Assembly (NCBI RefSeq): GCF_031760065.1
Contig: NZ_CP134500.1
Coordinates: forward strand, 2,108,001-2,172,000
Source of the DNA: Streptomyces durocortorensis
GTDB lineage: Bacteria > Actinomycetota > Actinomycetes > Streptomycetales > Streptomycetaceae
Reading direction: 5' to 3'
DNA: 64,000 nucleotides
Shown in pieces: positions 1 through 64,000 of this stretch. The position numbers and the translations under genes were made by a program. Numbering within the stretch: position 1 is the first letter of the stretch; each line of letters begins with the position of its first letter. The notes beneath the pieces are model-generated. The model saw only the letters and a list, made by a program, of their open reading frames with translations. It searched no databases and was not told where the DNA came from.

Positions 1-348
1 GATCTCGGGGCGTACGTCAACCTCGGCGGTGAAGGCCAGCAGCTCGCCGTCCTTCAGCTCGGTGATGTCGACCTCGGGCTGGCCGAGGACGTTCAGCTCA
101 CCCTCGTTGACCGCCTCTGTGTAGAACTTCGGGAGGGCGTCGTTGACGGCCTCCTCCAGCACCGCACCGCGGCCGAACCGCTGGTCGATGACCCGGGCGG
201 GGATCTTGCCCTTGCGGAAGCCCTTCACCGTGACCTGCTGGTTGATCTTCTTGTACGCCGCGTCGAGGCTGTCCTTGAGCTCCTCGAAGGGCACCTCGAT
301 GCTGAGCCGAACCCGAGTCGGGTTCAGGGTCTCCACGGCGCTCTTCAC
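1..348 (-). CDS. tig: trigger factor, N-terminal part (cut by window edge)
   Basis: Trigger factor is the ribosome-bound peptidyl-prolyl isomerase and chaperone that meets nascent chains at the tunnel exit. About 116 N-terminal residues are visible, beginning [20 protein letters not shown] from a GTG at 348. They include the ribosome-docking loop, seen as [14 protein letters not shown], close to the family signature GFRxGKxP. The isomerase and C-terminal domains lie outside the window. A GGAGACC motif sits about 7 bases before the GTG. The gene stands apart from the tRNA genes to its right, separated by a 150-base leader. The assignment is firm; only completeness cannot be judged. Confidence 0.95.
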
Positions 349-498
349 GGTTCGGTCTCCTTGGTGGCTGACTTCTTTGGGTTCTGCTGGGCCGCCGATT
401 GGCGGCTTCGCGGACCGAGCCCGGTACATCAGACACACGGGCACGCATTTTGCATAGTAACGGCAAGGGGGAGCTCTCCCACAATGCGATCTTGCTGG

Positions 499-575
499 TG
501 GTCGGGGTGGCCGGATTCGAACCGACGACCTTCCGCTCCCAAAGCGGACGCGCTACCAAGCTGCGCCACACCCCG
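499..575 (-). tRNA. tRNA-Pro (anticodon TGG)
   Basis: Read on the minus strand, a 7-bp acceptor stem CGGGGTG/CACCCCG closes a full cloverleaf. The anticodon loop TTTGGGA carries TGG, the T-arm contains GGTTCGAATCC, the discriminator is A, and CCA is genome-encoded at 501-499. Without CCA the gene is 502-575. It lies between tig and a tRNA-Gly gene on the other strand. Confidence 0.96.
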
Positions 576-741
576 TCGGTGCGACACGTAGGGTACATGC
601 ACGGGAGCAGCGCATCCGCCGCTTCACGAAGCGGTCGGGGGGTCCGGTCCGGCGGCCGCCGATACGGGTGTGCGGGCACCGCCGCCGACCCGCTACGATG
701 CTCTTCGTGCCGCGGTCCACCGGACCTGCGGTGCGATGCTT

Positions 742-815
742 GCGGGCGTAGCTCAATGGTAGAGCCCTAGTCTTCCAAACTAGCTACGCGGGTTCGATTC
801 CCGTCGCCCGCTCCA
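742..815 (+). tRNA. tRNA-Gly (anticodon TCC)
   Basis: The acceptor stem GCGGGCG pairs with CGCCCGC. The D-arm is GCTCAATGGTAGAGC, the anticodon loop CTTCCAA carries TCC, and the T-arm has GGTTCGATTCC. Discriminator T is followed by encoded CCA at 813-815. A TACGAT hexamer about 40 bases upstream (701-706) is a possible -10 box. A strong hairpin follows immediately. Confidence 0.96.
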
Positions 816-821
816 CGCAGT

Positions 822-862
822 CGAGGGCCGAGCCGGAGGATCATCCTCCGGCCCGGCCCTCG
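822..862 (+). terminator. hairpin terminator after tRNA-Gly
   Basis: The arms 822-841 and 843-862 are complementary over about 20 positions with a single mismatch, so the hairpin folds around a short GATCATC loop. It lies 7 bases after the tRNA CCA. There is no U-tract, which is usual for Streptomyces. It also lies just beyond the stop of the small minus-strand membrane gene, so it may act on both strands. Confidence 0.75.
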
Positions 863-876
863 CGCGTTGCGGCGAT

Positions 877-1071
877 TCAGAAGCTGATCTGGTTGATGGT
901 GTCGGCTATCGAGTTCATGAACCTGTTGATCGACGGGGCCATGCCGGTCGAGGCCAGGAAGAAGCCGAAGAGCACGGCGACGATCGCGGGGCCGGCCTTG
1001 ATCGAGCCCCCGCGGATCATTACCACCAGGATGACCGCGAACAGCAGCACCATAGACAGTGAAATAGCCAC
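877..1071 (-). CDS. small conserved membrane protein, 64 aa
   Basis: This 64-residue protein has two hydrophobic helices, roughly residues 3-19 and 27-41. They are separated by the positively charged turn MIRGGSIKAGP and followed by a short polar tail ending NQISF. Start is ATG at 1071. The composition and clean two-helix layout support a real gene, and similar small proteins are widespread in Streptomyces as hypotheticals. No enzymatic motif is visible and no function can be given. It is transcribed alone, towards the tRNA-Gly terminator. Confidence 0.75.
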   Translation of the reverse strand: MAISLSMVLLFAVILVVMIRGGSIKAGPAIVAVLFGFFLASTGMAPSINRFMNSIADTINQISF

Positions 1072-1502
1072 GTCTGATCACACCCTCGGTCGGTCCGCCT
1101 TGCCGGCCCGGAAGCGTGCACCAGAGCGCGCCCCGTCGCTTCCATCGTGCCACCAACTCCCCCCTGGTCGCTGCCGGGTGACGGAACGGAGTGACCGGAT
1201 CTCGCCACCCTCACCACCGGGCCGGCTCCGCTCCCACCTGTGCGCCTGCTGTGAAATCAGGGCGGCCGGATATCCGTAACGGCGATCGTTCCCGTATCCC
1301 CACACTTCGTTCACAGGAAATTACAAGGTACGCATGCGACGTAATTCACCCCGCTCACCCCTCTGTCGTTATGCCCCATTTGAGCGGGACCAAATGGGCC
1401 ATAGCGGGCGGTGTTCGACGGTTTCACATTCGAATAGAGAGGAACACGCGATATCTCATCGCAGTTTTACGCGAGGCAATCGACCGGTCTAAAGTCCCTG
1501 AG
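1072..1502. other. 431-base intergenic region with inverted repeat
   Basis: This region lies between the divergent small membrane gene and the acyltransferase. From about 1290 it is clearly less GC-rich than its surroundings, which suits promoters and a leader for the acyltransferase. CCCATTT at 1375-1381 and AAATGGG at 1392-1398 form a 7-bp inverted repeat with a 10-base loop. I see no convincing gene here, although the acyltransferase frame stays open back to 1191. Confidence 0.5.
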
Positions 1503-2630
1503 ATGTTCCAAGCTCCGAGCGCATTTCAGAGGGCCCCGCTCCCCCCGGCGACCCGGGAGTCGGAGCCCAGACACGAGCAGGCACTCACCGCCACCGCTCC
1601 GCCGCCCGCGGGGGCGAAGAAGCGTGATCCCTACTTCGACAACGTGAAGTATCTGGCCATCGTCCTCGTCGCGGTGGCGCACGCCTGGGAACCCGTGATG
1701 GACGGCAGCCGGGCGACCCGGGCGCTGTACATGATCGTGTACACGTTCCACATGCCGGCGTTCATCCTCATCTCCGGCTACTTCTCCCGCTCGTTCGACA
1801 TGACGCCGAGCAAGGTGAAGCGGCTGATCGCCTCGGTCGTCGTGCCGTACGTGCTGTTCGAGACGGCGTATTCGCTCTTCAAGCGGTACGCGGGCGATTC
1901 GCCCGACATGGCGCTCAGCCTGACCGACCCGTTCTACCTGACCTGGTTCCTGGTCGCCCTGTTCGTCTGGCGGGTGACCACGCCGATCTGGCAGAGCCTG
2001 CGCCATCCGCTGCCGGTGGCCCTCGGCATCGCCGTGCTTGCCTCCGTATCCCCCGAGATCGGCAACGACCTCGACCTTCAACGGGTGTTTCAGTTCCTCC
2101 CGTTCTTCGTCCTCGGTCTGCTGGTGAAGCCCGAGCACTTCCAGGTGGTGGGGCGGCGCGAGGTGCGGCTGCTGTCCGTGCCGCTGGTCGTGGGCGCGCT
2201 GCTGTTCGCGTACTGGATCGCCCCGCGTATGCAGCTCGGGTGGCTCTACCGCGCCAACAGCGCCCAGGAGATGGGCGCCCCGTGGTGGTCCGGCGCCGTG
2301 ATGACCCTGGCCATGTTCGGCTGCGGCCTGGTGCTGACGGTCGCCTTCCTGGCCTGGGCGCCCCGCCGGAACCTGTGGTTCACGGTCCTGGGCGCCGGAA
2401 CGATCTGCGGCTATCTGCTGCACGGGTTCCTGATCAAGGGAGCCGAGTACGCGGGCCTGTTCGACCGCTACACCTGGCTCTCCGGCCCCGCCGGACTGAT
2501 CGTCGTCTCGGTCACCACCGCCGCGGCCGTGACGCTGATGTGTGCGCCGCCGGTGACCCGGGTGCTGAAGTTCGCCACCGATCCGGATCTGGCGTGGGCG
2601 TTCCGGAGGACCCCCGCCGCGAAACGCTGA
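1503..2630 (+). CDS. membrane acyltransferase family 3 protein
   Basis: This 375-residue integral membrane protein belongs to the acyltransferase-3 / fucose 4-O-acetylase-like group, which transfers acyl groups to sugars or other surface molecules at the membrane. After a polar N-terminus comes the family opening RDPYFDNVKYLAIVLVAVAHAWEP (about residues 41-64) with the conserved His in the first membrane helix. Next are FHMPAFILISGYF, several further membrane helices, and the late GYLLHGFLIK motif. The open frame begins at 1191, but the segment before ATG 1503 is low-GC and non-domain-like, so 1503 was chosen. The ribosome site is weak and the start uncertain. The gene is monocistronic and ends at a bidirectional terminator. 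The acceptor is unknown. Confidence 0.85.
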   Translation: MFQAPSAFQRAPLPPATRESEPRHEQALTATAPPPAGAKKRDPYFDNVKYLAIVLVAVAHAWEPVMDGSRATRALYMIVYTFHMPAFILISGYFSRSFDMTPSKVKRLIASVVVPYVLFETAYSLFKRYAGDSPDMALSLTDPFYLTWFLVALFVWRVTTPIWQSLRHPLPVALGIAVLASVSPEIGNDLDLQRVFQFLPFFVLGLLVKPEHFQVVGRREVRLLSVPLVVGALLFAYWIAPRMQLGWLYRANSAQEMGAPWWSGAVMTLAMFGCGLVLTVAFLAWAPRRNLWFTVLGAGTICGYLLHGFLIKGAEYAGLFDRYTWLSGPAGLIVVSVTTAAAVTLMCAPPVTRVLKFATDPDLAWAFRRTPAAKR

Positions 2631-2644
2631 CTCCCGGCCCCTCC

Positions 2645-2679
2645 TGATCCACCCGTCGGCCCCGGCCTCGGGTGGATCA
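2645..2679. terminator. bidirectional hairpin between convergent genes
   Basis: TGATCCACCCG (2645-2655) pairs perfectly with CGGGTGGATCA (2669-2679). The hairpin lies between the convergent acyltransferase and HD-domain genes. Its right arm contains the stop codon of the HD gene. Confidence 0.8.
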
Positions 2680-3177
2680 GCGCGTTCCGGGGTTGGCCGG
2701 ATTCTTTCGCTCTGCGGAGGAAGCCGCGTCATCCAGCCCCAACAAGCCCCGCACCTGCGCGTACTTCGCCGCCAGCCGGGAACGCGTCGCCGGATCCAGG
2801 GCCGCGAGGCGGGCGGGGTCGCCGTTGTGGGCGAGGTCCGCCTCCTTGATCAGCAGGGCCCCGGGGGTGGCGAGAATCCGCCCGGTGTAGGAGGACAGCT
2901 CCTCGCCCGGCCGTTTGGTCACCGCCAGGACCAGGCCCTTCACCTCCTGGGGCAAGGCGGCCGCGGCCAGCCACTGCGGGGAGAGAGCACCGTCCTCGAT
3001 CGCGTCGTGCAGCCATGCCGCGGCGATCTGCTCGTCGCTGCCGCCGCGCACCCGTACACCTTCGGCCACCGCGGCCAGGTGTTCAGCGTAGGGACGGCCC
3101 GCCTTGTCGGTCTGCGCCGCATGCGCCGCGCGAGCGATGGCCTCCACCTCGGCGAGGGTCAGATCGGGGTCGGTCAC
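2677..3177 (-). CDS. HD-domain phosphohydrolase-like protein
   Basis: This 166-residue cytosolic protein resembles the HD metal-dependent phosphohydrolases of the guanosine polyphosphate hydrolase (SpoT/RelA-like) fold. An early His lies in GRPYAEHLAAVA, AAWLHDAIEDG at about residues 54-64 is the HD signature, and LIKEADLAHN at about 115-124 supplies the late metal Asp. The spacing fits a compact single-domain HD protein without a synthetase domain, as in small alarmone hydrolases. The substrate is not determined by sequence. It starts at ATG 3177, is transcribed alone and shares its stop with the terminator arm. Confidence 0.8.
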   Translation of the reverse strand: MTDPDLTLAEVEAIARAAHAAQTDKAGRPYAEHLAAVAEGVRVRGGSDEQIAAAWLHDAIEDGALSPQWLAAAALPQEVKGLVLAVTKRPGEELSSYTGRILATPGALLIKEADLAHNGDPARLAALDPATRSRLAAKYAQVRGLLGLDDAASSAERKNPANPGTR

Positions 3178-3369
3178 GGGCCGACTCTACGGCCACGAGG
3201 GGTCCTGCGGCCGGGTCCGCGCCCGGGCCCCCGAGGGGGCCCGCGTTCCACCTTTCGCCGCGTGCCCGGAAGTCGACGATCCGACCCAACTCGACCAGAC
3301 AGACAAAAGCTGACAATCAGGCCGCCCTACAGTTGCAGAGTAAATTATTCGGTAAACTAATTACTGATG

Positions 3370-3413
3370 GTTCATTGACGCCCTGTTGACGCATCCTTGA
3401 CGCCCTCTTGACC
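3370..3413 (+). promoter_or_regulatory. four direct repeats with exact 11-base period
   Basis: TTGAC occurs at 3375, 3386, 3397 and 3408, exactly 11 bases apart, just upstream of the antiporter gene. Aligned as 11-mers they read GTTCATTGACG, CCCTGTTGACG, CATCCTTGACG and CCCTCTTGACC. Eleven-base direct repeat units are the architecture of Streptomyces PhoP (PHO box) sites, and the first unit resembles those. TTGAC is also a -35 hexamer, so overlapping promoters are an alternative. Confidence 0.55.
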
Positions 3414-3459
3414 TAGCCCGAAGGACAGGCTCATCGGACACGCAGACACCCTCCTCGCC

Positions 3460-4644
3460 ATGGGCGGCGCCTTCCTGGCCGCTGCCGTTCTCGCCCGCCT
3501 CGGTGGCCGTATCGGACTGCCGACGATCCCCCTGTTCATCCTGGCCGGGATACTCCTCGGCCCGCACACCCCCGGTTACACGCTCCTCTCCAACCCGCAC
3601 GACCTGGAGATGCTCTCCGCGCTGGGACTCGTCCTCCTGCTCTTCTACCTGGGGCTTGAGTTCCACATGGACGACCTCAGGACGGGCGGCCGGAAGATGG
3701 CCGTCGCGGGCGGGACGTATCTCGCCCTGAACGTCGGCGCCGGTCTCGCCTTCGGCTTCGCGCTGGGCTGGGGCACCTCCGAGGCCCTCGTCCTCGCCGG
3801 TGTCCTCGGCATCTCCTCCTCGGCGATCGTCACCAAGATCCTGGTGGACCTGGGGCGCATCGGGAATCCGGAGACCCGGCCGATCCTCGGCATCATCGTC
3901 GTCGAGGACGTCTTCCTCGCCCTGTATCTGGCGGCGCTCCAGCCGATCCTGTCCGGTGCGGACAGCCTCTCGGCCGCGCTGATCGACGGTGGCAAGGCCT
4001 TCGGCTTCCTGCTGCTGCTCGCCCTCGCCGCCCGGTTCGGGACGAGGATCATCGGCAAGCTCATGAACACCAAGGACGACGAGCTGCTCGTCATCTCCTT
4101 CCTCGGCGCCGCGGTCTTCGTCGCGGGGGTCTCCGAGATGTTCGGGGTCGCCGACGCCATCGGTGCCTTCATGGTCGGTCTGATGCTCGGCTCGACCTCG
4201 GCCGGCGACCGCATCCTCAAGCTGGTCCACCCGCTGCGGGACGCGTTCGGCGCGATCTTCTTCTTCGCCTTCGGTCTCTCCATCGACCCGGGCGACCTGC
4301 CGAGCGTGCTGTGGCCGGTGCTGGCGGCCGTGGCGCTGACGCTCGCCATGAACGTCGCGGCCGGTCTGGCGGCCGCCAGGGTGTACTCCTTCGGAGCGCA
4401 GGCCACGGCGAACATCGCCACCACGCTGGTGGCCCGGGGTGAGTTCGCGCTGATCCTCGCCACGATGGCGGCTGCCGCCGGACTGGACGAGCGGCTCTCG
4501 CCGTTCATCGCCGGTTACGTCCTCCTGCTCGCCGTCCTCGCACCGCTGGCCGCCGGACGCTCGCACTGGCTGGCCCGCATCCTTCCGGGCGACCGCGAGA
4601 AGGACGGGAACCAGGATCAGGAGCAGATGCCGGCGCCGGTCTGA
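3460..4644 (+). CDS. cation:proton antiporter (CPA2, KefB-like)
   Basis: This 394-residue integral membrane antiporter of the CPA2 family exchanges monovalent cations for protons. It opens GGAFLAAAVLARLGGRIG, then IPLFILAGILLGPHTPG, typical of the first two helices of this family. It continues with about 12 hydrophobic segments and ends in a short charged tail without a TrkA/RCK regulatory domain. The first ATG in frame is 3460, but it has no ribosome site. An AAGGAC motif lies at 3421, upstream of the in-frame codons CTC (3430) and ATC (3433), so translation may begin earlier at a near-cognate codon. The 11-base repeats lie immediately upstream. The gene is monocistronic. Confidence 0.85.
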   Translation: MGGAFLAAAVLARLGGRIGLPTIPLFILAGILLGPHTPGYTLLSNPHDLEMLSALGLVLLLFYLGLEFHMDDLRTGGRKMAVAGGTYLALNVGAGLAFGFALGWGTSEALVLAGVLGISSSAIVTKILVDLGRIGNPETRPILGIIVVEDVFLALYLAALQPILSGADSLSAALIDGGKAFGFLLLLALAARFGTRIIGKLMNTKDDELLVISFLGAAVFVAGVSEMFGVADAIGAFMVGLMLGSTSAGDRILKLVHPLRDAFGAIFFFAFGLSIDPGDLPSVLWPVLAAVALTLAMNVAAGLAAARVYSFGAQATANIATTLVARGEFALILATMAAAAGLDERLSPFIAGYVLLLAVLAPLAAGRSHWLARILPGDREKDGNQDQEQMPAPV

Positions 4645-4697
4645 GACCGCCATCGGGTACGAAGCGGAAGCGGTTCGTACGGAATGCGCACGGAAGC

Positions 4698-4747
4698 GGA
4701 GAGGCGCCCGGCAGCCGAGGGGACCTTCGGGTGAGGGGCGCCTCTTC
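4698..4747. terminator. bidirectional hairpin
   Basis: GGAGAGGCGCCC (4698-4709) pairs with GGGCGCCTCTTC (4736-4747), allowing one G-U pair. The hairpin lies between the convergent antiporter and phosphatase genes. Confidence 0.75.
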
Positions 4748-4758
4748 GTTGACGTACG

Positions 4759-5904
4759 TCAGGCCCGGCGCGAGATCAGCAGCAGCGCCCGGTCGTCGTT
4801 GACGTCCTTGGCGCAGGCCTCGATCAGATGCCAGGCCGCGCCCTCGAAGCCGGTCGGCACATAGCGGTTGGCCTCACCCGTGAGCCGGTCGATGCCCTCG
4901 GAGATGTCCCGGTCGGACGCCTCCACCAGGCCGTCCGTGAAGAGCATCAGCACGTCCCCCGGCGCGAGCGAGCCCTTGACCGCGTCGAACTCGGCCCCGT
5001 CGTAGACTCCGAGCAGGGGGCCCTCCCCGGACTTCTCCTCCCACCGGCCGCTGCCCGCGTGGAGCTGAAGGGCGGGCGGATGACCGGCCGAGAAGATCTC
5101 GTAGTCCCCGGAGTCCAGGTCCAGCACCAGGTGGATCGAGGTGGCGAAGCCCTCGTCCCAGTCCTGGCGCAGCAGATAGCCGTTGGCCGCGGACAGGAAG
5201 TCGTGCGGCGGCAGCGAGCCGAGCAGCCCGCCGAAGGCGCCCGACAGCAGCAGGGCCCGGGAGCCCGCGTCCATGCCCTTGCCGGAGACGTCGGTGAGGA
5301 CGACCTCCAGGGTGCGACCGCCGTGGGTGCGGGCCGCGACGACGAAGTCCCCCGAGAACGACTGGCCGCCGGCCGGGCGCAGCGCCATCTCGCGGTGCCA
5401 GCCCTGGGGCAGCCGGGGCAGGGCGCTCTGGACCCGGATGCGTTCGCGCAGGTCGAAGAGCATCGTGCCGCCGCGCCGCCAGGGCACCCCGACGCGGGCC
5501 CGGAACTGGGCGAGGACCAGGCCGAAGAACCCGCAGGCGGCGACCACGAGCACGGTGCCGGGGGTGACCCGGGCCGGGCCCTCCGCGTACGGGCCCAGCG
5601 TGAGCGCCTCCACGATCAGGGCGGCCGCGGCCGTCGCGTACAGGCCCAGCAGGCTTGCCGGGCGCAGCAGCAGTCCGCCCGCCACGATGGGCAGGACGAG
5701 GGCGGTCGGGGCGACCCACACGGGGCTCACGACGGTGGCGAAGGTGATGGCGGGGATCGTCAGCAGCAGACCGGCCAGGGCGATCCAGTCGGAGCCGTCG
5801 CCGCGGAAGTAGTCGACCCCGGATTTGCGCAGCCCGATGCGGGCCCGGTGCAGCGTTCTGCGCCACCGGGCCCAGAAGTCGTCTGTTCCTCCGCTACGGG
5901 CCAC
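4759..5904 (-). CDS. membrane-anchored SpoIIE-type PP2C phosphatase
   Basis: This 381-residue protein is a serine phosphatase of the SpoIIE/RsbU class, which usually dephosphorylates anti-anti-sigma factors. Residues about 40-130 form four to five membrane helices. They are followed by a PPM domain with GQSFSGDFV, EVVLTDVSGKGMDAG (metal-binding Asp and Gly) and DVLMLFTDGLVEASD. GTG 5904, encoding MARSGGTDDFW, is preferred. The open frame extends to 6060 but would overlap the end of nei, and the added residues are Arg-rich and unlike coding sequence. No partner kinase or STAS gene is adjacent, so the target is unknown. Confidence 0.87.
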   Translation of the reverse strand: MARSGGTDDFWARWRRTLHRARIGLRKSGVDYFRGDGSDWIALAGLLLTIPAITFATVVSPVWVAPTALVLPIVAGGLLLRPASLLGLYATAAAALIVEALTLGPYAEGPARVTPGTVLVVAACGFFGLVLAQFRARVGVPWRRGGTMLFDLRERIRVQSALPRLPQGWHREMALRPAGGQSFSGDFVVAARTHGGRTLEVVLTDVSGKGMDAGSRALLLSGAFGGLLGSLPPHDFLSAANGYLLRQDWDEGFATSIHLVLDLDSGDYEIFSAGHPPALQLHAGSGRWEEKSGEGPLLGVYDGAEFDAVKGSLAPGDVLMLFTDGLVEASDRDISEGIDRLTGEANRYVPTGFEGAAWHLIEACAKDVNDDRALLLISRRA

Positions 5905-6011
5905 TGCCGGGACCCTATCCACCCGGACGCCTCCGGTGCAGGGGACCCCGGTGACAATGCGCTCGAAACGGCGTCGGCGGCGTGCGTCTCCCGGCCTTCC
6001 TCGGTGCGCTT

Positions 6012-6845
6012 TCAGCCTTTTCCGCCGCTCGTCGGGCCCGGGAGCTGGCATCCGGGGCACCAGAAGAGGTTGCGGGCGGACAGGTCCGCGGTGCGGATCT
6101 CCGTACCGCAGATGTGGCAGGGCAGGTTGGCCCGGCGGTAGACGTAGACCTCGCCCCCGTGGTCGTCGACGCGGGGCGGGCGGCCCATCGCCTCGGGGAG
6201 GTGCTCGGGGCGGACGGTGTCGATCCGGTTGTTCCGTACGCCCTCGTGCATCAGCTCCACCAGGTCCGCCCAGATCGCGTCCCAGGCCGCGCGGGTGAGG
6301 TCCTTGCCCGCGCGGTACGGGTCGATGCAGTGGCGGAAGAGGACCTCGGCGCGGTAGACGTTGCCGACGCCCGCGATGACCTTCTGGTCCATCAGGAGGG
6401 CCGCGACGGTGGTCCGGCTGCGGGAGATCCGCCGCCAGGCGCGCTCCCCGTCCTCGTCGCCGCGCAGCGGGTCCGGGCCGAGGCGCTCGTGTATCGCGCG
6501 CTTCTCCGGCTCGGTGATCAGGGCGCAGGTGGTGGGCCCGCGCAGGTCGGCGTGGTGGTCCGCGTTGACCAGGCGGAGGCGGACCGTGTCGGTGGGCGGC
6601 GGGGCGGGGGCCGTGCCGAAGCCGAGCTTGCCGAAGAGGCCGAGGTGGATGTGGACCCAGCCGGTGCCGCCGAAGCCGAGGAAGAGGTGCTTGCCGTGGG
6701 CGTCGGTGGTGGTGAGGGTGTGCCCGTCGAGCAGGGCCGCGCTGTCGGAGAACTTGCCCTGCGGACTGCTCACCCGGACCGGGGCGCCCGCGAACCGTTC
6801 GGCGTGGTCCTGGGCGAGGCGGTGGATCGTGTGTCCCTCGGGCAC
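6012..6845 (-). CDS. nei: endonuclease VIII-like DNA glycosylase
   Basis: This 277-residue Fpg/Nei family bifunctional glycosylase/AP lyase removes oxidised bases. The mature N-terminus PEGHTIHR gives the catalytic Pro and Glu. GKHLFLGF supplies the conserved Lys, and VIAGVGNVYRAEVLF is the helix-two-turn-helix DNA-binding motif. The C-terminal zinc finger is CHICGTEI...FWCPGCQLP. Start is GTG 6845; the open frame continues to 7169 but would bury the catalytic proline. It lies 82 bases after rpiB on the same strand and probably shares its transcript. Family position is firm. The exact lesion range among actinobacterial Nei paralogues cannot be read from sequence. Confidence 0.92.
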   Translation of the reverse strand: MPEGHTIHRLAQDHAERFAGAPVRVSSPQGKFSDSAALLDGHTLTTTDAHGKHLFLGFGGTGWVHIHLGLFGKLGFGTAPAPPPTDTVRLRLVNADHHADLRGPTTCALITEPEKRAIHERLGPDPLRGDEDGERAWRRISRSRTTVAALLMDQKVIAGVGNVYRAEVLFRHCIDPYRAGKDLTRAAWDAIWADLVELMHEGVRNNRIDTVRPEHLPEAMGRPPRVDDHGGEVYVYRRANLPCHICGTEIRTADLSARNLFWCPGCQLPGPTSGGKG

Positions 6846-6927
6846 GGTGTGGCTCCTGTGGCAGGCGGGCGGTGACATGGCCGTGCCGCCGGGTCCGGGA
6901 CCCGGCGGCACGGGAAGGTGTGGTGGA

Positions 6928-7416
6928 TCAGCCCTGCTGCGGGTGGTGGGCCGGGATCGGGGGGAGCTCGCCGGTGGTCTCGTACGCCGAGAGCATCTCG
7001 ATGCGGCGCGTGTGGCGCTCCTCGTTCGAGTACGGCGTGGAGAGGAAGATCTCGACGAACTTCGTCGACTCCTCGACGGTGTGCATCCGGCCGCCGATCG
7101 CGATGACGTTCGCGTTGTTGTGCTCACGGCCGAGGGCGGCGGTCTGCTCGCTCCAGGCCAGTGCGGCACGGACGCCCTTGACCTTGTTGGCGGCGATCTG
7201 CTCGCCGTTGCCGGAGCCGCCGATCACGATGCCGAGGCTGTCCGGGTCGGCGGCCGTCTTCTCGGCGGCACGCAGGCAGAACGGCGGGTAGTCGTCCTGG
7301 GCGTCGTAGATGTGGGGGCCGCAGTCGACGGCCTCGTGCCCGTGGGCACCGAGCCACTCGACGAGGTGGTTCTTGAGTTCGTAACCGGCATGGTCGGATC
7401 CGAGGTACACGCGCAT
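6928..7416 (-). CDS. rpiB: ribose-5-phosphate isomerase B
   Basis: This 162-residue enzyme interconverts ribose 5-phosphate and ribulose 5-phosphate in the pentose phosphate pathway. It begins MRVYLGSDHAGYELK, with the Asp-His pair of the RpiB fold. The phosphate and base region GGSGNGEQIAANK carries Glu72 where E. coli-type enzymes use a cysteine, as in the mycobacterial subtype. REHNNANVIAIGGR completes the active site, and the Pro-rich tail is typical of actinobacteria. It heads a likely two-gene unit with nei. Confidence 0.95.
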   Translation of the reverse strand: MRVYLGSDHAGYELKNHLVEWLGAHGHEAVDCGPHIYDAQDDYPPFCLRAAEKTAADPDSLGIVIGGSGNGEQIAANKVKGVRAALAWSEQTAALGREHNNANVIAIGGRMHTVEESTKFVEIFLSTPYSNEERHTRRIEMLSAYETTGELPPIPAHHPQQG

Positions 7417-7520
7417 GGTGCGAAGTGTGGCACGAACGCCGCAAGATGGCCGCCAGCGGGGTGGGGGCCTGTCCCGTTGTTCGACCTGGGCGACGATCGC
7501 GATGAGTGAGAGGCGAGGCG

Positions 7521-7607
7521 GTGAAGCCGTAGCGCTACGTGCGGCCGTGGAGCTGTCGGCGTACGTGCTGCTGTGAAGTCGTAGCCGTACGTGCTGCTGC
7601 GGCCGTA
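7521..7607. repeat. imperfect direct repeat in intergenic region
   Basis: GTGAAG-CGTAGC-TACGTG followed by GCGGCCGT occurs at 7521-7548 and again in altered form at 7573-7607. It lies in the 280-base gap between rpiB and bioY. No function is evident. Confidence 0.4.
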
Positions 7608-7627
7608 GGCGTCGACGGGTACGAAGA

Positions 7628-7666
7628 GAGGCCCGCCGGTCCGGTTCTCCCGGAGCGGCGGGCCTC
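7628..7666 (-). terminator. hairpin after bioY
   Basis: GAGGCCCGCCG (7628-7638) pairs perfectly with CGGCGGGCCTC (7656-7666). It lies 30 bases beyond the bioY stop in the direction of transcription. Confidence 0.75.
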
Positions 7667-7696
7667 TTCGGTGGCCCGTCAAGTGGCCCTACGGCG

Positions 7697-8290
7697 TCAG
7701 CCGCGGCGGCCGAGGAGCTTCCAGGCGGCGGGCAGGGCGCCCATCGCCAGGGCCGCCTTGAGCGCGTCGCCGATCAGGAACGGGGTGAGCCCGGCCGCGA
7801 CCGCGGCGCTCAGGGACATGCCGGTGGCGAGCGCGAGGTAGGGCACGCCGACGGCGTAGATGATCGCGGACCCGATCACCATCGTGCCCGCCGTGCGGAG
7901 CACCGAGCGGTCGCCGCCGCGCCGGGCGAGGGCGCCGACGACGGTGGCGGCGAGCAGCATCCCGAGGATGTAGCCGAGGGACGGCATCGCGTAGCCCGAG
8001 GTGCCCTCGGCGAACCACGGCATGCCGGCCATGCCGACGAGCGCGTACACCGCGAGGGAGAGGAAGCCGCGGCGGGCGCCGAGCGCGGTGCCGATGAGCA
8101 GCGCGGCGAAGGTCTGGCCGGTGACCGGGACCGGGGAGCCGGGGACCGGGACGGCGATCTGGGCCGCGATGCCGGTCAGGGCGGCGCCGCCCAGGACGAG
8201 GGCCGCGTCCACGGCGTAGCGGTGCCGGACTGCGGGCAGCAGGTCGGCGAGGACCGCTCCGGAACGGACGGGGGCGGCAGCAGTGCTCAT
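7697..8290 (-). CDS. bioY: biotin transporter substrate-binding subunit BioY
   Basis: This 197-residue membrane protein is the S-component that binds and imports biotin, alone or with an ECF module. It has six hydrophobic helices and the family signature VPVTGQTFAALLIGTALGARRGFLSLAVYALVGMAGMPWFA at about residues 55-94. The later GYILGMLLAA and FLIGDALKAALA are also typical. No ecfA/ecfT genes (BioM/BioN) are adjacent, so it works alone or with a shared ECF module elsewhere. The upstream 8291-8553 region is shared with the divergent permease. It includes GTTA and TGAAC half-sites near 8343-8360 that could be a biotin regulator site, but this is weak. Confidence 0.93.
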   Translation of the reverse strand: MSTAAAPVRSGAVLADLLPAVRHRYAVDAALVLGGAALTGIAAQIAVPVPGSPVPVTGQTFAALLIGTALGARRGFLSLAVYALVGMAGMPWFAEGTSGYAMPSLGYILGMLLAATVVGALARRGGDRSVLRTAGTMVIGSAIIYAVGVPYLALATGMSLSAAVAAGLTPFLIGDALKAALAMGALPAAWKLLGRRG

Positions 8291-8553
8291 CGGGACTCCG
8301 CGGGTGAGGGCAAGAAGGGGGGGGCGGGACTGGTGGAGACGTTAGCCCAGGGGTGAACGCTCGATCACCATCAGCCGCCCACAAAGCGGTGGTTGACGGG
8401 TTGGTGGGGTTCACACAAAGGCCGCCACGCAATCACCTGCGGGCGTGACACTCGTCACTGAGGTGAGGAGGCAGGTGACCCGTTTTGCCGGGAAGGGCAT
8501 CGCGGCCTCAGACTGTAGGTTCCCCATAAATGACCCGAGAGTGACCCGCACCC

Positions 8554-10059
8554 ATGCACGAGGCTCCCCCCGCCGCCCCCGCCGTCCCTCCGGAGCCCCT
8601 GGCGCCCGCTGTCGCGTCGGAGCCCCTGGTGCCCGCCGAGCCGCTCGCCCACGGGCTGAAGCAGCGCCACCTCACGATGCTCGGGCTCGGCGGGGTGATC
8701 GGGGCCGGGCTGTTCGTGGGCTCGGGCGCCGGGATCGCGGTGGCGGGGCCCGCGATCGTCGTCTCGTATCTGATCGCGGGGGCGCTCGCGATGCTGGTGA
8801 TGCGGATGCTGGGCGAGATGTCCGCGGCGATGCCCGCATCCGGCTCCTTCTCCGTGCATGCCGAGCGGGCTCTCGGGCGGTGGGCCGGGTTCAGCGTCGG
8901 CTGGCTGTACTGGTTCCTGCTGGTGGTGGTCCTCGCCGTGGAGGCGACGGCGGCCGCGCAGATCGCCCACGGGTGGGTCCCGGCGGTCGAACCGTGGGCG
9001 TGGGTGCTGCTGTTCATGGTGGTCTTCACCGCGGCGAACCTGACGGCGGTGAAGAACTTCGGGGAGTTCGAGTTCTGGTTCGCCTCCTTGAAGGTCGGCG
9101 CGATCGTGGTCTTCCTGGTGCTCGGGCTGCTGGCGGTCTTCGGCCTGCTCCCGGACACCGCCCCGGTCGGGATGACCAACCTGACCGGGCAGGGCGGCTT
9201 TCTGCCGAACGGCTGGAGCGGGGTGGTCGCCGGGGTGCTGACCGTGGTCTTCGCCTTCGGCGGCCTGGAGGTCGTCACCATCGCCGCCGCCGAAACGAAC
9301 GATCCGGCGCGTGCGGTGGGGCGGGCGGTGCGCAGCGCGGTGGTGCGCATCCTCTTCTTCTACGTGGGTTCGATGCTGGTCATCGTGGCCGTGCTGCCGT
9401 GGACCGCGCAGCAGGCCGGGCTGAGCCCCTACGTGAAGGTGCTGGACACGATCGGGGTGCCGTCGGCCGGGCAGGTCATGAACATCGTGGTGTTCGTGGC
9501 GCTGCTCTCCGCGCTGAACGCCAACCTTTACGGCTCGTCACGGATGGTGTTCTCGCTGGCGGAGCGCGGGGAGGCACCGCGCGGTCTGCTGAAGGTGTCG
9601 GGCAGCGGGAAGGGCGGCGGTGTGCCCCGGCGGGCGGTGCTGGCTTCGGTGGCCTTCGGCTTCGTCTCCGTACTGCTGAATCTGCTGTGGCCGGACACGG
9701 TGTTCCTGTACATGCTCAACTCGGTCGGCGCGGTGCTGCTGTTCGTGTGGGCGCTGATCGCCCTTTCGCAGCTGCGGCTGCGGGAGCGGCTGGAGCGGGA
9801 GGCCCCGGGGGCGCTGACCCTGCGGATGTGGTGCTTCCCGTATCTGTCCTGGCTGACGCTGGCCGGTCTGCTCGGGGTCCTGCTGCTGATGCTGACCGAC
9901 GATGCGGCGCGCCCGCAGGTGCTGTGGTCGGCGGGGGCGACGGCGCTGGTGCTGATGGTGGCGGTGGGGCGTCAGCGACGGGAGCGGCGGGTGCGCAAGG
10001 GCTCGGCCGATGCTGAGGCTGGTGCCGGAGCTGAAGGCGATACTGAAGCTGACGTGTGA
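8554..10059 (+). CDS. APC-family amino acid permease (copy 1)
   Basis: This 501-residue permease is related to GABA/aromatic/proline-type amino acid transporters. A Pro/Ala-rich cytoplasmic N-terminus precedes GLKQRHLTMLGLGGVIGAGLFVGSG, the substrate-binding first helix of the family. About twelve helices follow, including SGSFSVHAERALGRWAGF and VVFAFGGLEVVTIAAAET. A polar Glu-rich tail ends the protein. The start is ATG 8554. The gene lies 135 bases before a close paralogue in the same orientation. Substrate cannot be fixed by sequence. Confidence 0.9.
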   Translation: MHEAPPAAPAVPPEPLAPAVASEPLVPAEPLAHGLKQRHLTMLGLGGVIGAGLFVGSGAGIAVAGPAIVVSYLIAGALAMLVMRMLGEMSAAMPASGSFSVHAERALGRWAGFSVGWLYWFLLVVVLAVEATAAAQIAHGWVPAVEPWAWVLLFMVVFTAANLTAVKNFGEFEFWFASLKVGAIVVFLVLGLLAVFGLLPDTAPVGMTNLTGQGGFLPNGWSGVVAGVLTVVFAFGGLEVVTIAAAETNDPARAVGRAVRSAVVRILFFYVGSMLVIVAVLPWTAQQAGLSPYVKVLDTIGVPSAGQVMNIVVFVALLSALNANLYGSSRMVFSLAERGEAPRGLLKVSGSGKGGGVPRRAVLASVAFGFVSVLLNLLWPDTVFLYMLNSVGAVLLFVWALIALSQLRLRERLEREAPGALTLRMWCFPYLSWLTLAGLLGVLLLMLTDDAARPQVLWSAGATALVLMVAVGRQRRERRVRKGSADAEAGAGAEGDTEADV

Positions 10060-10194
10060 GTACCGATCGGTAGGCGAGTGTGCACCTTGTGTGAACCTCG
10101 TGACCGTATAGCGGACACTCGTTCCCTGTGAGCGGTACGGATGCTCAGACTGTGGGCTCGTCCCCTTGTCTCGGCTACCGAACAGAGCTCGTCC

Positions 10195-11670
10195 ATGTCC
10201 CGGACCTCCGCCTCTCCCCCCACCGCTGACTCCGCAGCCCCCGCCACGGCGACGGCGACGGCAGACTCCGCGCTCACCCACGGTCTCAAGCAGCGGCACC
10301 TCTCGATGATCGCCCTCGGAGGGGTGATCGGCGCCGGTCTCTTCGTCGGCTCGGGCGCCGGAATCGCCGCCGCCGGGCCCTCGATCATCATCGCGTACGC
10401 CATCTCCGGCCTGCTCGTCATGATGGTGATGCGCATGCTCGGCGAGATGTCCGCCGCGAACCCGGCCTCCGGCTCCTTCTCGGTGCACGCCGAACGGGCG
10501 ATCGGCCCCTGGGCCGGATTCACCGCCGGGTGGTCCTTCTGGTTCCTGCTCTGCGTCGCCGTCGGCCTGGAGGGCATCGGCGCGGCGCAGATCGTCAGCG
10601 GCTGGCTGCCGGGGACGCCGGAATGGGCGTGGGTCGCCCTGTTCATGGTGATCTTCCTCGGGACGAACCTGGCCGCGGTGAAGAACTTCGGCGAGTTCGA
10701 GTTCTGGTTCGCCGCGCTCAAGGTCATCGCGATCACGCTGTTCCTGGTGCTCGGCCTGCTGGCGATCCTCGGCGTACTGCCCGACACGGACGCGCCCGGC
10801 CTGTCGAACCTCACGGGTGACGGCGGCTTCCTGCCCAAGGGCATGGACGGCTTCATCATCGGACTCCTCGCCTCCGTCTTCGCGTACGGCGGTCTGGAGA
10901 CCGTCACCATCGCCGCCGCCGAGTCGGAGAACCCGGTGCAGGGCGTCGCGAAGGCGGTCCGTACGGCGATGTGGCGCATCGCGGTCTTCTACATCGGCTC
11001 CATGGCGGTCATCGTCACGCTGGTGCCCTGGGACGACCCGAAGGTCGCGAAGGTCGGCCCGTTCTACGCGATGCTCGACCACCTCGGCGTCGGCAGTGCC
11101 GCGCAGATCATGAACGTGGTCATCCTCATCGCCCTGCTCTCCGCGATGAACGCCAACATCTACGGCGCTTCGCGCATGGCCCGGTCGCTGGTCGTCCGGG
11201 GCCAGGGTCCGACCGTGCTCGGGAAGATCTCGAACGGGGTGCCGCGCAACGCGGTGCTGTTCTCCTCGGTCTTCGGGTTCCTGTGCGTGCTGCTCAGCTA
11301 CTGGCGGCCGGACGACGTCTTCCCCTGGCTGCTGAACATGATCGGCGCGGTGATCCTGGTGGTGTGGATCTTCATCGCCGTCTCCCAGCTGATCCTGCGC
11401 AGCCGGACCGAGCGGGAGGCCCCGGAGAAGCTGGTCGTCCGGATGTGGTTCTTCCCCATCGGCACGATCGTGGCCCTGGTGGCCATGGTGGGCATCTTCC
11501 TGCTGATGCTGCGCCAGCCGGACACCCGCGACCAGCTGCTCGCCACGGGGGCACTGACCGTGGGGCTGATCGGCATCGGGCTGGTACGTCAGCGGCGACG
11601 GGGCAGCGACGGCGACAGGGACAGCGACAGCGGGGACGAGGTCGCCGAGGTCCCCGCCCAGCGGCGGTAG
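10195..11670 (+). CDS. APC-family amino acid permease (copy 2)
   Basis: This 491-residue permease is highly similar to its upstream neighbour throughout the membrane core (GLKQRHLSMIALGGVIGAG, SGSFSVHAERAIGPWAGF, AVKNFGEFEFWFAALK). It clearly arose by tandem duplication. It differs in the N-terminal linker, in the WDDPKVAKVGPFYAML loop and in the charged C-terminus. ATG 10195 was chosen; the frame is open to an earlier ATG at 10141. The leader shares CTCAGACTGT with the leader of copy 1, so the duplication may have included regulatory sequence. The two copies probably cover related amino acids under different regulation. Confidence 0.88.
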   Translation: MSRTSASPPTADSAAPATATATADSALTHGLKQRHLSMIALGGVIGAGLFVGSGAGIAAAGPSIIIAYAISGLLVMMVMRMLGEMSAANPASGSFSVHAERAIGPWAGFTAGWSFWFLLCVAVGLEGIGAAQIVSGWLPGTPEWAWVALFMVIFLGTNLAAVKNFGEFEFWFAALKVIAITLFLVLGLLAILGVLPDTDAPGLSNLTGDGGFLPKGMDGFIIGLLASVFAYGGLETVTIAAAESENPVQGVAKAVRTAMWRIAVFYIGSMAVIVTLVPWDDPKVAKVGPFYAMLDHLGVGSAAQIMNVVILIALLSAMNANIYGASRMARSLVVRGQGPTVLGKISNGVPRNAVLFSSVFGFLCVLLSYWRPDDVFPWLLNMIGAVILVVWIFIAVSQLILRSRTEREAPEKLVVRMWFFPIGTIVALVAMVGIFLLMLRQPDTRDQLLATGALTVGLIGIGLVRQRRRGSDGDRDSDSGDEVAEVPAQRR

Positions 11671-11899
11671 GACTCCGCCGCGCACTACCGCGGTGACGCC
11701 GGGCTCCGGCCTCCGGCTCGTACACGTACGTACGGGGAGAGGTCGGAACCCGGCGTTCCGCGTTCCGGGAAGGGGCGGCTCCCCCAGGCGGGGCGGCGCG
11801 GGGCCGTGGGTGAGCGGACATGAACGGGCCAGACGCCGTACGCCGGGCTGTCACCCGTCCTCGCTTCGGTGGTGCTCTGCCGCCATCCGAGGAGCTGCC

Positions 11900-12997
11900 A
11901 TGTCCCTTGCACCGAGGCGCCGTTCGATCCTCCTGGCCACCGCTTCCGCCGCCGTCACCGCGGCTGCCACCGCCCCGACCGCCGCGTCCGCCCCGGCGGG
12001 CCCGCGCCCGCCCCGTCCCTCCGGCCCGCTCGTCATCGGGCACCGCGGGGCGGCGGGCTGGCGGCCCGAGCACACCGCCGAGTCGTACATCCACGCCGTA
12101 CGGACCGGGGCCGACTGGATCGAGCCGGACCTCGTCCCCACGAAGGACCACGTCCTGGTCGTACGGCACGAGAACGAGATCGGGGGCACGACGGACGTCG
12201 CGGCGCGGCCGGAGTTCGCGGGCCGCCGCACCACGAAGACGGTCGACGGCAAGGCGGTGACCGGCTGGTTCACCGAGGACTTCACCCTGCGCGAGCTGCG
12301 GACGCTGCGCACGGTGGAGCGGCTACCGCTCATCCGCAACCGCAACACCGTCTTCGACGGGCGGGGCCGGGTCCTGACGTTCCAGGAGGTCGTGGATCTC
12401 GCCCGGCGGCTGTCGCGGGAGTCGGGCCGGCGGATCGCGGTGTTCCCCGAGACCAAGCACCCGACGTACTTCCGCTCGATCGGACTGCCGCTGGAGGAGG
12501 AGCTGAGCCGGGTGATCCGCCGCAACCGGCTGACCGCCCGGGACTGCGTCGTCCAGTCCTTCGAGCCGTCCAGCCTGCGCCGGGTGGCCGCCGCGCGCCT
12601 CGGGCTGCCGCTCTGGCAGGCGCTGGGCACGAGCGGTGGTCCGTACGGCCACGCGGTCACGTACCGGGACATGATGAGCCCGGCCGGGCTGCGCGAGATC
12701 GCCTCGTACGCGCAGTGGATCGGCCCGGACAAGTCGTCGCTCGTCCCGCCGAACACCCTGTTGACGGACGCGCACGCGGCGGGCCTGAAGGTCGGGGCGT
12801 ACACCTTCCGCACGGAGAACCGGTACCTCCCGGCCGCGTACCGCCGGGGCGGTGCCCCGAACGACTTCGGCGACGCGTTCGCCGAGTACGCCTTCCACTA
12901 CGGACAGGGAGTGGACGCGGTCGTCACGGACTTCCCGGACCTCGCGGTGCGGGCCAGGGAGGACCTGCGGCCCCGGCGGGAGGACCGCCGGTCCTGA
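11900..12997 (+). CDS. secreted glycerophosphodiester phosphodiesterase
   Basis: This 365-residue exported enzyme hydrolyses glycerophosphodiesters to an alcohol and glycerol 3-phosphate. The N-terminus MSLAPRRRSILLATASA looks like a twin-arginine signal followed by an Ala-rich cleavage region. The GDPD barrel opens with VIGHRGAAGWRPEHT, giving the catalytic His-Arg and the following Glu and His. WIEPDLVPTKDHVLVVRHE supplies the metal-binding Glu-x-Asp and second His, and GVDAVVTDFPD closes the barrel. A GAGGAG ribosome site lies 6 bases before ATG 11900. It is monocistronic. Phosphate or phospholipid scavenging is the probable role. Confidence 0.92.
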   Translation: MSLAPRRRSILLATASAAVTAAATAPTAASAPAGPRPPRPSGPLVIGHRGAAGWRPEHTAESYIHAVRTGADWIEPDLVPTKDHVLVVRHENEIGGTTDVAARPEFAGRRTTKTVDGKAVTGWFTEDFTLRELRTLRTVERLPLIRNRNTVFDGRGRVLTFQEVVDLARRLSRESGRRIAVFPETKHPTYFRSIGLPLEEELSRVIRRNRLTARDCVVQSFEPSSLRRVAAARLGLPLWQALGTSGGPYGHAVTYRDMMSPAGLREIASYAQWIGPDKSSLVPPNTLLTDAHAAGLKVGAYTFRTENRYLPAAYRRGGAPNDFGDAFAEYAFHYGQGVDAVVTDFPDLAVRAREDLRPRREDRRS

Positions 12998-13608
12998 CGT
13001 TGCCGGGCCGGCGCGTGATGCGCGAAGCCTTCGGAGGCTCGCCTCACGTCGCGCGTCGGTCCGATACGAGGAACTGAGCCCTCGCCGGATCGCGACTGGG
13101 ACCGATTCTTTATGAAGATCATTACAACCATCCCAGCGCGTGAGGCACATCACGACAGGCGCCCGGAGGTTGCCCGGTTTCCGCCCGTTTTCTGAATTGG
13201 ACGCCCCGCCAGGCCTCAGCTTCGATAAGGGACTTGAACCGCAGGGGAGGCGACGGAGTCTCCCCCGCCGCCGCCTGTCAAGGGTCGATTGTCCAGGACT
13301 GCGATGAAGCCACGGGGGCCCATGGGCGCGCACGTCCGGACACCGCGATCATCAGCGCTGCCCTGACAGGGGCCGTAGGAGCGAGTGCCGCTGCCTCTGC
13401 GCCACGGAAGGCCTCCCGAGCCTGGAGCTCGACCCGGTGCACCGCGGGCGGACCGAGGACTACGACAGTTCATCGACGCCCGGGAGCACGCCCTGGTCGA
13501 GATCCGAACCACCAAGTAGCCCTCTCGGCGCGGCCTCCACCAGGGTCTCGCCATTCGGCCTGCGGGTTCCACGGGGCGACCGGAGTACTAGGCCGAAGGA
13601 CTGATCAC
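12998..13608. other. long intergenic region with possible gene remnant
   Basis: About 600 bases without an intact gene separate the phosphodiesterase from sodF control elements. Two short coding-like pieces appear in different frames. One around 13340-13385 reads DTAIISAALTGAV. One around 13469-13520 reads FIDAREHALVEIRTTK and then a stop. Just before it, a third frame reads LELDPVHRGRTEDYD. This pattern fits a frameshifted, decayed gene, but no family is certain. An AT-richer stretch near 13100-13140 may hold a promoter. Confidence 0.35.
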
Positions 13609-13695
13609 GTTCGAACCCTCCTGCTGTTAGCCTGCTTCTGCACATAGATTGCAATAACAACTGGACGGCATTCCCAGCAGTCGGAGGGTTCGAAC
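13609..13695. repeat. 13-bp inverted repeat enclosing the sodF promoter
   Basis: GTTCGAACCCTCC (13609-13621) is the exact reverse complement of 13683-13695, which contains the sodF ribosome site GGAGGG and ends one base before the ATG. With a 3-base bulge the pairing extends by a further five bases (TGCTG). The nickel-regulator site lies between the arms. Confidence 0.8.
13638..13654 (+). promoter_or_regulatory. putative Nur (nickel regulator) box of sodF
   Basis: CTGCAC-ATAGA-TTGCAA fits the TTGCAA-N5-TTGCAA form known for Nur sites in Streptomyces. The right half is perfect and the left half matches at four of six positions. Nur with nickel represses sodF so that the nickel enzyme SodN is used instead. 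The site lies 43 bases before the start codon. Confidence 0.75.
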
Positions 13696-13696
13696 C

Positions 13697-14338
13697 ATGG
13701 CCACGTACACGCTCCCGGAACTCCCGTACGACTACGCGGCGCTCGAACCGGTCATCAACCCGCAGATCATCGAGCTCCACCACGACAAGCACCACGCCGC
13801 ATACGTCAAGGGCGCGAACGACACCCTGGAGCAGCTGGAAGAGGCCCGCGACAAGGAGGCCTGGGGCGCGATCAACGGCCTCCAGAAGAACCTCGCGTTC
13901 CACCTCTCCGGCCACATCCTGCACTCGATCTACTGGCACAACATGACCGGCGACGGCGGCGGCGAGCCCCTCGCGGCGGACGGCGTGGGCGACCTCGCCG
14001 ACGCGATCACCGAGTCCTTCGGCTCTTTCGCGGGCTTCAAGGCCCAGCTGACGAAGGCCTCGGCCACCACGCAGGGCTCCGGCTGGGGCGTGCTCGCGTA
14101 CGAGCCCCTCAGCGGCAAGCTCATCGTCGAGCAGGTCTACGACCACCAGGGCAACGTCGGCCAGGGTTCGGTCCCGATCCTCGTCTTCGACGCCTGGGAG
14201 CACGCCTTCTACCTTCAGTACAAGAACCAGAAGGTGGACTTCATCGAGGCGATGTGGCAGGTCGTCAACTGGCAGGACGTGGCGAAGCGTTACGCCGCCG
14301 CCAAGGAGCGCGCGGACGTACTGCTGCTCGCCCCCTGA
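13697..14338 (+). CDS. sodF: superoxide dismutase (Fe/Mn type)
   Basis: This 213-residue cytosolic enzyme dismutates superoxide to oxygen and hydrogen peroxide. The four metal ligands are visible: His28 in ELHHDKHH, His76 in HILHSIYW, Asp165 and His169 in [12 protein letters not shown]. Length and QGSGWGVL are typical. ATG 13697 follows GGAGGG by 8 bases. In Streptomyces the iron enzyme is made only when nickel is short. The Nur box upstream, and the repeat complementary to its ribosome site, point to the same control here. No sodN lies in the window. A strong terminator follows, so the gene is monocistronic. Confidence 0.97.
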
Positions 14339-14423
14339 TTCCGGCCCCCGCCTCCGCCCCGGCGGACAGCGCGTCCTGCCTCGTGATCGTCTTCTCAACC
14401 TTCACTTCGGCAGGCGGATGAAC

Positions 14424-14462
14424 GGAAAGCCCTCGCGAGGACGTGACTCACGAGGGCTTTCC
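14424..14462 (+). terminator. sodF terminator
   Basis: GGAAAGCCCTCG (14424-14435) pairs perfectly with CGAGGGCTTTCC (14451-14462). The 12-bp stem has a 15-base loop and starts 85 bases after the sodF stop. Confidence 0.85.
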
Positions 14463-14499
14463 CATGCCCGAGAACCAGCCCCACCTGCATTGTTAGCCA

Positions 14500-14517
14500 T
14501 TTAGCTCATATGCTAAA
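14500..14517 (+). promoter_or_regulatory. putative ArsR-family operator
   Basis: TTTAGC-TCATAT-GCTAAA is a perfect 6+6 palindrome ending 8 bases before the ArsR start codon. A further TTAGC lies at 14493. An AT-rich dyad at this position is the usual self-repression site of ArsR-type regulators. Confidence 0.65.
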
Positions 14518-14525
14518 CATGACGC

Positions 14526-14870
14526 ATGGAACCACCCGCCGACCCGGCCGACGACGAGGCGAGCGCCTTCCGCGCCCTCGCCGACCCCACCCGCCGCCAG
14601 ATCCTGGAGGACCTGCGCGACGGCGAGCTGGCCGCCGGGGAGATCGCGAGCCGGTTCTCGATCAGCGCTCCGTCCATCTCCCGCCATCTGGGCGTGCTCA
14701 AGGGCGCCGGGCTCGTCACCGAGCGCCGCGACGCCAACCGCATCCTCTACTCGCTCGCCGAGGAGCGTCTCGCCATGTGCGTGGGGCGGTTCCTGAGCGC
14801 CGTGTGCCCCGAACAGATCGTGCTCCGCCACACGAAGTGGCGCTCCTCCCCGGAAGGCGATGCCTCATGA
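14526..14870 (+). CDS. ArsR-family winged-helix repressor
   Basis: This 114-residue DNA-binding regulator has the typical fold: FRALADPTRRQILEDLRDGELAAGEIASRF, then the recognition helix SAPSISRHLGVLKGAGLV and a short beta-hairpin wing RDANRILYSL. No ELCVCDL-type cysteine metal site is present. It is therefore of the non-metal SdpR/YczG-like kind, which often controls a neighbouring START or DUF2071 protein. Its stop overlaps the start of the next gene as ATGA, giving translational coupling. Autoregulation through the upstream palindrome is likely. Confidence 0.9.
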   Translation: MEPPADPADDEASAFRALADPTRRQILEDLRDGELAAGEIASRFSISAPSISRHLGVLKGAGLVTERRDANRILYSLAEERLAMCVGRFLSAVCPEQIVLRHTKWRSSPEGDAS

Positions 14871-15610
14871 TCCGGTCGCCTCTCCTCAGCGTCATCGAGC
14901 GCCGCCTCCTGGTGAACTACCGGGTCGACCCGCATATCGCCGCCGCGCTGCTGCCCGCGCCACTGCGCCCCCAACTGGTGCGCGGCCAGGCGGTCGCGGG
15001 GATCTGCCTGCTGCGGATCGGCGGCGTCCGCCCCGGCTGGGCCCCGGCCGTGACCGGGCTGAGCAGCGAGAACGCGGCGCACCGGATCGCCGTCGAGTGG
15101 GACGGCCCCGACGGTGTCGAGCGCGGCGTCTACATCCCGCGCCGCGACACCGCCTCCCGCCTCAACGCCTTCGCGGGCGGCCGGATCTACCCGGGCGAGC
15201 ACGGGCGCGCGGACTTCACGGTGCGCGAGGAGGCCGACGCGGTGCGGGTGGCGTTCGCGACCCGGGACGGCGCGGTGGAGGTCGACGCGACGGTGGAGAG
15301 CGCCGAGGAACTGCACGGCAGCGAGCTGTTCACGGACCTGGCGGAGGCCTCGGAGTTCTTCCGCCTCGGCAGCCGGGGCCTCTCCCCCAGCGCCGCGGGC
15401 GACCACCTGGACGTCCTCGAACTGTCCACGGACGCCTGGAAGGTGACGGCGGGCCGCCCCCGTACCGTACGCTCCACGTTCTTCGAGGACCTGGACCGCT
15501 TTCCGCCGGGCAGCGCGGTGCTGGACAGTGCGCTGGTGATGCGGGGCGTGGCGGCGGAGTGGTCGCAGGGGGAACCGTTCCGGGTGGGGTGCGGGGGACG
15601 GCCCGGGTGA
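14867..15610 (+). CDS. DUF2071-like protein (acetoacetate decarboxylase fold)
   Basis: This 247-residue protein looks like the DUF2071/YqjF group, which shares the acetoacetate decarboxylase beta-barrel. Visible features are RRLLVNYRVDPHIAAALLPAPLRP near the N-terminus, GICLLRIGGVRPG, ENAAHRIAVEW and GVYIPRRDTASRLNAFAGGRIYPG. No catalytic lysine motif of true decarboxylases can be pointed to, so enzymatic activity is not claimed. ATG 14867 overlaps the stop of the ArsR gene by four bases. It is presumably the gene the repressor controls. Confidence 0.75.
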   Translation: MIRSPLLSVIERRLLVNYRVDPHIAAALLPAPLRPQLVRGQAVAGICLLRIGGVRPGWAPAVTGLSSENAAHRIAVEWDGPDGVERGVYIPRRDTASRLNAFAGGRIYPGEHGRADFTVREEADAVRVAFATRDGAVEVDATVESAEELHGSELFTDLAEASEFFRLGSRGLSPSAAGDHLDVLELSTDAWKVTAGRPRTVRSTFFEDLDRFPPGSAVLDSALVMRGVAAEWSQGEPFRVGCGGRPG

Positions 15611-15653
15611 CACGATGGTCTTCGCCCCCGTCCACGAGCCCGGAAGCCTGTCC

Positions 15654-16322
15654 ATGAGCCTCGGTCCCACCCCCGTCCCGGCCGACCCCACCGTGCTGCA
15701 CCCGATGCCCGGCCAGCCGCGCGTGGTGCAGCTGAAGCCGCTTGTCACCTCGCCGCTGGTGGAGGTCGGTGACTACTCGTACTACGACGACCCCGAGCAC
15801 GCCACGGAGTTCGAGAGCCGGAACGTGCTCTACCACTACGGGCCGGAGCGCCTGGTGATCGGGAAGTTCTGCGCCCTGGGAACGGGCGTGCGGTTCATCA
15901 TGAACGGCGCCAACCACCGTATGGACGGCCCGTCCACCTTCCCGTTCCCCACCCTCGGCGGCTCCTGGGCCGACCACTTCGACCTGCTGACGGGCCTGCC
16001 CAACCGGGGCGACACGGTCATCGGCAACGACGTCTGGATCGGCTACGAGGCGGTCGTCATGCCGGGCGTCCGCATCGGACACGGCGCGATCATCAGCTCC
16101 CGCTCGGTGGTCGTCTCGGACGTCCCGGACTACGGCGTCGTCGGCGGCAACCCCGCGCGGCTGATCCGTACCCGGTACGAGGAGGCGGACATCGCGCGGC
16201 TGTTGGCAGTGGCCTGGTGGGACTGGCCCGCCGATCACCTCACACGCCACATCCGTACGGTGATGTCCGGGACGGTCGACGAGCTGGAGGCGGCGGCTCC
16301 GGGGCGAGGTGAAGGCCCATGA
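15654..16322 (+). CDS. CatB/Vat-like hexapeptide acetyltransferase
   Basis: This 222-residue left-handed beta-helix acetyltransferase belongs to the xenobiotic (XAT) group, which includes chloramphenicol and streptogramin acetyltransferases. Diagnostic motifs are VGDYSYYDDPE, NVLYHYGPERLVIGKFCALGTGVRFIMNGANHRMDG with the catalytic-type His, and IGNDVWIGYEAVVMPGVRIGHGAIISSRSVVVSDVPDYGVVGGNPAR. ATG 15654 has GGAAG 10 bases upstream; an in-frame ATG at 15615 is also possible. The substrate may be an antibiotic or a sugar. Family membership alone does not show resistance. It follows the DUF2071 gene by 43 bases. Confidence 0.88.
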   Translation: MSLGPTPVPADPTVLHPMPGQPRVVQLKPLVTSPLVEVGDYSYYDDPEHATEFESRNVLYHYGPERLVIGKFCALGTGVRFIMNGANHRMDGPSTFPFPTLGGSWADHFDLLTGLPNRGDTVIGNDVWIGYEAVVMPGVRIGHGAIISSRSVVVSDVPDYGVVGGNPARLIRTRYEEADIARLLAVAWWDWPADHLTRHIRTVMSGTVDELEAAAPGRGEGP

Positions 16323-16341
16323 CGCGGCCCTTGCCCTCGCC

Positions 16342-16385
16342 GCCGGTCAGGCCGTGGCGGCTGGTTGCCGGTCAGGCCGTGGCGG
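16342..16385. repeat. two copies of a 19-base unit, 25 bases apart
   Basis: GCCGGTCAGGCCGTGGCGG occurs at 16342-16360 and 16367-16385. The second copy contains the stop codon of the DUF4157 gene, so one copy probably arose by a short tandem duplication that set or moved the gene's end. Confidence 0.6.
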
Positions 16386-18414
16386 TTGCCGGCCGGCCGG
16401 CCGACCGCCGGACGACAGTGGCGCCACCGAGGTCGACGGAGTTCGGCAGCATCGCCTGCGGACGCAGGAGGTCCTTGAGGAGGAACTGCATCAGGTCGTT
16501 CCCGGACATGGCCTTGAGCTCCTCGGCGAGCCGGGGATTGACGTCCATGAGGCGCTGGATCTCCAGAACGGCCCGCTCCACGAGGCCCGGCACGATGTCG
16601 CGGCCCATCAGCGTGTTGGAACGCAGCCGCTCGGAATAGACCTTGGCCTCCGGCCCGGGGGCCCCATAGGTCATGGCGCTGTGCTGGTCGGCCGCCACCT
16701 GGGCCATGACGAACATGATCTGGCTTCTGCGCTCGGCGTCCTGCTCGGCCTGCATCTCCTCCATGGCCTGCTCCATATCGAACTCGGCACGGTTCGCTCC
16801 GCTGTCGAACTTCCGTACCGGCAAAGAGAAGTCGGCGGAGAACCCGTCCTCGCGCGTGGGCAGCTTGCTCTCCGTCCGCGCCGGGTCCCCGGGCTGCGCA
16901 CGCACGGTCGGGTAGTCGCGCTGGGCGAAGTCGCTGAGCATCAGCCATCCCTGGTTCATGAGGGGGGACGCGGTCAGCGGAATCTCGATACGGGCCGCGT
17001 CGCCGCCGCCGAAGCGTGTCTCGCGGAACGGACTCCCCGGCACCTCCAGGAAGAAGAAGACGAAGCCCTCGTTGGCCAGGCCGTGCTTGTCGTACGGCTC
17101 CGAGTTGTTCGCCGCGTCCGGGTTCTCCCGGAGCAGTTCGCTCTTCGACTTCATCCGCCCCTGGTTCACCATCTGATCGGCCCGGGGAGCAGTCGTGTAG
17201 TGGCACAGCACGCTCTGGTTCAGCGCGGTCGTCAGCCTGCTCTCGACCCCGGGGACCCACTCCTGTGCGCCCCGCCCGGCGATCTCCTTGGCCATCCCCG
17301 CCCGGTTCAGCTCCGACAGCTCGCGGAAGTAGGTGGCGCCCTTCATGCCGAACACGGCGGCGCTGTCGGCCCATTCCTCGCGGTTCCAGAGCATGCCGGT
17401 GTCGGTCATCGCGCTGAACGGGCCCCGTGCCTCGTCCGGGAGGCTGTCGTCGCGCTGAAGCTGGTTCGCGACCACATCCATTTCAGCCTCGACGGCCTTC
17501 CTGGCGGCCTCCAGGAAGGCCAGGGCAGCACCGGTGGCCTGCGTCTGGGCCGGGGCGATCTTCTGCTGGATGTCCGAAAGCTTCATCAGGCAGTGCATGG
17601 GGTCGCGCTTCGTATCACCGTCGTATGCGACCACGGCGGCCCGCACCTCCGCCACGACGGCGTCGCCCGGCTCCGGCTGAGTGCGGGTCAGCGCCTTCCA
17701 CCTGCCCAGCAGCCCGTCGGCACGGCGCTCCTCGGCGGGGAGGGACGGCCCGAGAGGATCGCTCCCCTTGCGTTGGACGACTGCCCCCGTACCGGAGGCG
17801 GGTGACGGGGCGGCCCCCGCCTCCGCGTCGGCACACCGCACGGGCGCGGCCATGACCCGTGTCGCGTTGGCCTCGGCCTCGCGCTCGAAGCGGTCGCCGG
17901 GGTCGCTGACCCGCAGCCCCCCACCCGTGTCCGTGCCCTCGACCGGGCCCTGCCGCTGCTGGATGACATGGGTCAGCTCATGGGCGAGGGTGCGCTTGTC
18001 CTGCCCGCCGTCCGTGAGGACCACGTGGTCGCCCGAGGTGTAGGCCCGCGCCCCGATCTCGGCGGCGGACCTCTGCGCCACGGAATCCGCGTGAATGCGT
18101 ACGGCGGAGAAGTCCGCGCCGAGCCTGCCCTCCATCTCCCGCCGCAGAGGCTCCTGCATCGGCCGCCCGGGCGACCGGAGCACCTGGTGGGCGGTCGAGC
18201 GCTGCACCGGCAGGTCCTCGTGGCCGGATCGGGCCTCCCGTTCCCCGGTGAGCAGGTGCGCCACCGCCGCGTTGCCCAGGGTCCGCTGGAGATCGTGCAG
18301 CGCCCCCGGGAGGCCGGACGGGGGCCTGTCGTGGTCCCCACCCGTCCGCCGGGAACGCGCCGCGCGGTCCGCGGTGCCGCCATCGGCCGATCTGTCACGT
18401 GCGGGCATCTGCAT
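16372..18414 (-). CDS. DUF4157 (eCIS core-domain) protein with toxin-like tail
   Basis: This 680-residue protein carries the domain found on effectors and cargo of extracellular contractile injection systems. Residues 39-55 give LHDLQRTLGNAAVAHLL. About 84-157 is DUF4157, with a zincin-like HELTH (145-149) inside LAHELTHVIQQRQG. About 169-189 is VSDPGDRFEREAEANATRVM, all standard for this class. The remaining 450 residues are cytosolic and partly helical. VLCHYTT (402-408), NQGRMKSKSEL and FVFFFLEV could be an ADP-ribosyltransferase-like core. ATG 18414 follows GAGAGG; the open frame continues to 18624. No injection-system structural gene is in the window. Confidence 0.8.
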   Translation of the reverse strand: MQMPARDRSADGGTADRAARSRRTGGDHDRPPSGLPGALHDLQRTLGNAAVAHLLTGEREARSGHEDLPVQRSTAHQVLRSPGRPMQEPLRREMEGRLGADFSAVRIHADSVAQRSAAEIGARAYTSGDHVVLTDGGQDKRTLAHELTHVIQQRQGPVEGTDTGGGLRVSDPGDRFEREAEANATRVMAAPVRCADAEAGAAPSPASGTGAVVQRKGSDPLGPSLPAEERRADGLLGRWKALTRTQPEPGDAVVAEVRAAVVAYDGDTKRDPMHCLMKLSDIQQKIAPAQTQATGAALAFLEAARKAVEAEMDVVANQLQRDDSLPDEARGPFSAMTDTGMLWNREEWADSAAVFGMKGATYFRELSELNRAGMAKEIAGRGAQEWVPGVESRLTTALNQSVLCHYTTAPRADQMVNQGRMKSKSELLRENPDAANNSEPYDKHGLANEGFVFFFLEVPGSPFRETRFGGGDAARIEIPLTASPLMNQGWLMLSDFAQRDYPTVRAQPGDPARTESKLPTREDGFSADFSLPVRKFDSGANRAEFDMEQAMEEMQAEQDAERRSQIMFVMAQVAADQHSAMTYGAPGPEAKVYSERLRSNTLMGRDIVPGLVERAVLEIQRLMDVNPRLAEELKAMSGNDLMQFLLKDLLRPQAMLPNSVDLGGATVVRRSAGRPATATA

Positions 18415-18773
18415 GACGGAGCCTCTCGGGACGCGCGGCAGGACGTGCTCCTGGATATCGCCGAGCGCCTCTGCGCGAAAGGGCAGTCCGGACATGACCG
18501 GGGGAAGAAAGGCCTGCCCCCCAGGTGATGTCCGGGCAGTGAACACGGCCGCGCGGAAGCCCCCGGAGAAGCCAGGGGGTGGGGTGGGGCCGCGCGGGGC
18601 CGTGGGCCGTGCCCGCGACGGCATCGGACCAGTGATCGCGGGCTCCCGGATGACCGCAGCGAACCGTGCACCCGTCTCCTCGAAGTAGCGGCGACGCTCC
18701 TGTCTGACCTCGACGACGAGGTCAGCCGCTTCCTCACTGATGACGTCCGCCTGCCCACGACCTCGGGGGACGT
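18415..18773. other. 359-base intergenic region with dyad and coding-like stretch
   Basis: This is upstream of the DUF4157 gene. Arms 18486-18499 and 18524-18537 are complementary at 12 of 14 positions and could be an operator or a hairpin in the DUF4157 leader. From about 18690 to 18740, one plus-strand frame reads LLEVAATLLSDLDDEVSRFL. This looks like a helical coding remnant but has no start or clear family. Confidence 0.4.
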
Positions 18774-19010
18774 ATGCCCGGGCCCACGGGCAGCAAGAGG
18801 TTCCTGGCTCGCAGGGACTCCGTTCCCGCCGCTCGGCGGCATGTGAGAACGGTCCTGGTCGGATGGAAGCTCGGCGGCCTGGTGGACGACGAGACGTCCG
18901 GCCGGGGGCTGTTCATCGTCGACGCGCTCGCCGCGCGGTGGGGCGTACGCCCACGCTGTCCCGGCAGGACCGTCTGGGCCCACCTGGCCATCGAGGCCGG
19001 GCGCCGGTGA
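18774..19010 (+). pseudogene. internally deleted HATPase (RsbW-like) protein
   Basis: The 78-residue reading frame matches the two ends of the common Streptomyces anti-sigma-type ATP-binding proteins. RFLARRDSVPAARRHVRTVLVGWKLGGLVDD is the N-terminal part. It joins directly to ETSGRGLFIVDALAARWGVR and TVWAHLAI, the C-terminal G-box strand region. The middle 50 or so residues, which hold the N-box Asn, the Mg2+ site and most of the ATP pocket, are absent. The deletion is in frame. The product cannot bind ATP normally, so I treat it as a decayed gene. ATG 18774 was taken as the start. Confidence 0.65.
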
Positions 19011-19210
19011 AGGCGCTCCCGCGCCACCCGCGCACCCCTCCTCCGTACCCGTACACGCACCCGCCCTTCACCGAGTTGGTGCGCATCGAGTCCGACCCCG
19101 TCCACCGGACTCGGCGCTTCCCCGGACTGGATGCGGCGATCGCACAGCGGGGTCACTGGCGCTCGGCCGAGGTGGACGCGGTGCTCCGGCGGCTGAGGTC
19201 GCCGCCGTAG
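19007..19210 (+). CDS. hypothetical protein, 67 aa
   Basis: A small frame starts at GTG 19007, overlapping the stop of the deleted ATPase as GTGA, and ends at TAG 19208-19210. It is Pro/Tyr-rich at the start (HPRTPPPYPYTHPPFTELV), then RIESDPVHRTRRFPGLDAAIAQRGHW and a short helix AEVDAVLRRLRS. The coupled start and ordered composition suggest a real gene. No domain is recognised. Confidence 0.45.
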   Translation: MKALPRHPRTPPPYPYTHPPFTELVRIESDPVHRTRRFPGLDAAIAQRGHWRSAEVDAVLRRLRSPP

Positions 19211-19301
19211 AACGTGCGGATGACCGCTGCTCCCCGTCGGTCAGTTCGATCGGGCAGCTCCCGGGTGATTCACGCCTTGCCGAGTGATCCGCGCCCGGCC
19301 G

Positions 19302-19640
19302 TCAGTGTTCCCCTCCCTCGACGCAGAACTCGTTCCCCTCGGGGTCCTTGAGGATCGTCCAGGTCAACCCCTTCATGGTCTGCTCGCTGACCACGCTCGC
19401 GCCCAGCTTCACCAGGCGCTCCACGTCAGCCGCACGGTCGGCGGACGTGAAGTCGATGTGGACCCGGTTCTTGACGGCCTTGGGCTCGGGCACCCGCTGG
19501 AAGCCGATCACCAGCGGGGTCGCCGACAGGACCACGAAATCGTCGTAGTCCTTCGTTTCCTTCACGTCCAGCGCCTTCGCCCACCAGGCGGCCAGCGCCT
19601 GAGGGTCTGCGCAGTCGATCGTGATCATCTCCGGTGTCAT
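19302..19640 (-). CDS. VOC-family protein (glyoxalase/bleomycin resistance fold)
   Basis: This 112-residue single-domain protein of the vicinal oxygen chelate superfamily has a paired beta-alpha-beta-beta-beta layout. It begins PEMITIDCADPQALAAWWAKAL, continues VIGFQRVPEPKAVKNRVHIDF and ends TWTILKDPEGNEFCVE, with His and Glu at family metal positions. ATG 19640 has GAGGG 7 bases upstream and is preferred to ATG 19646 and the frame opening at 19676. Many such Streptomyces proteins are of unknown substrate. Confidence 0.85.
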   Translation of the reverse strand: MTPEMITIDCADPQALAAWWAKALDVKETKDYDDFVVLSATPLVIGFQRVPEPKAVKNRVHIDFTSADRAADVERLVKLGASVVSEQTMKGLTWTILKDPEGNEFCVEGGEH

Positions 19641-19779
19641 TCCCATGTCCCTCACCGTACGACCCGCCACTGACAACGGGCCGGGACCACACGCGTTCCC
19701 GGCCCGGGCGGTCCCGCCGGAAGACCCGTCGAAGGCCCGTCGAGGGTCAGTCGAAGAGCAGTTGGAGATCAGTCGGAGA

Positions 19780-20430
19780 TCAGTCGAAGATCGGGCCCTG
19801 CGTCCGGGTCCGCTTGATCTCGTAGAAGCCCGGAATGGAGGCGACCAGCAGCGTGCCGTCCCAGAGCTTCGCCGCTTCCTCCCCCTTGGGGGCGGGAGTG
19901 ACGACCGGGCCGAAGAAGGCGACCTGCTCGCCGTCCGCGCCGGGCACCGCGATGACCGGGGTGCCGACCTCCTGGCCCACCTTGTCGATGCCCTCCTTGT
20001 GGGAGGCGCGCAGCTCGGTGTCGTACGCGTCGGAGTCGGCGTAGTCGGCCAGCTCGGCGGGGAGGCCGACGTCCTTGAGGGCGGCGGCCACGGCCTCGGG
20101 GGTGGGGCCCTCGCCGTTGTTGTGGAAGCGGGTGCCGAGCGCGGTGTAGAGGGGGCCCACGACCTCGTCGCCGTGCTTCTGCCGGGCGGCGACGACGACC
20201 CGGACCGGGCCCCAGGCCTTGTTCTCCAGGAGGTCGCGGTACTCCTCGGGAAGGTCGTCCAGCTTGTCCTCGTTCAGGACGGCCAGGCTCATCACGTGCC
20301 AGCGGACCTCGACATCACGGACCTTCTCCACTTCCAGCATCCAGCGCGAGGTCATCCACGCCCAGGGGCACAGCGGATCGAACCAGAAGTCGACCGGGGT
20401 CTTGCCGTTCGCCGGGGTGTTCTCGGGCAT
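19780..20430 (-). CDS. mycothiol-dependent nitroreductase (Rv2466c) family, DsbA fold
   Basis: This 216-residue DsbA-like thioredoxin-fold protein is close to mycobacterial Rv2466c, a mycothiol-dependent reductase that activates nitro compounds and helps resist oxidative stress. The match runs end to end: FWFDPLCPWAWMTSRW, HVMSLAVLNED, AWGPVRVVVAARQKHG, PLYTALG, then VGTPVI, VAFFGPV and the terminal FYEIKRTRTQGP. The active site reads Cys21-Pro-Trp-Ala24, whereas Rv2466c as I recall it has CPWC. Only the first cysteine remains. The gene is divergent from pepN across 165 bases. Confidence 0.87.
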   Translation of the reverse strand: MPENTPANGKTPVDFWFDPLCPWAWMTSRWMLEVEKVRDVEVRWHVMSLAVLNEDKLDDLPEEYRDLLENKAWGPVRVVVAARQKHGDEVVGPLYTALGTRFHNNGEGPTPEAVAAALKDVGLPAELADYADSDAYDTELRASHKEGIDKVGQEVGTPVIAVPGADGEQVAFFGPVVTPAPKGEEAAKLWDGTLLVASIPGFYEIKRTRTQGPIFD

Positions 20431-20595
20431 GTCTCTCCTCAGAAGGACGTGTTACAGCTCACAGGGGCGTGTTGCAGCTGCGGGCGAGAACGCCCCTTCG
20501 GGGCCACTCATTCCCTGTATGCCACCGCCAGGGGACGCATGCAAGGATCAATGGGTTCGAACACGACACATGACGCGCGTCACGAAGGAGTGCCC

Positions 20596-23196
20596 GTGCC
20601 CGGTGAAAACCTGTCCCGCGACGAGGCCCAGAAGAGGGCCGAGCTGCTGACCGTCGACGGATACGAGGTCGCTCTCGACCTACGGTCCGCCGTCGGCGAG
20701 CCCGAGGGGGCCGACGGGGGCGACGGGGACGGCGGTCCACGGACGTTCCGGTCGCTGACCACCATCCGGTTCCGCTCCGCGCGTGCGGGCGCATCGACCT
20801 TCGCCGACCTGGTGGCCCCGGCCGTGGACGCGGTGACGCTGAACGGGAAGGCGCTCGACCCCGCCCTCGTGTTCGACGGGGCGCGGGTCACGCTGGACGA
20901 GCTGCTGGAGGGCGAGAACGTCCTCGTGGTCGACGCCCGCTGCGCGTACAGCCGGACCGGTGAGGGCCTGCACCGCTTCGTCGACCCGGAGGACGGCGAG
21001 GTCTACCTCTACACGCAGTACGAGCCGGCCGACGCCCGCCGCGTCTTCGCCAACTTCGAACAGCCGGACCTCAAGGCCCCCTACCGCTTCCAGGTGACCG
21101 CCCCCGAGGACTGGCGGGTCTGGTCCAACGGGGCCGAGGAGTTCCACGAGGGCGAGGTGTGGCGGTTCGCGGAGACCCAGCCGATCTCCACGTACATCAC
21201 GGCCGTCGTCGCCGGGCCGTACCACTGGGTGACCGACCACTACACCCGTACGTTCGACGACGGCTCCACGCTGGAGATCCCGCTCGGCGCGATGTGCCGC
21301 AAGGGACTCGCCAAGCACTTCGACGCGGACGACGTCTTCCTGATCACCAAGCAGGGCCTGGACTTCTTCCACGACAACTTCGACTTCCCCTACCCCTTCG
21401 GGAAGTACGACCAGGCGTTCGTGCCCGAGTACAACCTCGGGGCCATGGAGAATCCGGGGATGGTCACCTTCCGCGAGGAGTACGTCTTCCGCGGCAAGGT
21501 CACCTCGGCCGCCTACGAGCGGCGCGCCAACGTCATCCTGCACGAGATGGCGCACATGTGGTTCGGCGACCTGGTCACCATGGAGTGGTGGGACGACCTG
21601 TGGCTGAAGGAGTCGTTCGCGGACTTCATGGGCTCCTTCTCGATGGTCGAGGCGACGCGCTTCACCAACGGCTGGATCACCTTCGCCAACAACCGCAAGG
21701 CCTGGGCCTACCGCGCCGACCAGCTGCCCTCCACCCACCCCATCACGGCCGACATCCGTGACCTGGAGGACGCCAAGCTGAACTTCGACGGCATCACGTA
21801 CGCCAAGGGCGCCTCCGTGCTCAAGCAGCTCGTGGCGTACGTGGGCCGCGACGCGTTCCTCGAAGGCGCGCGGCGCTACTTCAAGCAGCACGCCTACGGC
21901 AACACGCGCCTGGGCGACCTGCTCTCCGTGCTCGCCGAGACCTCCGGGCGCGACATGAGCGCCTGGTCGCGCTCCTGGCTCCAGACCGCGGGCGTCAACG
22001 TGCTGACCCCGGTGCTCACGTACGGCGCGGACGGAACGCTGACCGAGCTGGCCGTCATCCAGGAGGCCGGCGCCGCGCACCCGGAGCTGCGCCCGCACCG
22101 GGTCGCGGTCGGCCTGTACCGGCGTACACCGGAGGGCGAGCTGACGCGTTACGCGCGGGCCGAGGTGGACGTGGCCGGCGAGCGGACCGTGGTGGACGCC
22201 CTCGCCGGGTCGGAGCGGCCAGATCTGGTCCTGGTCAACGACGACGACCTCACCTACTGCAAGGTCCGCTTCGACGCGGGTTCGCTGGCCGTCCTGCGCG
22301 ATCACCTGGGCGGGATCACCGATCCGCTGGCCCGCGCCCTGTGCTGGTCGGCCCTGTGGAACCTGACCCGGGACGCACTGATGCCCGCCCGGGACTTCGT
22401 CGCGCTGGTGCTGGCGCACGCCGGCCGCGAGAGCGACATCGGTGTGCTCCAGATGCTGCACACCTGGGCTCAGTCCGCACTGGTCCACTACGCCGCCCCG
22501 GCCTGGCGCGAGGAGGGCGGCCGGGCGCTGGCCGAGGGCGCGCTCCGTGAGCTGCGGCTCGCCGAGCCGGGCAGCCAGCACCAGCTGACCTGGGCCCGCT
22601 TCTTCGCGGCGGTCGCCTCGTCCGACGAGGACTTCCAGCTGCTGGGCGGGCTGCTGGACGGCACGGCCCGGGTGGACGGTCTCGATGTCGACCAGGAGCT
22701 GCGCTGGTCGTTCCTGTCCCCGCTCGCCTCTCACGGGGTGGCGAACGAGGCGGCCATCGACGCCGAACTGGCCCGCGACGACACGGCTTCCGGCAAGCGC
22801 CACCACGTACGGTGCCTGGCCTCGCGCCCCTCGGAAGCGGTGAAGGCCCAGGCGTGGGCGGCGGTCGTGGAATCGGACAAGCTGTCCAACGCACTGGTCG
22901 AGGCGACGATCGCGGGCTTCCAGCAGCCCTCGCAGCGGGAGCTGCTGGCTCCGTACGAGAACCGCTACTTCGAGGTGATCGAGCGGATCTGGGCGGAGCG
23001 GTCCATTCAGATCGGCATGCACGTGGTGCGGGGGATGTTCCCCGGTCTCCGGGACAGCCCGGGAACGCTCGCGGCGACCGACGCCTGGCTGAGCGAGCAC
23101 GAGAACGCGGCCCCGGCGCTGCGGCGGCTGGTGCTGGAGTCCTGGGACGATCTCGCGCGGGCGCTGCGCGGCCAGGAGTGCGACCGGGCGGCGTAG
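20596..23196 (+). CDS. pepN: aminopeptidase N (copy 1)
   Basis: This 866-residue M1 zinc metallopeptidase removes N-terminal residues from peptides in the cytoplasm. GAMEN at 282-286 binds the substrate amino group. HEMAH at 316-320, followed by the downstream LKESFADF Glu, forms the zinc site. A long helical ERAP1-like C-terminal domain completes the protein, full length for actinobacterial PepN. GTG 20596 has AAGGAG 5 bases upstream; the open frame extends far upstream without domain sequence. A paralogue of almost equal length lies 7.4 kb downstream. A large terminator hairpin ends the transcript. Confidence 0.95.
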   Translation: MPGENLSRDEAQKRAELLTVDGYEVALDLRSAVGEPEGADGGDGDGGPRTFRSLTTIRFRSARAGASTFADLVAPAVDAVTLNGKALDPALVFDGARVTLDELLEGENVLVVDARCAYSRTGEGLHRFVDPEDGEVYLYTQYEPADARRVFANFEQPDLKAPYRFQVTAPEDWRVWSNGAEEFHEGEVWRFAETQPISTYITAVVAGPYHWVTDHYTRTFDDGSTLEIPLGAMCRKGLAKHFDADDVFLITKQGLDFFHDNFDFPYPFGKYDQAFVPEYNLGAMENPGMVTFREEYVFRGKVTSAAYERRANVILHEMAHMWFGDLVTMEWWDDLWLKESFADFMGSFSMVEATRFTNGWITFANNRKAWAYRADQLPSTHPITADIRDLEDAKLNFDGITYAKGASVLKQLVAYVGRDAFLEGARRYFKQHAYGNTRLGDLLSVLAETSGRDMSAWSRSWLQTAGVNVLTPVLTYGADGTLTELAVIQEAGAAHPELRPHRVAVGLYRRTPEGELTRYARAEVDVAGERTVVDALAGSERPDLVLVNDDDLTYCKVRFDAGSLAVLRDHLGGITDPLARALCWSALWNLTRDALMPARDFVALVLAHAGRESDIGVLQMLHTWAQSALVHYAAPAWREEGGRALAEGALRELRLAEPGSQHQLTWARFFAAVASSDEDFQLLGGLLDGTARVDGLDVDQELRWSFLSPLASHGVANEAAIDAELARDDTASGKRHHVRCLASRPSEAVKAQAWAAVVESDKLSNALVEATIAGFQQPSQRELLAPYENRYFEVIERIWAERSIQIGMHVVRGMFPGLRDSPGTLAATDAWLSEHENAAPALRRLVLESWDDLARALRGQECDRAA

Positions 23197-23205
23197 CGCC
23201 GGAGT

Positions 23206-23279
23206 GAGAGGGGGCGCCCGGACAGGGCGTGTGCGCGGCGCGAAAGCGGCGCTCGCACATCCGGCCGGGCGCCCCTCTC
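23206..23279 (+). terminator. large hairpin after pepN copy 1
   Basis: Outer arms GAGAGGGGGCGCCCGG and CCGGGCGCCCCTCTC pair with one bulged G. An inner stem around a GAAA loop (TGTGCG...CGCACA) extends the structure. It begins 9 bases after the stop. Confidence 0.85.
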
Positions 23280-23406
23280 CGAATCCCGGCGTGACAGCCC
23301 TCTTCGGTCGTCGAACGCCCGTACTTTAGGGCGGTGTTGTCCGGGTACGTCGACGGGCTTGTAACAGGAGGTTAGGGCACCCTCGCCGGACGGGAAACCC
23401 CGGGAC

Positions 23407-24462
23407 ATGACCCAGAACACCCCACTCTCCCGCCGCCTCCCGCTTCCCGTCCAGGAGGTCACCCAGCGTGTCCTGTCCGCCGCCCAGTTGAGGGCACGGG
23501 GCGTCTCCGCCGCACAGACGTCCGCGCAGTGCCTGCCGGGCGGCCCCTGGCAGCAGATGCTGCCGGGGGTCTACCTCCTGCACCCCGGACCGCCTACCGG
23601 CCAGGAGCGGTTGCACGGCGCGCTGCTGTACGCGGGCCGCCCCCCGGGCTCCGCGCGCCGCGCGCCCGCCGGGCCGGAGGACCCGGGGTACGGCGAGGCG
23701 ATGGTCACCGGGGTCGCGGCCCTCGCGCTGTACGGCTTCGCCACCGTGCCGGACCTGGGGGCGCTGCACCGGATCGACGTGCTGGTCCCGCGCACCCGGC
23801 GGCTGCGCTCCACCCGGTTCGTCGAGGTGCTGCGGGCCGCCGCGCTGCCGACAGCGGTGCGGGTGGGCCAGGTGCCCGTCGCCCCGGTCGAGCGGGCGCT
23901 GGCCGACGCGGTGGCGGGGCTGGACGAGGCGGCGGACGTCCAGCGGCTGCTGACCGAGGCGGTGCGCGGCGGCCACAGCGAACCGGCTGCTGTGGTACGC
24001 GAGTTGAGCGCGGCGAAGCTGCTGGGGCGGCCCGCCGTGGTGGGCGCGGTGGACGCGCTGCTGGCCGAGGGCCGGGCGGTGGCGGAGGGGCGGCTGTACG
24101 CGATGGTCCGCGAGCACGGGCTCCCGGAGCCGCTGTGGAACGTGGAGCTGCGGCTGCCGGGCGGTCCCCGGCTGGGCGGGATCGACGCGTACTGGCCGGA
24201 TCACGCCGTCGCGGTGGAGCTGGACACCAGGGCACCCCGGCACGGCGCGCCGAACCGGGGCGGCCGGGCCGGGGAGGACCCGCAGTGGTCCGCGTACGCC
24301 GCGAAGCGGGAGCACCTGGAGCGGCTCGGGGTGACGGTCGTCCACCTCACGCCGAGGAAGCTGCGCGAGGCGGCCGAGCAGCAGGCGACGGTGGTCCGGA
24401 CGGCCCTGATGGCGGCGGCCGACCGGGAGCCCGCCGCGTACGTGATGGTGCTGCCGCGCTGA
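23407..24462 (+). CDS. AbiEi/DUF559-like protein, possible nuclease
   Basis: This 351-residue cytosolic protein resembles a common actinobacterial group annotated as type IV antitoxin AbiEi-like or DUF559. The N-terminal half has a winged-helix-like region followed by MVTGVAALALYGF and VAPVERALADAVAG, as in AbiEi. The C-terminal part reads LPGGPRLGGIDAYWPDHAVAVELD and then WSAYAAKREHLERLGVTVVHLTPRKLRE. That is the D...ExD layout of Vsr/PD-(D/E)XK-type domains, although the usual Lys after ExD is not obvious. No AbiEii nucleotidyltransferase partner is adjacent. ATG 23407 lacks a clear ribosome site. Function is unproven. Confidence 0.7.
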   Translation: MTQNTPLSRRLPLPVQEVTQRVLSAAQLRARGVSAAQTSAQCLPGGPWQQMLPGVYLLHPGPPTGQERLHGALLYAGRPPGSARRAPAGPEDPGYGEAMVTGVAALALYGFATVPDLGALHRIDVLVPRTRRLRSTRFVEVLRAAALPTAVRVGQVPVAPVERALADAVAGLDEAADVQRLLTEAVRGGHSEPAAVVRELSAAKLLGRPAVVGAVDALLAEGRAVAEGRLYAMVREHGLPEPLWNVELRLPGGPRLGGIDAYWPDHAVAVELDTRAPRHGAPNRGGRAGEDPQWSAYAAKREHLERLGVTVVHLTPRKLREAAEQQATVVRTALMAAADREPAAYVMVLPR

Positions 24463-24493
24463 GCGGCCGCGAGCCACCCACGGCCCCACCGGC

Positions 24494-24565
24494 CCGGACG
24501 CCCCCGGTGCCACTGGTCCGGACGCCCCCGGTGCCACTGGTCCGGACGTTCTCGGTGCCACTGGT
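24494..24565. repeat. three tandem copies of a 24-bp unit
   Basis: Units 24494-24517, 24518-24541 and 24542-24565 each begin CCGGACG and end GGTGCCACTGGT. The first two are identical and the third differs at a few positions. They lie in the 307-base gap between the AbiEi-like gene and the subtilase. The rest of the gap (24600-24760) is AT-richer and probably carries the subtilase promoter. Confidence 0.85.
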
Positions 24566-24769
24566 CCGGACCACGGGCCCGAACTCACGCTTCCCGCGTC
24601 CCCTTTCGCCTCATTCATCCCTCGTGGCGCATTACCCCCAGTGGCGGATCTCTGCCATGTCGCCAACTCGTCTCCGTCAACTCTCCACAAACCTCTGTCA
24701 TTTACGACAGGGTGAGCGGTCATCCGGTACCGAATTCCGGACTCTCTCTTTCAATTAACAGGGATGCTG

Positions 24770-27700
24770 ATGACCAAGGAATCCCCCAGTTCCATACCCG
24801 GAGCGAGACGCGCTGCCCGCATCGCGGCCGCAGCAGGCCTGGCGGCCGCGATCGCCGCCACCGGTGCCGCTCCGGTGTTCGCCGCCGACGACCCGGCTCC
24901 GGCACCCGTCAAACCGGCCGCCACGAGCGACCGGGGCGACAAGCTCGGCACCGCCGACGCCGAGGTTCTCGCCAAGGCCGAGGCCAAGGGCGAGAAGAAC
25001 GTCACGATGATGATCGCCACCAAGCCGGGGGCGACCGAGCAGGTCACCGAGCAGCTGGACGCCGTCAAGGGCTCCGTGCTCGGCCAGACCTACGACAAGC
25101 TCGGTTACGTACGGGCGACGGTGCCGACCAGCACCGCCGAGACGACCATCGCGAAGGCGTCCAAGCTCAAGTCCGTCCTCGGCATCGATCTCAAGCAGGA
25201 GATCAAGCTGGACGACCCGACGCCCTCGGGCGACCGGGCCGCGGGGGCCAAGCAGCAAAAGGCCAGCGGCAGTTACCCGGCGCCGAGCAAGAAGACCCCG
25301 GCGGCCAACCCGTACAACCCGTCCTTCGAGACGGGCGCGGTCTCCTTCGTCAAGAAGAACCCGAAGGCCGACGGCCGCGGGATCACCATCGGTGTCCTGG
25401 ACTCCGGTGTCGACCTCGGCCACCCGGCCCTGAAGAAGACCACCACCGGCGAGCGCAAGATCGTCGACTGGGTGACCGCGACCGACCCGGTGAACGACGG
25501 CGACGGCACCTGGCTGCGGATGTCGCAGACCGTCACCGGCCCGACGTTCACGTCCGGCGGGAAGACCTACGCGGCCCCTGAGGGCAGCTTCAAGTTCGCC
25601 ACCTTCGCCGAGTCGGCCACCACCGGCGGCGACATGGCGGGCGACCTCAACCGCGACGGTGACACCACCGACGTCTGGGGCGTGCTGTACGACCCGGTCA
25701 AGGGCACCGTACGGGTGGACCTGAACGAGAACGCGGACTTCTCGGACGACAAGGCCCTCAAGCCGTACAAGGACAAGTTCCAGGTCGCCCACTTCGGTGA
25801 GGACGACCCGCGCACCAAGATCGTCGAGCGCATCCCGTTCGTCGTCGAGACCCGTAAGGACGTGGTCTACAACGCTTCGGGCGCCAAGGCCGACTACGTC
25901 AACATCGGCGTGATCGAGGGCTCGCACGGGACGCACGTCGCGGGCATCACCGCGGCCAACGGCCTGTTCGGCGGCAAGATGAACGGCGCGGCGCCCGGCG
26001 CCAAGGTCGTCTCCTCGCGCGCCTGCACCTGGTCCGGAGGCTGCACCAACATCGCGCTGACCGAGGGCATGATCGACCTCGTCGTCAACCGCGGTGTCGA
26101 CATCGTCAACATGTCGATCGGCGGCCTGCCGCCGCTGAACGACGGCAACAACGCCCGCGCCGAGCTCTACAAGCGCCTCGTCGACATCTACGGCGTCCAG
26201 CTCGTCATCTCGGCCGGCAACAGCGGCCCGGGCCTCAACACCATCGGTGACCCGGCCCTGGCCGACCACGTCATCTCGGTGGGCGCGTCGATCTCCAAGG
26301 AGACGTGGGCCGCGAACTACGGCTCCAGGGTCACCAAGAAGTACGACATGCTCCCCTTCTCCTCGCGCGGTCCGCGTGAGGACGGCGGCTTCACGCCGAC
26401 CATCTCGGCCCCTGGCGCGGCGATCAACACCACCCAGACCTGGGCCGCGGGCGGTCCGGTCAAGGAGGCGGGCTACGCCCTGCCGCCCGGCTACTCGATG
26501 CTCCAGGGCACCTCGATGGCCTCGCCGCAGGCCGCGGGCGCAGCCGCCCTGCTGCTCTCGGCCGCGAAGCAGAAGAACCTGGAGCTGCCCCCGGCCGACC
26601 TGCGGGTCGCGCTGACCAGCTCGGCGACCCACATCAAGGGCGTGCCCGCGCACGCCCAGGGTTCCGGTCTGATGAACATCCTCGGCGCCTGGAAGCTCAT
26701 CACCAAGAAGGGCAACCCGGCGCACGAGTACAAGGTGAAGGCCCCGGTCGACACCGCGATCGACTTCGCGCTCAAGGACCCGGGCTTCGGCACCGGCCTC
26801 TACGACCGCGAGGGCGGCCTCAAGGTCGGCGAGACGAAGGTCTACGAGATCACCGTCACCCGCACCACGGGTCCGGACCGCAACGTCCGGCACAAGCTGT
26901 CGTGGAAGAACAACGACGGCACCTTCAAGCTGAGCAGCCCCAAGTACGTCTCGCTGCCGCTCGACGTGCCGGTGAAGCTGAAGGTCACGGCGAAGGCCAA
27001 GAAGGCGGGCGTGCACAGCGCCATCCTGCGGCTGGACGACAAGAAGACCGTCGGCATCGACCACCAGGTCCTCTCCACGGTCGTCGTCGCCCACGAGCTG
27101 ACCGAGCCCGGTTACGCGTTCAAGTCGTCGAGCTCGGTGCAGCGCAACGGCACCACCTCGTACTTCATCAACGTGCCGAAGGGCGCCAAGACCCTTGAGG
27201 TCGCCCTCAGCGCCCTGCGTTCGGGCAGCCAGACCCGGTTCATCGCCCTGCACCCGTACGGGACGCCGGTCGACCCGACCTCCACGATCAACTGCTACCC
27301 GAACTACGAGAACCCGGCCAACACCTGCCGCCCGGACGTGCGCTCCTACAAGGACCCGTACCCCGGCGTGTGGGAGATCGAGGTCGAGTCGCGCCGTACG
27401 TCGCCGCTGCTGGCCAACCCGTTCAAGCTGGACGTCTCGCTGCTCGGCGCCTCCTTCGACCCGGCGGTGCAGACCATCGCCGAGGCGAAGATCGGCACCC
27501 CGGCCGCGGTGGACTGGAAGGTCACCAACGGCGCGGCGCCCCTTGAGGGCAAGCTCAAGGGCGGCGCGCTCGGCTCGGCCAAGGTCGAGAAGCCGTCGAT
27601 CTCCACGGGCCAGACCCGGCAGACCACGGTCACCATCGGTGCGGGCGTCGAGCGCCTCGACTTCGCCATCGGCGGCCCGTCGGACGCCAACGCCGACCTC

Positions 27701-28072
27701 GACCTGTACGTCTTCCGGGGCGCCACCCAGGTCGGCAGCGGGACCTCCGCCGGTTCCGAGGAGAAGGTCAGCCTGACCAAGCCGGCCGCGGGTACGTACA
27801 CGGTGATCGTCGAGGGTTACTCGGTCCCGTCCGGGTCGACCACGTACGACTACCGCGACGTGTACTACGCGGCCTCGCTCGGCACCCTGAAGGTCGACAC
27901 CTCGAAGACCTACAGCCTGGCGAACGGCGCCTCGGCGCAGATCGGCGCCGAGGTCGTGGTCGCCGGTGCGGCTCCCGAGGGGCGGCAGTTCTTCGGTGAG
28001 GTCCAGCTGGTGAACGGCCGCGGCACCGCCGCGGGCACCGGCAGCGTCGTGATCGAGAAGGTCACGCCGTAA
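24770..28072 (+). CDS. secreted subtilisin-family (S8) serine protease
   Basis: This 1,100-residue exported protease opens with a signal peptide (residues about 1-38, ending GAAPVFA) and then an I9-like propeptide region with VTMMIATKPGATEQV. The catalytic domain has Asp211 (GVLDSGVDLGHP), His386 (GSHGTHVAG), oxyanion Asn484 (ISAGNSGPG) and Ser582 (QGTSMASP). About 170 residues between Asp and His form a long insertion, as in tripeptidyl-peptidase II-like subtilases. The last 450 residues are beta-rich domains, including a pre-peptidase C-terminal-like segment (DLDLYVFRG). ATG 24770 has GGG 6 bases upstream; ATG 24764 is the alternative. It is monocistronic, with a terminator at 28103. Confidence 0.93.
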   Translation: MTKESPSSIPGARRAARIAAAAGLAAAIAATGAAPVFAADDPAPAPVKPAATSDRGDKLGTADAEVLAKAEAKGEKNVTMMIATKPGATEQVTEQLDAVKGSVLGQTYDKLGYVRATVPTSTAETTIAKASKLKSVLGIDLKQEIKLDDPTPSGDRAAGAKQQKASGSYPAPSKKTPAANPYNPSFETGAVSFVKKNPKADGRGITIGVLDSGVDLGHPALKKTTTGERKIVDWVTATDPVNDGDGTWLRMSQTVTGPTFTSGGKTYAAPEGSFKFATFAESATTGGDMAGDLNRDGDTTDVWGVLYDPVKGTVRVDLNENADFSDDKALKPYKDKFQVAHFGEDDPRTKIVERIPFVVETRKDVVYNASGAKADYVNIGVIEGSHGTHVAGITAANGLFGGKMNGAAPGAKVVSSRACTWSGGCTNIALTEGMIDLVVNRGVDIVNMSIGGLPPLNDGNNARAELYKRLVDIYGVQLVISAGNSGPGLNTIGDPALADHVISVGASISKETWAANYGSRVTKKYDMLPFSSRGPREDGGFTPTISAPGAAINTTQTWAAGGPVKEAGYALPPGYSMLQGTSMASPQAAGAAALLLSAAKQKNLELPPADLRVALTSSATHIKGVPAHAQGSGLMNILGAWKLITKKGNPAHEYKVKAPVDTAIDFALKDPGFGTGLYDREGGLKVGETKVYEITVTRTTGPDRNVRHKLSWKNNDGTFKLSSPKYVSLPLDVPVKLKVTAKAKKAGVHSAILRLDDKKTVGIDHQVLSTVVVAHELTEPGYAFKSSSSVQRNGTTSYFINVPKGAKTLEVALSALRSGSQTRFIALHPYGTPVDPTSTINCYPNYENPANTCRPDVRSYKDPYPGVWEIEVESRRTSPLLANPFKLDVSLLGASFDPAVQTIAEAKIGTPAAVDWKVTNGAAPLEGKLKGGALGSAKVEKPSISTGQTRQTTVTIGAGVERLDFAIGGPSDANADLDLYVFRGATQVGSGTSAGSEEKVSLTKPAAGTYTVIVEGYSVPSGSTTYDYRDVYYAASLGTLKVDTSKTYSLANGASAQIGAEVVVAGAAPEGRQFFGEVQLVNGRGTAAGTGSVVIEKVTP

Positions 28073-28096
28073 CGGATCGCTCCTGGGAAGTTCTGA

Positions 28097-29302
<1,206 letters not shown>

Positions 29303-29322
29303 CCAGAAGTCGTACGCGTACG

Positions 29323-29363
29323 GGAAGGGGCGGCCACCGGACAGACCGGTGGCCGCCCCTTCC
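29323..29363. terminator. bidirectional hairpin between asd and mazF
   Basis: Arms 29323-29340 and 29346-29363 are perfectly complementary over 18 bases with a 5-base loop. The hairpin lies between convergent genes and ends 9 bases from the toxin stop. Confidence 0.88.
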
Positions 29364-29371
29364 GTATGCCC

Positions 29372-29719
29372 TCAGAGGGCGAGGTGCCGCCTGAGCGCCA
29401 CGTCCACCTCGGCCATGCGCTGCCGGGGGGCCTTGCCGATGCGGCGCATCAGCCGCTGCGGCGAGACGGCGCGCACCTGCTCGCACTGCGCCTTGCTGTC
29501 CACCGGAAGGTGGCACTCGGCCGCCGACAGGAGGACCTGGAAGGGAAAGACGCGCGCCGTGTTGGAGGTGATGGGCACGACCGTCAGGACACCGCGCTCC
29601 GTCCGCTCCACGGTGGCGTTGGCGCCGTCGTTCGACACGATCAGCGCCGGGCGGGCCTTGTTCGCCTCACTGCCCCGGACCGGCTCGAAGTCGATCAGGT
29701 AGATGTCACCGCGCCGCAT
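29372..29719 (-). CDS. MazF/PemK-family endoribonuclease toxin
   Basis: This 115-residue protein is the toxin half of a type II toxin-antitoxin pair, an mRNA interferase. RRGDIYLIDFEPVRGSEANKARPALIVSND is the classic N-terminal beta-barrel with its Arg/Asp pocket and the GSE...RPALIVS signature. GVLTVVPITSN and FQVLLSAAECHLPVDSKAQCEQVRAVS match the later strands, including the conserved Ser/Thr loop. The start ATG 29719 overlaps the antitoxin gene by 14 bases, as expected for coupled synthesis. Confidence 0.92.
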   Translation of the reverse strand: MRRGDIYLIDFEPVRGSEANKARPALIVSNDGANATVERTERGVLTVVPITSNTARVFPFQVLLSAAECHLPVDSKAQCEQVRAVSPQRLMRRIGKAPRQRMAEVDVALRRHLAL

Positions 29720-29936
29720 CGGTGAGCCCGTCGCCCGAGACCCGGTCCCAGAAGTCGGCGTCCTCGCTCTTGTCCCACTCGGCGAAGGCCTCCTCGTATT
29801 CGGCCTCCAGGTTCGAGGCGCGCAACAGCTCGATCGCGGCGTGTATCACCGCGGAGCGGGAATCCGCGTCGGTCTTCGCGGCGTACTCGTCGACGAAGGC
29901 GACATCCTCCTGCGGCAGACTCACACTGATTTTCAT
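29706..29936 (-). CDS. ribbon-helix-helix antitoxin (MazE-like)
   Basis: This 76-residue partner of the downstream toxin begins MKISVSLPQEDVAFVDEYAAKTDADSRSAVIHAAIELL, a ribbon-helix-helix DNA-binding fold that would bind the pair's own promoter. The acidic tail (EAEYEEAFAEWDKSEDADFWD) should neutralise the toxin. Start choice is uncertain. ATG 29936 has GAGGG only one base away, and ATG 29954 would add MGSIEG. It is first in a two-gene operon, directly upstream of the toxin. Confidence 0.88.
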   Translation of the reverse strand: MKISVSLPQEDVAFVDEYAAKTDADSRSAVIHAAIELLRASNLEAEYEEAFAEWDKSEDADFWDRVSGDGLTDAAR

Positions 29937-29990
29937 ACCCTCAATGCTACCCATGGTGGCACAGGGGTGCTACCCCCGGCGAGGAAGCCC

Positions 29991-30491
29991 TCACGGCCTC
30001 CGCACCTCGAAGAGCAGGCACCCGTACTCCACCGCCCGGACATGCACCAGCACCACCGCAGGGTCCGCGAACGCCTCGTCGAACGCCGTGTCGAAGCCCT
30101 TCTCCGCGTCGGCCGGGGTCTCCAGCAGCCGACCGCCGGCGATGTGCCCGCGTGCGTCGTAGCGGCGCACCGTGCGCAGGGCGCCGGGGCGTGAGAACGG
30201 GTAGCCCCGGCGCGCGGGGTCCGGGCCCGCGCACTCCTCGGCGTGGACGAAGACGGGGCCCTGCTCGTCGTACGCCCCCGGGCTCGCCCCGGTCCCGGCC
30301 GCCCAGCGGCGCAGCGGGGCGTAGGAGACCAGGGCGATGCGCTCCCCCGGCTCGCTGCCGCGCAGGCAGCAGCGGAGGGGGGCGCCGCCTTCCGTCTCCG
30401 GGTACGGGGCGCAGGGGCGGCCCGCGTCGTCGGTGGCGCGGAGTTCGGCGAGGGCGGCGGGGGTGATGGGGCGAGGCTCGTATCCGGTCAT
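29991..30491 (-). CDS. DUF1203-family protein
   Basis: This 166-residue cytosolic protein fits DUF1203. It has PLRCCLRGSEPGERIALVSYAPL with the paired cysteines, GPVFVHAEECAGPDP, then YPFSRPGALRTVRRYDARGHIAGGRLLE and VLVHVRAVEYGCLLFEVRR. These form the family's conserved core, and no enzyme activity has been established for it as far as I know. ATG 30491 was used although the frame is open to 30650. It is divergent from the second pepN and lies 37 bases from the antitoxin gene, possibly upstream of it on one transcript. Confidence 0.82.
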   Translation of the reverse strand: MTGYEPRPITPAALAELRATDDAGRPCAPYPETEGGAPLRCCLRGSEPGERIALVSYAPLRRWAAGTGASPGAYDEQGPVFVHAEECAGPDPARRGYPFSRPGALRTVRRYDARGHIAGGRLLETPADAEKGFDTAFDEAFADPAVVLVHVRAVEYGCLLFEVRRP

Positions 30492-30616
30492 GGTTCGAGC
30501 CTGTCCCCCGGAGCCGTCCGCGTCCGGCGGAAAACGGACATCGCGCTGGGAGCGCGGCACGTGGAAGGATGGCCGGAAACGCCGCATATCAAGTAGCACA
30601 CCAAGGAGATGACCGC

Positions 30617-33193
30617 GTGCCTGGCACGAATCTGACCCGCGAAGAGGCACAGGAGCGGGCGCGCCTGCTGACCGTGGACGCGTACGAGATCGATCTCGAC
30701 CTCTCCGGAGCGCAGGAGGGCGGCACCTACCGGTCCGTGACCACCGTGCGCTTCGACTCCGCGGAGGCCGGTGCGGAGTCCTTCATCGACCTGGTCGCCC
30801 CCGCCGTCCACGACGTCGTACTCAACGGCGAGGCGCTGGACGTGGCCGCCGTGTTCCACGACTCCCGGATCGCGCTGCCGCAGCTGCGCGAGGGCGCCAA
30901 CGAGCTGAAGGTCGTCGCGGACTGCGCGTACACCAACAGCGGTGAGGGTCTGCACCGGTTCGTCGACCCGGTCGACGAGCAGGCCTACCTGTACACGCAG
31001 TTCGAGGTCCCGGACGCCCGCCGGGTGTTCGCCTCGTTCGAGCAGCCGGACCTGAAGGCGACGTTCCAGTTCACCGTGAAGGCCCCCTCCGGCTGGACGG
31101 TCATCTCGAACTCGCCGACGCCGGAACCGAAGGGCGACGTCTGGACGTTCGAGCCGACGCCGCGCATCTCCACGTACATCACGGCTCTCATCGTCGGCCC
31201 GTACCACTCGGTGCACAGCAGCTACGAGAAGGACGGCCAGTCCGTTCCGCTGGGCATCTACTGCCGCCCCTCGCTGGCGGAGTACCTGGACGCGGACGAG
31301 ATCTTCGCCGTCACCCGGCAGGGCTTCGACTGGTTCCAGGAGAAGTTCGACTACGCGTACCCGTTCGCCAAGTACGACCAGCTCTTCGTCCCGGAGTTCA
31401 ACGCGGGCGCGATGGAGAACGCGGGCGCGGTGACCATCCGCGACCAGTACGTCTTCCGTTCCAAGGTGACGGACGCGGCGTACGAGGTGCGCGCCGAGAC
31501 CATCCTGCACGAGCTGGCCCACATGTGGTTCGGCGACCTCGTGACGATGGAGTGGTGGAACGACCTCTGGCTGAACGAGTCGTTCGCCACCTACACCTCG
31601 ATCGCCTGCCAGGCGTACGCCGAGGGCTCCAAGTGGCCGCACGCCTGGACCACGTTCGCCAACTCCATGAAGACCTGGGCGTACCGGCAGGACCAGCTGC
31701 CCTCCACGCACCCGATCATGGCGGACATCCGGGACCTGGACGACGTCCTCGTCAACTTCGACGGGATCACGTACGCCAAGGGCGCATCCGTGCTCAAGCA
31801 GCTCGTGGCGTACGTCGGCATGGACGCGTTCTTCCAGGGCGTACAGGCGTACTTCAAGGCGCACGCCTTCGGCAACACCCGTCTGTCCGACCTGCTGGGC
31901 GCGCTGGAGGAGACCTCCGGCCGTGACCTGAAGACCTGGTCGAAGGCGTGGCTGGAGACCGCGGGCATCAATATCCTGCGCCCGGTGGTCGAGACCGACA
32001 CCGAGGGCCGCGTCACCTCCTTCACCGTGCTCCAGGAGGCCCCGGCCCTGCCCGCCGGCGCCAAGGGCGAGCCGACGCTGCGCCCGCACCGGATCGCTGT
32101 CGGCTGCTACGACCTGAACGCGGACGGCAAGCTCGTCCGCACCGACCGGATCGAGCTGGACGTCGAGGGCGAGCGCACCACCGTGCCGTTCCCGGAGGGC
32201 AAGGCACGCCCGGCCGTCATCCTGCTCAACGACGACGACCTCTCCTACGCCAAGGTCCGCCTGGACGAGGAGTCCCTGCGGGTCGTCACCGAGCACCTGG
32301 GCGACTTCACCGAGTCGCTGCCGCGCGCCCTGTGCTGGGCCTCGGCCTGGGACATGACGCGCGACGGCGAGCTGGCGACCCGCGACTACCTCGCACTGGT
32401 GCTCTCCGGCATCGGCAAGGAGTCGGACATCGGCGTCGTCCAGTCGCTGCACCGCCAGGTGAAGCTGGCCCTGGACCTGTATGCGGCCCCGGAGACCCGT
32501 GAGGCCGCGCTCAACCAGTGGACGGACGCGACACTGGCGCACCTGCGGGCGGCGGAGCCGGGCAGCGACCACCAGCTGGCGTGGGCCCGCGCGTTCGCGG
32601 CGACCGCCCGCAACCCGCAGCAGCTGGATCTGCTCCAGTCGCTGCTGGACGGCACGGAGGCCGTCGAGGGCCTGACCGTCGACACCGAGCTGCGGTGGGC
32701 GTTCGTGCAGCGGCTCGCGGCCGTCGGCCTGCTCGACGAGGAGGAGATCGCCGCCGAGTACGAGCGCGACAAGACGGCGGCGGGCGAGCGCCACGCGGCC
32801 TCGGCGCGGGCGGCCCAGCCCTCGGAGGAGGCCAAGGCGCAGGCGTGGGCCTCGGTCGTGGAGTCCGACAAGCTGCCGAACTCGCTCCAGGAAGCAGTCA
32901 TCAGCGGCTTCGTCCAGACGGACCAGCGCGAGCTGCTCACCCCGTACACGGAGAGGTTCTTCGCCGCGGTGAAGGACGTCTGGGACTCGCGCAGCCACGA
33001 GATGGCACAGCAGATCGCGGTGGGCCTCTACCCGGCCCTCCAGGTCTCGCAGGAGACGCTGGACGCCACCGACGCCTGGCTGGCCTCGGCCGAGCCGAGC
33101 GCGGGCCTGCGCCGGCTGATGTCGGAGTCCCGGGCGGGCGTGGAGCGCGCGCTGAAGGCCCAGGCCGCGGACGCGGCGGCGGCCACCGCGTAG
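30617..33193 (+). CDS. pepN: aminopeptidase N (copy 2)
   Basis: This 858-residue M1 metallopeptidase parallels copy 1 from the first residues (PGTNLTREEAQERARLLTVDAYEIDLDL) to the end. It keeps GAMEN, the zinc motif HELAH starting at residue 298, and the downstream Glu in LNESFATY, so it should be active. The copies differ in the acidic loop near residue 40 and through the C-terminal helical domain, which suggests different peptide preference. GTG 30617 has AAGGAG 8 bases upstream, the same arrangement as copy 1. It is monocistronic. Confidence 0.95.
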   Translation: MPGTNLTREEAQERARLLTVDAYEIDLDLSGAQEGGTYRSVTTVRFDSAEAGAESFIDLVAPAVHDVVLNGEALDVAAVFHDSRIALPQLREGANELKVVADCAYTNSGEGLHRFVDPVDEQAYLYTQFEVPDARRVFASFEQPDLKATFQFTVKAPSGWTVISNSPTPEPKGDVWTFEPTPRISTYITALIVGPYHSVHSSYEKDGQSVPLGIYCRPSLAEYLDADEIFAVTRQGFDWFQEKFDYAYPFAKYDQLFVPEFNAGAMENAGAVTIRDQYVFRSKVTDAAYEVRAETILHELAHMWFGDLVTMEWWNDLWLNESFATYTSIACQAYAEGSKWPHAWTTFANSMKTWAYRQDQLPSTHPIMADIRDLDDVLVNFDGITYAKGASVLKQLVAYVGMDAFFQGVQAYFKAHAFGNTRLSDLLGALEETSGRDLKTWSKAWLETAGINILRPVVETDTEGRVTSFTVLQEAPALPAGAKGEPTLRPHRIAVGCYDLNADGKLVRTDRIELDVEGERTTVPFPEGKARPAVILLNDDDLSYAKVRLDEESLRVVTEHLGDFTESLPRALCWASAWDMTRDGELATRDYLALVLSGIGKESDIGVVQSLHRQVKLALDLYAAPETREAALNQWTDATLAHLRAAEPGSDHQLAWARAFAATARNPQQLDLLQSLLDGTEAVEGLTVDTELRWAFVQRLAAVGLLDEEEIAAEYERDKTAAGERHAASARAAQPSEEAKAQAWASVVESDKLPNSLQEAVISGFVQTDQRELLTPYTERFFAAVKDVWDSRSHEMAQQIAVGLYPALQVSQETLDATDAWLASAEPSAGLRRLMSESRAGVERALKAQAADAAAATA

Positions 33194-33210
33194 CGGTACG
33201 TACGGCCCTG

Positions 33211-33259
33211 GGGGCGTCCTCTTCGTCGCGGTGAATGCGTCGCGGCGAAGGGGCGCCCC
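33211..33259. terminator. imperfect hairpin between pepN copy 2 and alc
   Basis: GGGGCG (33211-33216) pairs with CGCCCC (33254-33259), and CTTCG with CGAAG inside, leaving small internal loops. It lies between convergent genes. The rest of 33260-33479 shows no gene. Confidence 0.5.
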
Positions 33260-33479
33260 TTTGCCGTACGCCCACACGTTCGCTGTGTGTCCGTACGCGA
33301 TGGGGTCTCCCGTGGCCCACGGTCCGAAGGGTCGTCGCAAGCTTCGGGCGCTGACCACGGGAGGGTCGATGCCCGGCCAGGCCCTGAGCGCCTGTCGGGT
33401 TGGAACCCGCCCGGCGGGCGGGCGCAGGAGCGCAACCGTCCGCCGGGCGGAGCAGGGGGTGCCGGCAGGCCCTACGGGG

Positions 33480-34634
33480 TCACGCGCCCGACTCCTCGTA
33501 GCGGCGGGTCAGCTCGGCCGTGCCGGACTCCGTGAGGCTGCCGTGGAGCCTCATCCGGGCCACGCCGCCGTCGGGGAAGGCGTCGAGGCGGACGTGGGTG
33601 ACGACGGCCTGGGCGCGCAGCACGAAGCGGTGCAGGGTGTCGGGCTGGAGGCGGGTGCGCGGGATGATCTCGAACCACTCGCCGGTGTCGCCGTTGCGGC
33701 CCTGGAGGGCGATCCAGCCCGCGGAGTTGCCCTTGAGGTAGGCGGTGTCGATCTCGACCGCGCGGACCGCGCCCTGGGCGGGCAGGCGGAAGCGGACCCA
33801 GTCGTTGGTGTCGCGGACCCGGCGGCGGCGGTTCTCCCAGCCGTCGTCCATCTTGCGGGACGTGCCCGGCAGGATGATCTGGGTGGGCGAGGAGTAGAAG
33901 CGGTCGGAGGCGTCCTCGTACGTACCGCCGTTGAGCACGGAGATCAGGTCGACGGTGCCGAGCGCGGCGATCCAGGCGGGGTCCGGGACGACTTCGCCGT
34001 GCACGCGGAGGCGGGCGATGCCGCCGTCGGGGTGCTGGCAGAGGCGGATGTGGGTGTAGCGGCGGCCGCCGGTGATCTCGAAGGCGTTCGCGGCGTGGCC
34101 GCGTACGGGGGTGGGCGGAAGGATCTCCTCCCACTTCACGTCGTCGGCGAGCAGCCGCTCAGGGCTCGGGGCGCCTTCGACGGAGGCGGCCTGCACCGAT
34201 ACGCGCTGCGGGTAGTTGCCGCGGAAGTGGGCGGTGTCCACGATCAGGCCGCGAATGACGCCGGGGGCACCGAGGCGGACGATCGCCCAGTCGTGGTCCT
34301 CGGGGGCCGGGAAGGGGGTCTCGGCGTCCGCGCCGCGGCGGCGGCGGGTCTCCCAGCCGTCCATGATCTTGCCCTTGTGCCCGAAGTGCTCCGGGTCGAA
34401 GACTGCGCGCTCGCGGATCAGGAGGTTCTCGCGCTCTGCGAAGAACTCGTCGTTGGCGGCGATCACGCCCGCGCCCAGGCGGCGGTCGGCGAGGTCGACC
34501 AGCTCGATGAAGGGAAGGTCCCCGGCCTCGCGGTAGTCCGCGTAGGGGTCGCCGCCGCCGTAGGGCGCGGCGTCATTGGCATGGGGGTCGGTGTCGGAGT
34601 TCTGGAATGTGGTCTCGCTCGCGTCGAAGGTCAT
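33480..34634 (-). CDS. alc: allantoicase
   Basis: This 384-residue enzyme hydrolyses allantoate to ureidoglycolate and urea in purine catabolism. It shows the duplicated jelly-roll of the family. Repeat one has FIELVDLADRRLGAGVIAANDEFFAERENLL and KIMDGWETRRRRG. Repeat two has GTSRKMDDGWENRRRR, followed by WVRFRLPAQGAVRAVEIDTAYLKGN. Start is ATG 34634. In other Streptomyces, alc usually follows allantoinase (allB); here the gene upstream on the same strand is a LysR regulator and no allB is nearby. The enzyme call is firm; the regulatory link to the LysR gene is inferred from position. Confidence 0.93.
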   Translation of the reverse strand: MTFDASETTFQNSDTDPHANDAAPYGGGDPYADYREAGDLPFIELVDLADRRLGAGVIAANDEFFAERENLLIRERAVFDPEHFGHKGKIMDGWETRRRRGADAETPFPAPEDHDWAIVRLGAPGVIRGLIVDTAHFRGNYPQRVSVQAASVEGAPSPERLLADDVKWEEILPPTPVRGHAANAFEITGGRRYTHIRLCQHPDGGIARLRVHGEVVPDPAWIAALGTVDLISVLNGGTYEDASDRFYSSPTQIILPGTSRKMDDGWENRRRRVRDTNDWVRFRLPAQGAVRAVEIDTAYLKGNSAGWIALQGRNGDTGEWFEIIPRTRLQPDTLHRFVLRAQAVVTHVRLDAFPDGGVARMRLHGSLTESGTAELTRRYEESGA

Positions 34635-34691
34635 GCCCCTACCCTCGCGCGACCGGAACCATCAGGTCCATCGAAAGTTTCCGCAGATACT

Positions 34692-34708
34692 GTTCAGCTC
34701 AACTGAAC
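34692..34708. promoter_or_regulatory. palindrome over the LysR stop codon
   Basis: GTTCAG-CTCAA-CTGAAC is a perfect 6+6 dyad. It covers the last codons of the LysR gene and lies 58 bases before the alc start. It may be an operator for alc or a weak hairpin. Confidence 0.45.
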
Positions 34709-35607
34709 GTACGGGCTACCTGTGTGAGCGCCGCGAGCACCCGCGCCACCGCCGGGCCGCTCTCCGCCCCGTGCCGGACCGCGGCCACCACATGGCGGCG
34801 CGGCTGGTCCGCCTCCAGCACCCGCATCACCACGCCCTCGCTCCGCTCCCGGGCGGCCATCCGGGGGACCAGCGCGATCCCCATGCCCGCCTCGACGAGG
34901 GCGAGGATGGCGGTCCATCCGGCGGCGCTGTGGGCCTGCTCGGGGACGAAGCCCGCGGCTTCACAGGCGGCGGTGGTGATCTCCGACCAGGGCCCCGAGC
35001 CGCCGAAGATCCAGCGGTCGGCGGCCAGGTCCGCCAGGCGCAGCGCGGGCGCGTCGGCCAGCGGGTGACCGGCCGGGAGCGCCACGTCCAGCGGGTCGGC
35101 GAGCAGCGGGAAGAGGGAGAAGCGGGGGTCGCGGGCGGTCGGCGCGTGCGCGGCCAGCGACAGGGCCAGATCCACCTCGCCCGCGGTGAGCAGCTCGTAC
35201 GCCTGGGCGGCCTCGGCCTCCCGTACGCGTACGTCGGGTCCCGGGCGCTCCTCGGCGCGCAGCAGCCGGACGGCGGGTACGACGAGGGCGGGCACCGCGG
35301 TGGAGAACGCGCCGACCCTGACCTCACCGGCCTCGCCGCGCAGATAGCCGGTCAGTTCGGCCTCGGCCCGCTCCAGCTGGGCGAAGACCGCCTCCGCGTG
35401 ACGCAGGACGAGGTGGGCGGCGTCGGTGAGGCGGACGCGGCGGCCCTGGGGCTCCAGCAGCTCCACGCCGAGCTGCCTGGCCAGGTTGGTGAGCTGCTGG
35501 GAGACGGCGGAGGGGGTCATCAGGAGCGCCTCGGCAGTCGCCGTCACCGTGCCGCGGTCGCGCAGGGTGCGCAGGATGCGGAGCTTCTTGACGTCCCACT
35601 CGGTCAT
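34699..35607 (-). CDS. LysR-family transcriptional regulator
   Basis: This 302-residue regulator has an N-terminal winged helix-turn-helix (LRILRTLRDRGTVTATAEALLMTPSAVSQQLTNLARQLGVELLEPQGRRVRLTDAA). A periplasmic-binding-like effector domain follows from about residue 90 (GEVRVGAFSTAVPALVVPAV, then GEVDLALSL). Start is ATG 35607. It is transcribed towards alc with only 64 bases between them, so the two may be cotranscribed. Control of purine or allantoate use is plausible but unproven. LysR genes usually sit divergent from their target, so this order is less typical. Confidence 0.9.
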   Translation of the reverse strand: MTEWDVKKLRILRTLRDRGTVTATAEALLMTPSAVSQQLTNLARQLGVELLEPQGRRVRLTDAAHLVLRHAEAVFAQLERAEAELTGYLRGEAGEVRVGAFSTAVPALVVPAVRLLRAEERPGPDVRVREAEAAQAYELLTAGEVDLALSLAAHAPTARDPRFSLFPLLADPLDVALPAGHPLADAPALRLADLAADRWIFGGSGPWSEITTAACEAAGFVPEQAHSAAGWTAILALVEAGMGIALVPRMAARERSEGVVMRVLEADQPRRHVVAAVRHGAESGPAVARVLAALTQVARTFS

Positions 35608-35699
35608 GGGCGCAACCTACCGGCCCCGCCCGGAGCCGGACGCACGGATGCGCCGCGCGGTAGCTCCTACCGGCGGCGCACCCGTCGTACGTGTGCGGG

Positions 35700-35930
35700 T
35701 CAGACCTGCTTCTTGGACTTGTCCAGGACCATGACCAGGCCCGTGATCACCAGGAACAGGGCGATGGGCGCGACGACGTAGAGACCGATGGTCTCCATCG
35801 CGCTGAGGCCCGGACCCGGATCGTCACCGTCGTCGGGCGTGAGCGCGAGTGCCGGGGCCGACATGAGCAGCATCATCAGCGTCGTCCCGGCCGCAACGAC
35901 GCCGGCGCGCATAGCGTTCTTCTTGTCCAC
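35700..35930 (-). CDS. small secreted or membrane protein, 76 aa
   Basis: This short protein has an N-terminal signal-like helix (MRAGVVAAGTTLMMLLMSAPALA), an acidic spacer TPDDGDDPGPG, one strong membrane helix (IGLYVVAPIALFLVITGLVMVL) and the basic tail DKSKKQV. Topology is probably outside-in with a cytoplasmic C-terminus. GTG 35930 or ATG 35912 could be the start. It lies 20 bases beyond the end of malQ on the same strand and may be cotranscribed with it. No family is recognised. Confidence 0.65.
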   Translation of the reverse strand: MDKKNAMRAGVVAAGTTLMMLLMSAPALALTPDDGDDPGPGLSAMETIGLYVVAPIALFLVITGLVMVLDKSKKQV

Positions 35931-35950
35931 GGTGCCAACGTAGCGAACGC

Positions 35951-38203
35951 CTAGGCGGGGCGCTCGCCCGGGGGTGCCGTACGGGGCTTCCGGGGCCCGA
36001 GGACTGCCATCAGGGCGTGCAGGCGGGGCGAGGCGGTGATCTCCTCCAGGGTGACGGGGTGGCCCTCCGGGTCGGCGATCGGGAGGCGCCAGTTGGGGTA
36101 CTGGTCCCAGGTGCCGGGGAGATTCTGCGGGCGGCGGTCGCCGACGGTGTCGGGGAGCCAGACGCCGGTCAGCCGGGCGGGGGTGCGCAGCAGGAAGCGG
36201 TGGACGGCGCGGACGGCGGCCTCCTCGTCGCCGTCGCCCTCGGGGAGCATCCGCAGCCGGGCGAGGAGGGCCAGCCACTCGGCGGTGTCGGTGGCGTCCT
36301 CGGTCAGCTCCTCCTCCAGAGGGCGGGTGAGCAGGCCGAGGCGGTGGCGCAGGGTCATGTGATCGCCGGTCAGCCGGGCGGCGGTGGAGGGCAGATCATG
36401 GGTGGTGGCGGTGGCGAGGCAGTCCCGGCGCCACTTCTCCGGGGCGAGCGGGCGGCCGTCGCCGTCCCAGTCGCGCTCGAACCAGAGCACGGAGGTGCCG
36501 AGCACCCCGCGCCGGGCAAGCGCCTCACGGACGCCGGGCGCGACGGTGCCGAGGTCCTCGCCGACGACGACGGCACCGGCCCGGTGGGCCTCCAGGACGA
36601 GCACGGCGAGCATCGCCTCGGCGTCGTACGCGACATACGTGCCGTCGGTGGGCGGGCGGCCCTCGGGCACCCACCAGAGCCGGAACAGGCCCATGACGTG
36701 GTCGATGCGCAGAGCCCCGGCGTGGGCCAGCAGCCCGCGCAGCAGGCCCCGGTAGGCGGCGTAGCCGGTGGCGGCGAGGGTGTCGGGGCGCCAGGGCGGC
36801 AGGCCCCAGTCCTGGCCGCGCGCGTTGAAGGCGTCCGGGGGCGCGCCGACGGACATGCCGTGGGCGAAGGCCTCCTGCTGGGCCCAGGTGTCGGCCCCGG
36901 TCGGGTGCACGCCGACGGCGAGGTCGTGGACGATCCCGACGCCCATTCCGGCGTCCTCGGCGGCCCGTTGGGCGGCGGCGAGCTGGGTGGCGGTGAGCCA
37001 GGCGAGGCGGCAGTGGAAGTCGACCCGGTCCAGCAGCTCGGAGCGGGCACGGGCGGTGCCCGGGGAGCGGGGGTCGCGCAGGGCGGCGGGCCAGCCGTGC
37101 CAGTCGGGCCCGTGCACCTCGGCGAGCGCGCACCACAGGGCGTGGTCCTCCAGCGCCTGGCCCTGCTCGGCGAGGAAGTCGCAGTAGGCGGCGCGCCGGC
37201 CGGGGGTCAGCGGCACCTCGACGACGAGCTCCAGGGCCTGGCGCTTCAGCTCCCAGACGGCGTCCCGGTCGATGAGGGCGCCCTTGTTCAGCACGGCCTC
37301 GCTGAGCGCGGCGGCGTCCTGGCGGAGGTCGTCCAGGGTGGCCCGGTCGCGTACGTGCCCGTACTCCGGGATGGACTCGACGTGCAGGTGCACCGGGTCG
37401 GGGAAGCGGCGCGAGGAGGGGCGGTAGGGCGACGGGTCGGTGGGCCGCCCCGGAACGGCCGCGTGCAACGGGTTGACCTGGACGAACCCGCACCCGAGCG
37501 TGCGCCCGGCCCAGGCGGCGAGGTCGGCCAGGTCCCCGAGGTCGCCCATGCCCCAGGAGCGGGCGGACAGCAGGGAGTAGAGCTGCACCAGGAACCCGTG
37601 CGCGCGCCCGGCCGGCTGCGGCGCCCGGGCCGGAGCGACGACGAGGGTGGCGGTGGCCCGGCGGTGGTCCGGCGTACGGACGTGGAGGCGATGGACACCG
37701 TGAGGCGGCGCGACCCACCAGGCGGGGGCGGGCGGAGGCTCCACCCCACCCGTGCCGCCCGGCTCCGCGACGGCACGCTCGGCGCTCCGGGGCGCGGCGG
37801 TGAGCGCGGGCGCATCGGAGGGCGCGGGCCCGGCGGAAGGCGCGGGCGCACCCGGCCCCGCCCCCCGCACCCGCATGCTCAGCGGGGCCGGAGCACGGCC
37901 CGGGCGCCGCCCCCGGGGCGTCGACGACTCCGGCTCGACCGTGACGGTCGAGCCGGAGGGGAGACGGGTCAGGGCGGGCGGCAGGGGCTCGCCCGACCAG
38001 ACCACCACCGTCGGCGGCAGCAGGTGCGAGCGGGACTCCGCGGCGACGAGGCACTTCCGTACGTCCGCCGGGGTGCCGGCGTCCACGCCCAGCGCGGCGA
38101 GCACGGCGATGACCGTGTCGTCGGGGACGGACACCGTGACATCCGGCGACGGGGAGTAGGAGGTGGCGACACCGTGCAGTGCGGCGAGCCGGGACAAGCC
38201 CAT
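35951..38203 (-). CDS. malQ: 4-alpha-glucanotransferase (amylomaltase)
   Basis: This 750-residue GH77 enzyme transfers glucan segments between maltodextrins, in maltose and glycogen metabolism. An actinobacterial N-terminal extension of about 200 residues includes a low-complexity Ala/Pro stretch (about 95-165). The catalytic barrel then shows GFLVQLYSLLSARSWGMGDLGDL. LRIDHVMGLFRLWWVP holds the nucleophile Asp, VVVGEDLGTVAPGVRE the acid Glu and TTHDLPSTAARLTGDH the third carboxylate. ATG 38203 directly follows the TGA of the small repetitive ORF upstream, with AGGAG inside that ORF, so translation is coupled. Confidence 0.95.
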   Translation of the reverse strand: MGLSRLAALHGVATSYSPSPDVTVSVPDDTVIAVLAALGVDAGTPADVRKCLVAAESRSHLLPPTVVVWSGEPLPPALTRLPSGSTVTVEPESSTPRGRRPGRAPAPLSMRVRGAGPGAPAPSAGPAPSDAPALTAAPRSAERAVAEPGGTGGVEPPPAPAWWVAPPHGVHRLHVRTPDHRRATATLVVAPARAPQPAGRAHGFLVQLYSLLSARSWGMGDLGDLADLAAWAGRTLGCGFVQVNPLHAAVPGRPTDPSPYRPSSRRFPDPVHLHVESIPEYGHVRDRATLDDLRQDAAALSEAVLNKGALIDRDAVWELKRQALELVVEVPLTPGRRAAYCDFLAEQGQALEDHALWCALAEVHGPDWHGWPAALRDPRSPGTARARSELLDRVDFHCRLAWLTATQLAAAQRAAEDAGMGVGIVHDLAVGVHPTGADTWAQQEAFAHGMSVGAPPDAFNARGQDWGLPPWRPDTLAATGYAAYRGLLRGLLAHAGALRIDHVMGLFRLWWVPEGRPPTDGTYVAYDAEAMLAVLVLEAHRAGAVVVGEDLGTVAPGVREALARRGVLGTSVLWFERDWDGDGRPLAPEKWRRDCLATATTHDLPSTAARLTGDHMTLRHRLGLLTRPLEEELTEDATDTAEWLALLARLRMLPEGDGDEEAAVRAVHRFLLRTPARLTGVWLPDTVGDRRPQNLPGTWDQYPNWRLPIADPEGHPVTLEEITASPRLHALMAVLGPRKPRTAPPGERPA

Positions 38204-38515
38204 TCAGACTCCTGGGAACTCCAAGCCCCCTGCGGTGCCGGGTGCGGTCGGCTCGCTGGTCAGAGGGGCGACGGCGGCGAGCGGCGGCTCGCTCGTGAGC
38301 GGGGTGGCATCGGCGAGCGGCGGCTCGCTGGTCAGGGGTGCGGCGTCGGCGAACGTGGACCCGCCGAGCAGCAGGGAGACATCGGCGAGCGGCGGCCCGC
38401 TGATCAGGTGGGCGACATCGGTGAGCGGAGGTTCACTGGTCAGCGGCGCGGAAACGGCCTGGGCGGGCACCTGTTTGGAGAGGGCGGAGAGCAGAAGCTG
38501 CGCGGAAGCGGGCAT
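38204..38515 (-). CDS. small repetitive protein preceding malQ, 103 aa
   Basis: This reading frame has a strong AGGAGG ribosome site 6 bases before ATG 38515, and its TGA abuts the malQ ATG with no gap. After MPASAQLLLSALSKQVPAQA the protein is made of repeats around APLTSEPPLADA (12 residues, 36 bases), clearest at about residues 59-89. It is hydrophobic-acidic, lacks aromatic residues except one Phe in GSTFAD and one near the end, and has no domain. Alternatives are a real small protein or a leader that controls malQ translation. The ribosome site and exact coupling argue against chance. Confidence 0.6.
   Translation of the reverse strand: MPASAQLLLSALSKQVPAQAVSAPLTSEPPLTDVAHLISGPPLADVSLLLGGSTFADAAPLTSEPPLADATPLTSEPPLAAVAPLTSEPTAPGTAGGLEFPGV
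38239..38346. repeat. 36-bp tandem repeats inside the malQ leader ORF
   Basis: Copies beginning CGGCGAGCGGCGGCTCGCT occur at 38275 and 38311, with partial copies before and after, at an exact 36-base period. They encode the 12-residue protein repeat. Confidence 0.7.
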
Positions 38516-38823
38516 GGTGGCCTCCTGGCCATGGAGAACAGGACACAGCAGACCTACCCAGGCCTCGCGACCGCAGACGTGGACGTGATGCAGGCGTTAT
38601 GACAACGAGCCCAACGTGCTCTGGGTCACATCCGGTTCCCCCGTCCGGCAGGTATGGGCCGTTTTCGGCCACTCCCGGCAGCCACACCAGCCCCATCCGG
38701 CCCGAAGGTGTCATGATTCCCGGCAAATGCGACAGAGCGGCCGTGCGCATTGACACCCCCGCGCCCGGGTGGTGGGCTCGGACCCCGCTACGAGCAGTCG
38801 GTACGGACGAAGGAGAGCGCAGC
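38516..38823. other. 308-base divergent promoter region
   Basis: This lies between the malQ leader ORF and the GH84-like gene. Both strands have ribosome sites at its edges (AGGAGG near 38523-38528, reverse strand; AAGGAG at 38810). No gene or strong repeat was seen; promoters for both directions are expected here. Confidence 0.5.
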
Positions 38824-41817
38824 GTGCGGATCGGGCGCAGAAGGCAGGCGACGGCCGTGGCCGCCGCCGTGATCGGCGGACTCCTCGGCTCCGTCTCCGT
38901 GGCACCGGCCGCGACGGCCGCCCCCGTCGACCCCGCCATCCCCGTCACCGGGTCGGCCGAACGCTCCGACGGCGCGCAGCCGCCCTCGGTGTGGCCCCGG
39001 CCGCAGAGCATCAGGAGCACCGGACCCGCCGTGCCGCTGGGCGCCGAGGCCACCCTCGTCGCCGCACCGGACGCCGATCCGTACGCCGTGGAGCAGACGC
39101 GCTCGCTGCTGCGCGGGGCGGGCGTCCGGACCCTGCACGAAAGTCTGCCGGGGAGCGGGCCCGTGGTCCGGCTCGGCGGCACCGGCGCGGGCGAGGCGCT
39201 GCGGGCCCTGCGCGCGCCCGACCGGGCCGACCTGCCCTCGGGCGGCTACCGGATCGCCGTCGGCCGGGTGGCCGGGCGCGGCACGGTCGCGCTGGACGGG
39301 CTGGGAGGGGACGGCCTGTTCCACGCCGTCCAGACGCTGCGTCAGCTGGTCTCCGGCGGTTCGGTGGCGGGCGTCACCGTGCGGGACTGGCCGGGAACCG
39401 CCGTACGCGGGCTGTCGGAGGGGTTCTACGGGCAGCCGTGGACCCGCGAGGAGCGGCTCGCCCAGATCTCCTTCATGGGCCGCACCAAGCAGAACAGGTA
39501 CCTCTACGCGGCGGGCGACGACCCGTACCGGCTGGCGCGCTGGCGCGAGCCGTATCCGGCCGAACAGCGCGCCGACTTCCGGGCGCTGGCGGAGCGGGCG
39601 CGCGCCGAGCACGTCACGCTCGGCTGGGCGCTCTCCCCCGGCCAGGCGATGTGCATGGCATCCGACCAGGACGTCCGGGCGCTGACGAAGAAGATCGACG
39701 CCATGTGGGCGCTGGGCTTCCGGGTCTTCCAGCTCCAGTTCCAGGACGTCAGCTACAGCGAGTGGCACTGCGATCTGGACGCGGAGACCTTCGGCAGCGG
39801 TCCGAAGGCGGCGGCCCGTGCGCAGGCCCGGGTGGCGGGCGCGGTCGCCCGGCATCTGGCGGAACGGCACCCGGACGCGGCCCCGCTGTCCGTGCTGCCG
39901 ACGGAGTTCTACCAGGACGGGGCCACCGACTACCGCACCGCGCTCGCCGCCGAACTGGACGACCGGGTGCAGGTGGCCTGGACCGGGGTCGGGGTGGTGC
40001 CGAAGACCATCACCGGGGGCGAACTGGCCGGGGCCCGCGCCGCGTTCCGCCATCCGCTGGTGACGATGGACAACTACCCCGTCAACGACTACGCCCAGGA
40101 CCGCATCTTCCTCGGCCCGTACACCGGCCGGGACCCGGCGGTGGCGAGCGGTTCGGCGGCGCTGCTGGCCAATGCGATGGAGCAGCCGTCCGCCTCCCGC
40201 ATCCCGCTGTTCACGGCCGCCGACTTCGCCTGGAACCCGAAGGGATACCGCCCGGACGAGTCCTGGCGGGCGGCGATCGACGATCTGGCGGGCGGGGACG
40301 CGGGGGCCCGGGACGCGCTGCGGGCGCTCGCGGGGAACAGCGCGGCCTCGGTGCTCGGAGCGCAGGAGTCCGCCTACCTCCAGCCCTTGTTCGACGGCTT
40401 CTGGAAGACCCGCGCGGCCGAGGCCCCCGCCCGCGGCCGGGCGGCCCGCGACCTGCGGGCGGCCTTCTCCGTGATGCGGCAGGCCCCCGAGCGGCTGAAG
40501 ACCCCCGCCGATGGCCGGCTGACCGACGAGGTGCGCCCGTGGACCGAGCAGCTGGCCCGCTACGGCCGGGCCGGTGAGCTGGCCGTGGACCTGCTCCAGG
40601 CCCAGGCGGCCGGGGACGGTGCGGCGGCCTGGCGGGCCCAGCTGGCCCTGGAGCCGCTGCGCGAGGAGATCACGGCGAGCGGGGCGAGCGTCGGCAAGGG
40701 CGTCCTGGACCCGTTCCTGGACAAGGTGGCGAAGGCGTCCGCCGGGTGGAACGGCACCGACCGCGCACCGGGCCGGGTCTCGAAGGACGCGCACAGCTAT
40801 ACGGTCCGGCTGAACGGGGTCCGCCCGGTGGATGCCGTCACGGCGCTGGCCGAGCCCGGGTCCACCGGCACCGGCGCGGTCGTCGAGGCCCATGTGCCCG
40901 GTGAGGGCTGGCGGGCGCTGGGGCAGCTCTCGCCGAGCGGCTGGACCCAGACCGCGGCGAAGGGGCTGCGCGCCGACGCCGTACGGGTGACCGTGCCGGA
41001 GGCCGCCCGGAATGCCCCGCCCTCGTATCTGAACCCGCCCCTGCATCCCTCTCCCGCGGTGGTGGCGGGGGCCCCGCAGGTGCGCGCCCTGGTGCCGTGG
41101 TTCGGGGACGAGCCCGCCGCCACGCTCGACCTGGCGCGCCGCGAGACGGACGCCGAGATCGGCGGCGAACCCCAGCGGGTCGCGGCGCGGCTGGCCGGGC
41201 AGCGACCGGCCGAGGTGAAGGGCAGGCTCACCGCGAAGGCCCCCGAGGGCATCGAGGTGCGGGTCCCGAAGGAGACGACCGTGCCGCGCGGGTCACGTAC
41301 GGAGGTACCCGTGGACATCACCGTCCCGGCGGACACCCCGGCGGGCGAGTACGAGGTGCCGCTGGCCTTCGGCGGCCAGGAGTCCACGCTGACCGTGCGG
41401 GCCTTCCCCCGTACCGGCGGCCCGGATCTGGCACGTACGGCGAAGGCGTCCTCGTCGGGCGACGAGACCCCGGACTTCCCGGCGTCGGCGGCCTCCGACG
41501 GCGATCCGGAGACCCGGTGGTCCTCACCGGTGGAGGACGGGGCCTGGTGGCAGGCGGAGCTGGAGCGGCCGGTACGCCTGGGTCAGGTCGTGCTGAACTG
41601 GCAGGACGCGTACGCCTCCCGCTACCGCATACAGGTCTCCGCCGACGGCCGCACCTGGCGCAGCGCCGCGACCGTCCGGGAGGGCCGGGGCGGGCGCGAG
41701 TCGGTGCGGATGGACGCGAAGGACACCCGGTTCGTCCGGGTGCAGGGCGAGGGCCGGGCGACCCAGTACGGCTACTCGCTCTGGTCGGTGGAGGCGTACG
41801 CGGTGGCGGACGACTGA
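38824..41817 (+). CDS. secreted GH84-like beta-N-acetylglucosaminidase-domain protein
   Basis: This 997-residue exported protein has a signal peptide (residues 1-33, ending AATAA). It has the N-terminal domain of hyaluronidase-type GH84 enzymes (PSVWPRPQSIR, PSGGYRIAVG), then a TIM barrel from VRGLSEGFYGQPWTREERLAQISFMG. A helical linker, an NEW3-like domain (PAGEYEVPLAF) and a C-terminal F5/8 discoidin-type module (TRWSSPVEDGAWWQAELERP) follow. In the active-site strand the paired Asp-Asp of GH84 reads Gln307-Asp308 (LQFQDVSYSEW). Activity is therefore doubtful. GTG 38824 follows AAGGAG by 8 bases. Confidence 0.88.
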   Translation: MRIGRRRQATAVAAAVIGGLLGSVSVAPAATAAPVDPAIPVTGSAERSDGAQPPSVWPRPQSIRSTGPAVPLGAEATLVAAPDADPYAVEQTRSLLRGAGVRTLHESLPGSGPVVRLGGTGAGEALRALRAPDRADLPSGGYRIAVGRVAGRGTVALDGLGGDGLFHAVQTLRQLVSGGSVAGVTVRDWPGTAVRGLSEGFYGQPWTREERLAQISFMGRTKQNRYLYAAGDDPYRLARWREPYPAEQRADFRALAERARAEHVTLGWALSPGQAMCMASDQDVRALTKKIDAMWALGFRVFQLQFQDVSYSEWHCDLDAETFGSGPKAAARAQARVAGAVARHLAERHPDAAPLSVLPTEFYQDGATDYRTALAAELDDRVQVAWTGVGVVPKTITGGELAGARAAFRHPLVTMDNYPVNDYAQDRIFLGPYTGRDPAVASGSAALLANAMEQPSASRIPLFTAADFAWNPKGYRPDESWRAAIDDLAGGDAGARDALRALAGNSAASVLGAQESAYLQPLFDGFWKTRAAEAPARGRAARDLRAAFSVMRQAPERLKTPADGRLTDEVRPWTEQLARYGRAGELAVDLLQAQAAGDGAAAWRAQLALEPLREEITASGASVGKGVLDPFLDKVAKASAGWNGTDRAPGRVSKDAHSYTVRLNGVRPVDAVTALAEPGSTGTGAVVEAHVPGEGWRALGQLSPSGWTQTAAKGLRADAVRVTVPEAARNAPPSYLNPPLHPSPAVVAGAPQVRALVPWFGDEPAATLDLARRETDAEIGGEPQRVAARLAGQRPAEVKGRLTAKAPEGIEVRVPKETTVPRGSRTEVPVDITVPADTPAGEYEVPLAFGGQESTLTVRAFPRTGGPDLARTAKASSSGDETPDFPASAASDGDPETRWSSPVEDGAWWQAELERPVRLGQVVLNWQDAYASRYRIQVSADGRTWRSAATVREGRGGRESVRMDAKDTRFVRVQGEGRATQYGYSLWSVEAYAVADD

Positions 41818-41886
41818 TACGTACGGCGGGCCGGGGGGGACTACCGCCCCGCACAGGCGGGCCCGGGGACGGCGAAGGCCCGGGTC

Positions 41887-42423
41887 TCAGGCAGAGACGC
41901 CGTCGATCCGGGCCATCACGTCGTCCGCGCCGAAGGGTTGCAGATACGGCAGCCAGCGCGGGTCTCGGTGCCCCGTCCCGATGATCCGCCAGGCCAGGCC
42001 GGTCGGCGGCGCGGGCTGATGGCGCAGCCGCCAGCCCAGCTCGGGCAGATGGCGGTCGGCCTTGACGTGGTTGCAGCGGCGGCAGGCCGCCACCACGTTG
42101 TCCCAGGCGTGCTGTCCACCGCGGCTGCGCGGGATGACGTGGTCGACGCTGGTCGCGGCGGCCCCGCAGTACATGCAGCGGCCCCCGTCCCGGGCGAACA
42201 GGGCCCGGCGCGTCAGGGGGACGGGCCCCCGGTAGGGGACCCGGACGAAGCGCTTGAGCCGGACCACGCTGGGCGCGGGCACGGCACGGGTGGCACTGTG
42301 CAGGAAGGCGCCGGACTCCTCCAGGCAGATGGCCTTGTTTTCGAGGACGAGGACGAGCGCGCGGCGGAGCGGTACGACGCCGAGCGGCTCGTACGACGCG
42401 TTGAGAACCAGGACGTGCGGCAC
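41887..42423 (-). CDS. HNH endonuclease-domain protein
   Basis: This 178-residue protein is found in most Streptomyces. An N-terminal part HVLVLNASYEPLGVVPLRRALVLVLENKA precedes an HNH domain. In that domain GGRCMYCG and ACRRCNH are the two zinc CxxC pairs, SVDHVIPRSRGGQHAWDNVVAAC is the beta-hairpin with catalytic His, and NHVKADR is the closing helix. All metal-binding residues are present. Its cellular role is unknown; the lack of a phage context argues against a packaging function. GTG 42423 lies 8 bases after AAGGAGG. Confidence 0.9.
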   Translation of the reverse strand: MPHVLVLNASYEPLGVVPLRRALVLVLENKAICLEESGAFLHSATRAVPAPSVVRLKRFVRVPYRGPVPLTRRALFARDGGRCMYCGAAATSVDHVIPRSRGGQHAWDNVVAACRRCNHVKADRHLPELGWRLRHQPAPPTGLAWRIIGTGHRDPRWLPYLQPFGADDVMARIDGVSA

Positions 42424-42760
42424 GGTGGATGCCTCCTTGTACGCCGGCGGCGCGTGGCTCGCGCCGGGACGATCCGATCTCAGTCTCTCCTCATGCCTGG
42501 TCAAAGCGCCACCACGTACGGGTAACGGGCCGGGAGGATTTTCCTCACCCCGGGCGCCGCGTGCCGTTTCCGGGCACCGAGCGGGTGTCTTACCAGGGCG
42601 GCCGTCCGCGCTGTGCGATCGGCCACAGCCCAGGTATCCCCAATGAGACCTGTCTCTCCTCCCGCGACTGCAACGATCCACTCCCCCGGCTTCGTTAGTG
42701 TTATTGGTCAACCATCGTCAGCTCTGCCGGTCCGTCTTCGTCCTCCTGGAGGTCCCTGCC
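42424..42760. other. 337-base divergent promoter region
   Basis: This lies between the HNH gene and the MscS gene. It contains a small dyad GAGAC-CT-GTCTC at 42645-42656 and an AT-richer patch near 42690-42715 that may hold the MscS promoter. No gene is visible, although the MscS frame is open from 42698. Confidence 0.45.
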
Positions 42761-43825
42761 GTGTTCCTGTCCGCCCTCCTGGCCGCAGCCCCGTCGCCCG
42801 GGCCGGCCGACTCGCTGGGTGAAGCCGCCGAGCAGGCCGGGAACGCCGCGGGCTGGGTCGAGGAGAACTGGTCCACCTGGCTGAGCACCGGACTGCGGAT
42901 CCTGCTGATCGTGGCTGTCGCGATCACGCTGCGCTATCTGATCCGACGTGCCCTGATCAACCTCATCGACCGGATGAACCGCAGCGCCCAGACGGTGCAG
43001 GGAACGGCGCTGGGCGGGCTGCTGGTGAACGCGGAGCGCAGACGCCAGCGCTCGGAGGCGATCGGCTCGGTGCTGCGCTCGGTGGCCTCGTTCCTGATCA
43101 TGGGCACGGCCGCCCTGATGGTCCTGGGCGCCTTCAAGATCAACCTGGCACCGCTCCTGGCCTCGGCCGGCGTCGCCGGTGTGGCGCTCGGTTTCGGCGC
43201 CCGCAACCTGGTCACCGACTTCCTCTCGGGCGTCTTCATGATCCTGGAGGACCAGTACGGGGTCGGGGACTCCATCGACGCGGGGGTGGCCTCCGGTGAG
43301 GTCATCGAGGTGGGCCTGAGGGTCACCAAGCTGCGCGGCGAGAACGGCGCGATCTGGTACGTCCGCAATGGCGAGGTGAAGCGGATCGGCAACCTCAGTC
43401 AGGGCTGGTCCACCGCGGGGGTCGATGTCACCGTGCGCCCGACGGAGAATCTGGAGCGCGTGCGCGAGGCGATCACCGCCGCCGCGGACTCCCTGACGAA
43501 GGAAGAGCCCTGGTCGGAGCAGCTGTGGGGCCCGGTGGAGGTGCTGGGCCTGGACGAGGTCCTGCTGGACTCCATGACGGTCCGGGTCTCCGCGAAGACG
43601 ATGCCGGGCAAGTCCACGGGCGTGGAGCGCGAGCTGCGCTGGCGAATCAAGCGGGCGCTGGACGACGCGGGAATCTCGATGATCGGCACGGTCCCGGCCC
43701 AGGCGGACGGCGGGAGCTCTCCTGACCCGACCGCCGGGATGGCCGCCCCCTCGGCTTACGCGTCCGCCACCTCCCCGCAGTCCCTGGCGGCCACACCGAT
43801 ACCGCCGGCCACGCTGACCAAGTAG
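42761..43825 (+). CDS. mechanosensitive ion channel, MscS family
   Basis: This 354-residue small-conductance mechanosensitive channel relieves pressure during osmotic downshock. Helices are at about residues 45-64, 108-130 and 135-155. The pore-lining segment reads PLLASAGVAGVALGFGARNLVTDFLSGVFM, with the Gly/Ala packing typical of MscS TM3. The cytoplasmic beta-domain follows with EDQYGVGDSIDAG and EVIEVGLRVTKLRGENGAIWYVRNGEV. A Pro/Ser/Ala-rich tail of 45 residues is probably disordered. GTG 42761 has GGAGG 8 bases upstream. It is monocistronic, with a very strong terminator. Confidence 0.92.
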   Translation: MFLSALLAAAPSPGPADSLGEAAEQAGNAAGWVEENWSTWLSTGLRILLIVAVAITLRYLIRRALINLIDRMNRSAQTVQGTALGGLLVNAERRRQRSEAIGSVLRSVASFLIMGTAALMVLGAFKINLAPLLASAGVAGVALGFGARNLVTDFLSGVFMILEDQYGVGDSIDAGVASGEVIEVGLRVTKLRGENGAIWYVRNGEVKRIGNLSQGWSTAGVDVTVRPTENLERVREAITAAADSLTKEEPWSEQLWGPVEVLGLDEVLLDSMTVRVSAKTMPGKSTGVERELRWRIKRALDDAGISMIGTVPAQADGGSSPDPTAGMAAPSAYASATSPQSLAATPIPPATLTK

Positions 43826-43838
43826 GCCGTTCGCCCGA

Positions 43839-43883
43839 CGCCCCCGGCCGACGCCCTGGACCCCAGGGCGTCGGCCGGGGGCG
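43839..43883 (+). terminator. 21-bp perfect hairpin after the MscS gene
   Basis: Arms 43839-43859 and 43863-43883 are perfectly complementary with a 3-base loop. The stem is almost entirely G-C and is the strongest terminator in the window. Confidence 0.92.
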
Positions 43884-43928
43884 TTCGCGTGCGAGGCAAC
43901 ACTTTCGCAGCCGGACGGGCGGTCCCCA

Positions 43929-43958
43929 TTGACGCCCAGGTGACCTGCGCCCTACGGT
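43929..43958 (+). promoter_or_regulatory. csn operon promoter
   Basis: TTGACG (43929-43934) and TACGGT (43953-43958) are separated by 18 bases, close to the housekeeping consensus. The ROK repressor palindrome lies just downstream, over the expected start of transcription. Confidence 0.6.
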
Positions 43959-43971
43959 CCTCTCAACCGAA

Positions 43972-43986
43972 TAGGAAACTTTCCTA
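43972..43986 (+). promoter_or_regulatory. ROK repressor (CsnR-type) operator
   Basis: TAGGAAACTTTCCTA is a palindrome around a central C. It matches the AGGAAAsTTTCCT box described for the chitosan regulator CsnR of S. coelicolor and S. lividans. It lies 46 bases before the csnR start and overlaps the transcription start region. Confidence 0.82.
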
Positions 43987-44032
43987 ACAGAGTCACGGAC
44001 GCGAGTTCCTGACAGAGGGCGGTGCATCCACG

Positions 44033-45265
44033 ATGGCGGGAACCACTCCGGGCCCACCCGGCTCCCCGGGCACTCCGGGCACCCCCCGGGTGCTGCGGGC
44101 CATGAACGACCGGGCCGCCCTCGATCTGCTGCTGGAGCACGGGCCGCTCTCGCGGACCCGGATCGGGAAGCTCACCGGACTCTCCAAGCCGACCGCCTCC
44201 CAGCTGCTCGCCCGGCTGGAGGCGGCCGGTCTGGTCGTCGCCACCGGGACCAGCGAGGGGCGGCCCGGGCCCAGCGCGCAGCTCTACACGGTGAACGCGC
44301 GGGCCGCCCATGTGGCAGGGCTCGACGTGAACGCGCGGCGCATCGTCGCCGCCGTCGCGGACGTGACCGGTCGGACCGTCGGACAGTTCGAGCTGGCCAC
44401 CCCGGGGCGGCGCGCCGACAGCGTGGTGCGGCAGGTCGCCGACGCGCTGGACGGGGCGGCGAAGGACGCCGGGCTGACGCGGGCCGATGCCCACCGGGTC
44501 GTCATCGGCACCCCGGGCGCCTTCGACCCGGGCACCGGGCGGCTGCGGTACGCCTCGCACCTGCCCGGCTGGCACTCCCCCACCCTGCTGGACGAGCTGG
44601 CCGCGTTCCTGCCGATGCCGGTGGAGTACGAGAACGACGTCAACCTGGTCGCCGTCGCCGAGCAGCGGCTCGGCGCGGCCCGGGGCCACGAGGACTTCGT
44701 CCTGCTGTGGAACGAGGAAGGGCTCGGCGCCGCCCTCGTCATCAACGGGCGCCTGCACCGGGGCTTCACCGGCGGCGCGGGCGAGGTCGGCTTCCTGCCG
44801 GTGCCGGGCACCCCCCTCGTACGCCAGGTCGTCAAGGCCAACAGCGGAGGCTTCCAGGAGCTGGCGGGCGCCCAGGCCGTGCCCCGGCTCGCGAAGTCCC
44901 TGGGCATCGACACCCCGCAGCAGCCGTACGCCGGGGTCGCCGCCTCGCTGCTGGCGCGGGCGGCCGAGGCGTACGGGCAGGACGAGGCGCTGACCGAACT
45001 GCTGCGGCAGTACGCCCAGCGGCTGGCCACCGGGCTCGCCTCCGTCACCGCCGTCCTCGACCCCGGGCTGATCGTGCTGTCCGGCGGGGCGGTCGCGGCG
45101 GGCGGCGAGGTCCTGCGCTCCCTGATCCAGTCCGAGCTGGCCGAGCTCGCCGCCTCCCGGCCCCGGCTGGTGCTCGGCGAGATCGACCGCACCCCCGTCC
45201 TGCGTGGCGCCCTGGAACGGGCGCTCGCCGACACCCGCGACGAAGTGTTCGACACCTCGCGCTGA
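44033..45265 (+). CDS. csnR: ROK-family repressor of chitosan-oligomer use
   Basis: This 410-residue ROK transcription factor has an N-terminal winged helix (LLLEHGPLSRTRIGKLTGLSKPTASQLLARLEAAGLV). A sugar-kinase-like fold follows, with VIGTPGAFDPGTGRL, VEYENDVNLVAVAE and GLGAALVINGRLHRGFTGGAGEVGFLP. The usual zinc-binding CxCGxxGC motif of ROK kinases is not seen, in line with a pure regulator. It heads the operon and has the palindrome in its own promoter, so it controls itself and the importer, and is presumably released by chito- or glucosamine oligomers. ATG 44033 was used. Confidence 0.87.
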   Translation: MAGTTPGPPGSPGTPGTPRVLRAMNDRAALDLLLEHGPLSRTRIGKLTGLSKPTASQLLARLEAAGLVVATGTSEGRPGPSAQLYTVNARAAHVAGLDVNARRIVAAVADVTGRTVGQFELATPGRRADSVVRQVADALDGAAKDAGLTRADAHRVVIGTPGAFDPGTGRLRYASHLPGWHSPTLLDELAAFLPMPVEYENDVNLVAVAEQRLGAARGHEDFVLLWNEEGLGAALVINGRLHRGFTGGAGEVGFLPVPGTPLVRQVVKANSGGFQELAGAQAVPRLAKSLGIDTPQQPYAGVAASLLARAAEAYGQDEALTELLRQYAQRLATGLASVTAVLDPGLIVLSGGAVAAGGEVLRSLIQSELAELAASRPRLVLGEIDRTPVLRGALERALADTRDEVFDTSR

Positions 45266-45347
45266 ACCACCGCTCTCCCCTTCCACTTCTCCCCCCTTCC
45301 CCTCTCCCCCTGCCGTCTGTCACTTCCCCGTCCCTGGGAGTCTCGTC

Positions 45348-46679
45348 ATGCGCACAAGCCGTCTCACCACCACCGCTGTCGCCGTCGCCGCGATATCGGT
45401 GCTCGCCACCGCGTGTACCGGCCAGTCCGGAACCGGGGCCACCGACGACCCCAAGGCGAACACCACGATCAACTTCTGGCACGGCTGGAACTCGCCCGCC
45501 GAAGTGAAGGCCGTCCAGGACAACATCGACCGGTTCGAGAAGGCCCACCCGAACATCAAGGTCAAGGTCTCCGGCAACATCAACGACGACAAACTCAACC
45601 AGGCGCTGCGCGCGGGCGGTTCGAACGGGCCCGACGTGGTCTCCTCGTTCACCACCGCCAACGTCGGCAAGTTCTGCTCGTCGGGCGCGTTCGCCGATCT
45701 GAAGCCGTTCATCGAGAAGTCGAAGCTCGACCTGGAGAAGACCTTCCCGAAGGTTCTCCTCGACTACACCCAGTTCGAGGGCAAGCGCTGCGCCCTGCCG
45801 CTGCTCACGGACGCCTACGGCCTCTACTACAACAAGGACGCGTTCAGGAAGGCCGGGATCACCGCTCCGCCGAAGACGATGTCCGAACTGGCGAGCGTGG
45901 CGAAGAAACTGACGGTCGAGAAGGGCGACAGCTACTCGCAGCTCGGGTTCATGCCGAACTTCCACGGCTACGAGACCGTCGCCAGCCACTACCTGTCCTC
46001 GTGGGACCACAAGTACTTCGACGAGAACGGCAAGTCCAACATCGCCAAGGACCCGGCGTTCGCGGAGATGTTCACGTATCAGAAGCAACTGGTGGACGAT
46101 CTCGGCGGCTACGCCAAGCTGGAGAAGTACCGGGGCACCTTCGGTGACGAGTGGGGCGCCAAGCACCCCTTCCACACCGGCCAGGTGGCCATGCAGCTGG
46201 ACGGCGAGTGGCGGCTCGGGATGGCCGAGGACGCCGGGGCCGACTTCGAGATCGGGGTCGCCCCGATGCCCGTCGCCGACGACGAGGCGGACAGCTACGG
46301 CAAGGGCTTCCTCTCCGGCACGGTCGTGGGCATCGCCCCCGCCAGCAAGAAGCAGAACGCCGCGTGGGAGCTGGTGAAGTACATGACCAGCGACACCGAG
46401 GCGGTCGTCAACTTCGCCAACGGCATCCGCAATGTTCCCTCCACCCTGGAGGCGCTGAAGTCGCCCGACCTGAAGTTCGACCCGCGCTTCCGGACCTTCC
46501 TGGACATCGCCCAGCACCCGAAGTCCAGCACCCCGGACGGGGCCGTCAACGGATCGACGTACCAGCTGACCCTTCAGGACTTCGGCTACCAGTACGAGAA
46601 GGGCGCGGTGAAGGACCTCCAGGCCGGCCTGGAGAAGACCGCCCGGCAGATCGACACCGACATCGCCAAGGCCAAGTAG
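45348..46679 (+). CDS. csnE: ABC sugar importer, solute-binding lipoprotein
   Basis: This 443-residue extracellular binding protein is for the csn sugar importer. Its lipoprotein signal peptide ends ISVLATAC, with Cys23 as lipidation site; the lipobox has Ala at -3, slightly off consensus. The mature domain has TTINFWHGWNSPAEVKAVQ, LPLLTDAYGLYYNKDAFRKAGI and GQVAMQLDGEWRLGM, standard for family 1 binding proteins. ATG 45348 has GGGAG 7 bases upstream. It follows csnR by 82 bases in the same transcript. Glucosamine oligosaccharides are the expected ligand from the operon type. Confidence 0.92.
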   Translation: MRTSRLTTTAVAVAAISVLATACTGQSGTGATDDPKANTTINFWHGWNSPAEVKAVQDNIDRFEKAHPNIKVKVSGNINDDKLNQALRAGGSNGPDVVSSFTTANVGKFCSSGAFADLKPFIEKSKLDLEKTFPKVLLDYTQFEGKRCALPLLTDAYGLYYNKDAFRKAGITAPPKTMSELASVAKKLTVEKGDSYSQLGFMPNFHGYETVASHYLSSWDHKYFDENGKSNIAKDPAFAEMFTYQKQLVDDLGGYAKLEKYRGTFGDEWGAKHPFHTGQVAMQLDGEWRLGMAEDAGADFEIGVAPMPVADDEADSYGKGFLSGTVVGIAPASKKQNAAWELVKYMTSDTEAVVNFANGIRNVPSTLEALKSPDLKFDPRFRTFLDIAQHPKSSTPDGAVNGSTYQLTLQDFGYQYEKGAVKDLQAGLEKTARQIDTDIAKAK

Positions 46680-46685
46680 CCCCCG

Positions 46686-47627
46686 ATGACGACGCACACA
46701 CTCCGCTCCAAGCGCCGCAGATCGGCGCTGCGGAACGCGGCCTTCATGTCGCCGTGGCTGATCGGGTTCTCGGTCTTCTTCGCCTACCCGATGGTCTCTA
46801 CGGTCTACTTCTCGTTCACGGACTACGACGGGTTCGGGGCGCCGGTCTTCAACGGGCTGACGAACTGGACGTACGTCTTCCAGGACTATCCGATGTTCTG
46901 GCCGTCGCTGTGGAACACGCTCTGGCTGGTGGTCGTCGTGGTCACCTGCCGGGTCGTCTTCGGGCTCGGCATCGGTCTGCTGATCACCAAGATCAAGACG
47001 GGGACGGGAGTCTTCCGGACGCTGTTCTACCTGCCCTACCTGGCCCCGCCGGTCGCCGCGACGCTCGCCTTCGTCTTTCTGCTCAACCCCGGCACCGGGC
47101 CGGTCAACGCGATCCTCGGGGACCTGGGGCTGCCGACGCCCGGCTGGTTCAACGACGCCACCTGGTCCAAGCCCGCGCTCACCATGCTCGCGGTCTGGGG
47201 CATCGGGGACCTGATGGTGATCTTCATGGCCTCGCTGCTGGACGTACCGACCGAGCAGTACGAGGCGGCCGAGCTGGACGGCGCGTCCGCCTGGCAGAAG
47301 TTCCGCTTCGTGACCCTGCCGAACATCTCGCCGATCGTGCTGTTCGCCGTGGTGACGGGCGTCATCCAGGCCATGCAGTACTACACGCAGCCGCTGGTGG
47401 CGGGGAAGGTCGCCTCCGGGGTGATCGGCGGCTCAGGGCAGTCCTTCGAGCCCGGCTATCCCGACAAGTCGACACTCACGCTTCCCCAGCTCGTCTACAA
47501 CCTCGGCTTCCAGCGTTTCGACTACGGCGCCGCCTGTGTCGTCGCCCTCATCCTGTTCGCCCTGGCCATGGCCTTCACCGCGCTGCTCATGCGGGGCCGC
47601 AACAACCTCATCCAGGCCGGTGACTGA
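46686..47627 (+). CDS. csnF: ABC sugar importer permease 1
   Basis: This 313-residue inner-membrane permease of the MalF type has six membrane helices. It carries the EAA loop EQYEAAELDGASAWQKFRFVTLPNISPI, which contacts the ATPase. It begins 6 bases after csnE. No ATP-binding subunit is encoded in the operon, so the importer must use a shared ATPase such as MsiK, as is normal for Streptomyces sugar transporters. Confidence 0.93.
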   Translation: MTTHTLRSKRRRSALRNAAFMSPWLIGFSVFFAYPMVSTVYFSFTDYDGFGAPVFNGLTNWTYVFQDYPMFWPSLWNTLWLVVVVVTCRVVFGLGIGLLITKIKTGTGVFRTLFYLPYLAPPVAATLAFVFLLNPGTGPVNAILGDLGLPTPGWFNDATWSKPALTMLAVWGIGDLMVIFMASLLDVPTEQYEAAELDGASAWQKFRFVTLPNISPIVLFAVVTGVIQAMQYYTQPLVAGKVASGVIGGSGQSFEPGYPDKSTLTLPQLVYNLGFQRFDYGAACVVALILFALAMAFTALLMRGRNNLIQAGD

Positions 47628-47630
47628 GCC

Positions 47631-48536
47631 ATGACCCAACTCCTCGACAAGCCCGCGGCCGGCACCGCCCCGGCGACCGGCCCGCGGACGCCCGCCGAGC
47701 GCACCGCCCGCCGCAAGGCGCTGCTGCACTGGATCGCCGTGCACTCCCTCGGGATCGCCGCCGCGCTCTTCTTCGTGCTGCCGTTCGTCTTCGTGGTGCT
47801 CACCTCGCTGATGAACGACCAGCAGGCGCTGACCCGTGACCTCACCCCGAACACCTGGGAGTGGGGCAACTACGAGCGGGTCTTCAACACCCCGGGCTTC
47901 CTCACCTGGTGGCGCAACACCCTGCTGTACGCGGGGCTCGGCACCGTCCTCACCCTCGTCTCGTCCATCCCGGTGGCGTACGCCCTGGCGAAGTTCCGCT
48001 TCCGGGGCCGCAAGCTGTCGCTGATGCTCGTCATCTCGATGATGATGCTGCCGCCGCAGGTCGTCATCATCCCGATGTACCTGTTCTGGGCGAAGCAGAT
48101 GGACCTGTCAGGCACGCTGTGGCCGCTGATCATCCCGATGGCCTTCGGTGACGCGTTCTCCATCTTCCTGCTGCGGCAGTTCCTGCTGACCATTCCGAAC
48201 GAGTACCTGGACGCGGCGAAGGTCGACGGCTGCGGCGAGTTCCGCACGCTGATCAAGGTCGTCCTGCCGATGGCCAGGCCCGGCATCGCGGCCGTCGCCC
48301 TCTTCCAGTTCTTCTATGCCTGGAACGACTACTTCGGACCACAGATCTACGCCTCCGAGAACCCGGCCGCCTGGACGCTCAGTTACGGCCTGGAGTCCTT
48401 CAAGGGCGCGCACCACACCGACTGGAACCTGACCATGGCCGCGACCGTTCTGGTCATGGCCCCCGTGATCGCCGTCTTCTTCTTTGCCCAGAAGGCATTC
48501 GTCGAGGGCGTCACACTGACCGGAGTAAAGGGCTGA
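47631..48536 (+). CDS. csnG: ABC sugar importer permease 2
   Basis: This 301-residue MalG-type permease has six helices and the EAA motif NEYLDAAKVDGCGEFRTLIKVVLPMARPGI. It pairs with CsnF to form the channel. The start ATG 47631 lies 3 bases after the csnF stop, so translation is coupled. The cytoplasmic N-terminus of about 35 residues is Ala/Thr/Pro-rich. It is followed after 2 bases by csnH. Confidence 0.93.
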   Translation: MTQLLDKPAAGTAPATGPRTPAERTARRKALLHWIAVHSLGIAAALFFVLPFVFVVLTSLMNDQQALTRDLTPNTWEWGNYERVFNTPGFLTWWRNTLLYAGLGTVLTLVSSIPVAYALAKFRFRGRKLSLMLVISMMMLPPQVVIIPMYLFWAKQMDLSGTLWPLIIPMAFGDAFSIFLLRQFLLTIPNEYLDAAKVDGCGEFRTLIKVVLPMARPGIAAVALFQFFYAWNDYFGPQIYASENPAAWTLSYGLESFKGAHHTDWNLTMAATVLVMAPVIAVFFFAQKAFVEGVTLTGVKG

Positions 48537-48538
48537 CA

Positions 48539-49804
48539 ATGAAGCTCGCAGTAGTGGGTGGCGGGTCCACCTACACCCCTGAACTGATCGACGGATTCGC
48601 CCGGTTGCGGGACACGCTCCCGGTCGAGGAGCTGGTCCTCGTCGACCCCGCTGCCGACCGGCTGGAGCTGGTCGGCGGCCTCGCGCGGCGGATCTTCGCC
48701 AAGCAGGACCACGCCGGGAAGATCACCACGACCACCGACCTGGACGCGGGCGTCGCCGACGCCGACGCGGTCCTCCTCCAGCTGCGCGTCGGCGGACAGG
48801 CCGCGCGCGACCAGGACGAGACCTGGCCGCTGGAGTGCGGCTGCGTCGGCCAGGAGACCACCGGCGCGGGCGGTCTCGCCAAGGCGCTGCGGACCGTGCC
48901 GGTCGTCCTGGACATCGCCGAGCGGGTGCGCCGCACCAACCCGGACGCCTGGATCATCGACTTCACCAACCCGGTCGGCATCGTCACCCGCGCGCTGCTC
49001 CAGGCCGGGCACAAGGCGGTCGGCCTGTGCAACGTGGCGATCGGCTTCCAGCGCAAGTTCGCCCGCCTGCTGGAGGTGGAGCCGGGCGCGGTCCACCTCG
49101 ACCACGTCGGGCTCAACCACCTCACCTGGGAGCTGGGCGTGCGTCTGGGCGGCCCGGACGGTGAGAACGTGCTGCCCAAGCTGCTGACCGAGCACGGCGA
49201 CGCCATCGCGGACGACCTCCGCATGGACCGGCGGATCGTGGACCGGCTCGGCGTCGTCCCCTCGTACTACCTGCGCTACTTCTACGCCCACGACGAGGTC
49301 GTCCGGGAGCTCGGCACCAAGCCGTCCCGGGCCGCCGAGGTCGCGGCGATGGAGAAGGAGCTGCTGGCGATGTACGGCGACCCGGCGCTGGACGAGAAGC
49401 CCGAGCTGCTCGCCAAGCGCGGCGGCGCGTTCTACTCGGAGGCGGCGGTCGACCTCGCGGCCTCCCTGCTGGGCGGCGGCGGTTCGCCGGTCCAGGTGGT
49501 GAACACGTACAACAACGGGACGCTGCCGTTCCTCCCGGACGACGCGGTCATCGAGGTGCAGGCCCGGGTCGGCCACGACGGTGCGGCCCCGCTGGCCGTG
49601 CCCGCGCTGGACCCGCTGTACGCCGGTCTCATCGCCAACGTGACGGCGTACGAGGACCTCGCCCTGGAAGCGGCGCTGCGCGGCGGCCGGGACCGGGTCT
49701 TCAAGGCTCTGCTCGCCCATCCGCTGATCGGCCAGTACGAGTACGCCGAGGGCCTCACCGACCGGCTGATCGCCCACAACCGGGAGCACCTCGCGTGGGC
49801 GTGA
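48539..49804 (+). CDS. csnH: GH4 glycosidase of the csn operon
   Basis: This 421-residue NAD+- and metal-dependent glycosidase of family GH4 uses oxidation, elimination and reduction to cut glycosides. KLAVVGGGSTYTPELI is the dinucleotide-binding loop. LCNVAIGF (metal Cys) and GLNHLTW (metal His) are the usual GH4 ligands, and YNNGTLPFLPDDAVIEV is typical of the 6-phospho-beta-glucosidase branch. In this operon the substrate is more likely an imported glucosamine disaccharide. ATG 48539 lies 2 bases after csnG. Confidence 0.9.
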   Translation: MKLAVVGGGSTYTPELIDGFARLRDTLPVEELVLVDPAADRLELVGGLARRIFAKQDHAGKITTTTDLDAGVADADAVLLQLRVGGQAARDQDETWPLECGCVGQETTGAGGLAKALRTVPVVLDIAERVRRTNPDAWIIDFTNPVGIVTRALLQAGHKAVGLCNVAIGFQRKFARLLEVEPGAVHLDHVGLNHLTWELGVRLGGPDGENVLPKLLTEHGDAIADDLRMDRRIVDRLGVVPSYYLRYFYAHDEVVRELGTKPSRAAEVAAMEKELLAMYGDPALDEKPELLAKRGGAFYSEAAVDLAASLLGGGGSPVQVVNTYNNGTLPFLPDDAVIEVQARVGHDGAAPLAVPALDPLYAGLIANVTAYEDLALEAALRGGRDRVFKALLAHPLIGQYEYAEGLTDRLIAHNREHLAWA

Positions 49805-50769
49805 ACGTGTCGGTCGTCGCCGTCGACGCGGGCAACAGCAAGACCGATGTGGCGCTGATCGGCGCGGACGGCACGGTGCTGGCCTCGGCCCGGGGCGGCG
49901 GTTTCCAGCCCCCGGTCGTGGGGGTGGCGGCGGCGGTCGACGGGCTGGCCTCCGTACTGGAGCGGGCGGTGGCGGACCTGCCGGGCCCGGTCGGCTCGCT
50001 CGGGCATCTCTCCGCGTGTCTGGCCAACGCCGATCTGCCGGTCGAGGAGGCCGAGTTGGCGGCCGCCCTGGAGGCGCGCGCCTGGGGCACCTCGGTGGAG
50101 GTCCGCAACGACACCTTCGCGATCCTGCGCGCAGGGGTGGACGAGCCCCGGGGCGTGGCGGTGGTGTGCGGGGCCGGGATCAACTGCGTGGGCATGACCC
50201 CGGACGGCCGGGCCGCCCGCTTCCCCGCGATCGGGCGGATGTCCGGTGACTGGGGCGGCGGTTCGGGTCTGGCGGAGGAGGCCCTGTGGTTCGCCGCCCG
50301 CGCCGAGGACGGGCGCGGCGAGCCGACGGAGCTGGTCCGGGCGCTGCCGGGGCACTTCGGTCTCGGCTCGGTGTACGCGCTCATCGAGGCGCTGCACCGG
50401 GGCGCCGTCGAGCCGGGGCGGCGGCACGAGATGACGCCGGTGCTGTTCGCCACGGCGGCCGCCGGGGACGCGGTGGCGGCCGCGCTGGTGGAGCGGCAGG
50501 CGGCGGAGGTGGCGGCGATGGCCTCGGTGGCGCTGGCCCGCCTGGAGCTGCTGGAGGAGGAGGTTCCGGTGCTGTTGGGCGGCAGTGTGCTGGCCGCACG
50601 GCATCCGCAGCTGAACGACCGGATCGCCGATCTGCTGGCCGCCCGTGCACCGAAGGCCGACGTGCGTGTGGTGACCGAGCCGCCGGTGCTGGGTGCGGCG
50701 CTGCTGGGCCTGGACCGTACGGGTGCGGCGCCGGAGGTGCACCGCAGGCTGCGCGCGCAGTACGCCTGA
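49795..50769 (+). CDS. csnK: BadF/BadG-type sugar kinase of the csn operon
   Basis: This 324-residue kinase of the BadF/BadG/BcrA ATPase family includes N-acetylglucosamine and glucosamine kinases. SVVAVDAGNSKTDVALIG is the phosphate 1 loop, VEVRNDTFAILRAG the phosphate-acceptor Asp region, and VVCGAGINCVGM with MSGDWGGGSGLAEEAL the phosphate 2 and sugar-binding loops. GTG 49795 overlaps the end of csnH by 10 bases. It would phosphorylate the glucosamine released by CsnH and ends the operon at a strong terminator. Confidence 0.9.
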   Translation: MGVNVSVVAVDAGNSKTDVALIGADGTVLASARGGGFQPPVVGVAAAVDGLASVLERAVADLPGPVGSLGHLSACLANADLPVEEAELAAALEARAWGTSVEVRNDTFAILRAGVDEPRGVAVVCGAGINCVGMTPDGRAARFPAIGRMSGDWGGGSGLAEEALWFAARAEDGRGEPTELVRALPGHFGLGSVYALIEALHRGAVEPGRRHEMTPVLFATAAAGDAVAAALVERQAAEVAAMASVALARLELLEEEVPVLLGGSVLAARHPQLNDRIADLLAARAPKADVRVVTEPPVLGAALLGLDRTGAAPEVHRRLRAQYA

Positions 50770-50791
50770 GGCCGGAGCACACGGAACGCCA

Positions 50792-50830
50792 GGGGGCGCC
50801 CCACCGGAGACCGCGCGGTGGGGCGCCCCC
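50792..50830 (+). terminator. csn operon terminator
   Basis: Arms 50792-50806 and 50816-50830 pair perfectly over 15 bases around a 9-base loop, 22 bases after the csnK stop. Confidence 0.88.
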
Positions 50831-51121
50831 TTGTACGCGGGAGCCGCCCCTCGTACGGGGGACAGGAGGGGGGCGAGGGAACCGATCGGCCTCGTGGAAC
50901 GTGTACCTGATGGGGAGTCCGTTCGCTTATGGGGATGTTTCCGGGCACGTCGCACCGGTTGTCTTGATCGGCCGCGTCCGCACTGATCGAATGCGGGGGC
51001 CGATGGGGGATCTGGGCGTTCCTGGTGTGGATGCCCGTCCCCGCGGCCATACTTCTGGCCGGGCACGCGCCGTCCGGAAGGGGACGGGGGACCCGCCGTC
51101 CGTGACCGAGGGGGAGGTCGA
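50831..51121 (+). other. leader and promoter region of the pknG operon
   Basis: This 291-base region has no gene on either strand. A GGGGAGG ribosome site at 51108-51114 serves the first gene. The promoter was not confidently located. Confidence 0.4.
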
Positions 51122-52510
51122 GTGACACACCCGCCGAGCGGCGGCACGCCGCCGCTGCACGCGCCGGACCCGGTGTCCGCGCCCGTCGGCGTGCCCGCAC
51201 CGCGTGGCGGCGGCTTGGGCGCACAGGCGCGGCGGCTGCGTGCCGTGGCGACGACCGAGCCCGGCCGACTCCAGATCATCGGGGCCGTCCTGGCCCTGCT
51301 CGTCGTGGCGTTCGGTGCGGTGACCACCCTGGAGATATCCCAGCGGGCCGCCGCCGCCGACGACGTGGTCGGGCGCAGCCAGCCGCTGAGCGCCGACGCG
51401 GCGGACATCTACCGCTTCCTCGCGGACGCGGACACCTCCGCGGCCAGTGGCTTCCTCGCGGGTGCGCAGGAGCCCGACGCCGTGCGCGAGCAGTACCGGA
51501 AGGACATCGAGGAAGCCGCGCGGCTGCTGGTGAAGGCCGCGGCGAACACGGACTCCGCCACCGCGTCCGGGCGGGAGATCACCACGCTCAACGAGCTTCT
51601 TCCGGTCTACACGGGCCTGATCGAGCGGGCCCGCGCCAACAACCGACAGGGCCTGCCGCTGGGTGGCGCCTATCTGCGGTACGCGAACCAGAAGATGACC
51701 GGCGAGATGCTGCCCGCCGCCGAACGGCTGTACGCGGCGGAGACCGGCCGGCTGGAGTCGGACTCCGCCGACGCCCGGCGGTGGCCGCTCCTGTCGCTCG
51801 GGGCCGGGTTCCTGGCGCTGGTCGCGCTGGCGTGGATGCAGCGACGCACCTACCGCCGGACGAACCGGGTGCTGAACCACGGGCTGCTGGCGGCGACCGC
51901 GGCCGCGTCGGTGGTGGTGCTCTGGCTCGCCGTGGGGCATGCCGTGGCCCGTACGGAGCTGCGGTCGGCGATGACGCACGGCCAGGCCTCGCTGGATGTG
52001 CTCAACGACGCCCGGATCAACTCCCTGAAGGCGCGCGCCAATGAGAATCTGACCCTGGTGGCGCGCGGTGCCGTGTTGACGGCCGACGGCTCCGCCGACC
52101 AGTACGAGACGGACTACACCACGGGTATGAAGGCGTTGAAGGACCGGCTGGAGAAGGCCGAACGGCTCGCCGACGACAGGAGCGGGAGCGAGCCGGTGGC
52201 CAGGGCCGCCACCGCCGTGTCCGAGTGGCAGAGCCGCCACCGTGCGGCGCGTGCCACGGACGACCAGGGCGACTACGGCAGCGCGTTGCAGCAGATCATC
52301 GGGGCCGAGGGGTCCACCGGCGAGTCCTTCCAGCAGGTGGACGCCGCGCTGAGGAAGGCGCTCGCCCATGAGCAGGGCGAGTTCACCGCGGCGGCGGAGG
52401 ACGGGCGCGGGGCGCTGCGGGGCCTGCCGACAGGGGCCGCGGCGCTGGCGGTGCTGGGGGCGATCGCCGTGATCGTCGGGGTCAACCGCAGGCTCTCGGA
52501 GTACCGGTGA
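51122..52510 (+). CDS. GlnX-like four-helix membrane sensor protein
   Basis: This 462-residue membrane protein has helices at about 51-73, 221-239, 253-275 and 433-455. They enclose two extracytoplasmic helical domains of about 150 residues each (74-220 and 276-432). That topology, and the position immediately before a GlnH-like binding protein and a PknG kinase, match mycobacterial GlnX. There GlnX is thought to pass amino-acid binding by GlnH to PknG. The N-terminal 40 residues are Pro/Gly-rich and cytoplasmic. No enzymatic motif is visible. Start is GTG 51122 with GGGGAGG 7 bases before it. It is first of seven packed genes. Confidence 0.8.
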   Translation: MTHPPSGGTPPLHAPDPVSAPVGVPAPRGGGLGAQARRLRAVATTEPGRLQIIGAVLALLVVAFGAVTTLEISQRAAAADDVVGRSQPLSADAADIYRFLADADTSAASGFLAGAQEPDAVREQYRKDIEEAARLLVKAAANTDSATASGREITTLNELLPVYTGLIERARANNRQGLPLGGAYLRYANQKMTGEMLPAAERLYAAETGRLESDSADARRWPLLSLGAGFLALVALAWMQRRTYRRTNRVLNHGLLAATAAASVVVLWLAVGHAVARTELRSAMTHGQASLDVLNDARINSLKARANENLTLVARGAVLTADGSADQYETDYTTGMKALKDRLEKAERLADDRSGSEPVARAATAVSEWQSRHRAARATDDQGDYGSALQQIIGAEGSTGESFQQVDAALRKALAHEQGEFTAAAEDGRGALRGLPTGAAALAVLGAIAVIVGVNRRLSEYR

Positions 52511-52521
52511 GAGGGGCAGCG

Positions 52522-53574
52522 ATGACCAGGGCGAGGGGCCGGTCCGTGAAAGGCCGGTTCGCGGGCGGCCGGCTGCGTGGCTGGGGCGGCGTGACGGGGA
52601 TGGCGGCGGCGTGCGCGGTGACCGCCGCGGTCACCCTGCTGCCGCTGTCCCACCACAGCGGCGGGCCGGCCGGTGCGGATGCGGCGGGCGGCGGGGCGGT
52701 CGCGGCCGTGCAGGCGCGGGCCGAGGCGTGCACGGAGCCGGAGGCGAGCCTGCCGCCGTCGGGGGCGGACGGGCCGAACATCGCGAAGATCAAGGCGCGC
52801 GGCAAGCTGATCGCGGGAGTCGACCAGAACAGCTTCCGCTGGGGCTACCGCAATCCGGCCAACGGTGAGCTGGAGGGGTTCGACATCGATCTGGTGCGGG
52901 CCGTCGCCGAGGACGTCCTGGGCGACCCGGACGCGGTGATCTTCCGTGCGATCCCCACCAACCAGCGCATCGCCGCCCTGGAGAGCGAGCGGGTCGACGT
53001 CGTCGTACGGACGATGACGATCAACTGCAAGCGGCTGGAGCAGGTCTCCTTCTCCACCGCCTACTTCCAGGCCGGACAGCAGGTCCTCGCCCCGAAGGAG
53101 TCCGCGATCACCGGCTACGACGCCTCGCTGAAGGGCAAGCGGGTCTGCTCGGCCGAGGGCTCCACCGCGTACGAGGCGCTGGAGAAGGAGTCCTTCGGGG
53201 CGGTCTACAAGGACGAGTTCGACGGCACCGAGCGCGACCGGGACCGGCTGACCGTGCCGAACCAGCTGGACTGCCTGGTGCGGCTCCAGCTCGGCGAGGT
53301 CGACGCGATCGTCACGGACAACGCCCTGGCGGCCGGTCAGGCGGCCCAGGACCCGGCGGTGGAGCTGAAGGGGAAGGCTCCGTTCACCACCGAGTACTAC
53401 GGCGTCGCTACCAAGAAGGGCGCCGACGACCTGGTGGCCCGGGTCAACAAGGTCCTCGTCGACTACCGGGCGGGCGGCAGGAACAGCGCCTGGATGACGT
53501 CCTACGACAAGTGGCTGGCGACCGGCCTGCCCGGCATCACGGCACCGCCCGCACCCAAGTACCGCAACGACTGA
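52522..53574 (+). CDS. GlnH-like amino-acid-binding protein
   Basis: This 350-residue extracytoplasmic binding protein of family 3 (polar amino acids) has an N-terminal hydrophobic segment (GGVTGMAAACAVTAAVTLLPL), which exports or anchors it. The domain follows from IKARGKLIAGVDQNSFRWGYRNPANGELEGFDIDLVRAVAEDVLGDP. ALESERVDVVVRTMTINCKRLEQVSFS is the ligand-binding strand region. There are no ABC permease or ATPase genes beside it, as for GlnH next to mycobacterial pknG, so sensing rather than transport is likely. ATG 52522 follows GAGAGGGG; GTG 52507, overlapping the previous stop, is possible. Confidence 0.87.
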   Translation: MTRARGRSVKGRFAGGRLRGWGGVTGMAAACAVTAAVTLLPLSHHSGGPAGADAAGGGAVAAVQARAEACTEPEASLPPSGADGPNIAKIKARGKLIAGVDQNSFRWGYRNPANGELEGFDIDLVRAVAEDVLGDPDAVIFRAIPTNQRIAALESERVDVVVRTMTINCKRLEQVSFSTAYFQAGQQVLAPKESAITGYDASLKGKRVCSAEGSTAYEALEKESFGAVYKDEFDGTERDRDRLTVPNQLDCLVRLQLGEVDAIVTDNALAAGQAAQDPAVELKGKAPFTTEYYGVATKKGADDLVARVNKVLVDYRAGGRNSAWMTSYDKWLATGLPGITAPPAPKYRND

Positions 53575-53667
53575 CCCCGTACCACCGGCAGGCGTACGGA
53601 CCGGAGCAGACCGAAGCAAGCGATCCCGCCGGGCCGACGGCCGGCGGGGAGAGCGGAGAGGTGTTCG

Positions 53668-55020
53668 ATGGGCGTCGCGGGATCCTTCCCCAGCTTCGCG
53701 GGGAGGCCTCCCGGCCCGGTCATGGACCGGGAGGAGGCGGACCGTGCGCTGGCCCGGCTCGGTGCGGAGCACGAGGCCATCGAGACCTCGCTCCTCGCCC
53801 TCCAGGACCATGCCGGCCGCCGGCTCCTGGAAGGTGCCGGGCTGACCGGTGTCACCCGGGAGCGCTGGGCCACGACCGAGCAGTCGATCACCCTGCTCTG
53901 GGGGTACTTCGACGCCTACGCGGGGGCGCTGGCCGAGGCCCGGGAGATACGGGCCCGCAGGCGCCAGCCGAACCGGGAGGACCTCGCCGCGCTGACCGAG
54001 CTCCTGCGCGGGGACGCGGTCCATGTGGCGAACCCGGGGGCGCTGCCGCCGCCCCCGGTCGCCGGCCCGGCACGGCTCTCCGAGCGGTTCTCGCTCCAGG
54101 AACTGGTCGCCCGGATGAACGAGCTGTACGCCCGTTCCCTGGACATGGTCGTCGCCGCCGACTCCGTCTGGTCGGCGCTGCCCGCCCGGATCGATCTGCT
54201 CGCGGCCGAGCTGCACCGGACGCGTTCCCTGGCCCACTCGGTGGGCGTGCGGCCCGGTGAGCATCCGGCGGGCGACGATCTCGCGGAGATCACCGAGGAG
54301 CTGACCACCCTGCGGACCCAGGTGATATCCGACCCACTGGCGTTCTGGCTGCCGGGGCCCGGCAGCGCGGCGCCCGGCGGCGGCCGCCCCGACACCTCGC
54401 GCTACGACCGGGCCGCCCGCGCCCTGGAGGACGTACGGCGGGAGATCGAGGCGGTCCTGGCGGTCCGCCAGGACGCCGAGGCCCGCCTGGTCCGGCTGCG
54501 GGACGTGCTCTCCCGGGCCGACCGCACCCTCACCGAGGCGCGGGCGGCACGCGGTGAGGTGCTGGCGAAGATCGCCGCCTCCGAGGTGCCCGCGGTCAGC
54601 GGTCCGCCGACCGCCCTCCAGGAGCGTCTGGCTGCCGCGTCGGACTACCGCAGGCACGCCCAGTGGCACCGGCTCTCGCCGCTGCTGGAGTCGCTGGAGC
54701 AGGAGGCCGAGGACGAACTGCTGCGCGCCCGCGAGTCGCTGACCTCGGTGACGGCCCCGCTGGCGGTCCGCGCGGAGCTGCGCGGCCGGCTCGACGCGTA
54801 CAAGGCGAAGGTGGCCCGGCACGGCCTGGCGGAGGACCCGATGCTGATCGAGCGGTACGACGCGGCGCGCCGGATGCTGTGGAGCGCGCCGTGCGATCTG
54901 CGGGTCGCCGAGCAGGCCGTCCTGCGCTACCAGCACGCGGTCCAGGAACTGCTGGCGCCGCGTCGGCCCGACGGCCCCCAGGACCGGCGGGACGCGGGCG
55001 AACAGGGGGAGAGCCGATGA
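53668..55020 (+). CDS. uncharacterised helical protein in the pknG operon
   Basis: This 450-residue cytosolic protein is almost wholly alpha-helical and rich in Glu, Arg and Ala. It has long heptad-like stretches at about residues 18-100, 135-215 and 245-340 (RYDRAARALEDVRREIEAVLAVRQDAEARLVRLRDVL). It has no signal peptide, membrane helix or recognised domain. A predicted linker around 225-245 is Pro/Gly-rich. It sits between the binding protein and the kinase, and its stop overlaps the kinase start as ATGA. A scaffold linking GlnX to the kinase, or a kinase substrate, would fit, but this is inference. Confidence 0.75.
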   Translation: MGVAGSFPSFAGRPPGPVMDREEADRALARLGAEHEAIETSLLALQDHAGRRLLEGAGLTGVTRERWATTEQSITLLWGYFDAYAGALAEAREIRARRRQPNREDLAALTELLRGDAVHVANPGALPPPPVAGPARLSERFSLQELVARMNELYARSLDMVVAADSVWSALPARIDLLAAELHRTRSLAHSVGVRPGEHPAGDDLAEITEELTTLRTQVISDPLAFWLPGPGSAAPGGGRPDTSRYDRAARALEDVRREIEAVLAVRQDAEARLVRLRDVLSRADRTLTEARAARGEVLAKIAASEVPAVSGPPTALQERLAAASDYRRHAQWHRLSPLLESLEQEAEDELLRARESLTSVTAPLAVRAELRGRLDAYKAKVARHGLAEDPMLIERYDAARRMLWSAPCDLRVAEQAVLRYQHAVQELLAPRRPDGPQDRRDAGEQGESR

Positions 55021-57860
55021 GTACGCAGTGCCAGCGCCCCGGTTGCGAGGGCGCCTACGAGGACATGGGCGGCGGCGAGCTGTACTGCGGCACCTGCGGC
55101 CTGGCCCCGGTCGTCTCGCCGACGGGCATGGTGAGTTCGCCGCCCACGGGGGTCGCCGGGGGCGGCCGGGCGAGCAGCCGGGACAGCTCCTCGCAGCGCT
55201 CCGGGTCCCGCGCCTCCTCGCGGTCCTCGTCGCGTTCGTCGACCTCGCGCCGCTCGGTCTCGGGGCGGCTGTCGCGCTCGCTGTCCGGGGCGTCCACCTC
55301 ACGTTCGGTCTCGGTGCGCTCCTCGGGTTCCACGTCGGCGACCTCGGCCCGGGGCCGCCTCGGCGTCGGTCTGGTGGAGGTGCCGGACGTGCCCCGGCCC
55401 GATCCGCGTACGGCGGTGCTGGAGAACCCGGAGGTACCCGAGCGCAAGCGGTTCTGCTCCCGCTCGGACTGCGGGGCCCCGGTGGGCCGTTCGCGCGGGG
55501 ACCGGCCGGGCCGCACGGAGGGGTTCTGCACCAAGTGCGGTCACCCCTACTCCTTCGTGCCGAAGCTGGGCGGCGGGGACATCGTGCACGGCCAGTACGA
55601 GGTCGTGGGCTGCCTGGCGCACGGCGGGCTCGGCTGGGTGTACCTCGCGGTGGACCGCGCCGTCTCGGACCGCTGGGTGGTCCTCAAGGGCCTGCTGGAC
55701 ACCGGCGACCAGGACGCGATGGCCGCCGCGATCTCCGAGCGCCGCTTCCTCGCCGAGATCGAGCACGCCAACATCGTCCGCATCTACAACTTCGTCGAGC
55801 ACCTGGACCAGCGGACCGGCTCGCTCGACGGGTACATCGTCATGGAGTACGTCGGCGGCAAGGCGCTCAAGGAGATCGCCAACGAACGCCGTACCCCGGC
55901 CGGGAAGCGCGATCCGCTGCCGGTCGAGCAGGCGTGCGCGTACGGGATCGAGGCGCTGGAGGCGCTCGGCCATCTGCACAGCCGCAATCTCCTCTACTGC
56001 GACTTCAAGGTCGACAACGCGATCCAGACCGAGGGCCAGCTGAAGCTGATCGACATGGGCGCGGTGCGCCGGATGGACGACGACGAGTCGGCCATCTACG
56101 GCACGGTCGGCTATCAGGCCCCCGAGGTCGCGGAGCTGGGCCCCTCGGTCGCTTCCGACCTGTACACGGTGGCGCGGACGCTGGCGGTGCTCACCTTCGA
56201 CTTCCAGGGGTACACGAACGTCTTCGTGGACTCGCTGCCGGACCCGGACACCATCGAGGTGCTGCGCACCTACGAGTCGTTCTACCGGCTGCTGGTACGG
56301 GCCACCGACCCGGACCCGGCCCGGCGCTTCGCCTCGGCCGCGGAGATGGCCGAGCAGCTGACGGGGGTGCTGCGGGAGGTCGTGGCGCTCCAGACGGGGC
56401 GGCCGAGGCCCGCGCTGTCGACGCTGTTCGGCACGGAACTGCGCGTGACAGACACGGAGTTGTTCGCCGAACAGAGGGGCGACGTGTCCGAGCTGGGCGC
56501 CCGCGCCGCCTCCGCTCGCGGCGGGCTCTTCGGCCGCCGCAGGGGCGGGGCGCGTCCGCTGTCCGGAATTCCGGCACAGGGAGGGGCGGCGCCCGCAGCG
56601 CCCCCGCCACCGGTCGCGGGGGCGCTGCCGTCAGGTGTCCAGCCTTCCGGTCCGGCTTCGGGCCCGGCGGGGGCCGTTCCGGTGGGCGCCCAGCCTTCCC
56701 ATCCGGCTTCGGGCCCGGCGGGGGCCGACCCGCTGGGGGCGCCGCCGACCCATGTCCGGGGCGGTCCGCAGGGCGGTGCGCCGCTCGCGTACGCTCCCCC
56801 GGCGCACGCCCCGGTCCCGGCGCCCCGGACGGCGGAGCCCGCCCCCGGCACGGCGATGGGAGCGGCGTACGGGCCCACGAGCGGACCGGCGGTCCCCGGG
56901 GACGTCCGGCTCGTCGCGTTCGACGCCCGGGCCACCTCGCTGGCGCTGCCCGTCCCCCGGGTCGACGCGACGGACCCGAACGCCGGTTTCCTCGCCGGAC
57001 TGATGGCCGCCGCCCCGGCCGAGCTGATCACGGCCCTGCGCGCGGTGCCCGCGCCCTCGCCGGAGACCCGGCTGCGGGAGCTGCGGGCCTGGCTGGAGAT
57101 GCGGGAGCTGGATTCGGCCGCCCGTGCGCTGACCACCCTGGAGGGTGAACACCCGGACGACTGGCGGGTCGTCTGGTATCGCGGCGTCACCTCGCTGGTG
57201 ACCGGTGACGACGAGAGTGCCGCGCTCTCCTTCGACGCGGTCTACGACGCCTTCCCCGGGGAGATGGCGCCCAAGCTGGCGCTGGGGATCTGCGCGGAGG
57301 TGCTGGGCCAGCTGGACAACGCCGCCGAGTACTACCGCCTGGTGTGGGCGACCGATCCGGGTTACGTCAGCGCCGCGTTCGGCCTGGCCCGGGTGCAGAT
57401 GGCCGCCGGGGACCGGGACGCGGCGGTGCGCACTCTGGAGTCGGTGCCGGAGGCCTCGATCCACTACACGGCCGCCCGGGTCGCCGCCGTGCGGTCACGG
57501 CTGCGCGAGCGCTCCCCGCACGAGCCGCTGCTGACCGATCTGACGGCCGCCGCGAGCCAGGTGACGGCGCTGGCCGCCTTCGGTCTGGATCCGGTGCGCC
57601 GCGAGCAGTTGTCGACCGAGGTACTGGGCAAGGCGCTGGACTGGGTACTCTCCGGTAGTCCCGGTGCCCCGTCACCGGGCGGGCCGGAGACCGGGCCTCC
57701 GGGCTCCCGGAAGCTGCTCGGCGCCGAACGGGACGAGCGGGGACTGCGGTTCGGGCTGGAAAGCTCGTACCGGATGCTCGCCCGGCTCGCGCAGCGGGGC
57801 GACGAGAGGATCGAACTGGTGGAGCGGGCCAACCGTTTCCGCCCCCGGACGTGGGTGTGA
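55017..57860 (+). CDS. pknG: PknG-type Ser/Thr protein kinase with zinc ribbons and TPRs
   Basis: This 947-residue soluble kinase has an N-terminal zinc ribbon (Cys5, 10, 24, 27) and a Ser/Arg-rich disordered stretch (45-112). A rubredoxin-like element follows (Cys147, 152, 171, 174). The kinase domain (about 193-430) resembles mycobacterial PknG: GQYEVVGCLAHGGLGWVYLA, Lys224, YIVMEYVGGKALKE, YCDFKVDN with catalytic Asp329, DMGAV with Asp346, and GYQAPEV. A Pro/Gly/Ala-rich linker (about 520-640) leads to C-terminal TPRs (about 680-947). ATG 55017 overlaps the previous stop. The N-terminal ribbon is additional to the Mycobacterium layout as I know it. Confidence 0.92.
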   Translation: MSTQCQRPGCEGAYEDMGGGELYCGTCGLAPVVSPTGMVSSPPTGVAGGGRASSRDSSSQRSGSRASSRSSSRSSTSRRSVSGRLSRSLSGASTSRSVSVRSSGSTSATSARGRLGVGLVEVPDVPRPDPRTAVLENPEVPERKRFCSRSDCGAPVGRSRGDRPGRTEGFCTKCGHPYSFVPKLGGGDIVHGQYEVVGCLAHGGLGWVYLAVDRAVSDRWVVLKGLLDTGDQDAMAAAISERRFLAEIEHANIVRIYNFVEHLDQRTGSLDGYIVMEYVGGKALKEIANERRTPAGKRDPLPVEQACAYGIEALEALGHLHSRNLLYCDFKVDNAIQTEGQLKLIDMGAVRRMDDDESAIYGTVGYQAPEVAELGPSVASDLYTVARTLAVLTFDFQGYTNVFVDSLPDPDTIEVLRTYESFYRLLVRATDPDPARRFASAAEMAEQLTGVLREVVALQTGRPRPALSTLFGTELRVTDTELFAEQRGDVSELGARAASARGGLFGRRRGGARPLSGIPAQGGAAPAAPPPPVAGALPSGVQPSGPASGPAGAVPVGAQPSHPASGPAGADPLGAPPTHVRGGPQGGAPLAYAPPAHAPVPAPRTAEPAPGTAMGAAYGPTSGPAVPGDVRLVAFDARATSLALPVPRVDATDPNAGFLAGLMAAAPAELITALRAVPAPSPETRLRELRAWLEMRELDSAARALTTLEGEHPDDWRVVWYRGVTSLVTGDDESAALSFDAVYDAFPGEMAPKLALGICAEVLGQLDNAAEYYRLVWATDPGYVSAAFGLARVQMAAGDRDAAVRTLESVPEASIHYTAARVAAVRSRLRERSPHEPLLTDLTAAASQVTALAAFGLDPVRREQLSTEVLGKALDWVLSGSPGAPSPGGPETGPPGSRKLLGAERDERGLRFGLESSYRMLARLAQRGDERIELVERANRFRPRTWV

Positions 57861-57862
57861 AG

Positions 57863-59104
57863 ATGTCTCAGAGCGACCAGCAGCCCGCCGTGTCGAGGTG
57901 CCCCGGCTGCGAGGAGCCGCTGGATGCGGGCGATCTGTTCTGCGGGGCGTGCGGCTACGACCTCTCGGCCGTGCCGGCGCGCCCCCACGACCGGCCCACG
58001 ATGGCCATCACGGTGCCGGCGGGCGAGGCCGCCGGAGCCGTGCGCCACGACGAACGGACGGACCCGGGGGCCCGTGGCGGTGCGGACGACTCGGGGGACT
58101 TCGCGCTGGCGGCGCCCGATCCCCGTACGGCGGAGCACGCCGCCGCGCCCCTCGCCGCGCCCGCCGCCGGGGCGAAGGTGTGTGTGGCCTGCCGCTCGGG
58201 CCAGGTGGACCGGGACGGCTACTGCGAGAACTGCGGGCACGCGCAGCCCCGCGAGCGCGACCACATGGAGCAGGAGCTGGACGCGGTGGCCGCCGTCAGC
58301 GACCGGGGCCTGCGCCACCACCGCAACGAGGACTCCTTCGCGGTGTCCTCGACCGCGCTGCCGGACGGTTCGCCCGCCGTCGTCGCGATCGTCTGCGACG
58401 GCGTGTCCTCGGCGAGCCGGCCCGACGAGGCGTCGGCGGCCGCGGCGAGCGCCGCCAACGAGTCGCTCCTGGAGTCGCTGCCCCGGGGCACTCATCCGCA
58501 GCAGGCGATGCACGAGGCGATCGTCGCCGCGTCCGAGGCGGTCAACGCCCTGGCGCAGGAGCCCGCCGGGGCGATGGAGCACGACGCGCACCGCCATCAG
58601 AACGCCCCGGCCTGCACCCTGGTCGGCGCGATCATGGCGGGCGGGCTGCTGATCGTCGGCTGGGTCGGCGACAGCCGGGTCTACTGGGTGCCCGAGGACC
58701 GCACGGGCCCGCCCGCCCGGCTCACCGAGGACGACTCCTGGGCCGCGCAGATGGTGGCGGCGGGCCTGATGAACGAGGCGGAGGCGTACGCGGACGAGCG
58801 CGCCCACGCCATCACCGGCTGGCTCGGCGCCGACGCGTACGAACTGGAGCCGCACACCGCCGCGTTCAAGCCGGACCGGCCCGGCCTGGTGGTCGTCTGC
58901 ACGGACGGCCTGTGGAACTACGCGGAGTCGGCGCAGGAGATGGCCGCCGCCGTCCCGGCCGAGGCCCGGACGCGCCCGCTGCACGGGGCCCAGGTGCTCG
59001 TCGGGCACGCGCTCGACGGCGGGGGCCACGACAACGTAACAGTGGCACTTCTGCCGTTCGCCGTGGGGCCGCAGGGGGCAGGATCGGCCTGCACCGCCGT
59101 TTGA
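57863..59104 (+). CDS. PP2C-family protein phosphatase with zinc ribbons
   Basis: This 413-residue cytosolic Ser/Thr phosphatase is probably the counterpart of the kinase just upstream. Zinc ribbon one uses Cys13, 16, 27 and 30; ribbon two reads CVACRSGQVDRDGYCENCG. The PPM domain follows with RHHRNEDSF, VVAIVCDGVSSASRPDEAS (metal Asp), LIVGWVGDSRVYWV, LVVVCTDGLWNYAE and GGHDNVTVALLPF, so all metal ligands are present. ATG 57863 lies 2 bases after the kinase stop. GTG 57851 is the alternative. Confidence 0.9.
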   Translation: MSQSDQQPAVSRCPGCEEPLDAGDLFCGACGYDLSAVPARPHDRPTMAITVPAGEAAGAVRHDERTDPGARGGADDSGDFALAAPDPRTAEHAAAPLAAPAAGAKVCVACRSGQVDRDGYCENCGHAQPRERDHMEQELDAVAAVSDRGLRHHRNEDSFAVSSTALPDGSPAVVAIVCDGVSSASRPDEASAAAASAANESLLESLPRGTHPQQAMHEAIVAASEAVNALAQEPAGAMEHDAHRHQNAPACTLVGAIMAGGLLIVGWVGDSRVYWVPEDRTGPPARLTEDDSWAAQMVAAGLMNEAEAYADERAHAITGWLGADAYELEPHTAAFKPDRPGLVVVCTDGLWNYAESAQEMAAAVPAEARTRPLHGAQVLVGHALDGGGHDNVTVALLPFAVGPQGAGSACTAV

Positions 59105-59123
59105 GCTTCAAGGAGCCGACCAG

Positions 59124-60485
59124 ATGGCCAACTTCTCCAAGTCGAACGTGCCGCAGTTCTCCGTCGAGGTGTACCAGAACGCGTTCCTGCCCGAGGGCGG
59201 ACGTGAGGTCAACGCGATCGTCACGGTCACCTCGACCGGCGGCGGCACCACCGGGGGCGTTCCGCTGGCGGGGGTCGCGCCCTCACCGGCGTACGGGCCG
59301 GGGCAGGCGCCCGACGCGGCCGTGGTGCTGATGGTCGACTGTTCCGGTTCGATGGACTATCCGCCGACGAAGATGCGCAACGCGCGCGACGCGACGGCCG
59401 CGGCCATCGACACCCTGCGCGAGGGCACCCGGTTCGCGGTGGTCGCCGGGACGCATGTGGCCAAGGACGTCTACCCGGGTGAGGGGCGGCTCGCGGTCGC
59501 CGACGCGCGGACGAAGGCGCGGGCCAAGGACGCCCTGCGGAAGCTGAGCACGGGCGGCGGCACCGCGATCGGCACCTGGCTGCGGCTGGCCGACCGGCTG
59601 CTGGGCTCCGCCGACGTGGGCATCCGGCACGGCATCCTGCTGACCGACGGCCGCAACGAGCACGAGGCGCCCGAGGACCTGCGGGCGGCCCTGGACTCCT
59701 GCGCCGGGCGGTTCACCTGTGACGCCCGCGGGGTGGGCACCGACTGGGAGGTGAAGGAGGTCACCGGCATAGCCGCCGCCCTCCTCGGCACGGCCGACAT
59801 CGTCGCCGACCCCTCGGAGCTGGCCGCGGACTTCACGCGGATGATGGAGAACGCCATGGGCAAGGAGGTCGCGGACGTGGCGCTGCGGCTCTGGACGCCC
59901 GTGGGGGTGGAGATCCGCTTCGTGAAGCAGGTCGCGCCGACGGTCGCGGACCTGACCGGCCGGCGCACGGAGGCGAGCCCTCGGGCCGGGGACTATCCGA
60001 CGGGTTCGTGGGGCGACGAGTCCCGCGACTACCACGTGTGCGTCCAGGTGCCGGCGGCCGGGATCGGCCAGGAGATGCTGGCCGCCCGGGTCTCGCTCGT
60101 CCTGCCCGGCCCCCCGGGCACGGGCGCCCCGCAGACCCTGTCCCAGGGGCTCGTACGGGCGGTGTGGACGGACGACATGGTGGCGTCGACCTCGATCAAT
60201 CCGCAGGTCGCGCACTACACGGGTCAGGCGGAACTGGCACAAGTCATCCAGCAGGGTCTGGACGCACGCAAGTCGGGCGACTTCGACGGCGCGACGGCGA
60301 AACTGGGCCGTGCGGTGCAGCTGGCGTCGGCGTCCGGGAACCAGGACACTGCGAAACTGCTTTCGAAGGTGGTCGACGTCGTCGATGCGGCGACAGGTAC
60401 TGTGCGACTGAAGGCGAAGGTCGCGGAAGCGGACGAGATGACCCTCGAAACGCGCTCCACCAAGACCGTTCGCGTCAAGAAGTAG
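59124..60485 (+). CDS. von Willebrand factor A domain protein
   Basis: This 453-residue cytosolic protein has a beta-sandwich-like N-terminus (FSVEVYQNAFLPEGGREVNAIVTV) and a VWA domain from about residue 65. The metal-ion site is complete: DCSGSMD, then GGGTAIGTW, and LLTDGRNEHEAPEDLR. A C-terminal beta-rich region precedes a helical repeat-like segment GLDARKSGDFDGATAKLGRAVQLASASGNQDTAKLL. It resembles vWA proteins that travel with PP2C phosphatases and kinases in TerY-P-like triads. It starts 19 bases after the phosphatase gene. Confidence 0.9.
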   Translation: MANFSKSNVPQFSVEVYQNAFLPEGGREVNAIVTVTSTGGGTTGGVPLAGVAPSPAYGPGQAPDAAVVLMVDCSGSMDYPPTKMRNARDATAAAIDTLREGTRFAVVAGTHVAKDVYPGEGRLAVADARTKARAKDALRKLSTGGGTAIGTWLRLADRLLGSADVGIRHGILLTDGRNEHEAPEDLRAALDSCAGRFTCDARGVGTDWEVKEVTGIAAALLGTADIVADPSELAADFTRMMENAMGKEVADVALRLWTPVGVEIRFVKQVAPTVADLTGRRTEASPRAGDYPTGSWGDESRDYHVCVQVPAAGIGQEMLAARVSLVLPGPPGTGAPQTLSQGLVRAVWTDDMVASTSINPQVAHYTGQAELAQVIQQGLDARKSGDFDGATAKLGRAVQLASASGNQDTAKLLSKVVDVVDAATGTVRLKAKVAEADEMTLETRSTKTVRVKK

Positions 60486-60571
60486 CACAACACGATCACC
60501 TCGCGGTCATGGCGCCGCGATCGACAGCATGCGGCCTCCGGGGCCGGAAGAGGAGAGGGGGAAGCGCCGAC

Positions 60572-61981
60572 ATGCCGACCTGCCCGAACGGACACCAGTC
60601 GGGTTCCGAGGACTGGTGCGAGGTCTGCGGACACCGCATGGCCGCCGGCGGTGCGCCCGCGGGCGCCGTGCCCCCGCCGCCTCCGCCGCCGCCCGCGCCC
60701 GGTTACGGCTATCCGCAGGGCTCCGGCACCAGCGGCGGCCAGCCCACGATGCAGGCGGAGATCTGCCCGCAGTGCCGTACGCCGCGTGAGGCGATGGCGC
60801 CGTTCTGCGAGGAGTGCCGCTGGAACTTCCTCACCAACACGGCGACCTCCTACACCCCGCTGGCCCCGCAGCACGGCACGCCCGGCGGCCCCCCGCCCGG
60901 TCTCAACCTGCCGCCCGGCTTCCAGGCGCAGGGCCCCGGCAGCCAGGGCGGACCCGGCGGCCAGGGCGGTCCGGATGGACCCGGCGGTCAGAGCGGTCCC
61001 GGCGGTCAGAACGCGCCCGGTGGACCCGGCGGTCAGAGCGGTCCCGGCGGTCAGAACGCGCCCGGTGGACCCGGCGGTCAGAGCGGTCCCGGCGGTCAGG
61101 GCGGGCCCGGTGGCGCGCCCCAGCAGCGTGACCCGTTCGACTACCAGGGCTCGCGCCCCTCGCAGATGAACCGTCCCGCCGAGCCCCTCGCCCCCGAGCA
61201 GGGCGGCCGGAGCGGCCAGGGCCCTCAGGGCGGTCCGCACGGCAACGGCGGCCAGGCCGGTCCTCCTCCGCAGTCGTTCCAGCAGGGTCCCCCGCCGCCG
61301 CCCGCGTATGCGCAGCAGGGGCACCCGTCCCAGCAGCAGTCGGCGCCCTCCCCGTTCGAGCCCCGGCAGTCCTCGCCCTTCGCACCGCCGCAACAGCAAC
61401 AGCAGTCGGCTCCTCCCGCACCGCCGCAGTCCTCCGGCCACACCGGCGGCGGGGACGACTGGCTGCTCCCGCCGCCCTCCCAGGCCCAGGGGTACGGCCG
61501 ACAGGGGCAGGAGCAGGGGTACGACCAGGGTCAGCCGAACGGCGGGGTGCCGGGCCAGGGCCGCCCCCAGCAGCCCCTGTCCTGGACCGCCGTCATCGCT
61601 CCGGACCGCGAGTACTTCCTCGCGATGATGCAGCGCAGCGGTCCCGAGGCGACCGGGCTGAACCTGCCCGCGTACTCCCCCGAGCAGCGTCTCCCGCTCA
61701 CCGGCAACCAGATCACCATCGGGCGCCGCCGCCAGAGCACCGGCGAGTCCCCCGACATCGATCTCTCGGTGCCGCCGGAGGACCCTGGCGTCTCGCACCA
61801 GCACGCGGTGCTGGTGCAGCAGCCCGACGGCGGCTGGGCGGTCGTCGACCAGAACTCCACCAACGGCACCACGCTGAACGGCGCCGAGGACCCGATCCAG
61901 CCCTACGTCCCCGTACCCCTCCAGGACGGCGACCAGGTGCACGTCGGGGCGTGGACGACGATCACGGTCCGCCGGGACTGA
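60572..61981 (+). CDS. FHA-domain protein with zinc ribbons and Gly/Pro/Gln linker
   Basis: This 469-residue phosphothreonine-binding adaptor has two N-terminal zinc ribbons (CPNGHQSGSEDWCEVCGH and CPQCRTPREAMAPFCEECRW). A 250-residue low-complexity linker of Gly, Pro and Gln follows, including collagen-like GPGGQ runs. The FHA domain occupies about 375-469, with QITIGRRRQ, DPGVSHQHAVLV and DQNSTNGTTLNG, the conserved Arg, Ser-His and Asn of phosphothreonine recognition. It would read phosphorylation set by the operon's kinase. It has no ETT motif like GarA. ATG 60572 follows AGAGGGGG. Last gene of the run. Confidence 0.9.
   Translation: MPTCPNGHQSGSEDWCEVCGHRMAAGGAPAGAVPPPPPPPPAPGYGYPQGSGTSGGQPTMQAEICPQCRTPREAMAPFCEECRWNFLTNTATSYTPLAPQHGTPGGPPPGLNLPPGFQAQGPGSQGGPGGQGGPDGPGGQSGPGGQNAPGGPGGQSGPGGQNAPGGPGGQSGPGGQGGPGGAPQQRDPFDYQGSRPSQMNRPAEPLAPEQGGRSGQGPQGGPHGNGGQAGPPPQSFQQGPPPPPAYAQQGHPSQQQSAPSPFEPRQSSPFAPPQQQQQSAPPAPPQSSGHTGGGDDWLLPPPSQAQGYGRQGQEQGYDQGQPNGGVPGQGRPQQPLSWTAVIAPDREYFLAMMQRSGPEATGLNLPAYSPEQRLPLTGNQITIGRRRQSTGESPDIDLSVPPEDPGVSHQHAVLVQQPDGGWAVVDQNSTNGTTLNGAEDPIQPYVPVPLQDGDQVHVGAWTTITVRRD
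60976..61110 (+). repeat. 45-bp tandem repeats coding collagen-like residues
   Basis: Copies start with TGGACCCGGCGG at 60976, 61021 and 61066, an exact 45-base period; the third diverges at its end. They encode 15-residue blocks of the type GPGGQSGPGGQNAPG in the FHA protein linker. Confidence 0.85.
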
Positions 61982-61988
61982 GCGGCGC

Positions 61989-62981
61989 TCATTCGCTCAG
62001 CGGCCAGGTGTAGGGGCCCTGCGGGTCGTCGAGCCAGGCCCACTGGCGGCCCTGGCCGACCGTGATGCCGTACCTCTCCCGCTGCGGGCGCCCCTCGCGC
62101 TCCCAGAGGGAGAGGGCCTCGTGCGGATCGAGAGCGCCCGCGGTCAGCGTCAGCAGGAACCGGAACAGATCGTTCCCGGCCGCCCGGCGGGGCAGTCCAC
62201 CGAGGTGCGGAAGCCCGGCGGGAAGCGGCAGCGCCCCGCGCAGGGGCACGAAGTACGCCGGGGTGTGCAGGAAGTGCCCCTCGGCGCGCGGCCCCTGCGC
62301 GGTCGCGGAGACCCGGAGCGCGACGAGCCCGGTGGCGAACGGCGCCAGGACGCGCGCCCCCGGGCGGCACTGCTCCAGCCAGGCCTGCGGTACGGACGGC
62401 AGGGTGCAGGTCGCGATGATCCGGTCGTACGGGGCGCGCTGCGGGCAGCCGCGGGCGCCGTCACCGGTGATCACCGTCGGGCGGTGCCCGGCGGCCGCGA
62501 GGTGGCGGCGGGCCGGTTCCGTGATCTCCGGATCCAGATCGATGCTGGTCACCGCCTCCTCGCCGAGCCGGTGCGAGAGCAGGGCCGCGTTGTAGCCGGG
62601 GCCGGTGCCGATCTCCAGGACCGTGTCGCCGTCCCGTACGTCGAGGGCCTCCAGCATCTGCGCCATCAGGGACGGCTGACTGGAGGACGAGATGAGTTCG
62701 CCGTCCCGGATGCGGGTGGCCAGCGCCCTGTCCGCGTACACCCCGCTCAGCCAGCGGGAGCGGCGCCCGGGGTCGGGGTCCTCGCCCCAGAGGCGCTCGT
62801 ATCCCGCGATGCCGTGCACGTAGTAGGACGGCACGAACAGATGGCGGGGCACCTCGACGAAGGCGGCGTACCAGGCGGGGTCGGTCAGCCCGCCCTGCGC
62901 GACGATCTCCCGCACCAGGGCATGCCTCGCCGCGTCGGCCTCGGCTGCGGGGACGGCGGGGGTCTCCCGGTCTGCTCCCAT
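61989..62981 (-). CDS. protein-L-isoaspartate O-methyltransferase family protein
   Basis: This 330-residue protein belongs to the SAM-dependent PCMT family, which repairs isoaspartyl residues or modifies specialised peptides. It shows EVPRHLFVPSYY, ISSSSQPSLMAQMLEAL, motif I VLEIGTGPGYNAALLSHRLG and SIDLDPEI, then APYDRIIATCTLPSVPQAWLEQCRPGARVLAP. About 100 C-terminal residues exceed the classical enzyme; this extended form is common in Streptomyces. ATG 62981 has GGAG only 2 bases from the start, so the start is uncertain; the frame is open to 63431. It is convergent with the FHA gene. Confidence 0.85.
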   Translation of the reverse strand: MGADRETPAVPAAEADAARHALVREIVAQGGLTDPAWYAAFVEVPRHLFVPSYYVHGIAGYERLWGEDPDPGRRSRWLSGVYADRALATRIRDGELISSSSQPSLMAQMLEALDVRDGDTVLEIGTGPGYNAALLSHRLGEEAVTSIDLDPEITEPARRHLAAAGHRPTVITGDGARGCPQRAPYDRIIATCTLPSVPQAWLEQCRPGARVLAPFATGLVALRVSATAQGPRAEGHFLHTPAYFVPLRGALPLPAGLPHLGGLPRRAAGNDLFRFLLTLTAGALDPHEALSLWEREGRPQRERYGITVGQGRQWAWLDDPQGPYTWPLSE

Positions 62982-63089
62982 CTCTCCACTGTCCTGCGCG
63001 GGGCCCGCAACGGCCAACGGCGATCCCGGGCCCGGTCCCTTGGTCCTAGGACCCCTGTCCTCGGCCGGTGCGTCTGCGACCATGGACGG

Positions 63090-63494
63090 GTGACAGAGAT
63101 TCCGCGCGACACGCTTCAGGAGCAGACCTTTTACGATCAGGTCGGCGGCGAGGCGACGTTCCGACGCCTGGTCCACCGCTTCTACGAGGGCGTGGCGGGC
63201 GACGAGCTGCTGCGGCCGATGTATCCGGAGGGGGATCTGGGCCCGGCCGAGGAGCGGTTCGCCCTGTTCCTCATGCAGTACTGGGGCGGCCCGCGCACCT
63301 ACAGCGACCACCGGGGCCACCCTCGGCTGCGGATGCGGCACGCCCCGTTCCGGGTGGACCGGGCGGCCCATGACGCCTGGCTCGCCCATATGCGGGTCGC
63401 GCTGGACGAACTGGGGCTCGCGCCCGAGCACGAGCGGCAGCTGTGGGACTACCTGACGTACGCCGCCGCGTCGATGCTCAACACCGCGGACTGA
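63090..63494 (+). CDS. glbO: group II truncated hemoglobin
   Basis: This 134-residue heme protein of the 2-on-2 globin fold binds oxygen and may detoxify nitric oxide or peroxide. FYDQVGGEATFRRLVHRFYEGVAGDELLRPMYPE starts the A/B helices with B10 Tyr-type positions. The E-helix region reads FLMQYWGGPRTYSDHRGHPRLRMRH. The proximal His lies in LRMRHAPFRVD, and the G8 Trp in QLWDYL or AHDAWL marks group II. GTG 63090 has a weak ribosome site. The gene diverges from the methyltransferase across 108 bases. Confidence 0.92.
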   Translation: MTEIPRDTLQEQTFYDQVGGEATFRRLVHRFYEGVAGDELLRPMYPEGDLGPAEERFALFLMQYWGGPRTYSDHRGHPRLRMRHAPFRVDRAAHDAWLAHMRVALDELGLAPEHERQLWDYLTYAAASMLNTAD

Positions 63495-63692
63495 TCGCCT
63501 GCCGCCGAATCCTTCCGGATCTCATCGCATGCCCTCCGGATCTCACCGGAATTCGACGTTCCGTCGTCAGATATCGATCACGATCGCATCAAGGTGGGCC
63601 TGCAAGCGGTTACCAGAATCCTTTCGCTCTGAAAGCATCACCAGTACGTCGGGGGGCGTGCGGACACGGTGTTGACGGGGCGGGGGACACAG

Positions 63693-64000
63693 GTGACGGG
63701 TTTTGTCTTGCTGCGGGTGAGGGCGCACCGCCTTCTCCTCTCCGCGGCCGTGCTCGCCGTTCTGCTGACCACGTCCGTCCTGGCCGCGCTCACCGCGTTC
63801 TCCGGCTCGGTGGGCGACGCGGCTCTGCGCCACACGCTCACCCACCGGTCCGCCGCCTCCGCCTCGCTCGTCGTCTCCGCCTCGGTGGACCACGACCGGC
63901 GCGCCGAGGCCGATGCCACCGTCCGCGCGGCCGCCCTCGACGCCTTCGACGGGCTGCCCGTGAACGTGGGGAAGCTGGAGAGCTCGGGGGCGTACGCGCT
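63693..64000 (+). CDS. membrane protein, probable ABC exporter permease, N-terminal part
   Basis: The gene runs off the window. About 102 residues are visible: FVLLRVRAHRLLLSAAVLAVLLTTSVLAALTAFSGSVGDAALRHTLTHRSAASASLVVSAS. This is one membrane helix followed by an extracytoplasmic Ala/Ser-rich segment. The layout resembles the start of FtsX-like (MacB-type) permeases of Streptomyces, but the diagnostic C-terminal helices are not visible. GTG 63693 has a G-rich ribosome site 6 bases upstream; GTG 63669 is also in frame. The preceding 198 bases hold CCGGATCTCA twice (near 63513 and 63537) and no gene. Confidence 0.6.
   Translation, partial: MTGFVLLRVRAHRLLLSAAVLAVLLTTSVLAALTAFSGSVGDAALRHTLTHRSAASASLVVSASVDHDRRAEADATVRAAALDAFDGLPVNVGKLESSGAYA

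Follow-up and report, generated by a model that had tools for sequence, protein, structure and literature searches.

PknG, a much-studied Ser/Thr kinase, is familiar from an operon of three genes and has a single main known target, GarA/OdhI. The locus at 51122-61981 (+ strand) of the window, the 64,000-nucleotide stretch of Streptomyces durocortorensis DNA analysed here, raises the question of what a PknG gene does within a row of seven genes, in the order GlnX, GlnH, coiled coil, PknG, PP2C, VWA and FHA. A preliminary description had read the row as one unbroken seven-gene circuit for amino-acid sensing, with a kinase, PP2C and VWA trio recalling TerY-P triads. It gave the right genes, in the right order and on the right strand, with correct outer coordinates, and the observation as a whole is confirmed in part; its interpretation likewise holds in part, the TerY-P kinship being unsupported and the single circuit too simple a view. 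We tentatively consider the cassette to be an amino-acid-sensing Ser/Thr phosphorylation switch, a reading that falls a little short of an even chance. The features of the locus are as follows:

50791-50831, no strand: 16-bp perfect inverted repeat between an upstream sugar-kinase-like gene and GlnX
51122-52510, + strand: GlnX-like membrane signal transducer, 462 aa (NCBIfam NF058618, 477.8 bits, cut-off 250)
52507-53574, + strand: GlnH-like solute-binding protein (PF00497, E 2.4e-24; start GTG 52507 or ATG 52522)
53668-55020, + strand: coiled-coil protein of 450 aa, assigned to no family (long helices in the model, pLDDT 79.2)
55017-57860, + strand: PknG Ser/Thr kinase, 947 aa (PF16919, E 1.9e-32; PF00069, E 1.7e-24; PF16918, E 4.1e-88)
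55347-55568, + strand: PknG rubredoxin domain (PF16919, aa 111-184)
56892-57851, + strand: PknG TPR domain (PF16918, aa 626-945)
57851-59104, + strand: PP2C-type phosphatase, two zinc-ribbon motifs at its N-terminus (PF13672, E 4.6e-13, above cut-off; alternative start ATG 57863)
59124-60485, + strand: VWA protein, 453 aa, complete MIDAS (PF13519, E 2.2e-8; C-terminal PF18571, E 4.4e-23)
60432-60482, + strand: conserved C-terminal Ser/Thr tail of the VWA protein, a candidate phospho-acceptor
60572-61981, + strand: FHA protein, 469 aa (PF00498, E 2.1e-15, aa 381-459)

The genes had been said to follow one another without a break. This is true of four of the six junctions, where they overlap or nearly touch: GlnX/GlnH and coiled coil/PknG each overlap by 4 nt, PknG/PP2C overlap by 10 nt (start GTG 57851) or are 2 nt apart (start ATG 57863), and PP2C/VWA are separated by 19 nt. 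It is not true of GlnH/coiled coil and VWA/FHA, with gaps of 93 and 86 nt. Across the 30 intact Streptomyces loci, where start patterns matched, the median gap was 3 nt for PknG-PP2C (n = 28, with one 1096-nt outlier), 65.5 nt for VWA-FHA (n = 30), 70.5 nt for GlnH-coiled coil (n = 22) and 113 nt for PP2C-VWA (n = 21), and coiled coil-PknG was readable in 4 only. About 350 nt lie 5' of GlnX, including the inverted repeat, which is likely to mark a unit boundary, and a convergent gene lies 7 nt past FHA. A consensus scan of 50500-62200, in which sigma-70 sites alone were modelled, returned no promoters and no terminators (0.1 and 1.4 expected from shuffles). The 706-aa ORF at 55028-57148 was rejected as PknG, being a shadow frame of the real one (start ATG 55017, end 57860), and for the FHA gene ATG 60572 is the most likely start instead of 60008, that of the longest ORF.

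GlnX has four hydrophobic segments (aa 46-74, 221-240, 250-276 and 432-458); against NF041460, the equivalog for PknG-activating GlnX, it scores 185.6 bits, under the cut-off of 780. The best PDB sequence for GlnH is 6h1u, M. tuberculosis GlnH (E 7e-48). The described GlnX- and GlnH-type sensors are supported by NF058618, PF00497 and 6h1u. The ligand-contact residues of M. tuberculosis GlnH, as given in the accessible text of PMC6069109, are R147, T162, S164, R169, W232 and D250; R147, T162, R169 and D250 are retained in the GlnH of the window, with S164 replaced by Thr and W232 by Gln. The Trp232 position is Gln in 30/30 Streptomyces loci, and the two replacements in Streptomyces count against an amino-acid-sensing switch. 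By pattern, the only candidate lipoprotein signal of GlnH is a weak lipobox (AAAC), unmatched in five of the eight other Streptomyces shown. The kinase, whose S. coelicolor counterpart we take to be SCO2666, consists of a disordered N-terminal part followed by rubredoxin, kinase and TPR domains, all three above cut-off in one chain, and matches PDB 2pzi at E 3.3e-166, supporting its naming as PknG. Its catalytic motifs are intact, namely WVVLKGL (Lys), YCDFKVDN (Asp-x-Lys-x-x-Asn) and LIDMG (metal-motif Asp).

The coiled-coil protein has no Pfam match above cut-off and no NCBIfam match, and a fold search of its model against the PDB gave no match at E<=0.001. The zinc ribbon of PP2C matches DZR at E 2.2e-5, below the DZR cut-off, and the metal-site and Cys motifs are conserved. 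The FHA protein combines N-terminal Cys pairs, a Pro/Gly/Gln-rich linker and a C-terminal FHA domain with conserved motifs; its zinc ribbon matches DZR at E 0.013, also below cut-off, and the Cys pairs are conserved in most loci, the first being missing in 5/8 f93 rows. These intact active-site motifs support the roles of PP2C as eraser and FHA as reader that had been suggested, and the complete MIDAS bears out a metal-dependent VWA protein. The VWA family profile places the protein in the same family as PDB 4fx5 (E 8.2e-179); structure prediction reached a pLDDT of 39.5 from 16 close sequences and gave no usable model. Its tail follows a strict pattern in 61/61 cassette proteins, the window's included (L078, L093 and L094 left out, six paralogues listed apart), and in 75/80 of a separate named-genome set. 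More loosely, S[STV]xT occurs near the end of 65/70 VWA rows, missing in L073, L077, L078, L094 and L137. The core STKT or STRT is also kept in paralogues L074-L076, which have no neighbouring FHA gene; a tie between tail and FHA gene is therefore unsupported, and these paralogues count against the phospho-switch reading.

To see how far the arrangement extends, gene neighbourhoods of PknG loci were surveyed, as had been suggested beforehand, and the conserved unit, shared by many actinobacteria, proved larger than the mycobacterial trio. All seven families are present in 57/100 PknG loci examined. A PknG match was found in 42 of the 44 Streptomyces of the genome draw, the window's genome included; the main locus of 31 others was examined and 10 were left out. 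All seven families occur in 30 of these 31 loci, the exception being the decayed L078, and all 30 intact loci share the same gene order, so the arrangement is not chance. Among VWA loci of named genomes, 66/80 hold all seven families, and 10 of the other 14 are cut by contig ends. Of 393 class genomes, 101 carry VWA (E<=1e-20); each of these belongs to the 151 that match PknG_TPR (E<=0.001), and none of the 242 others has it. VWA also adjoins PknG in divergent paralogue loci without PP2C (L073-L077 and L137).

The reading of the row as one seven-gene circuit is too simple. At least two (two or three) Streptomyces lineages, represented by L272, L273 and L078, have lost or are losing GlnX, GlnH, PknG and VWA and keep the coiled coil, PP2C and FHA, and four f93 loci hold PP2C-VWA-FHA together with no recognised kinase. 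The cassette is thus not indivisible, and VWA would bridge two arms. Both the persistence of the coiled coil, PP2C and FHA without PknG and the kinase-less f93 loci count against the switch, as do PknG loci without VWA: in f3, 13 of the trio type and 3 of the solo type; in f10, two of the trio type; in Streptomyces, four paralogue loci; and in f93, L103, L110 and L111. Whole-cassette loss in Streptomyces G590 and G622, which gave no PknG, VWA or GlnX match, was dropped after searches for PP2C, the coiled coil and FHA found these three still there.

In the proposed switch, an amino acid would be bound by GlnH outside the membrane, and GlnX would relay the signal to PknG, a step with experimental support in the Mycobacterium and Corynebacterium homologues only and presumed here. 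PknG may phosphorylate the VWA protein on its conserved Ser/Thr tail or its helical domain, and probably also GarA, which is encoded elsewhere. Phosphorylated VWA might be bound by the zinc-ribbon FHA protein, as ArnB is by ArnA, and reset by the PP2C phosphatase, with the coiled-coil protein as a putative scaffold. GlnX, GlnH, PknG and VWA would form a sensor-kinase arm, and the coiled coil, PP2C and FHA a reader-eraser arm that may serve other kinases as well, with VWA as the bridge between the two. What the sequences show are the genes present, their intact motifs, their conservation and co-occurrence, the pattern of two-arm losses and the membership of VWA in the 4fx5 family; each phosphorylation, binding and scaffolding step, the ligand and the output are inferred. 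The protein identities with their active-site motifs, the presence of all seven families at most of the PknG and named VWA loci, the tracking of PknG by VWA, its place beside PknG in the divergent paralogue loci, the conserved VWA tail, the two-arm losses and the ArnA/ArnB precedent argue for this switch.

Archaeal ArnA-ArnB is the best mechanistic precedent, closer than TerY-P. There, a zinc finger-FHA protein binds a vWA protein at its phosphorylated C-terminus in a nutrient-dependent manner, with ArnC as kinase and PP2A as phosphatase; in the accessible text of PMC6509490, PDB 4FX5 is named as sharing the tripartite fold of ArnB (vWA, beta-sandwich and helical bundle). The cassette VWA, as a member of the 4FX5 family, would have an ArnB-like fold by this published comparison only. 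Its sequence match to 8s05, taken as ArnB from the code used in PMC12852372 as far as accessible, covers the vWA part only (E 2.1e-8), and PF18571 has no match in 14 control genomes, Sulfolobus acidocaldarius included, so the link to ArnB is at the level of fold only. Common to both systems are a zinc finger and FHA in one protein (here PF00498 above and DZR below cut-off), an intact-MIDAS vWA partner, a Ser/Thr kinase, a phosphatase and a nutrient input, presumed in the cassette. The S. acidocaldarius system is archaeal, uses PP2A rather than PP2C, is without GlnX, GlnH and PknG, and controls motility.

Compared with the PknG-GlnX-GlnH-GarA/OdhI pathway of Mycobacterium and Corynebacterium, the sensor, transducer and kinase genes are homologous and in identical order and the genome encodes a GarA homologue, whereas the cassette adds the coiled coil, PP2C, VWA and FHA, and Streptomyces GlnH carries Gln for Trp232. 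The Mycobacteriaceae-type trio looks like a reduced form of the seven-gene cassette. A single three-gene/seven-gene split is rejected by the GlnX+GlnH+PknG tree, and with PknG alone a single clade of all seven-gene rows is not rejected (AU p 0.093). It is possible, if rather doubtful, that an Arn-type phospho-switch was joined to GlnH-GlnX-PknG early in Actinomycetota, that the mycobacterial and corynebacterial three-gene system is its reduced remnant, and that Streptomyces PknG has a second, so far undescribed output via VWA/FHA besides GarA. If the wider form does come with a phosphatase, a VWA substrate and an FHA reader of its own, the reset of PknG and its non-GarA targets become testable in hosts that are non-pathogenic and antibiotic-producing, and a switch design known from archaea would extend to bacteria with a defined input. 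No paper on the seven-gene set was found in a literature search of open-licence papers.

Other explanations bear on the same data. PknG might act on GarA as in Mycobacterium, with the cassette PP2C dedicated to dephosphorylating GarA; the role of VWA, FHA and the coiled coil would then be only to scaffold or localise the kinase. This is unlikely but deserves weight, as a GarA homologue was found in 25/25 genomes searched (E<=1e-30; 9 exceed the family cut-off, and that of the window's genome, at 190 bits, is below the 200 required), ETTS is kept in all five Streptomyces GarA proteins read, PknG retains rubredoxin, kinase and TPR domains, and the accessible literature on Mycobacterium and Corynebacterium has PknG act on GarA/OdhI. 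However, GarA is also present in all seven PknG-less genomes among the 25 and so does not track PknG, and the genome-level link of VWA to PknG and the conserved VWA tail are left unexplained. ETTS is kept also in the PknG-less G590 and G622, which counts against the proposed switch. The cassette could instead be two neighbouring modules with no shared phosphorylation flow, GlnX-GlnH-PknG-VWA sensing amino acids and coiled coil-PP2C-FHA serving other kinases. The Streptomyces losses, which remove exactly the first set, and the 13/17 f3 loci holding only the sensor-kinase trio fit this; it is nevertheless rather improbable, given that 30/31 main Streptomyces loci show one and the same interleaving of the two sets, that f92 keeps coiled coil-PknG-PP2C-VWA-FHA together although GlnX-GlnH have moved, and that PP2C, VWA and FHA stay together in the four f93 copies.

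That the four extra genes are passengers, kept by ancestral linkage and sharing no function with PknG, is very unlikely: most of the conservation reflects shared descent among genomes that are not statistically independent, but VWA is absent from all the PknG-less genomes, the core holds together in the permuted f92 order, VWA adjoins PknG in paralogues that have lost their sensors, and the full cassette occurs in named Nocardia and Mycobacterium genomes. A TerY-P type triad for stress or phage defence with a captured amino-acid sensor is hardly credible. Defence genes are usually patchy across genomes, whereas the cassette kinase is found in nearly all Streptomyces of the draw. PADLOC (E<=0.01), whose library presumably contains TerY-P models, left VWA, PP2C, FHA, the coiled coil and GlnX unmatched and gave the kinase matches to kinase models only, a miss that adds weak support. 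VWA, PP2C and kinase are encoded together in TerY-P as here, and the kinship suggested earlier was rejected on kinase architecture: TerY-P kinases carry a zinc ribbon or an OB fold at the C-terminus (PMC11090510, accessible text), whereas the cassette kinase has an N-terminal rubredoxin and a C-terminal TPR, alongside the extra FHA, coiled coil and sensors. Adjacent kinase (often with zinc ribbon), PP2C and stand-alone vWA genes, also in favour of such a triad, are described for actinobacterial GAP1-N2 GTPase systems in the accessible part of Kaur et al. 2020; there is no GTPase among the seven genes of the cassette.

As for the VWA phosphorylation proposed in the switch, the accessible part of a S. 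rimosus phosphoproteome (PMC9600765) contains one phosphorylated VWA protein, SRIM_014225, which could be an ortholog of the cassette VWA.

The cassette spans 51122-61981 of the window, which covers positions 2108001-2172000 of the single 7.30-Mb contig of the host genome. The closest named proteins come from Streptomyces. As the preliminary description of an amino-acid-sensing phosphorylation circuit had stated, the cassette consists of seven genes. All lie on the + strand:

GlnX-family membrane protein, + strand; scores 478 bits with NCBIfam NF058618 (cut-off 250)
GlnH-like solute-binding protein, + strand; nearest to M. tuberculosis GlnH among PDB sequences, E 7e-48
Coiled-coil protein, + strand; no family assigned
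PknG with rubredoxin, kinase and TPR domains, + strand; nearest to M. tuberculosis PknG among PDB sequences, E 3e-166
PP2C phosphatase with two zinc-ribbon motifs, + strand
VWA protein, its MIDAS complete and PF18571 at its end, + strand
FHA protein, + strand; Cys pairs at the N-terminus, then a linker rich in Pro, Gly and Gln, and the FHA domain at the C-terminus

Stops and starts, described earlier as overlapping or nearly touching, do so at all but two junctions, where 93 and 86 nt separate the genes. The window, like the majority of relatives, preserves the motifs of the kinase, the PP2C metal site, the MIDAS and the FHA domain. The linker of the FHA protein (60932-61114, aa 121-181) carries collagen-like Gly/Pro/Gln repeats.

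PF16918 (PknG_TPR) was matched in 151 of 393 genomes of the class (E<=0.001; 149 above the cut-off). Outside the class, 22 genomes from a phylum draw of 396 had a match, strong only in G169 (E 1e-68; others 1e-8 or weaker). From the listed matches, 100 loci were picked and scored against profiles made from the proteins encoded in the window. In this gene-neighbourhood survey, the check proposed in the preliminary description, all seven families occur together in 57 of the 100 loci, and the cassette is real and widely conserved. It is complete in 30 of 31 main Streptomyces loci, the exception being the decayed L078 of genome G295. Among the other family groups, it is complete in 12 of 20 main loci of f92 (two more are cut by contig ends), 8/13 of f93 (at a guess Frankia-like), 4/4 of f7, one locus of f88, one of f43 (G169) and 1/17 of f3. 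The f92 loci have a permuted order (coiled coil-PknG-PP2C-VWA-FHA-GlnX-GlnH). In f43 the opposite strand encodes GlnH and GlnX, and in the single f108 locus the run from GlnX to PP2C is followed by VWA and FHA only some 10 kb further along. GlnX-GlnH-PknG alone (the trio) is found in 13/17 f3 loci and both f10 loci, and PknG alone in 3/17 of f3. Judging from the VWA protein of the f3 genome G669 (97% identity to those of two named Nocardia) and the GlnX+GlnH+PknG tree, f3 is probably the Mycobacterium-Nocardia-Corynebacterium group.

The VWA family (E<=1e-20) was found in 101 of the 393 class genomes. Every one of these belongs to the 151 that have PknG, and the remaining 242 gave no such match. 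The Fisher value for this co-occurrence is descriptive only, because the genomes are not independent. Searching contigs of named genomes with the VWA alignment gave at least 580 relatives; of the best 80, all have PP2C, 78 have FHA, 75 PknG and 66 all seven families. Among these 80 are Nocardia, Mycobacterium, Mycolicibacterium, Streptosporangiaceae, Actinoallomurus, Kutzneria, Streptacidiphilus and Streptomyces. Contig ends cut 10 of the 14 incomplete loci; on long stretches, PknG was not recognised in L181 (Nocardia alni), GlnX and GlnH are missing from L205 (Pseudonocardia eucalypti), and GlnH from L220 and L225.

Two trees bear on the relation between the trio and the seven-gene form. In the GlnX+GlnH+PknG tree (48 rows, five flagged for odd composition; quick trees), the sister of the f3 trio is formed by the Nocardia and Mycobacterium seven-gene loci (support 100), and the AU test rejects the best tree that separates all seven-gene rows from the others (p 1.1e-11). 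With PknG only, that arrangement is not rejected (p 0.093), and in the best trees the trio falls among seven-gene rows. G669 carries both the trio (L126) and the full cassette (L129). Together with the presence of VWA beside PknG in five of nine paralogue loci, these data suggest to us that the textbook trio arose by loss of the coiled coil, PP2C, VWA and FHA genes, since losing four genes is easier than gaining them repeatedly. Transfer of the whole cassette, instead of loss, is a possible alternative. In ten trio genomes searched, no coiled-coil relative and no VWA at E<=1e-20 was found, and only weak matches to PP2C (2/10, best E 2e-11) and FHA (4/10, best E 9e-7) were present.

The nine paralogue loci are additional Streptomyces loci with divergent PknG, and PP2C, GlnH and FHA were recognised in none of them. 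The VWA proteins beside PknG in L074-L076 (and L073, L077), where no PP2C or FHA gene was recognised, bear C-terminal Cys pairs resembling a fused zinc ribbon.

Partial losses in Streptomyces divide the cassette into two arms. In genomes G590 and G622, PknG_TPR, VWA and GlnX have no match genome-wide, nor has GlnH within the stretch that was fetched; G295 retains GlnX, GlnH, PknG and VWA as fragments only. The coiled coil, PP2C and FHA are kept at one place in all three (L272, L273 and L078, respectively), with a short leftover resembling the PknG end in L272 and a stop inside one PP2C match in G295. In the coiled coil+PP2C tree, L078 stands apart from L272 and L273, which group with a single intact locus in a starred set; the starred branches imply at least two events of loss, complete or under way, of the GlnX, GlnH, PknG and VWA set. 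Elsewhere, some loci hold PknG-VWA alone and others PP2C-VWA-FHA alone, indicating that VWA goes with either arm, as a substrate or platform would be expected to do. The PP2C-VWA-FHA loci include f93 loci L251, L255, L268 and L269, where VWA lies away from PknG and no kinase was recognised. In second f93 cassettes, the kinase match to PknG stops before the TPR region (L252, 12436-14574; L254, 12408-14492); the L252 kinase has altered catalytic motifs and is possibly a pseudokinase.

The profile of the VWA family aligns with PDB 4fx5 along its length (E 8e-179). The cassette VWA protein has a conserved C-terminal tail, with L-[DE]-T-x-S-T-K-T as its type. In its strict form this pattern occurs in 61/61 cassette VWA proteins of our fetched loci (the window included; L078, L093 and L094 left aside) and in 75 of the 80 named ones (best 80 of at least 580), the other five reading RSTKT. 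As a testable proposal, the VWA tail would be phosphorylated, and the protein would be the surface modified by one arm and read and reset by the other. For the archaeal FHA-vWA pair ArnA-ArnB, PMC7472852 and PMC12852372 name ArnC as the kinase and PP2A as the phosphatase and give Thr sites; single-site mutants in that system are described as having little effect. Compared with this system, the cassette has equivalents of all four components and adds a defined amino-acid input.

GarA, the known PknG target, was found in 25/25 genomes searched (E<=1e-30; 9 above the family cut-off), seven of them without a PknG match, and may be a parallel output. PMC6069109 reports the PknG operon and describes conservation of sensor, signalling and effector proteins across Actinobacteria, Streptomyces among them; PMC9769921 covers GlnH and GlnX in Corynebacterium. 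No publication on the seven-gene set turned up in a literature search whose coverage left out figures and most subscription journals.

Just upstream of GlnX, 47631-50769 encodes a sugar-transporter permease (by eye), a glycosidase-family protein and a GlcNAc-kinase-like protein, the last two labelled by their best NCBIfam models at scores below the cut-offs. Past the FHA gene, 61989-63494 holds a convergent methyltransferase-like gene (isoaspartate type by eye) and also encodes a truncated-haemoglobin-like protein (by eye).
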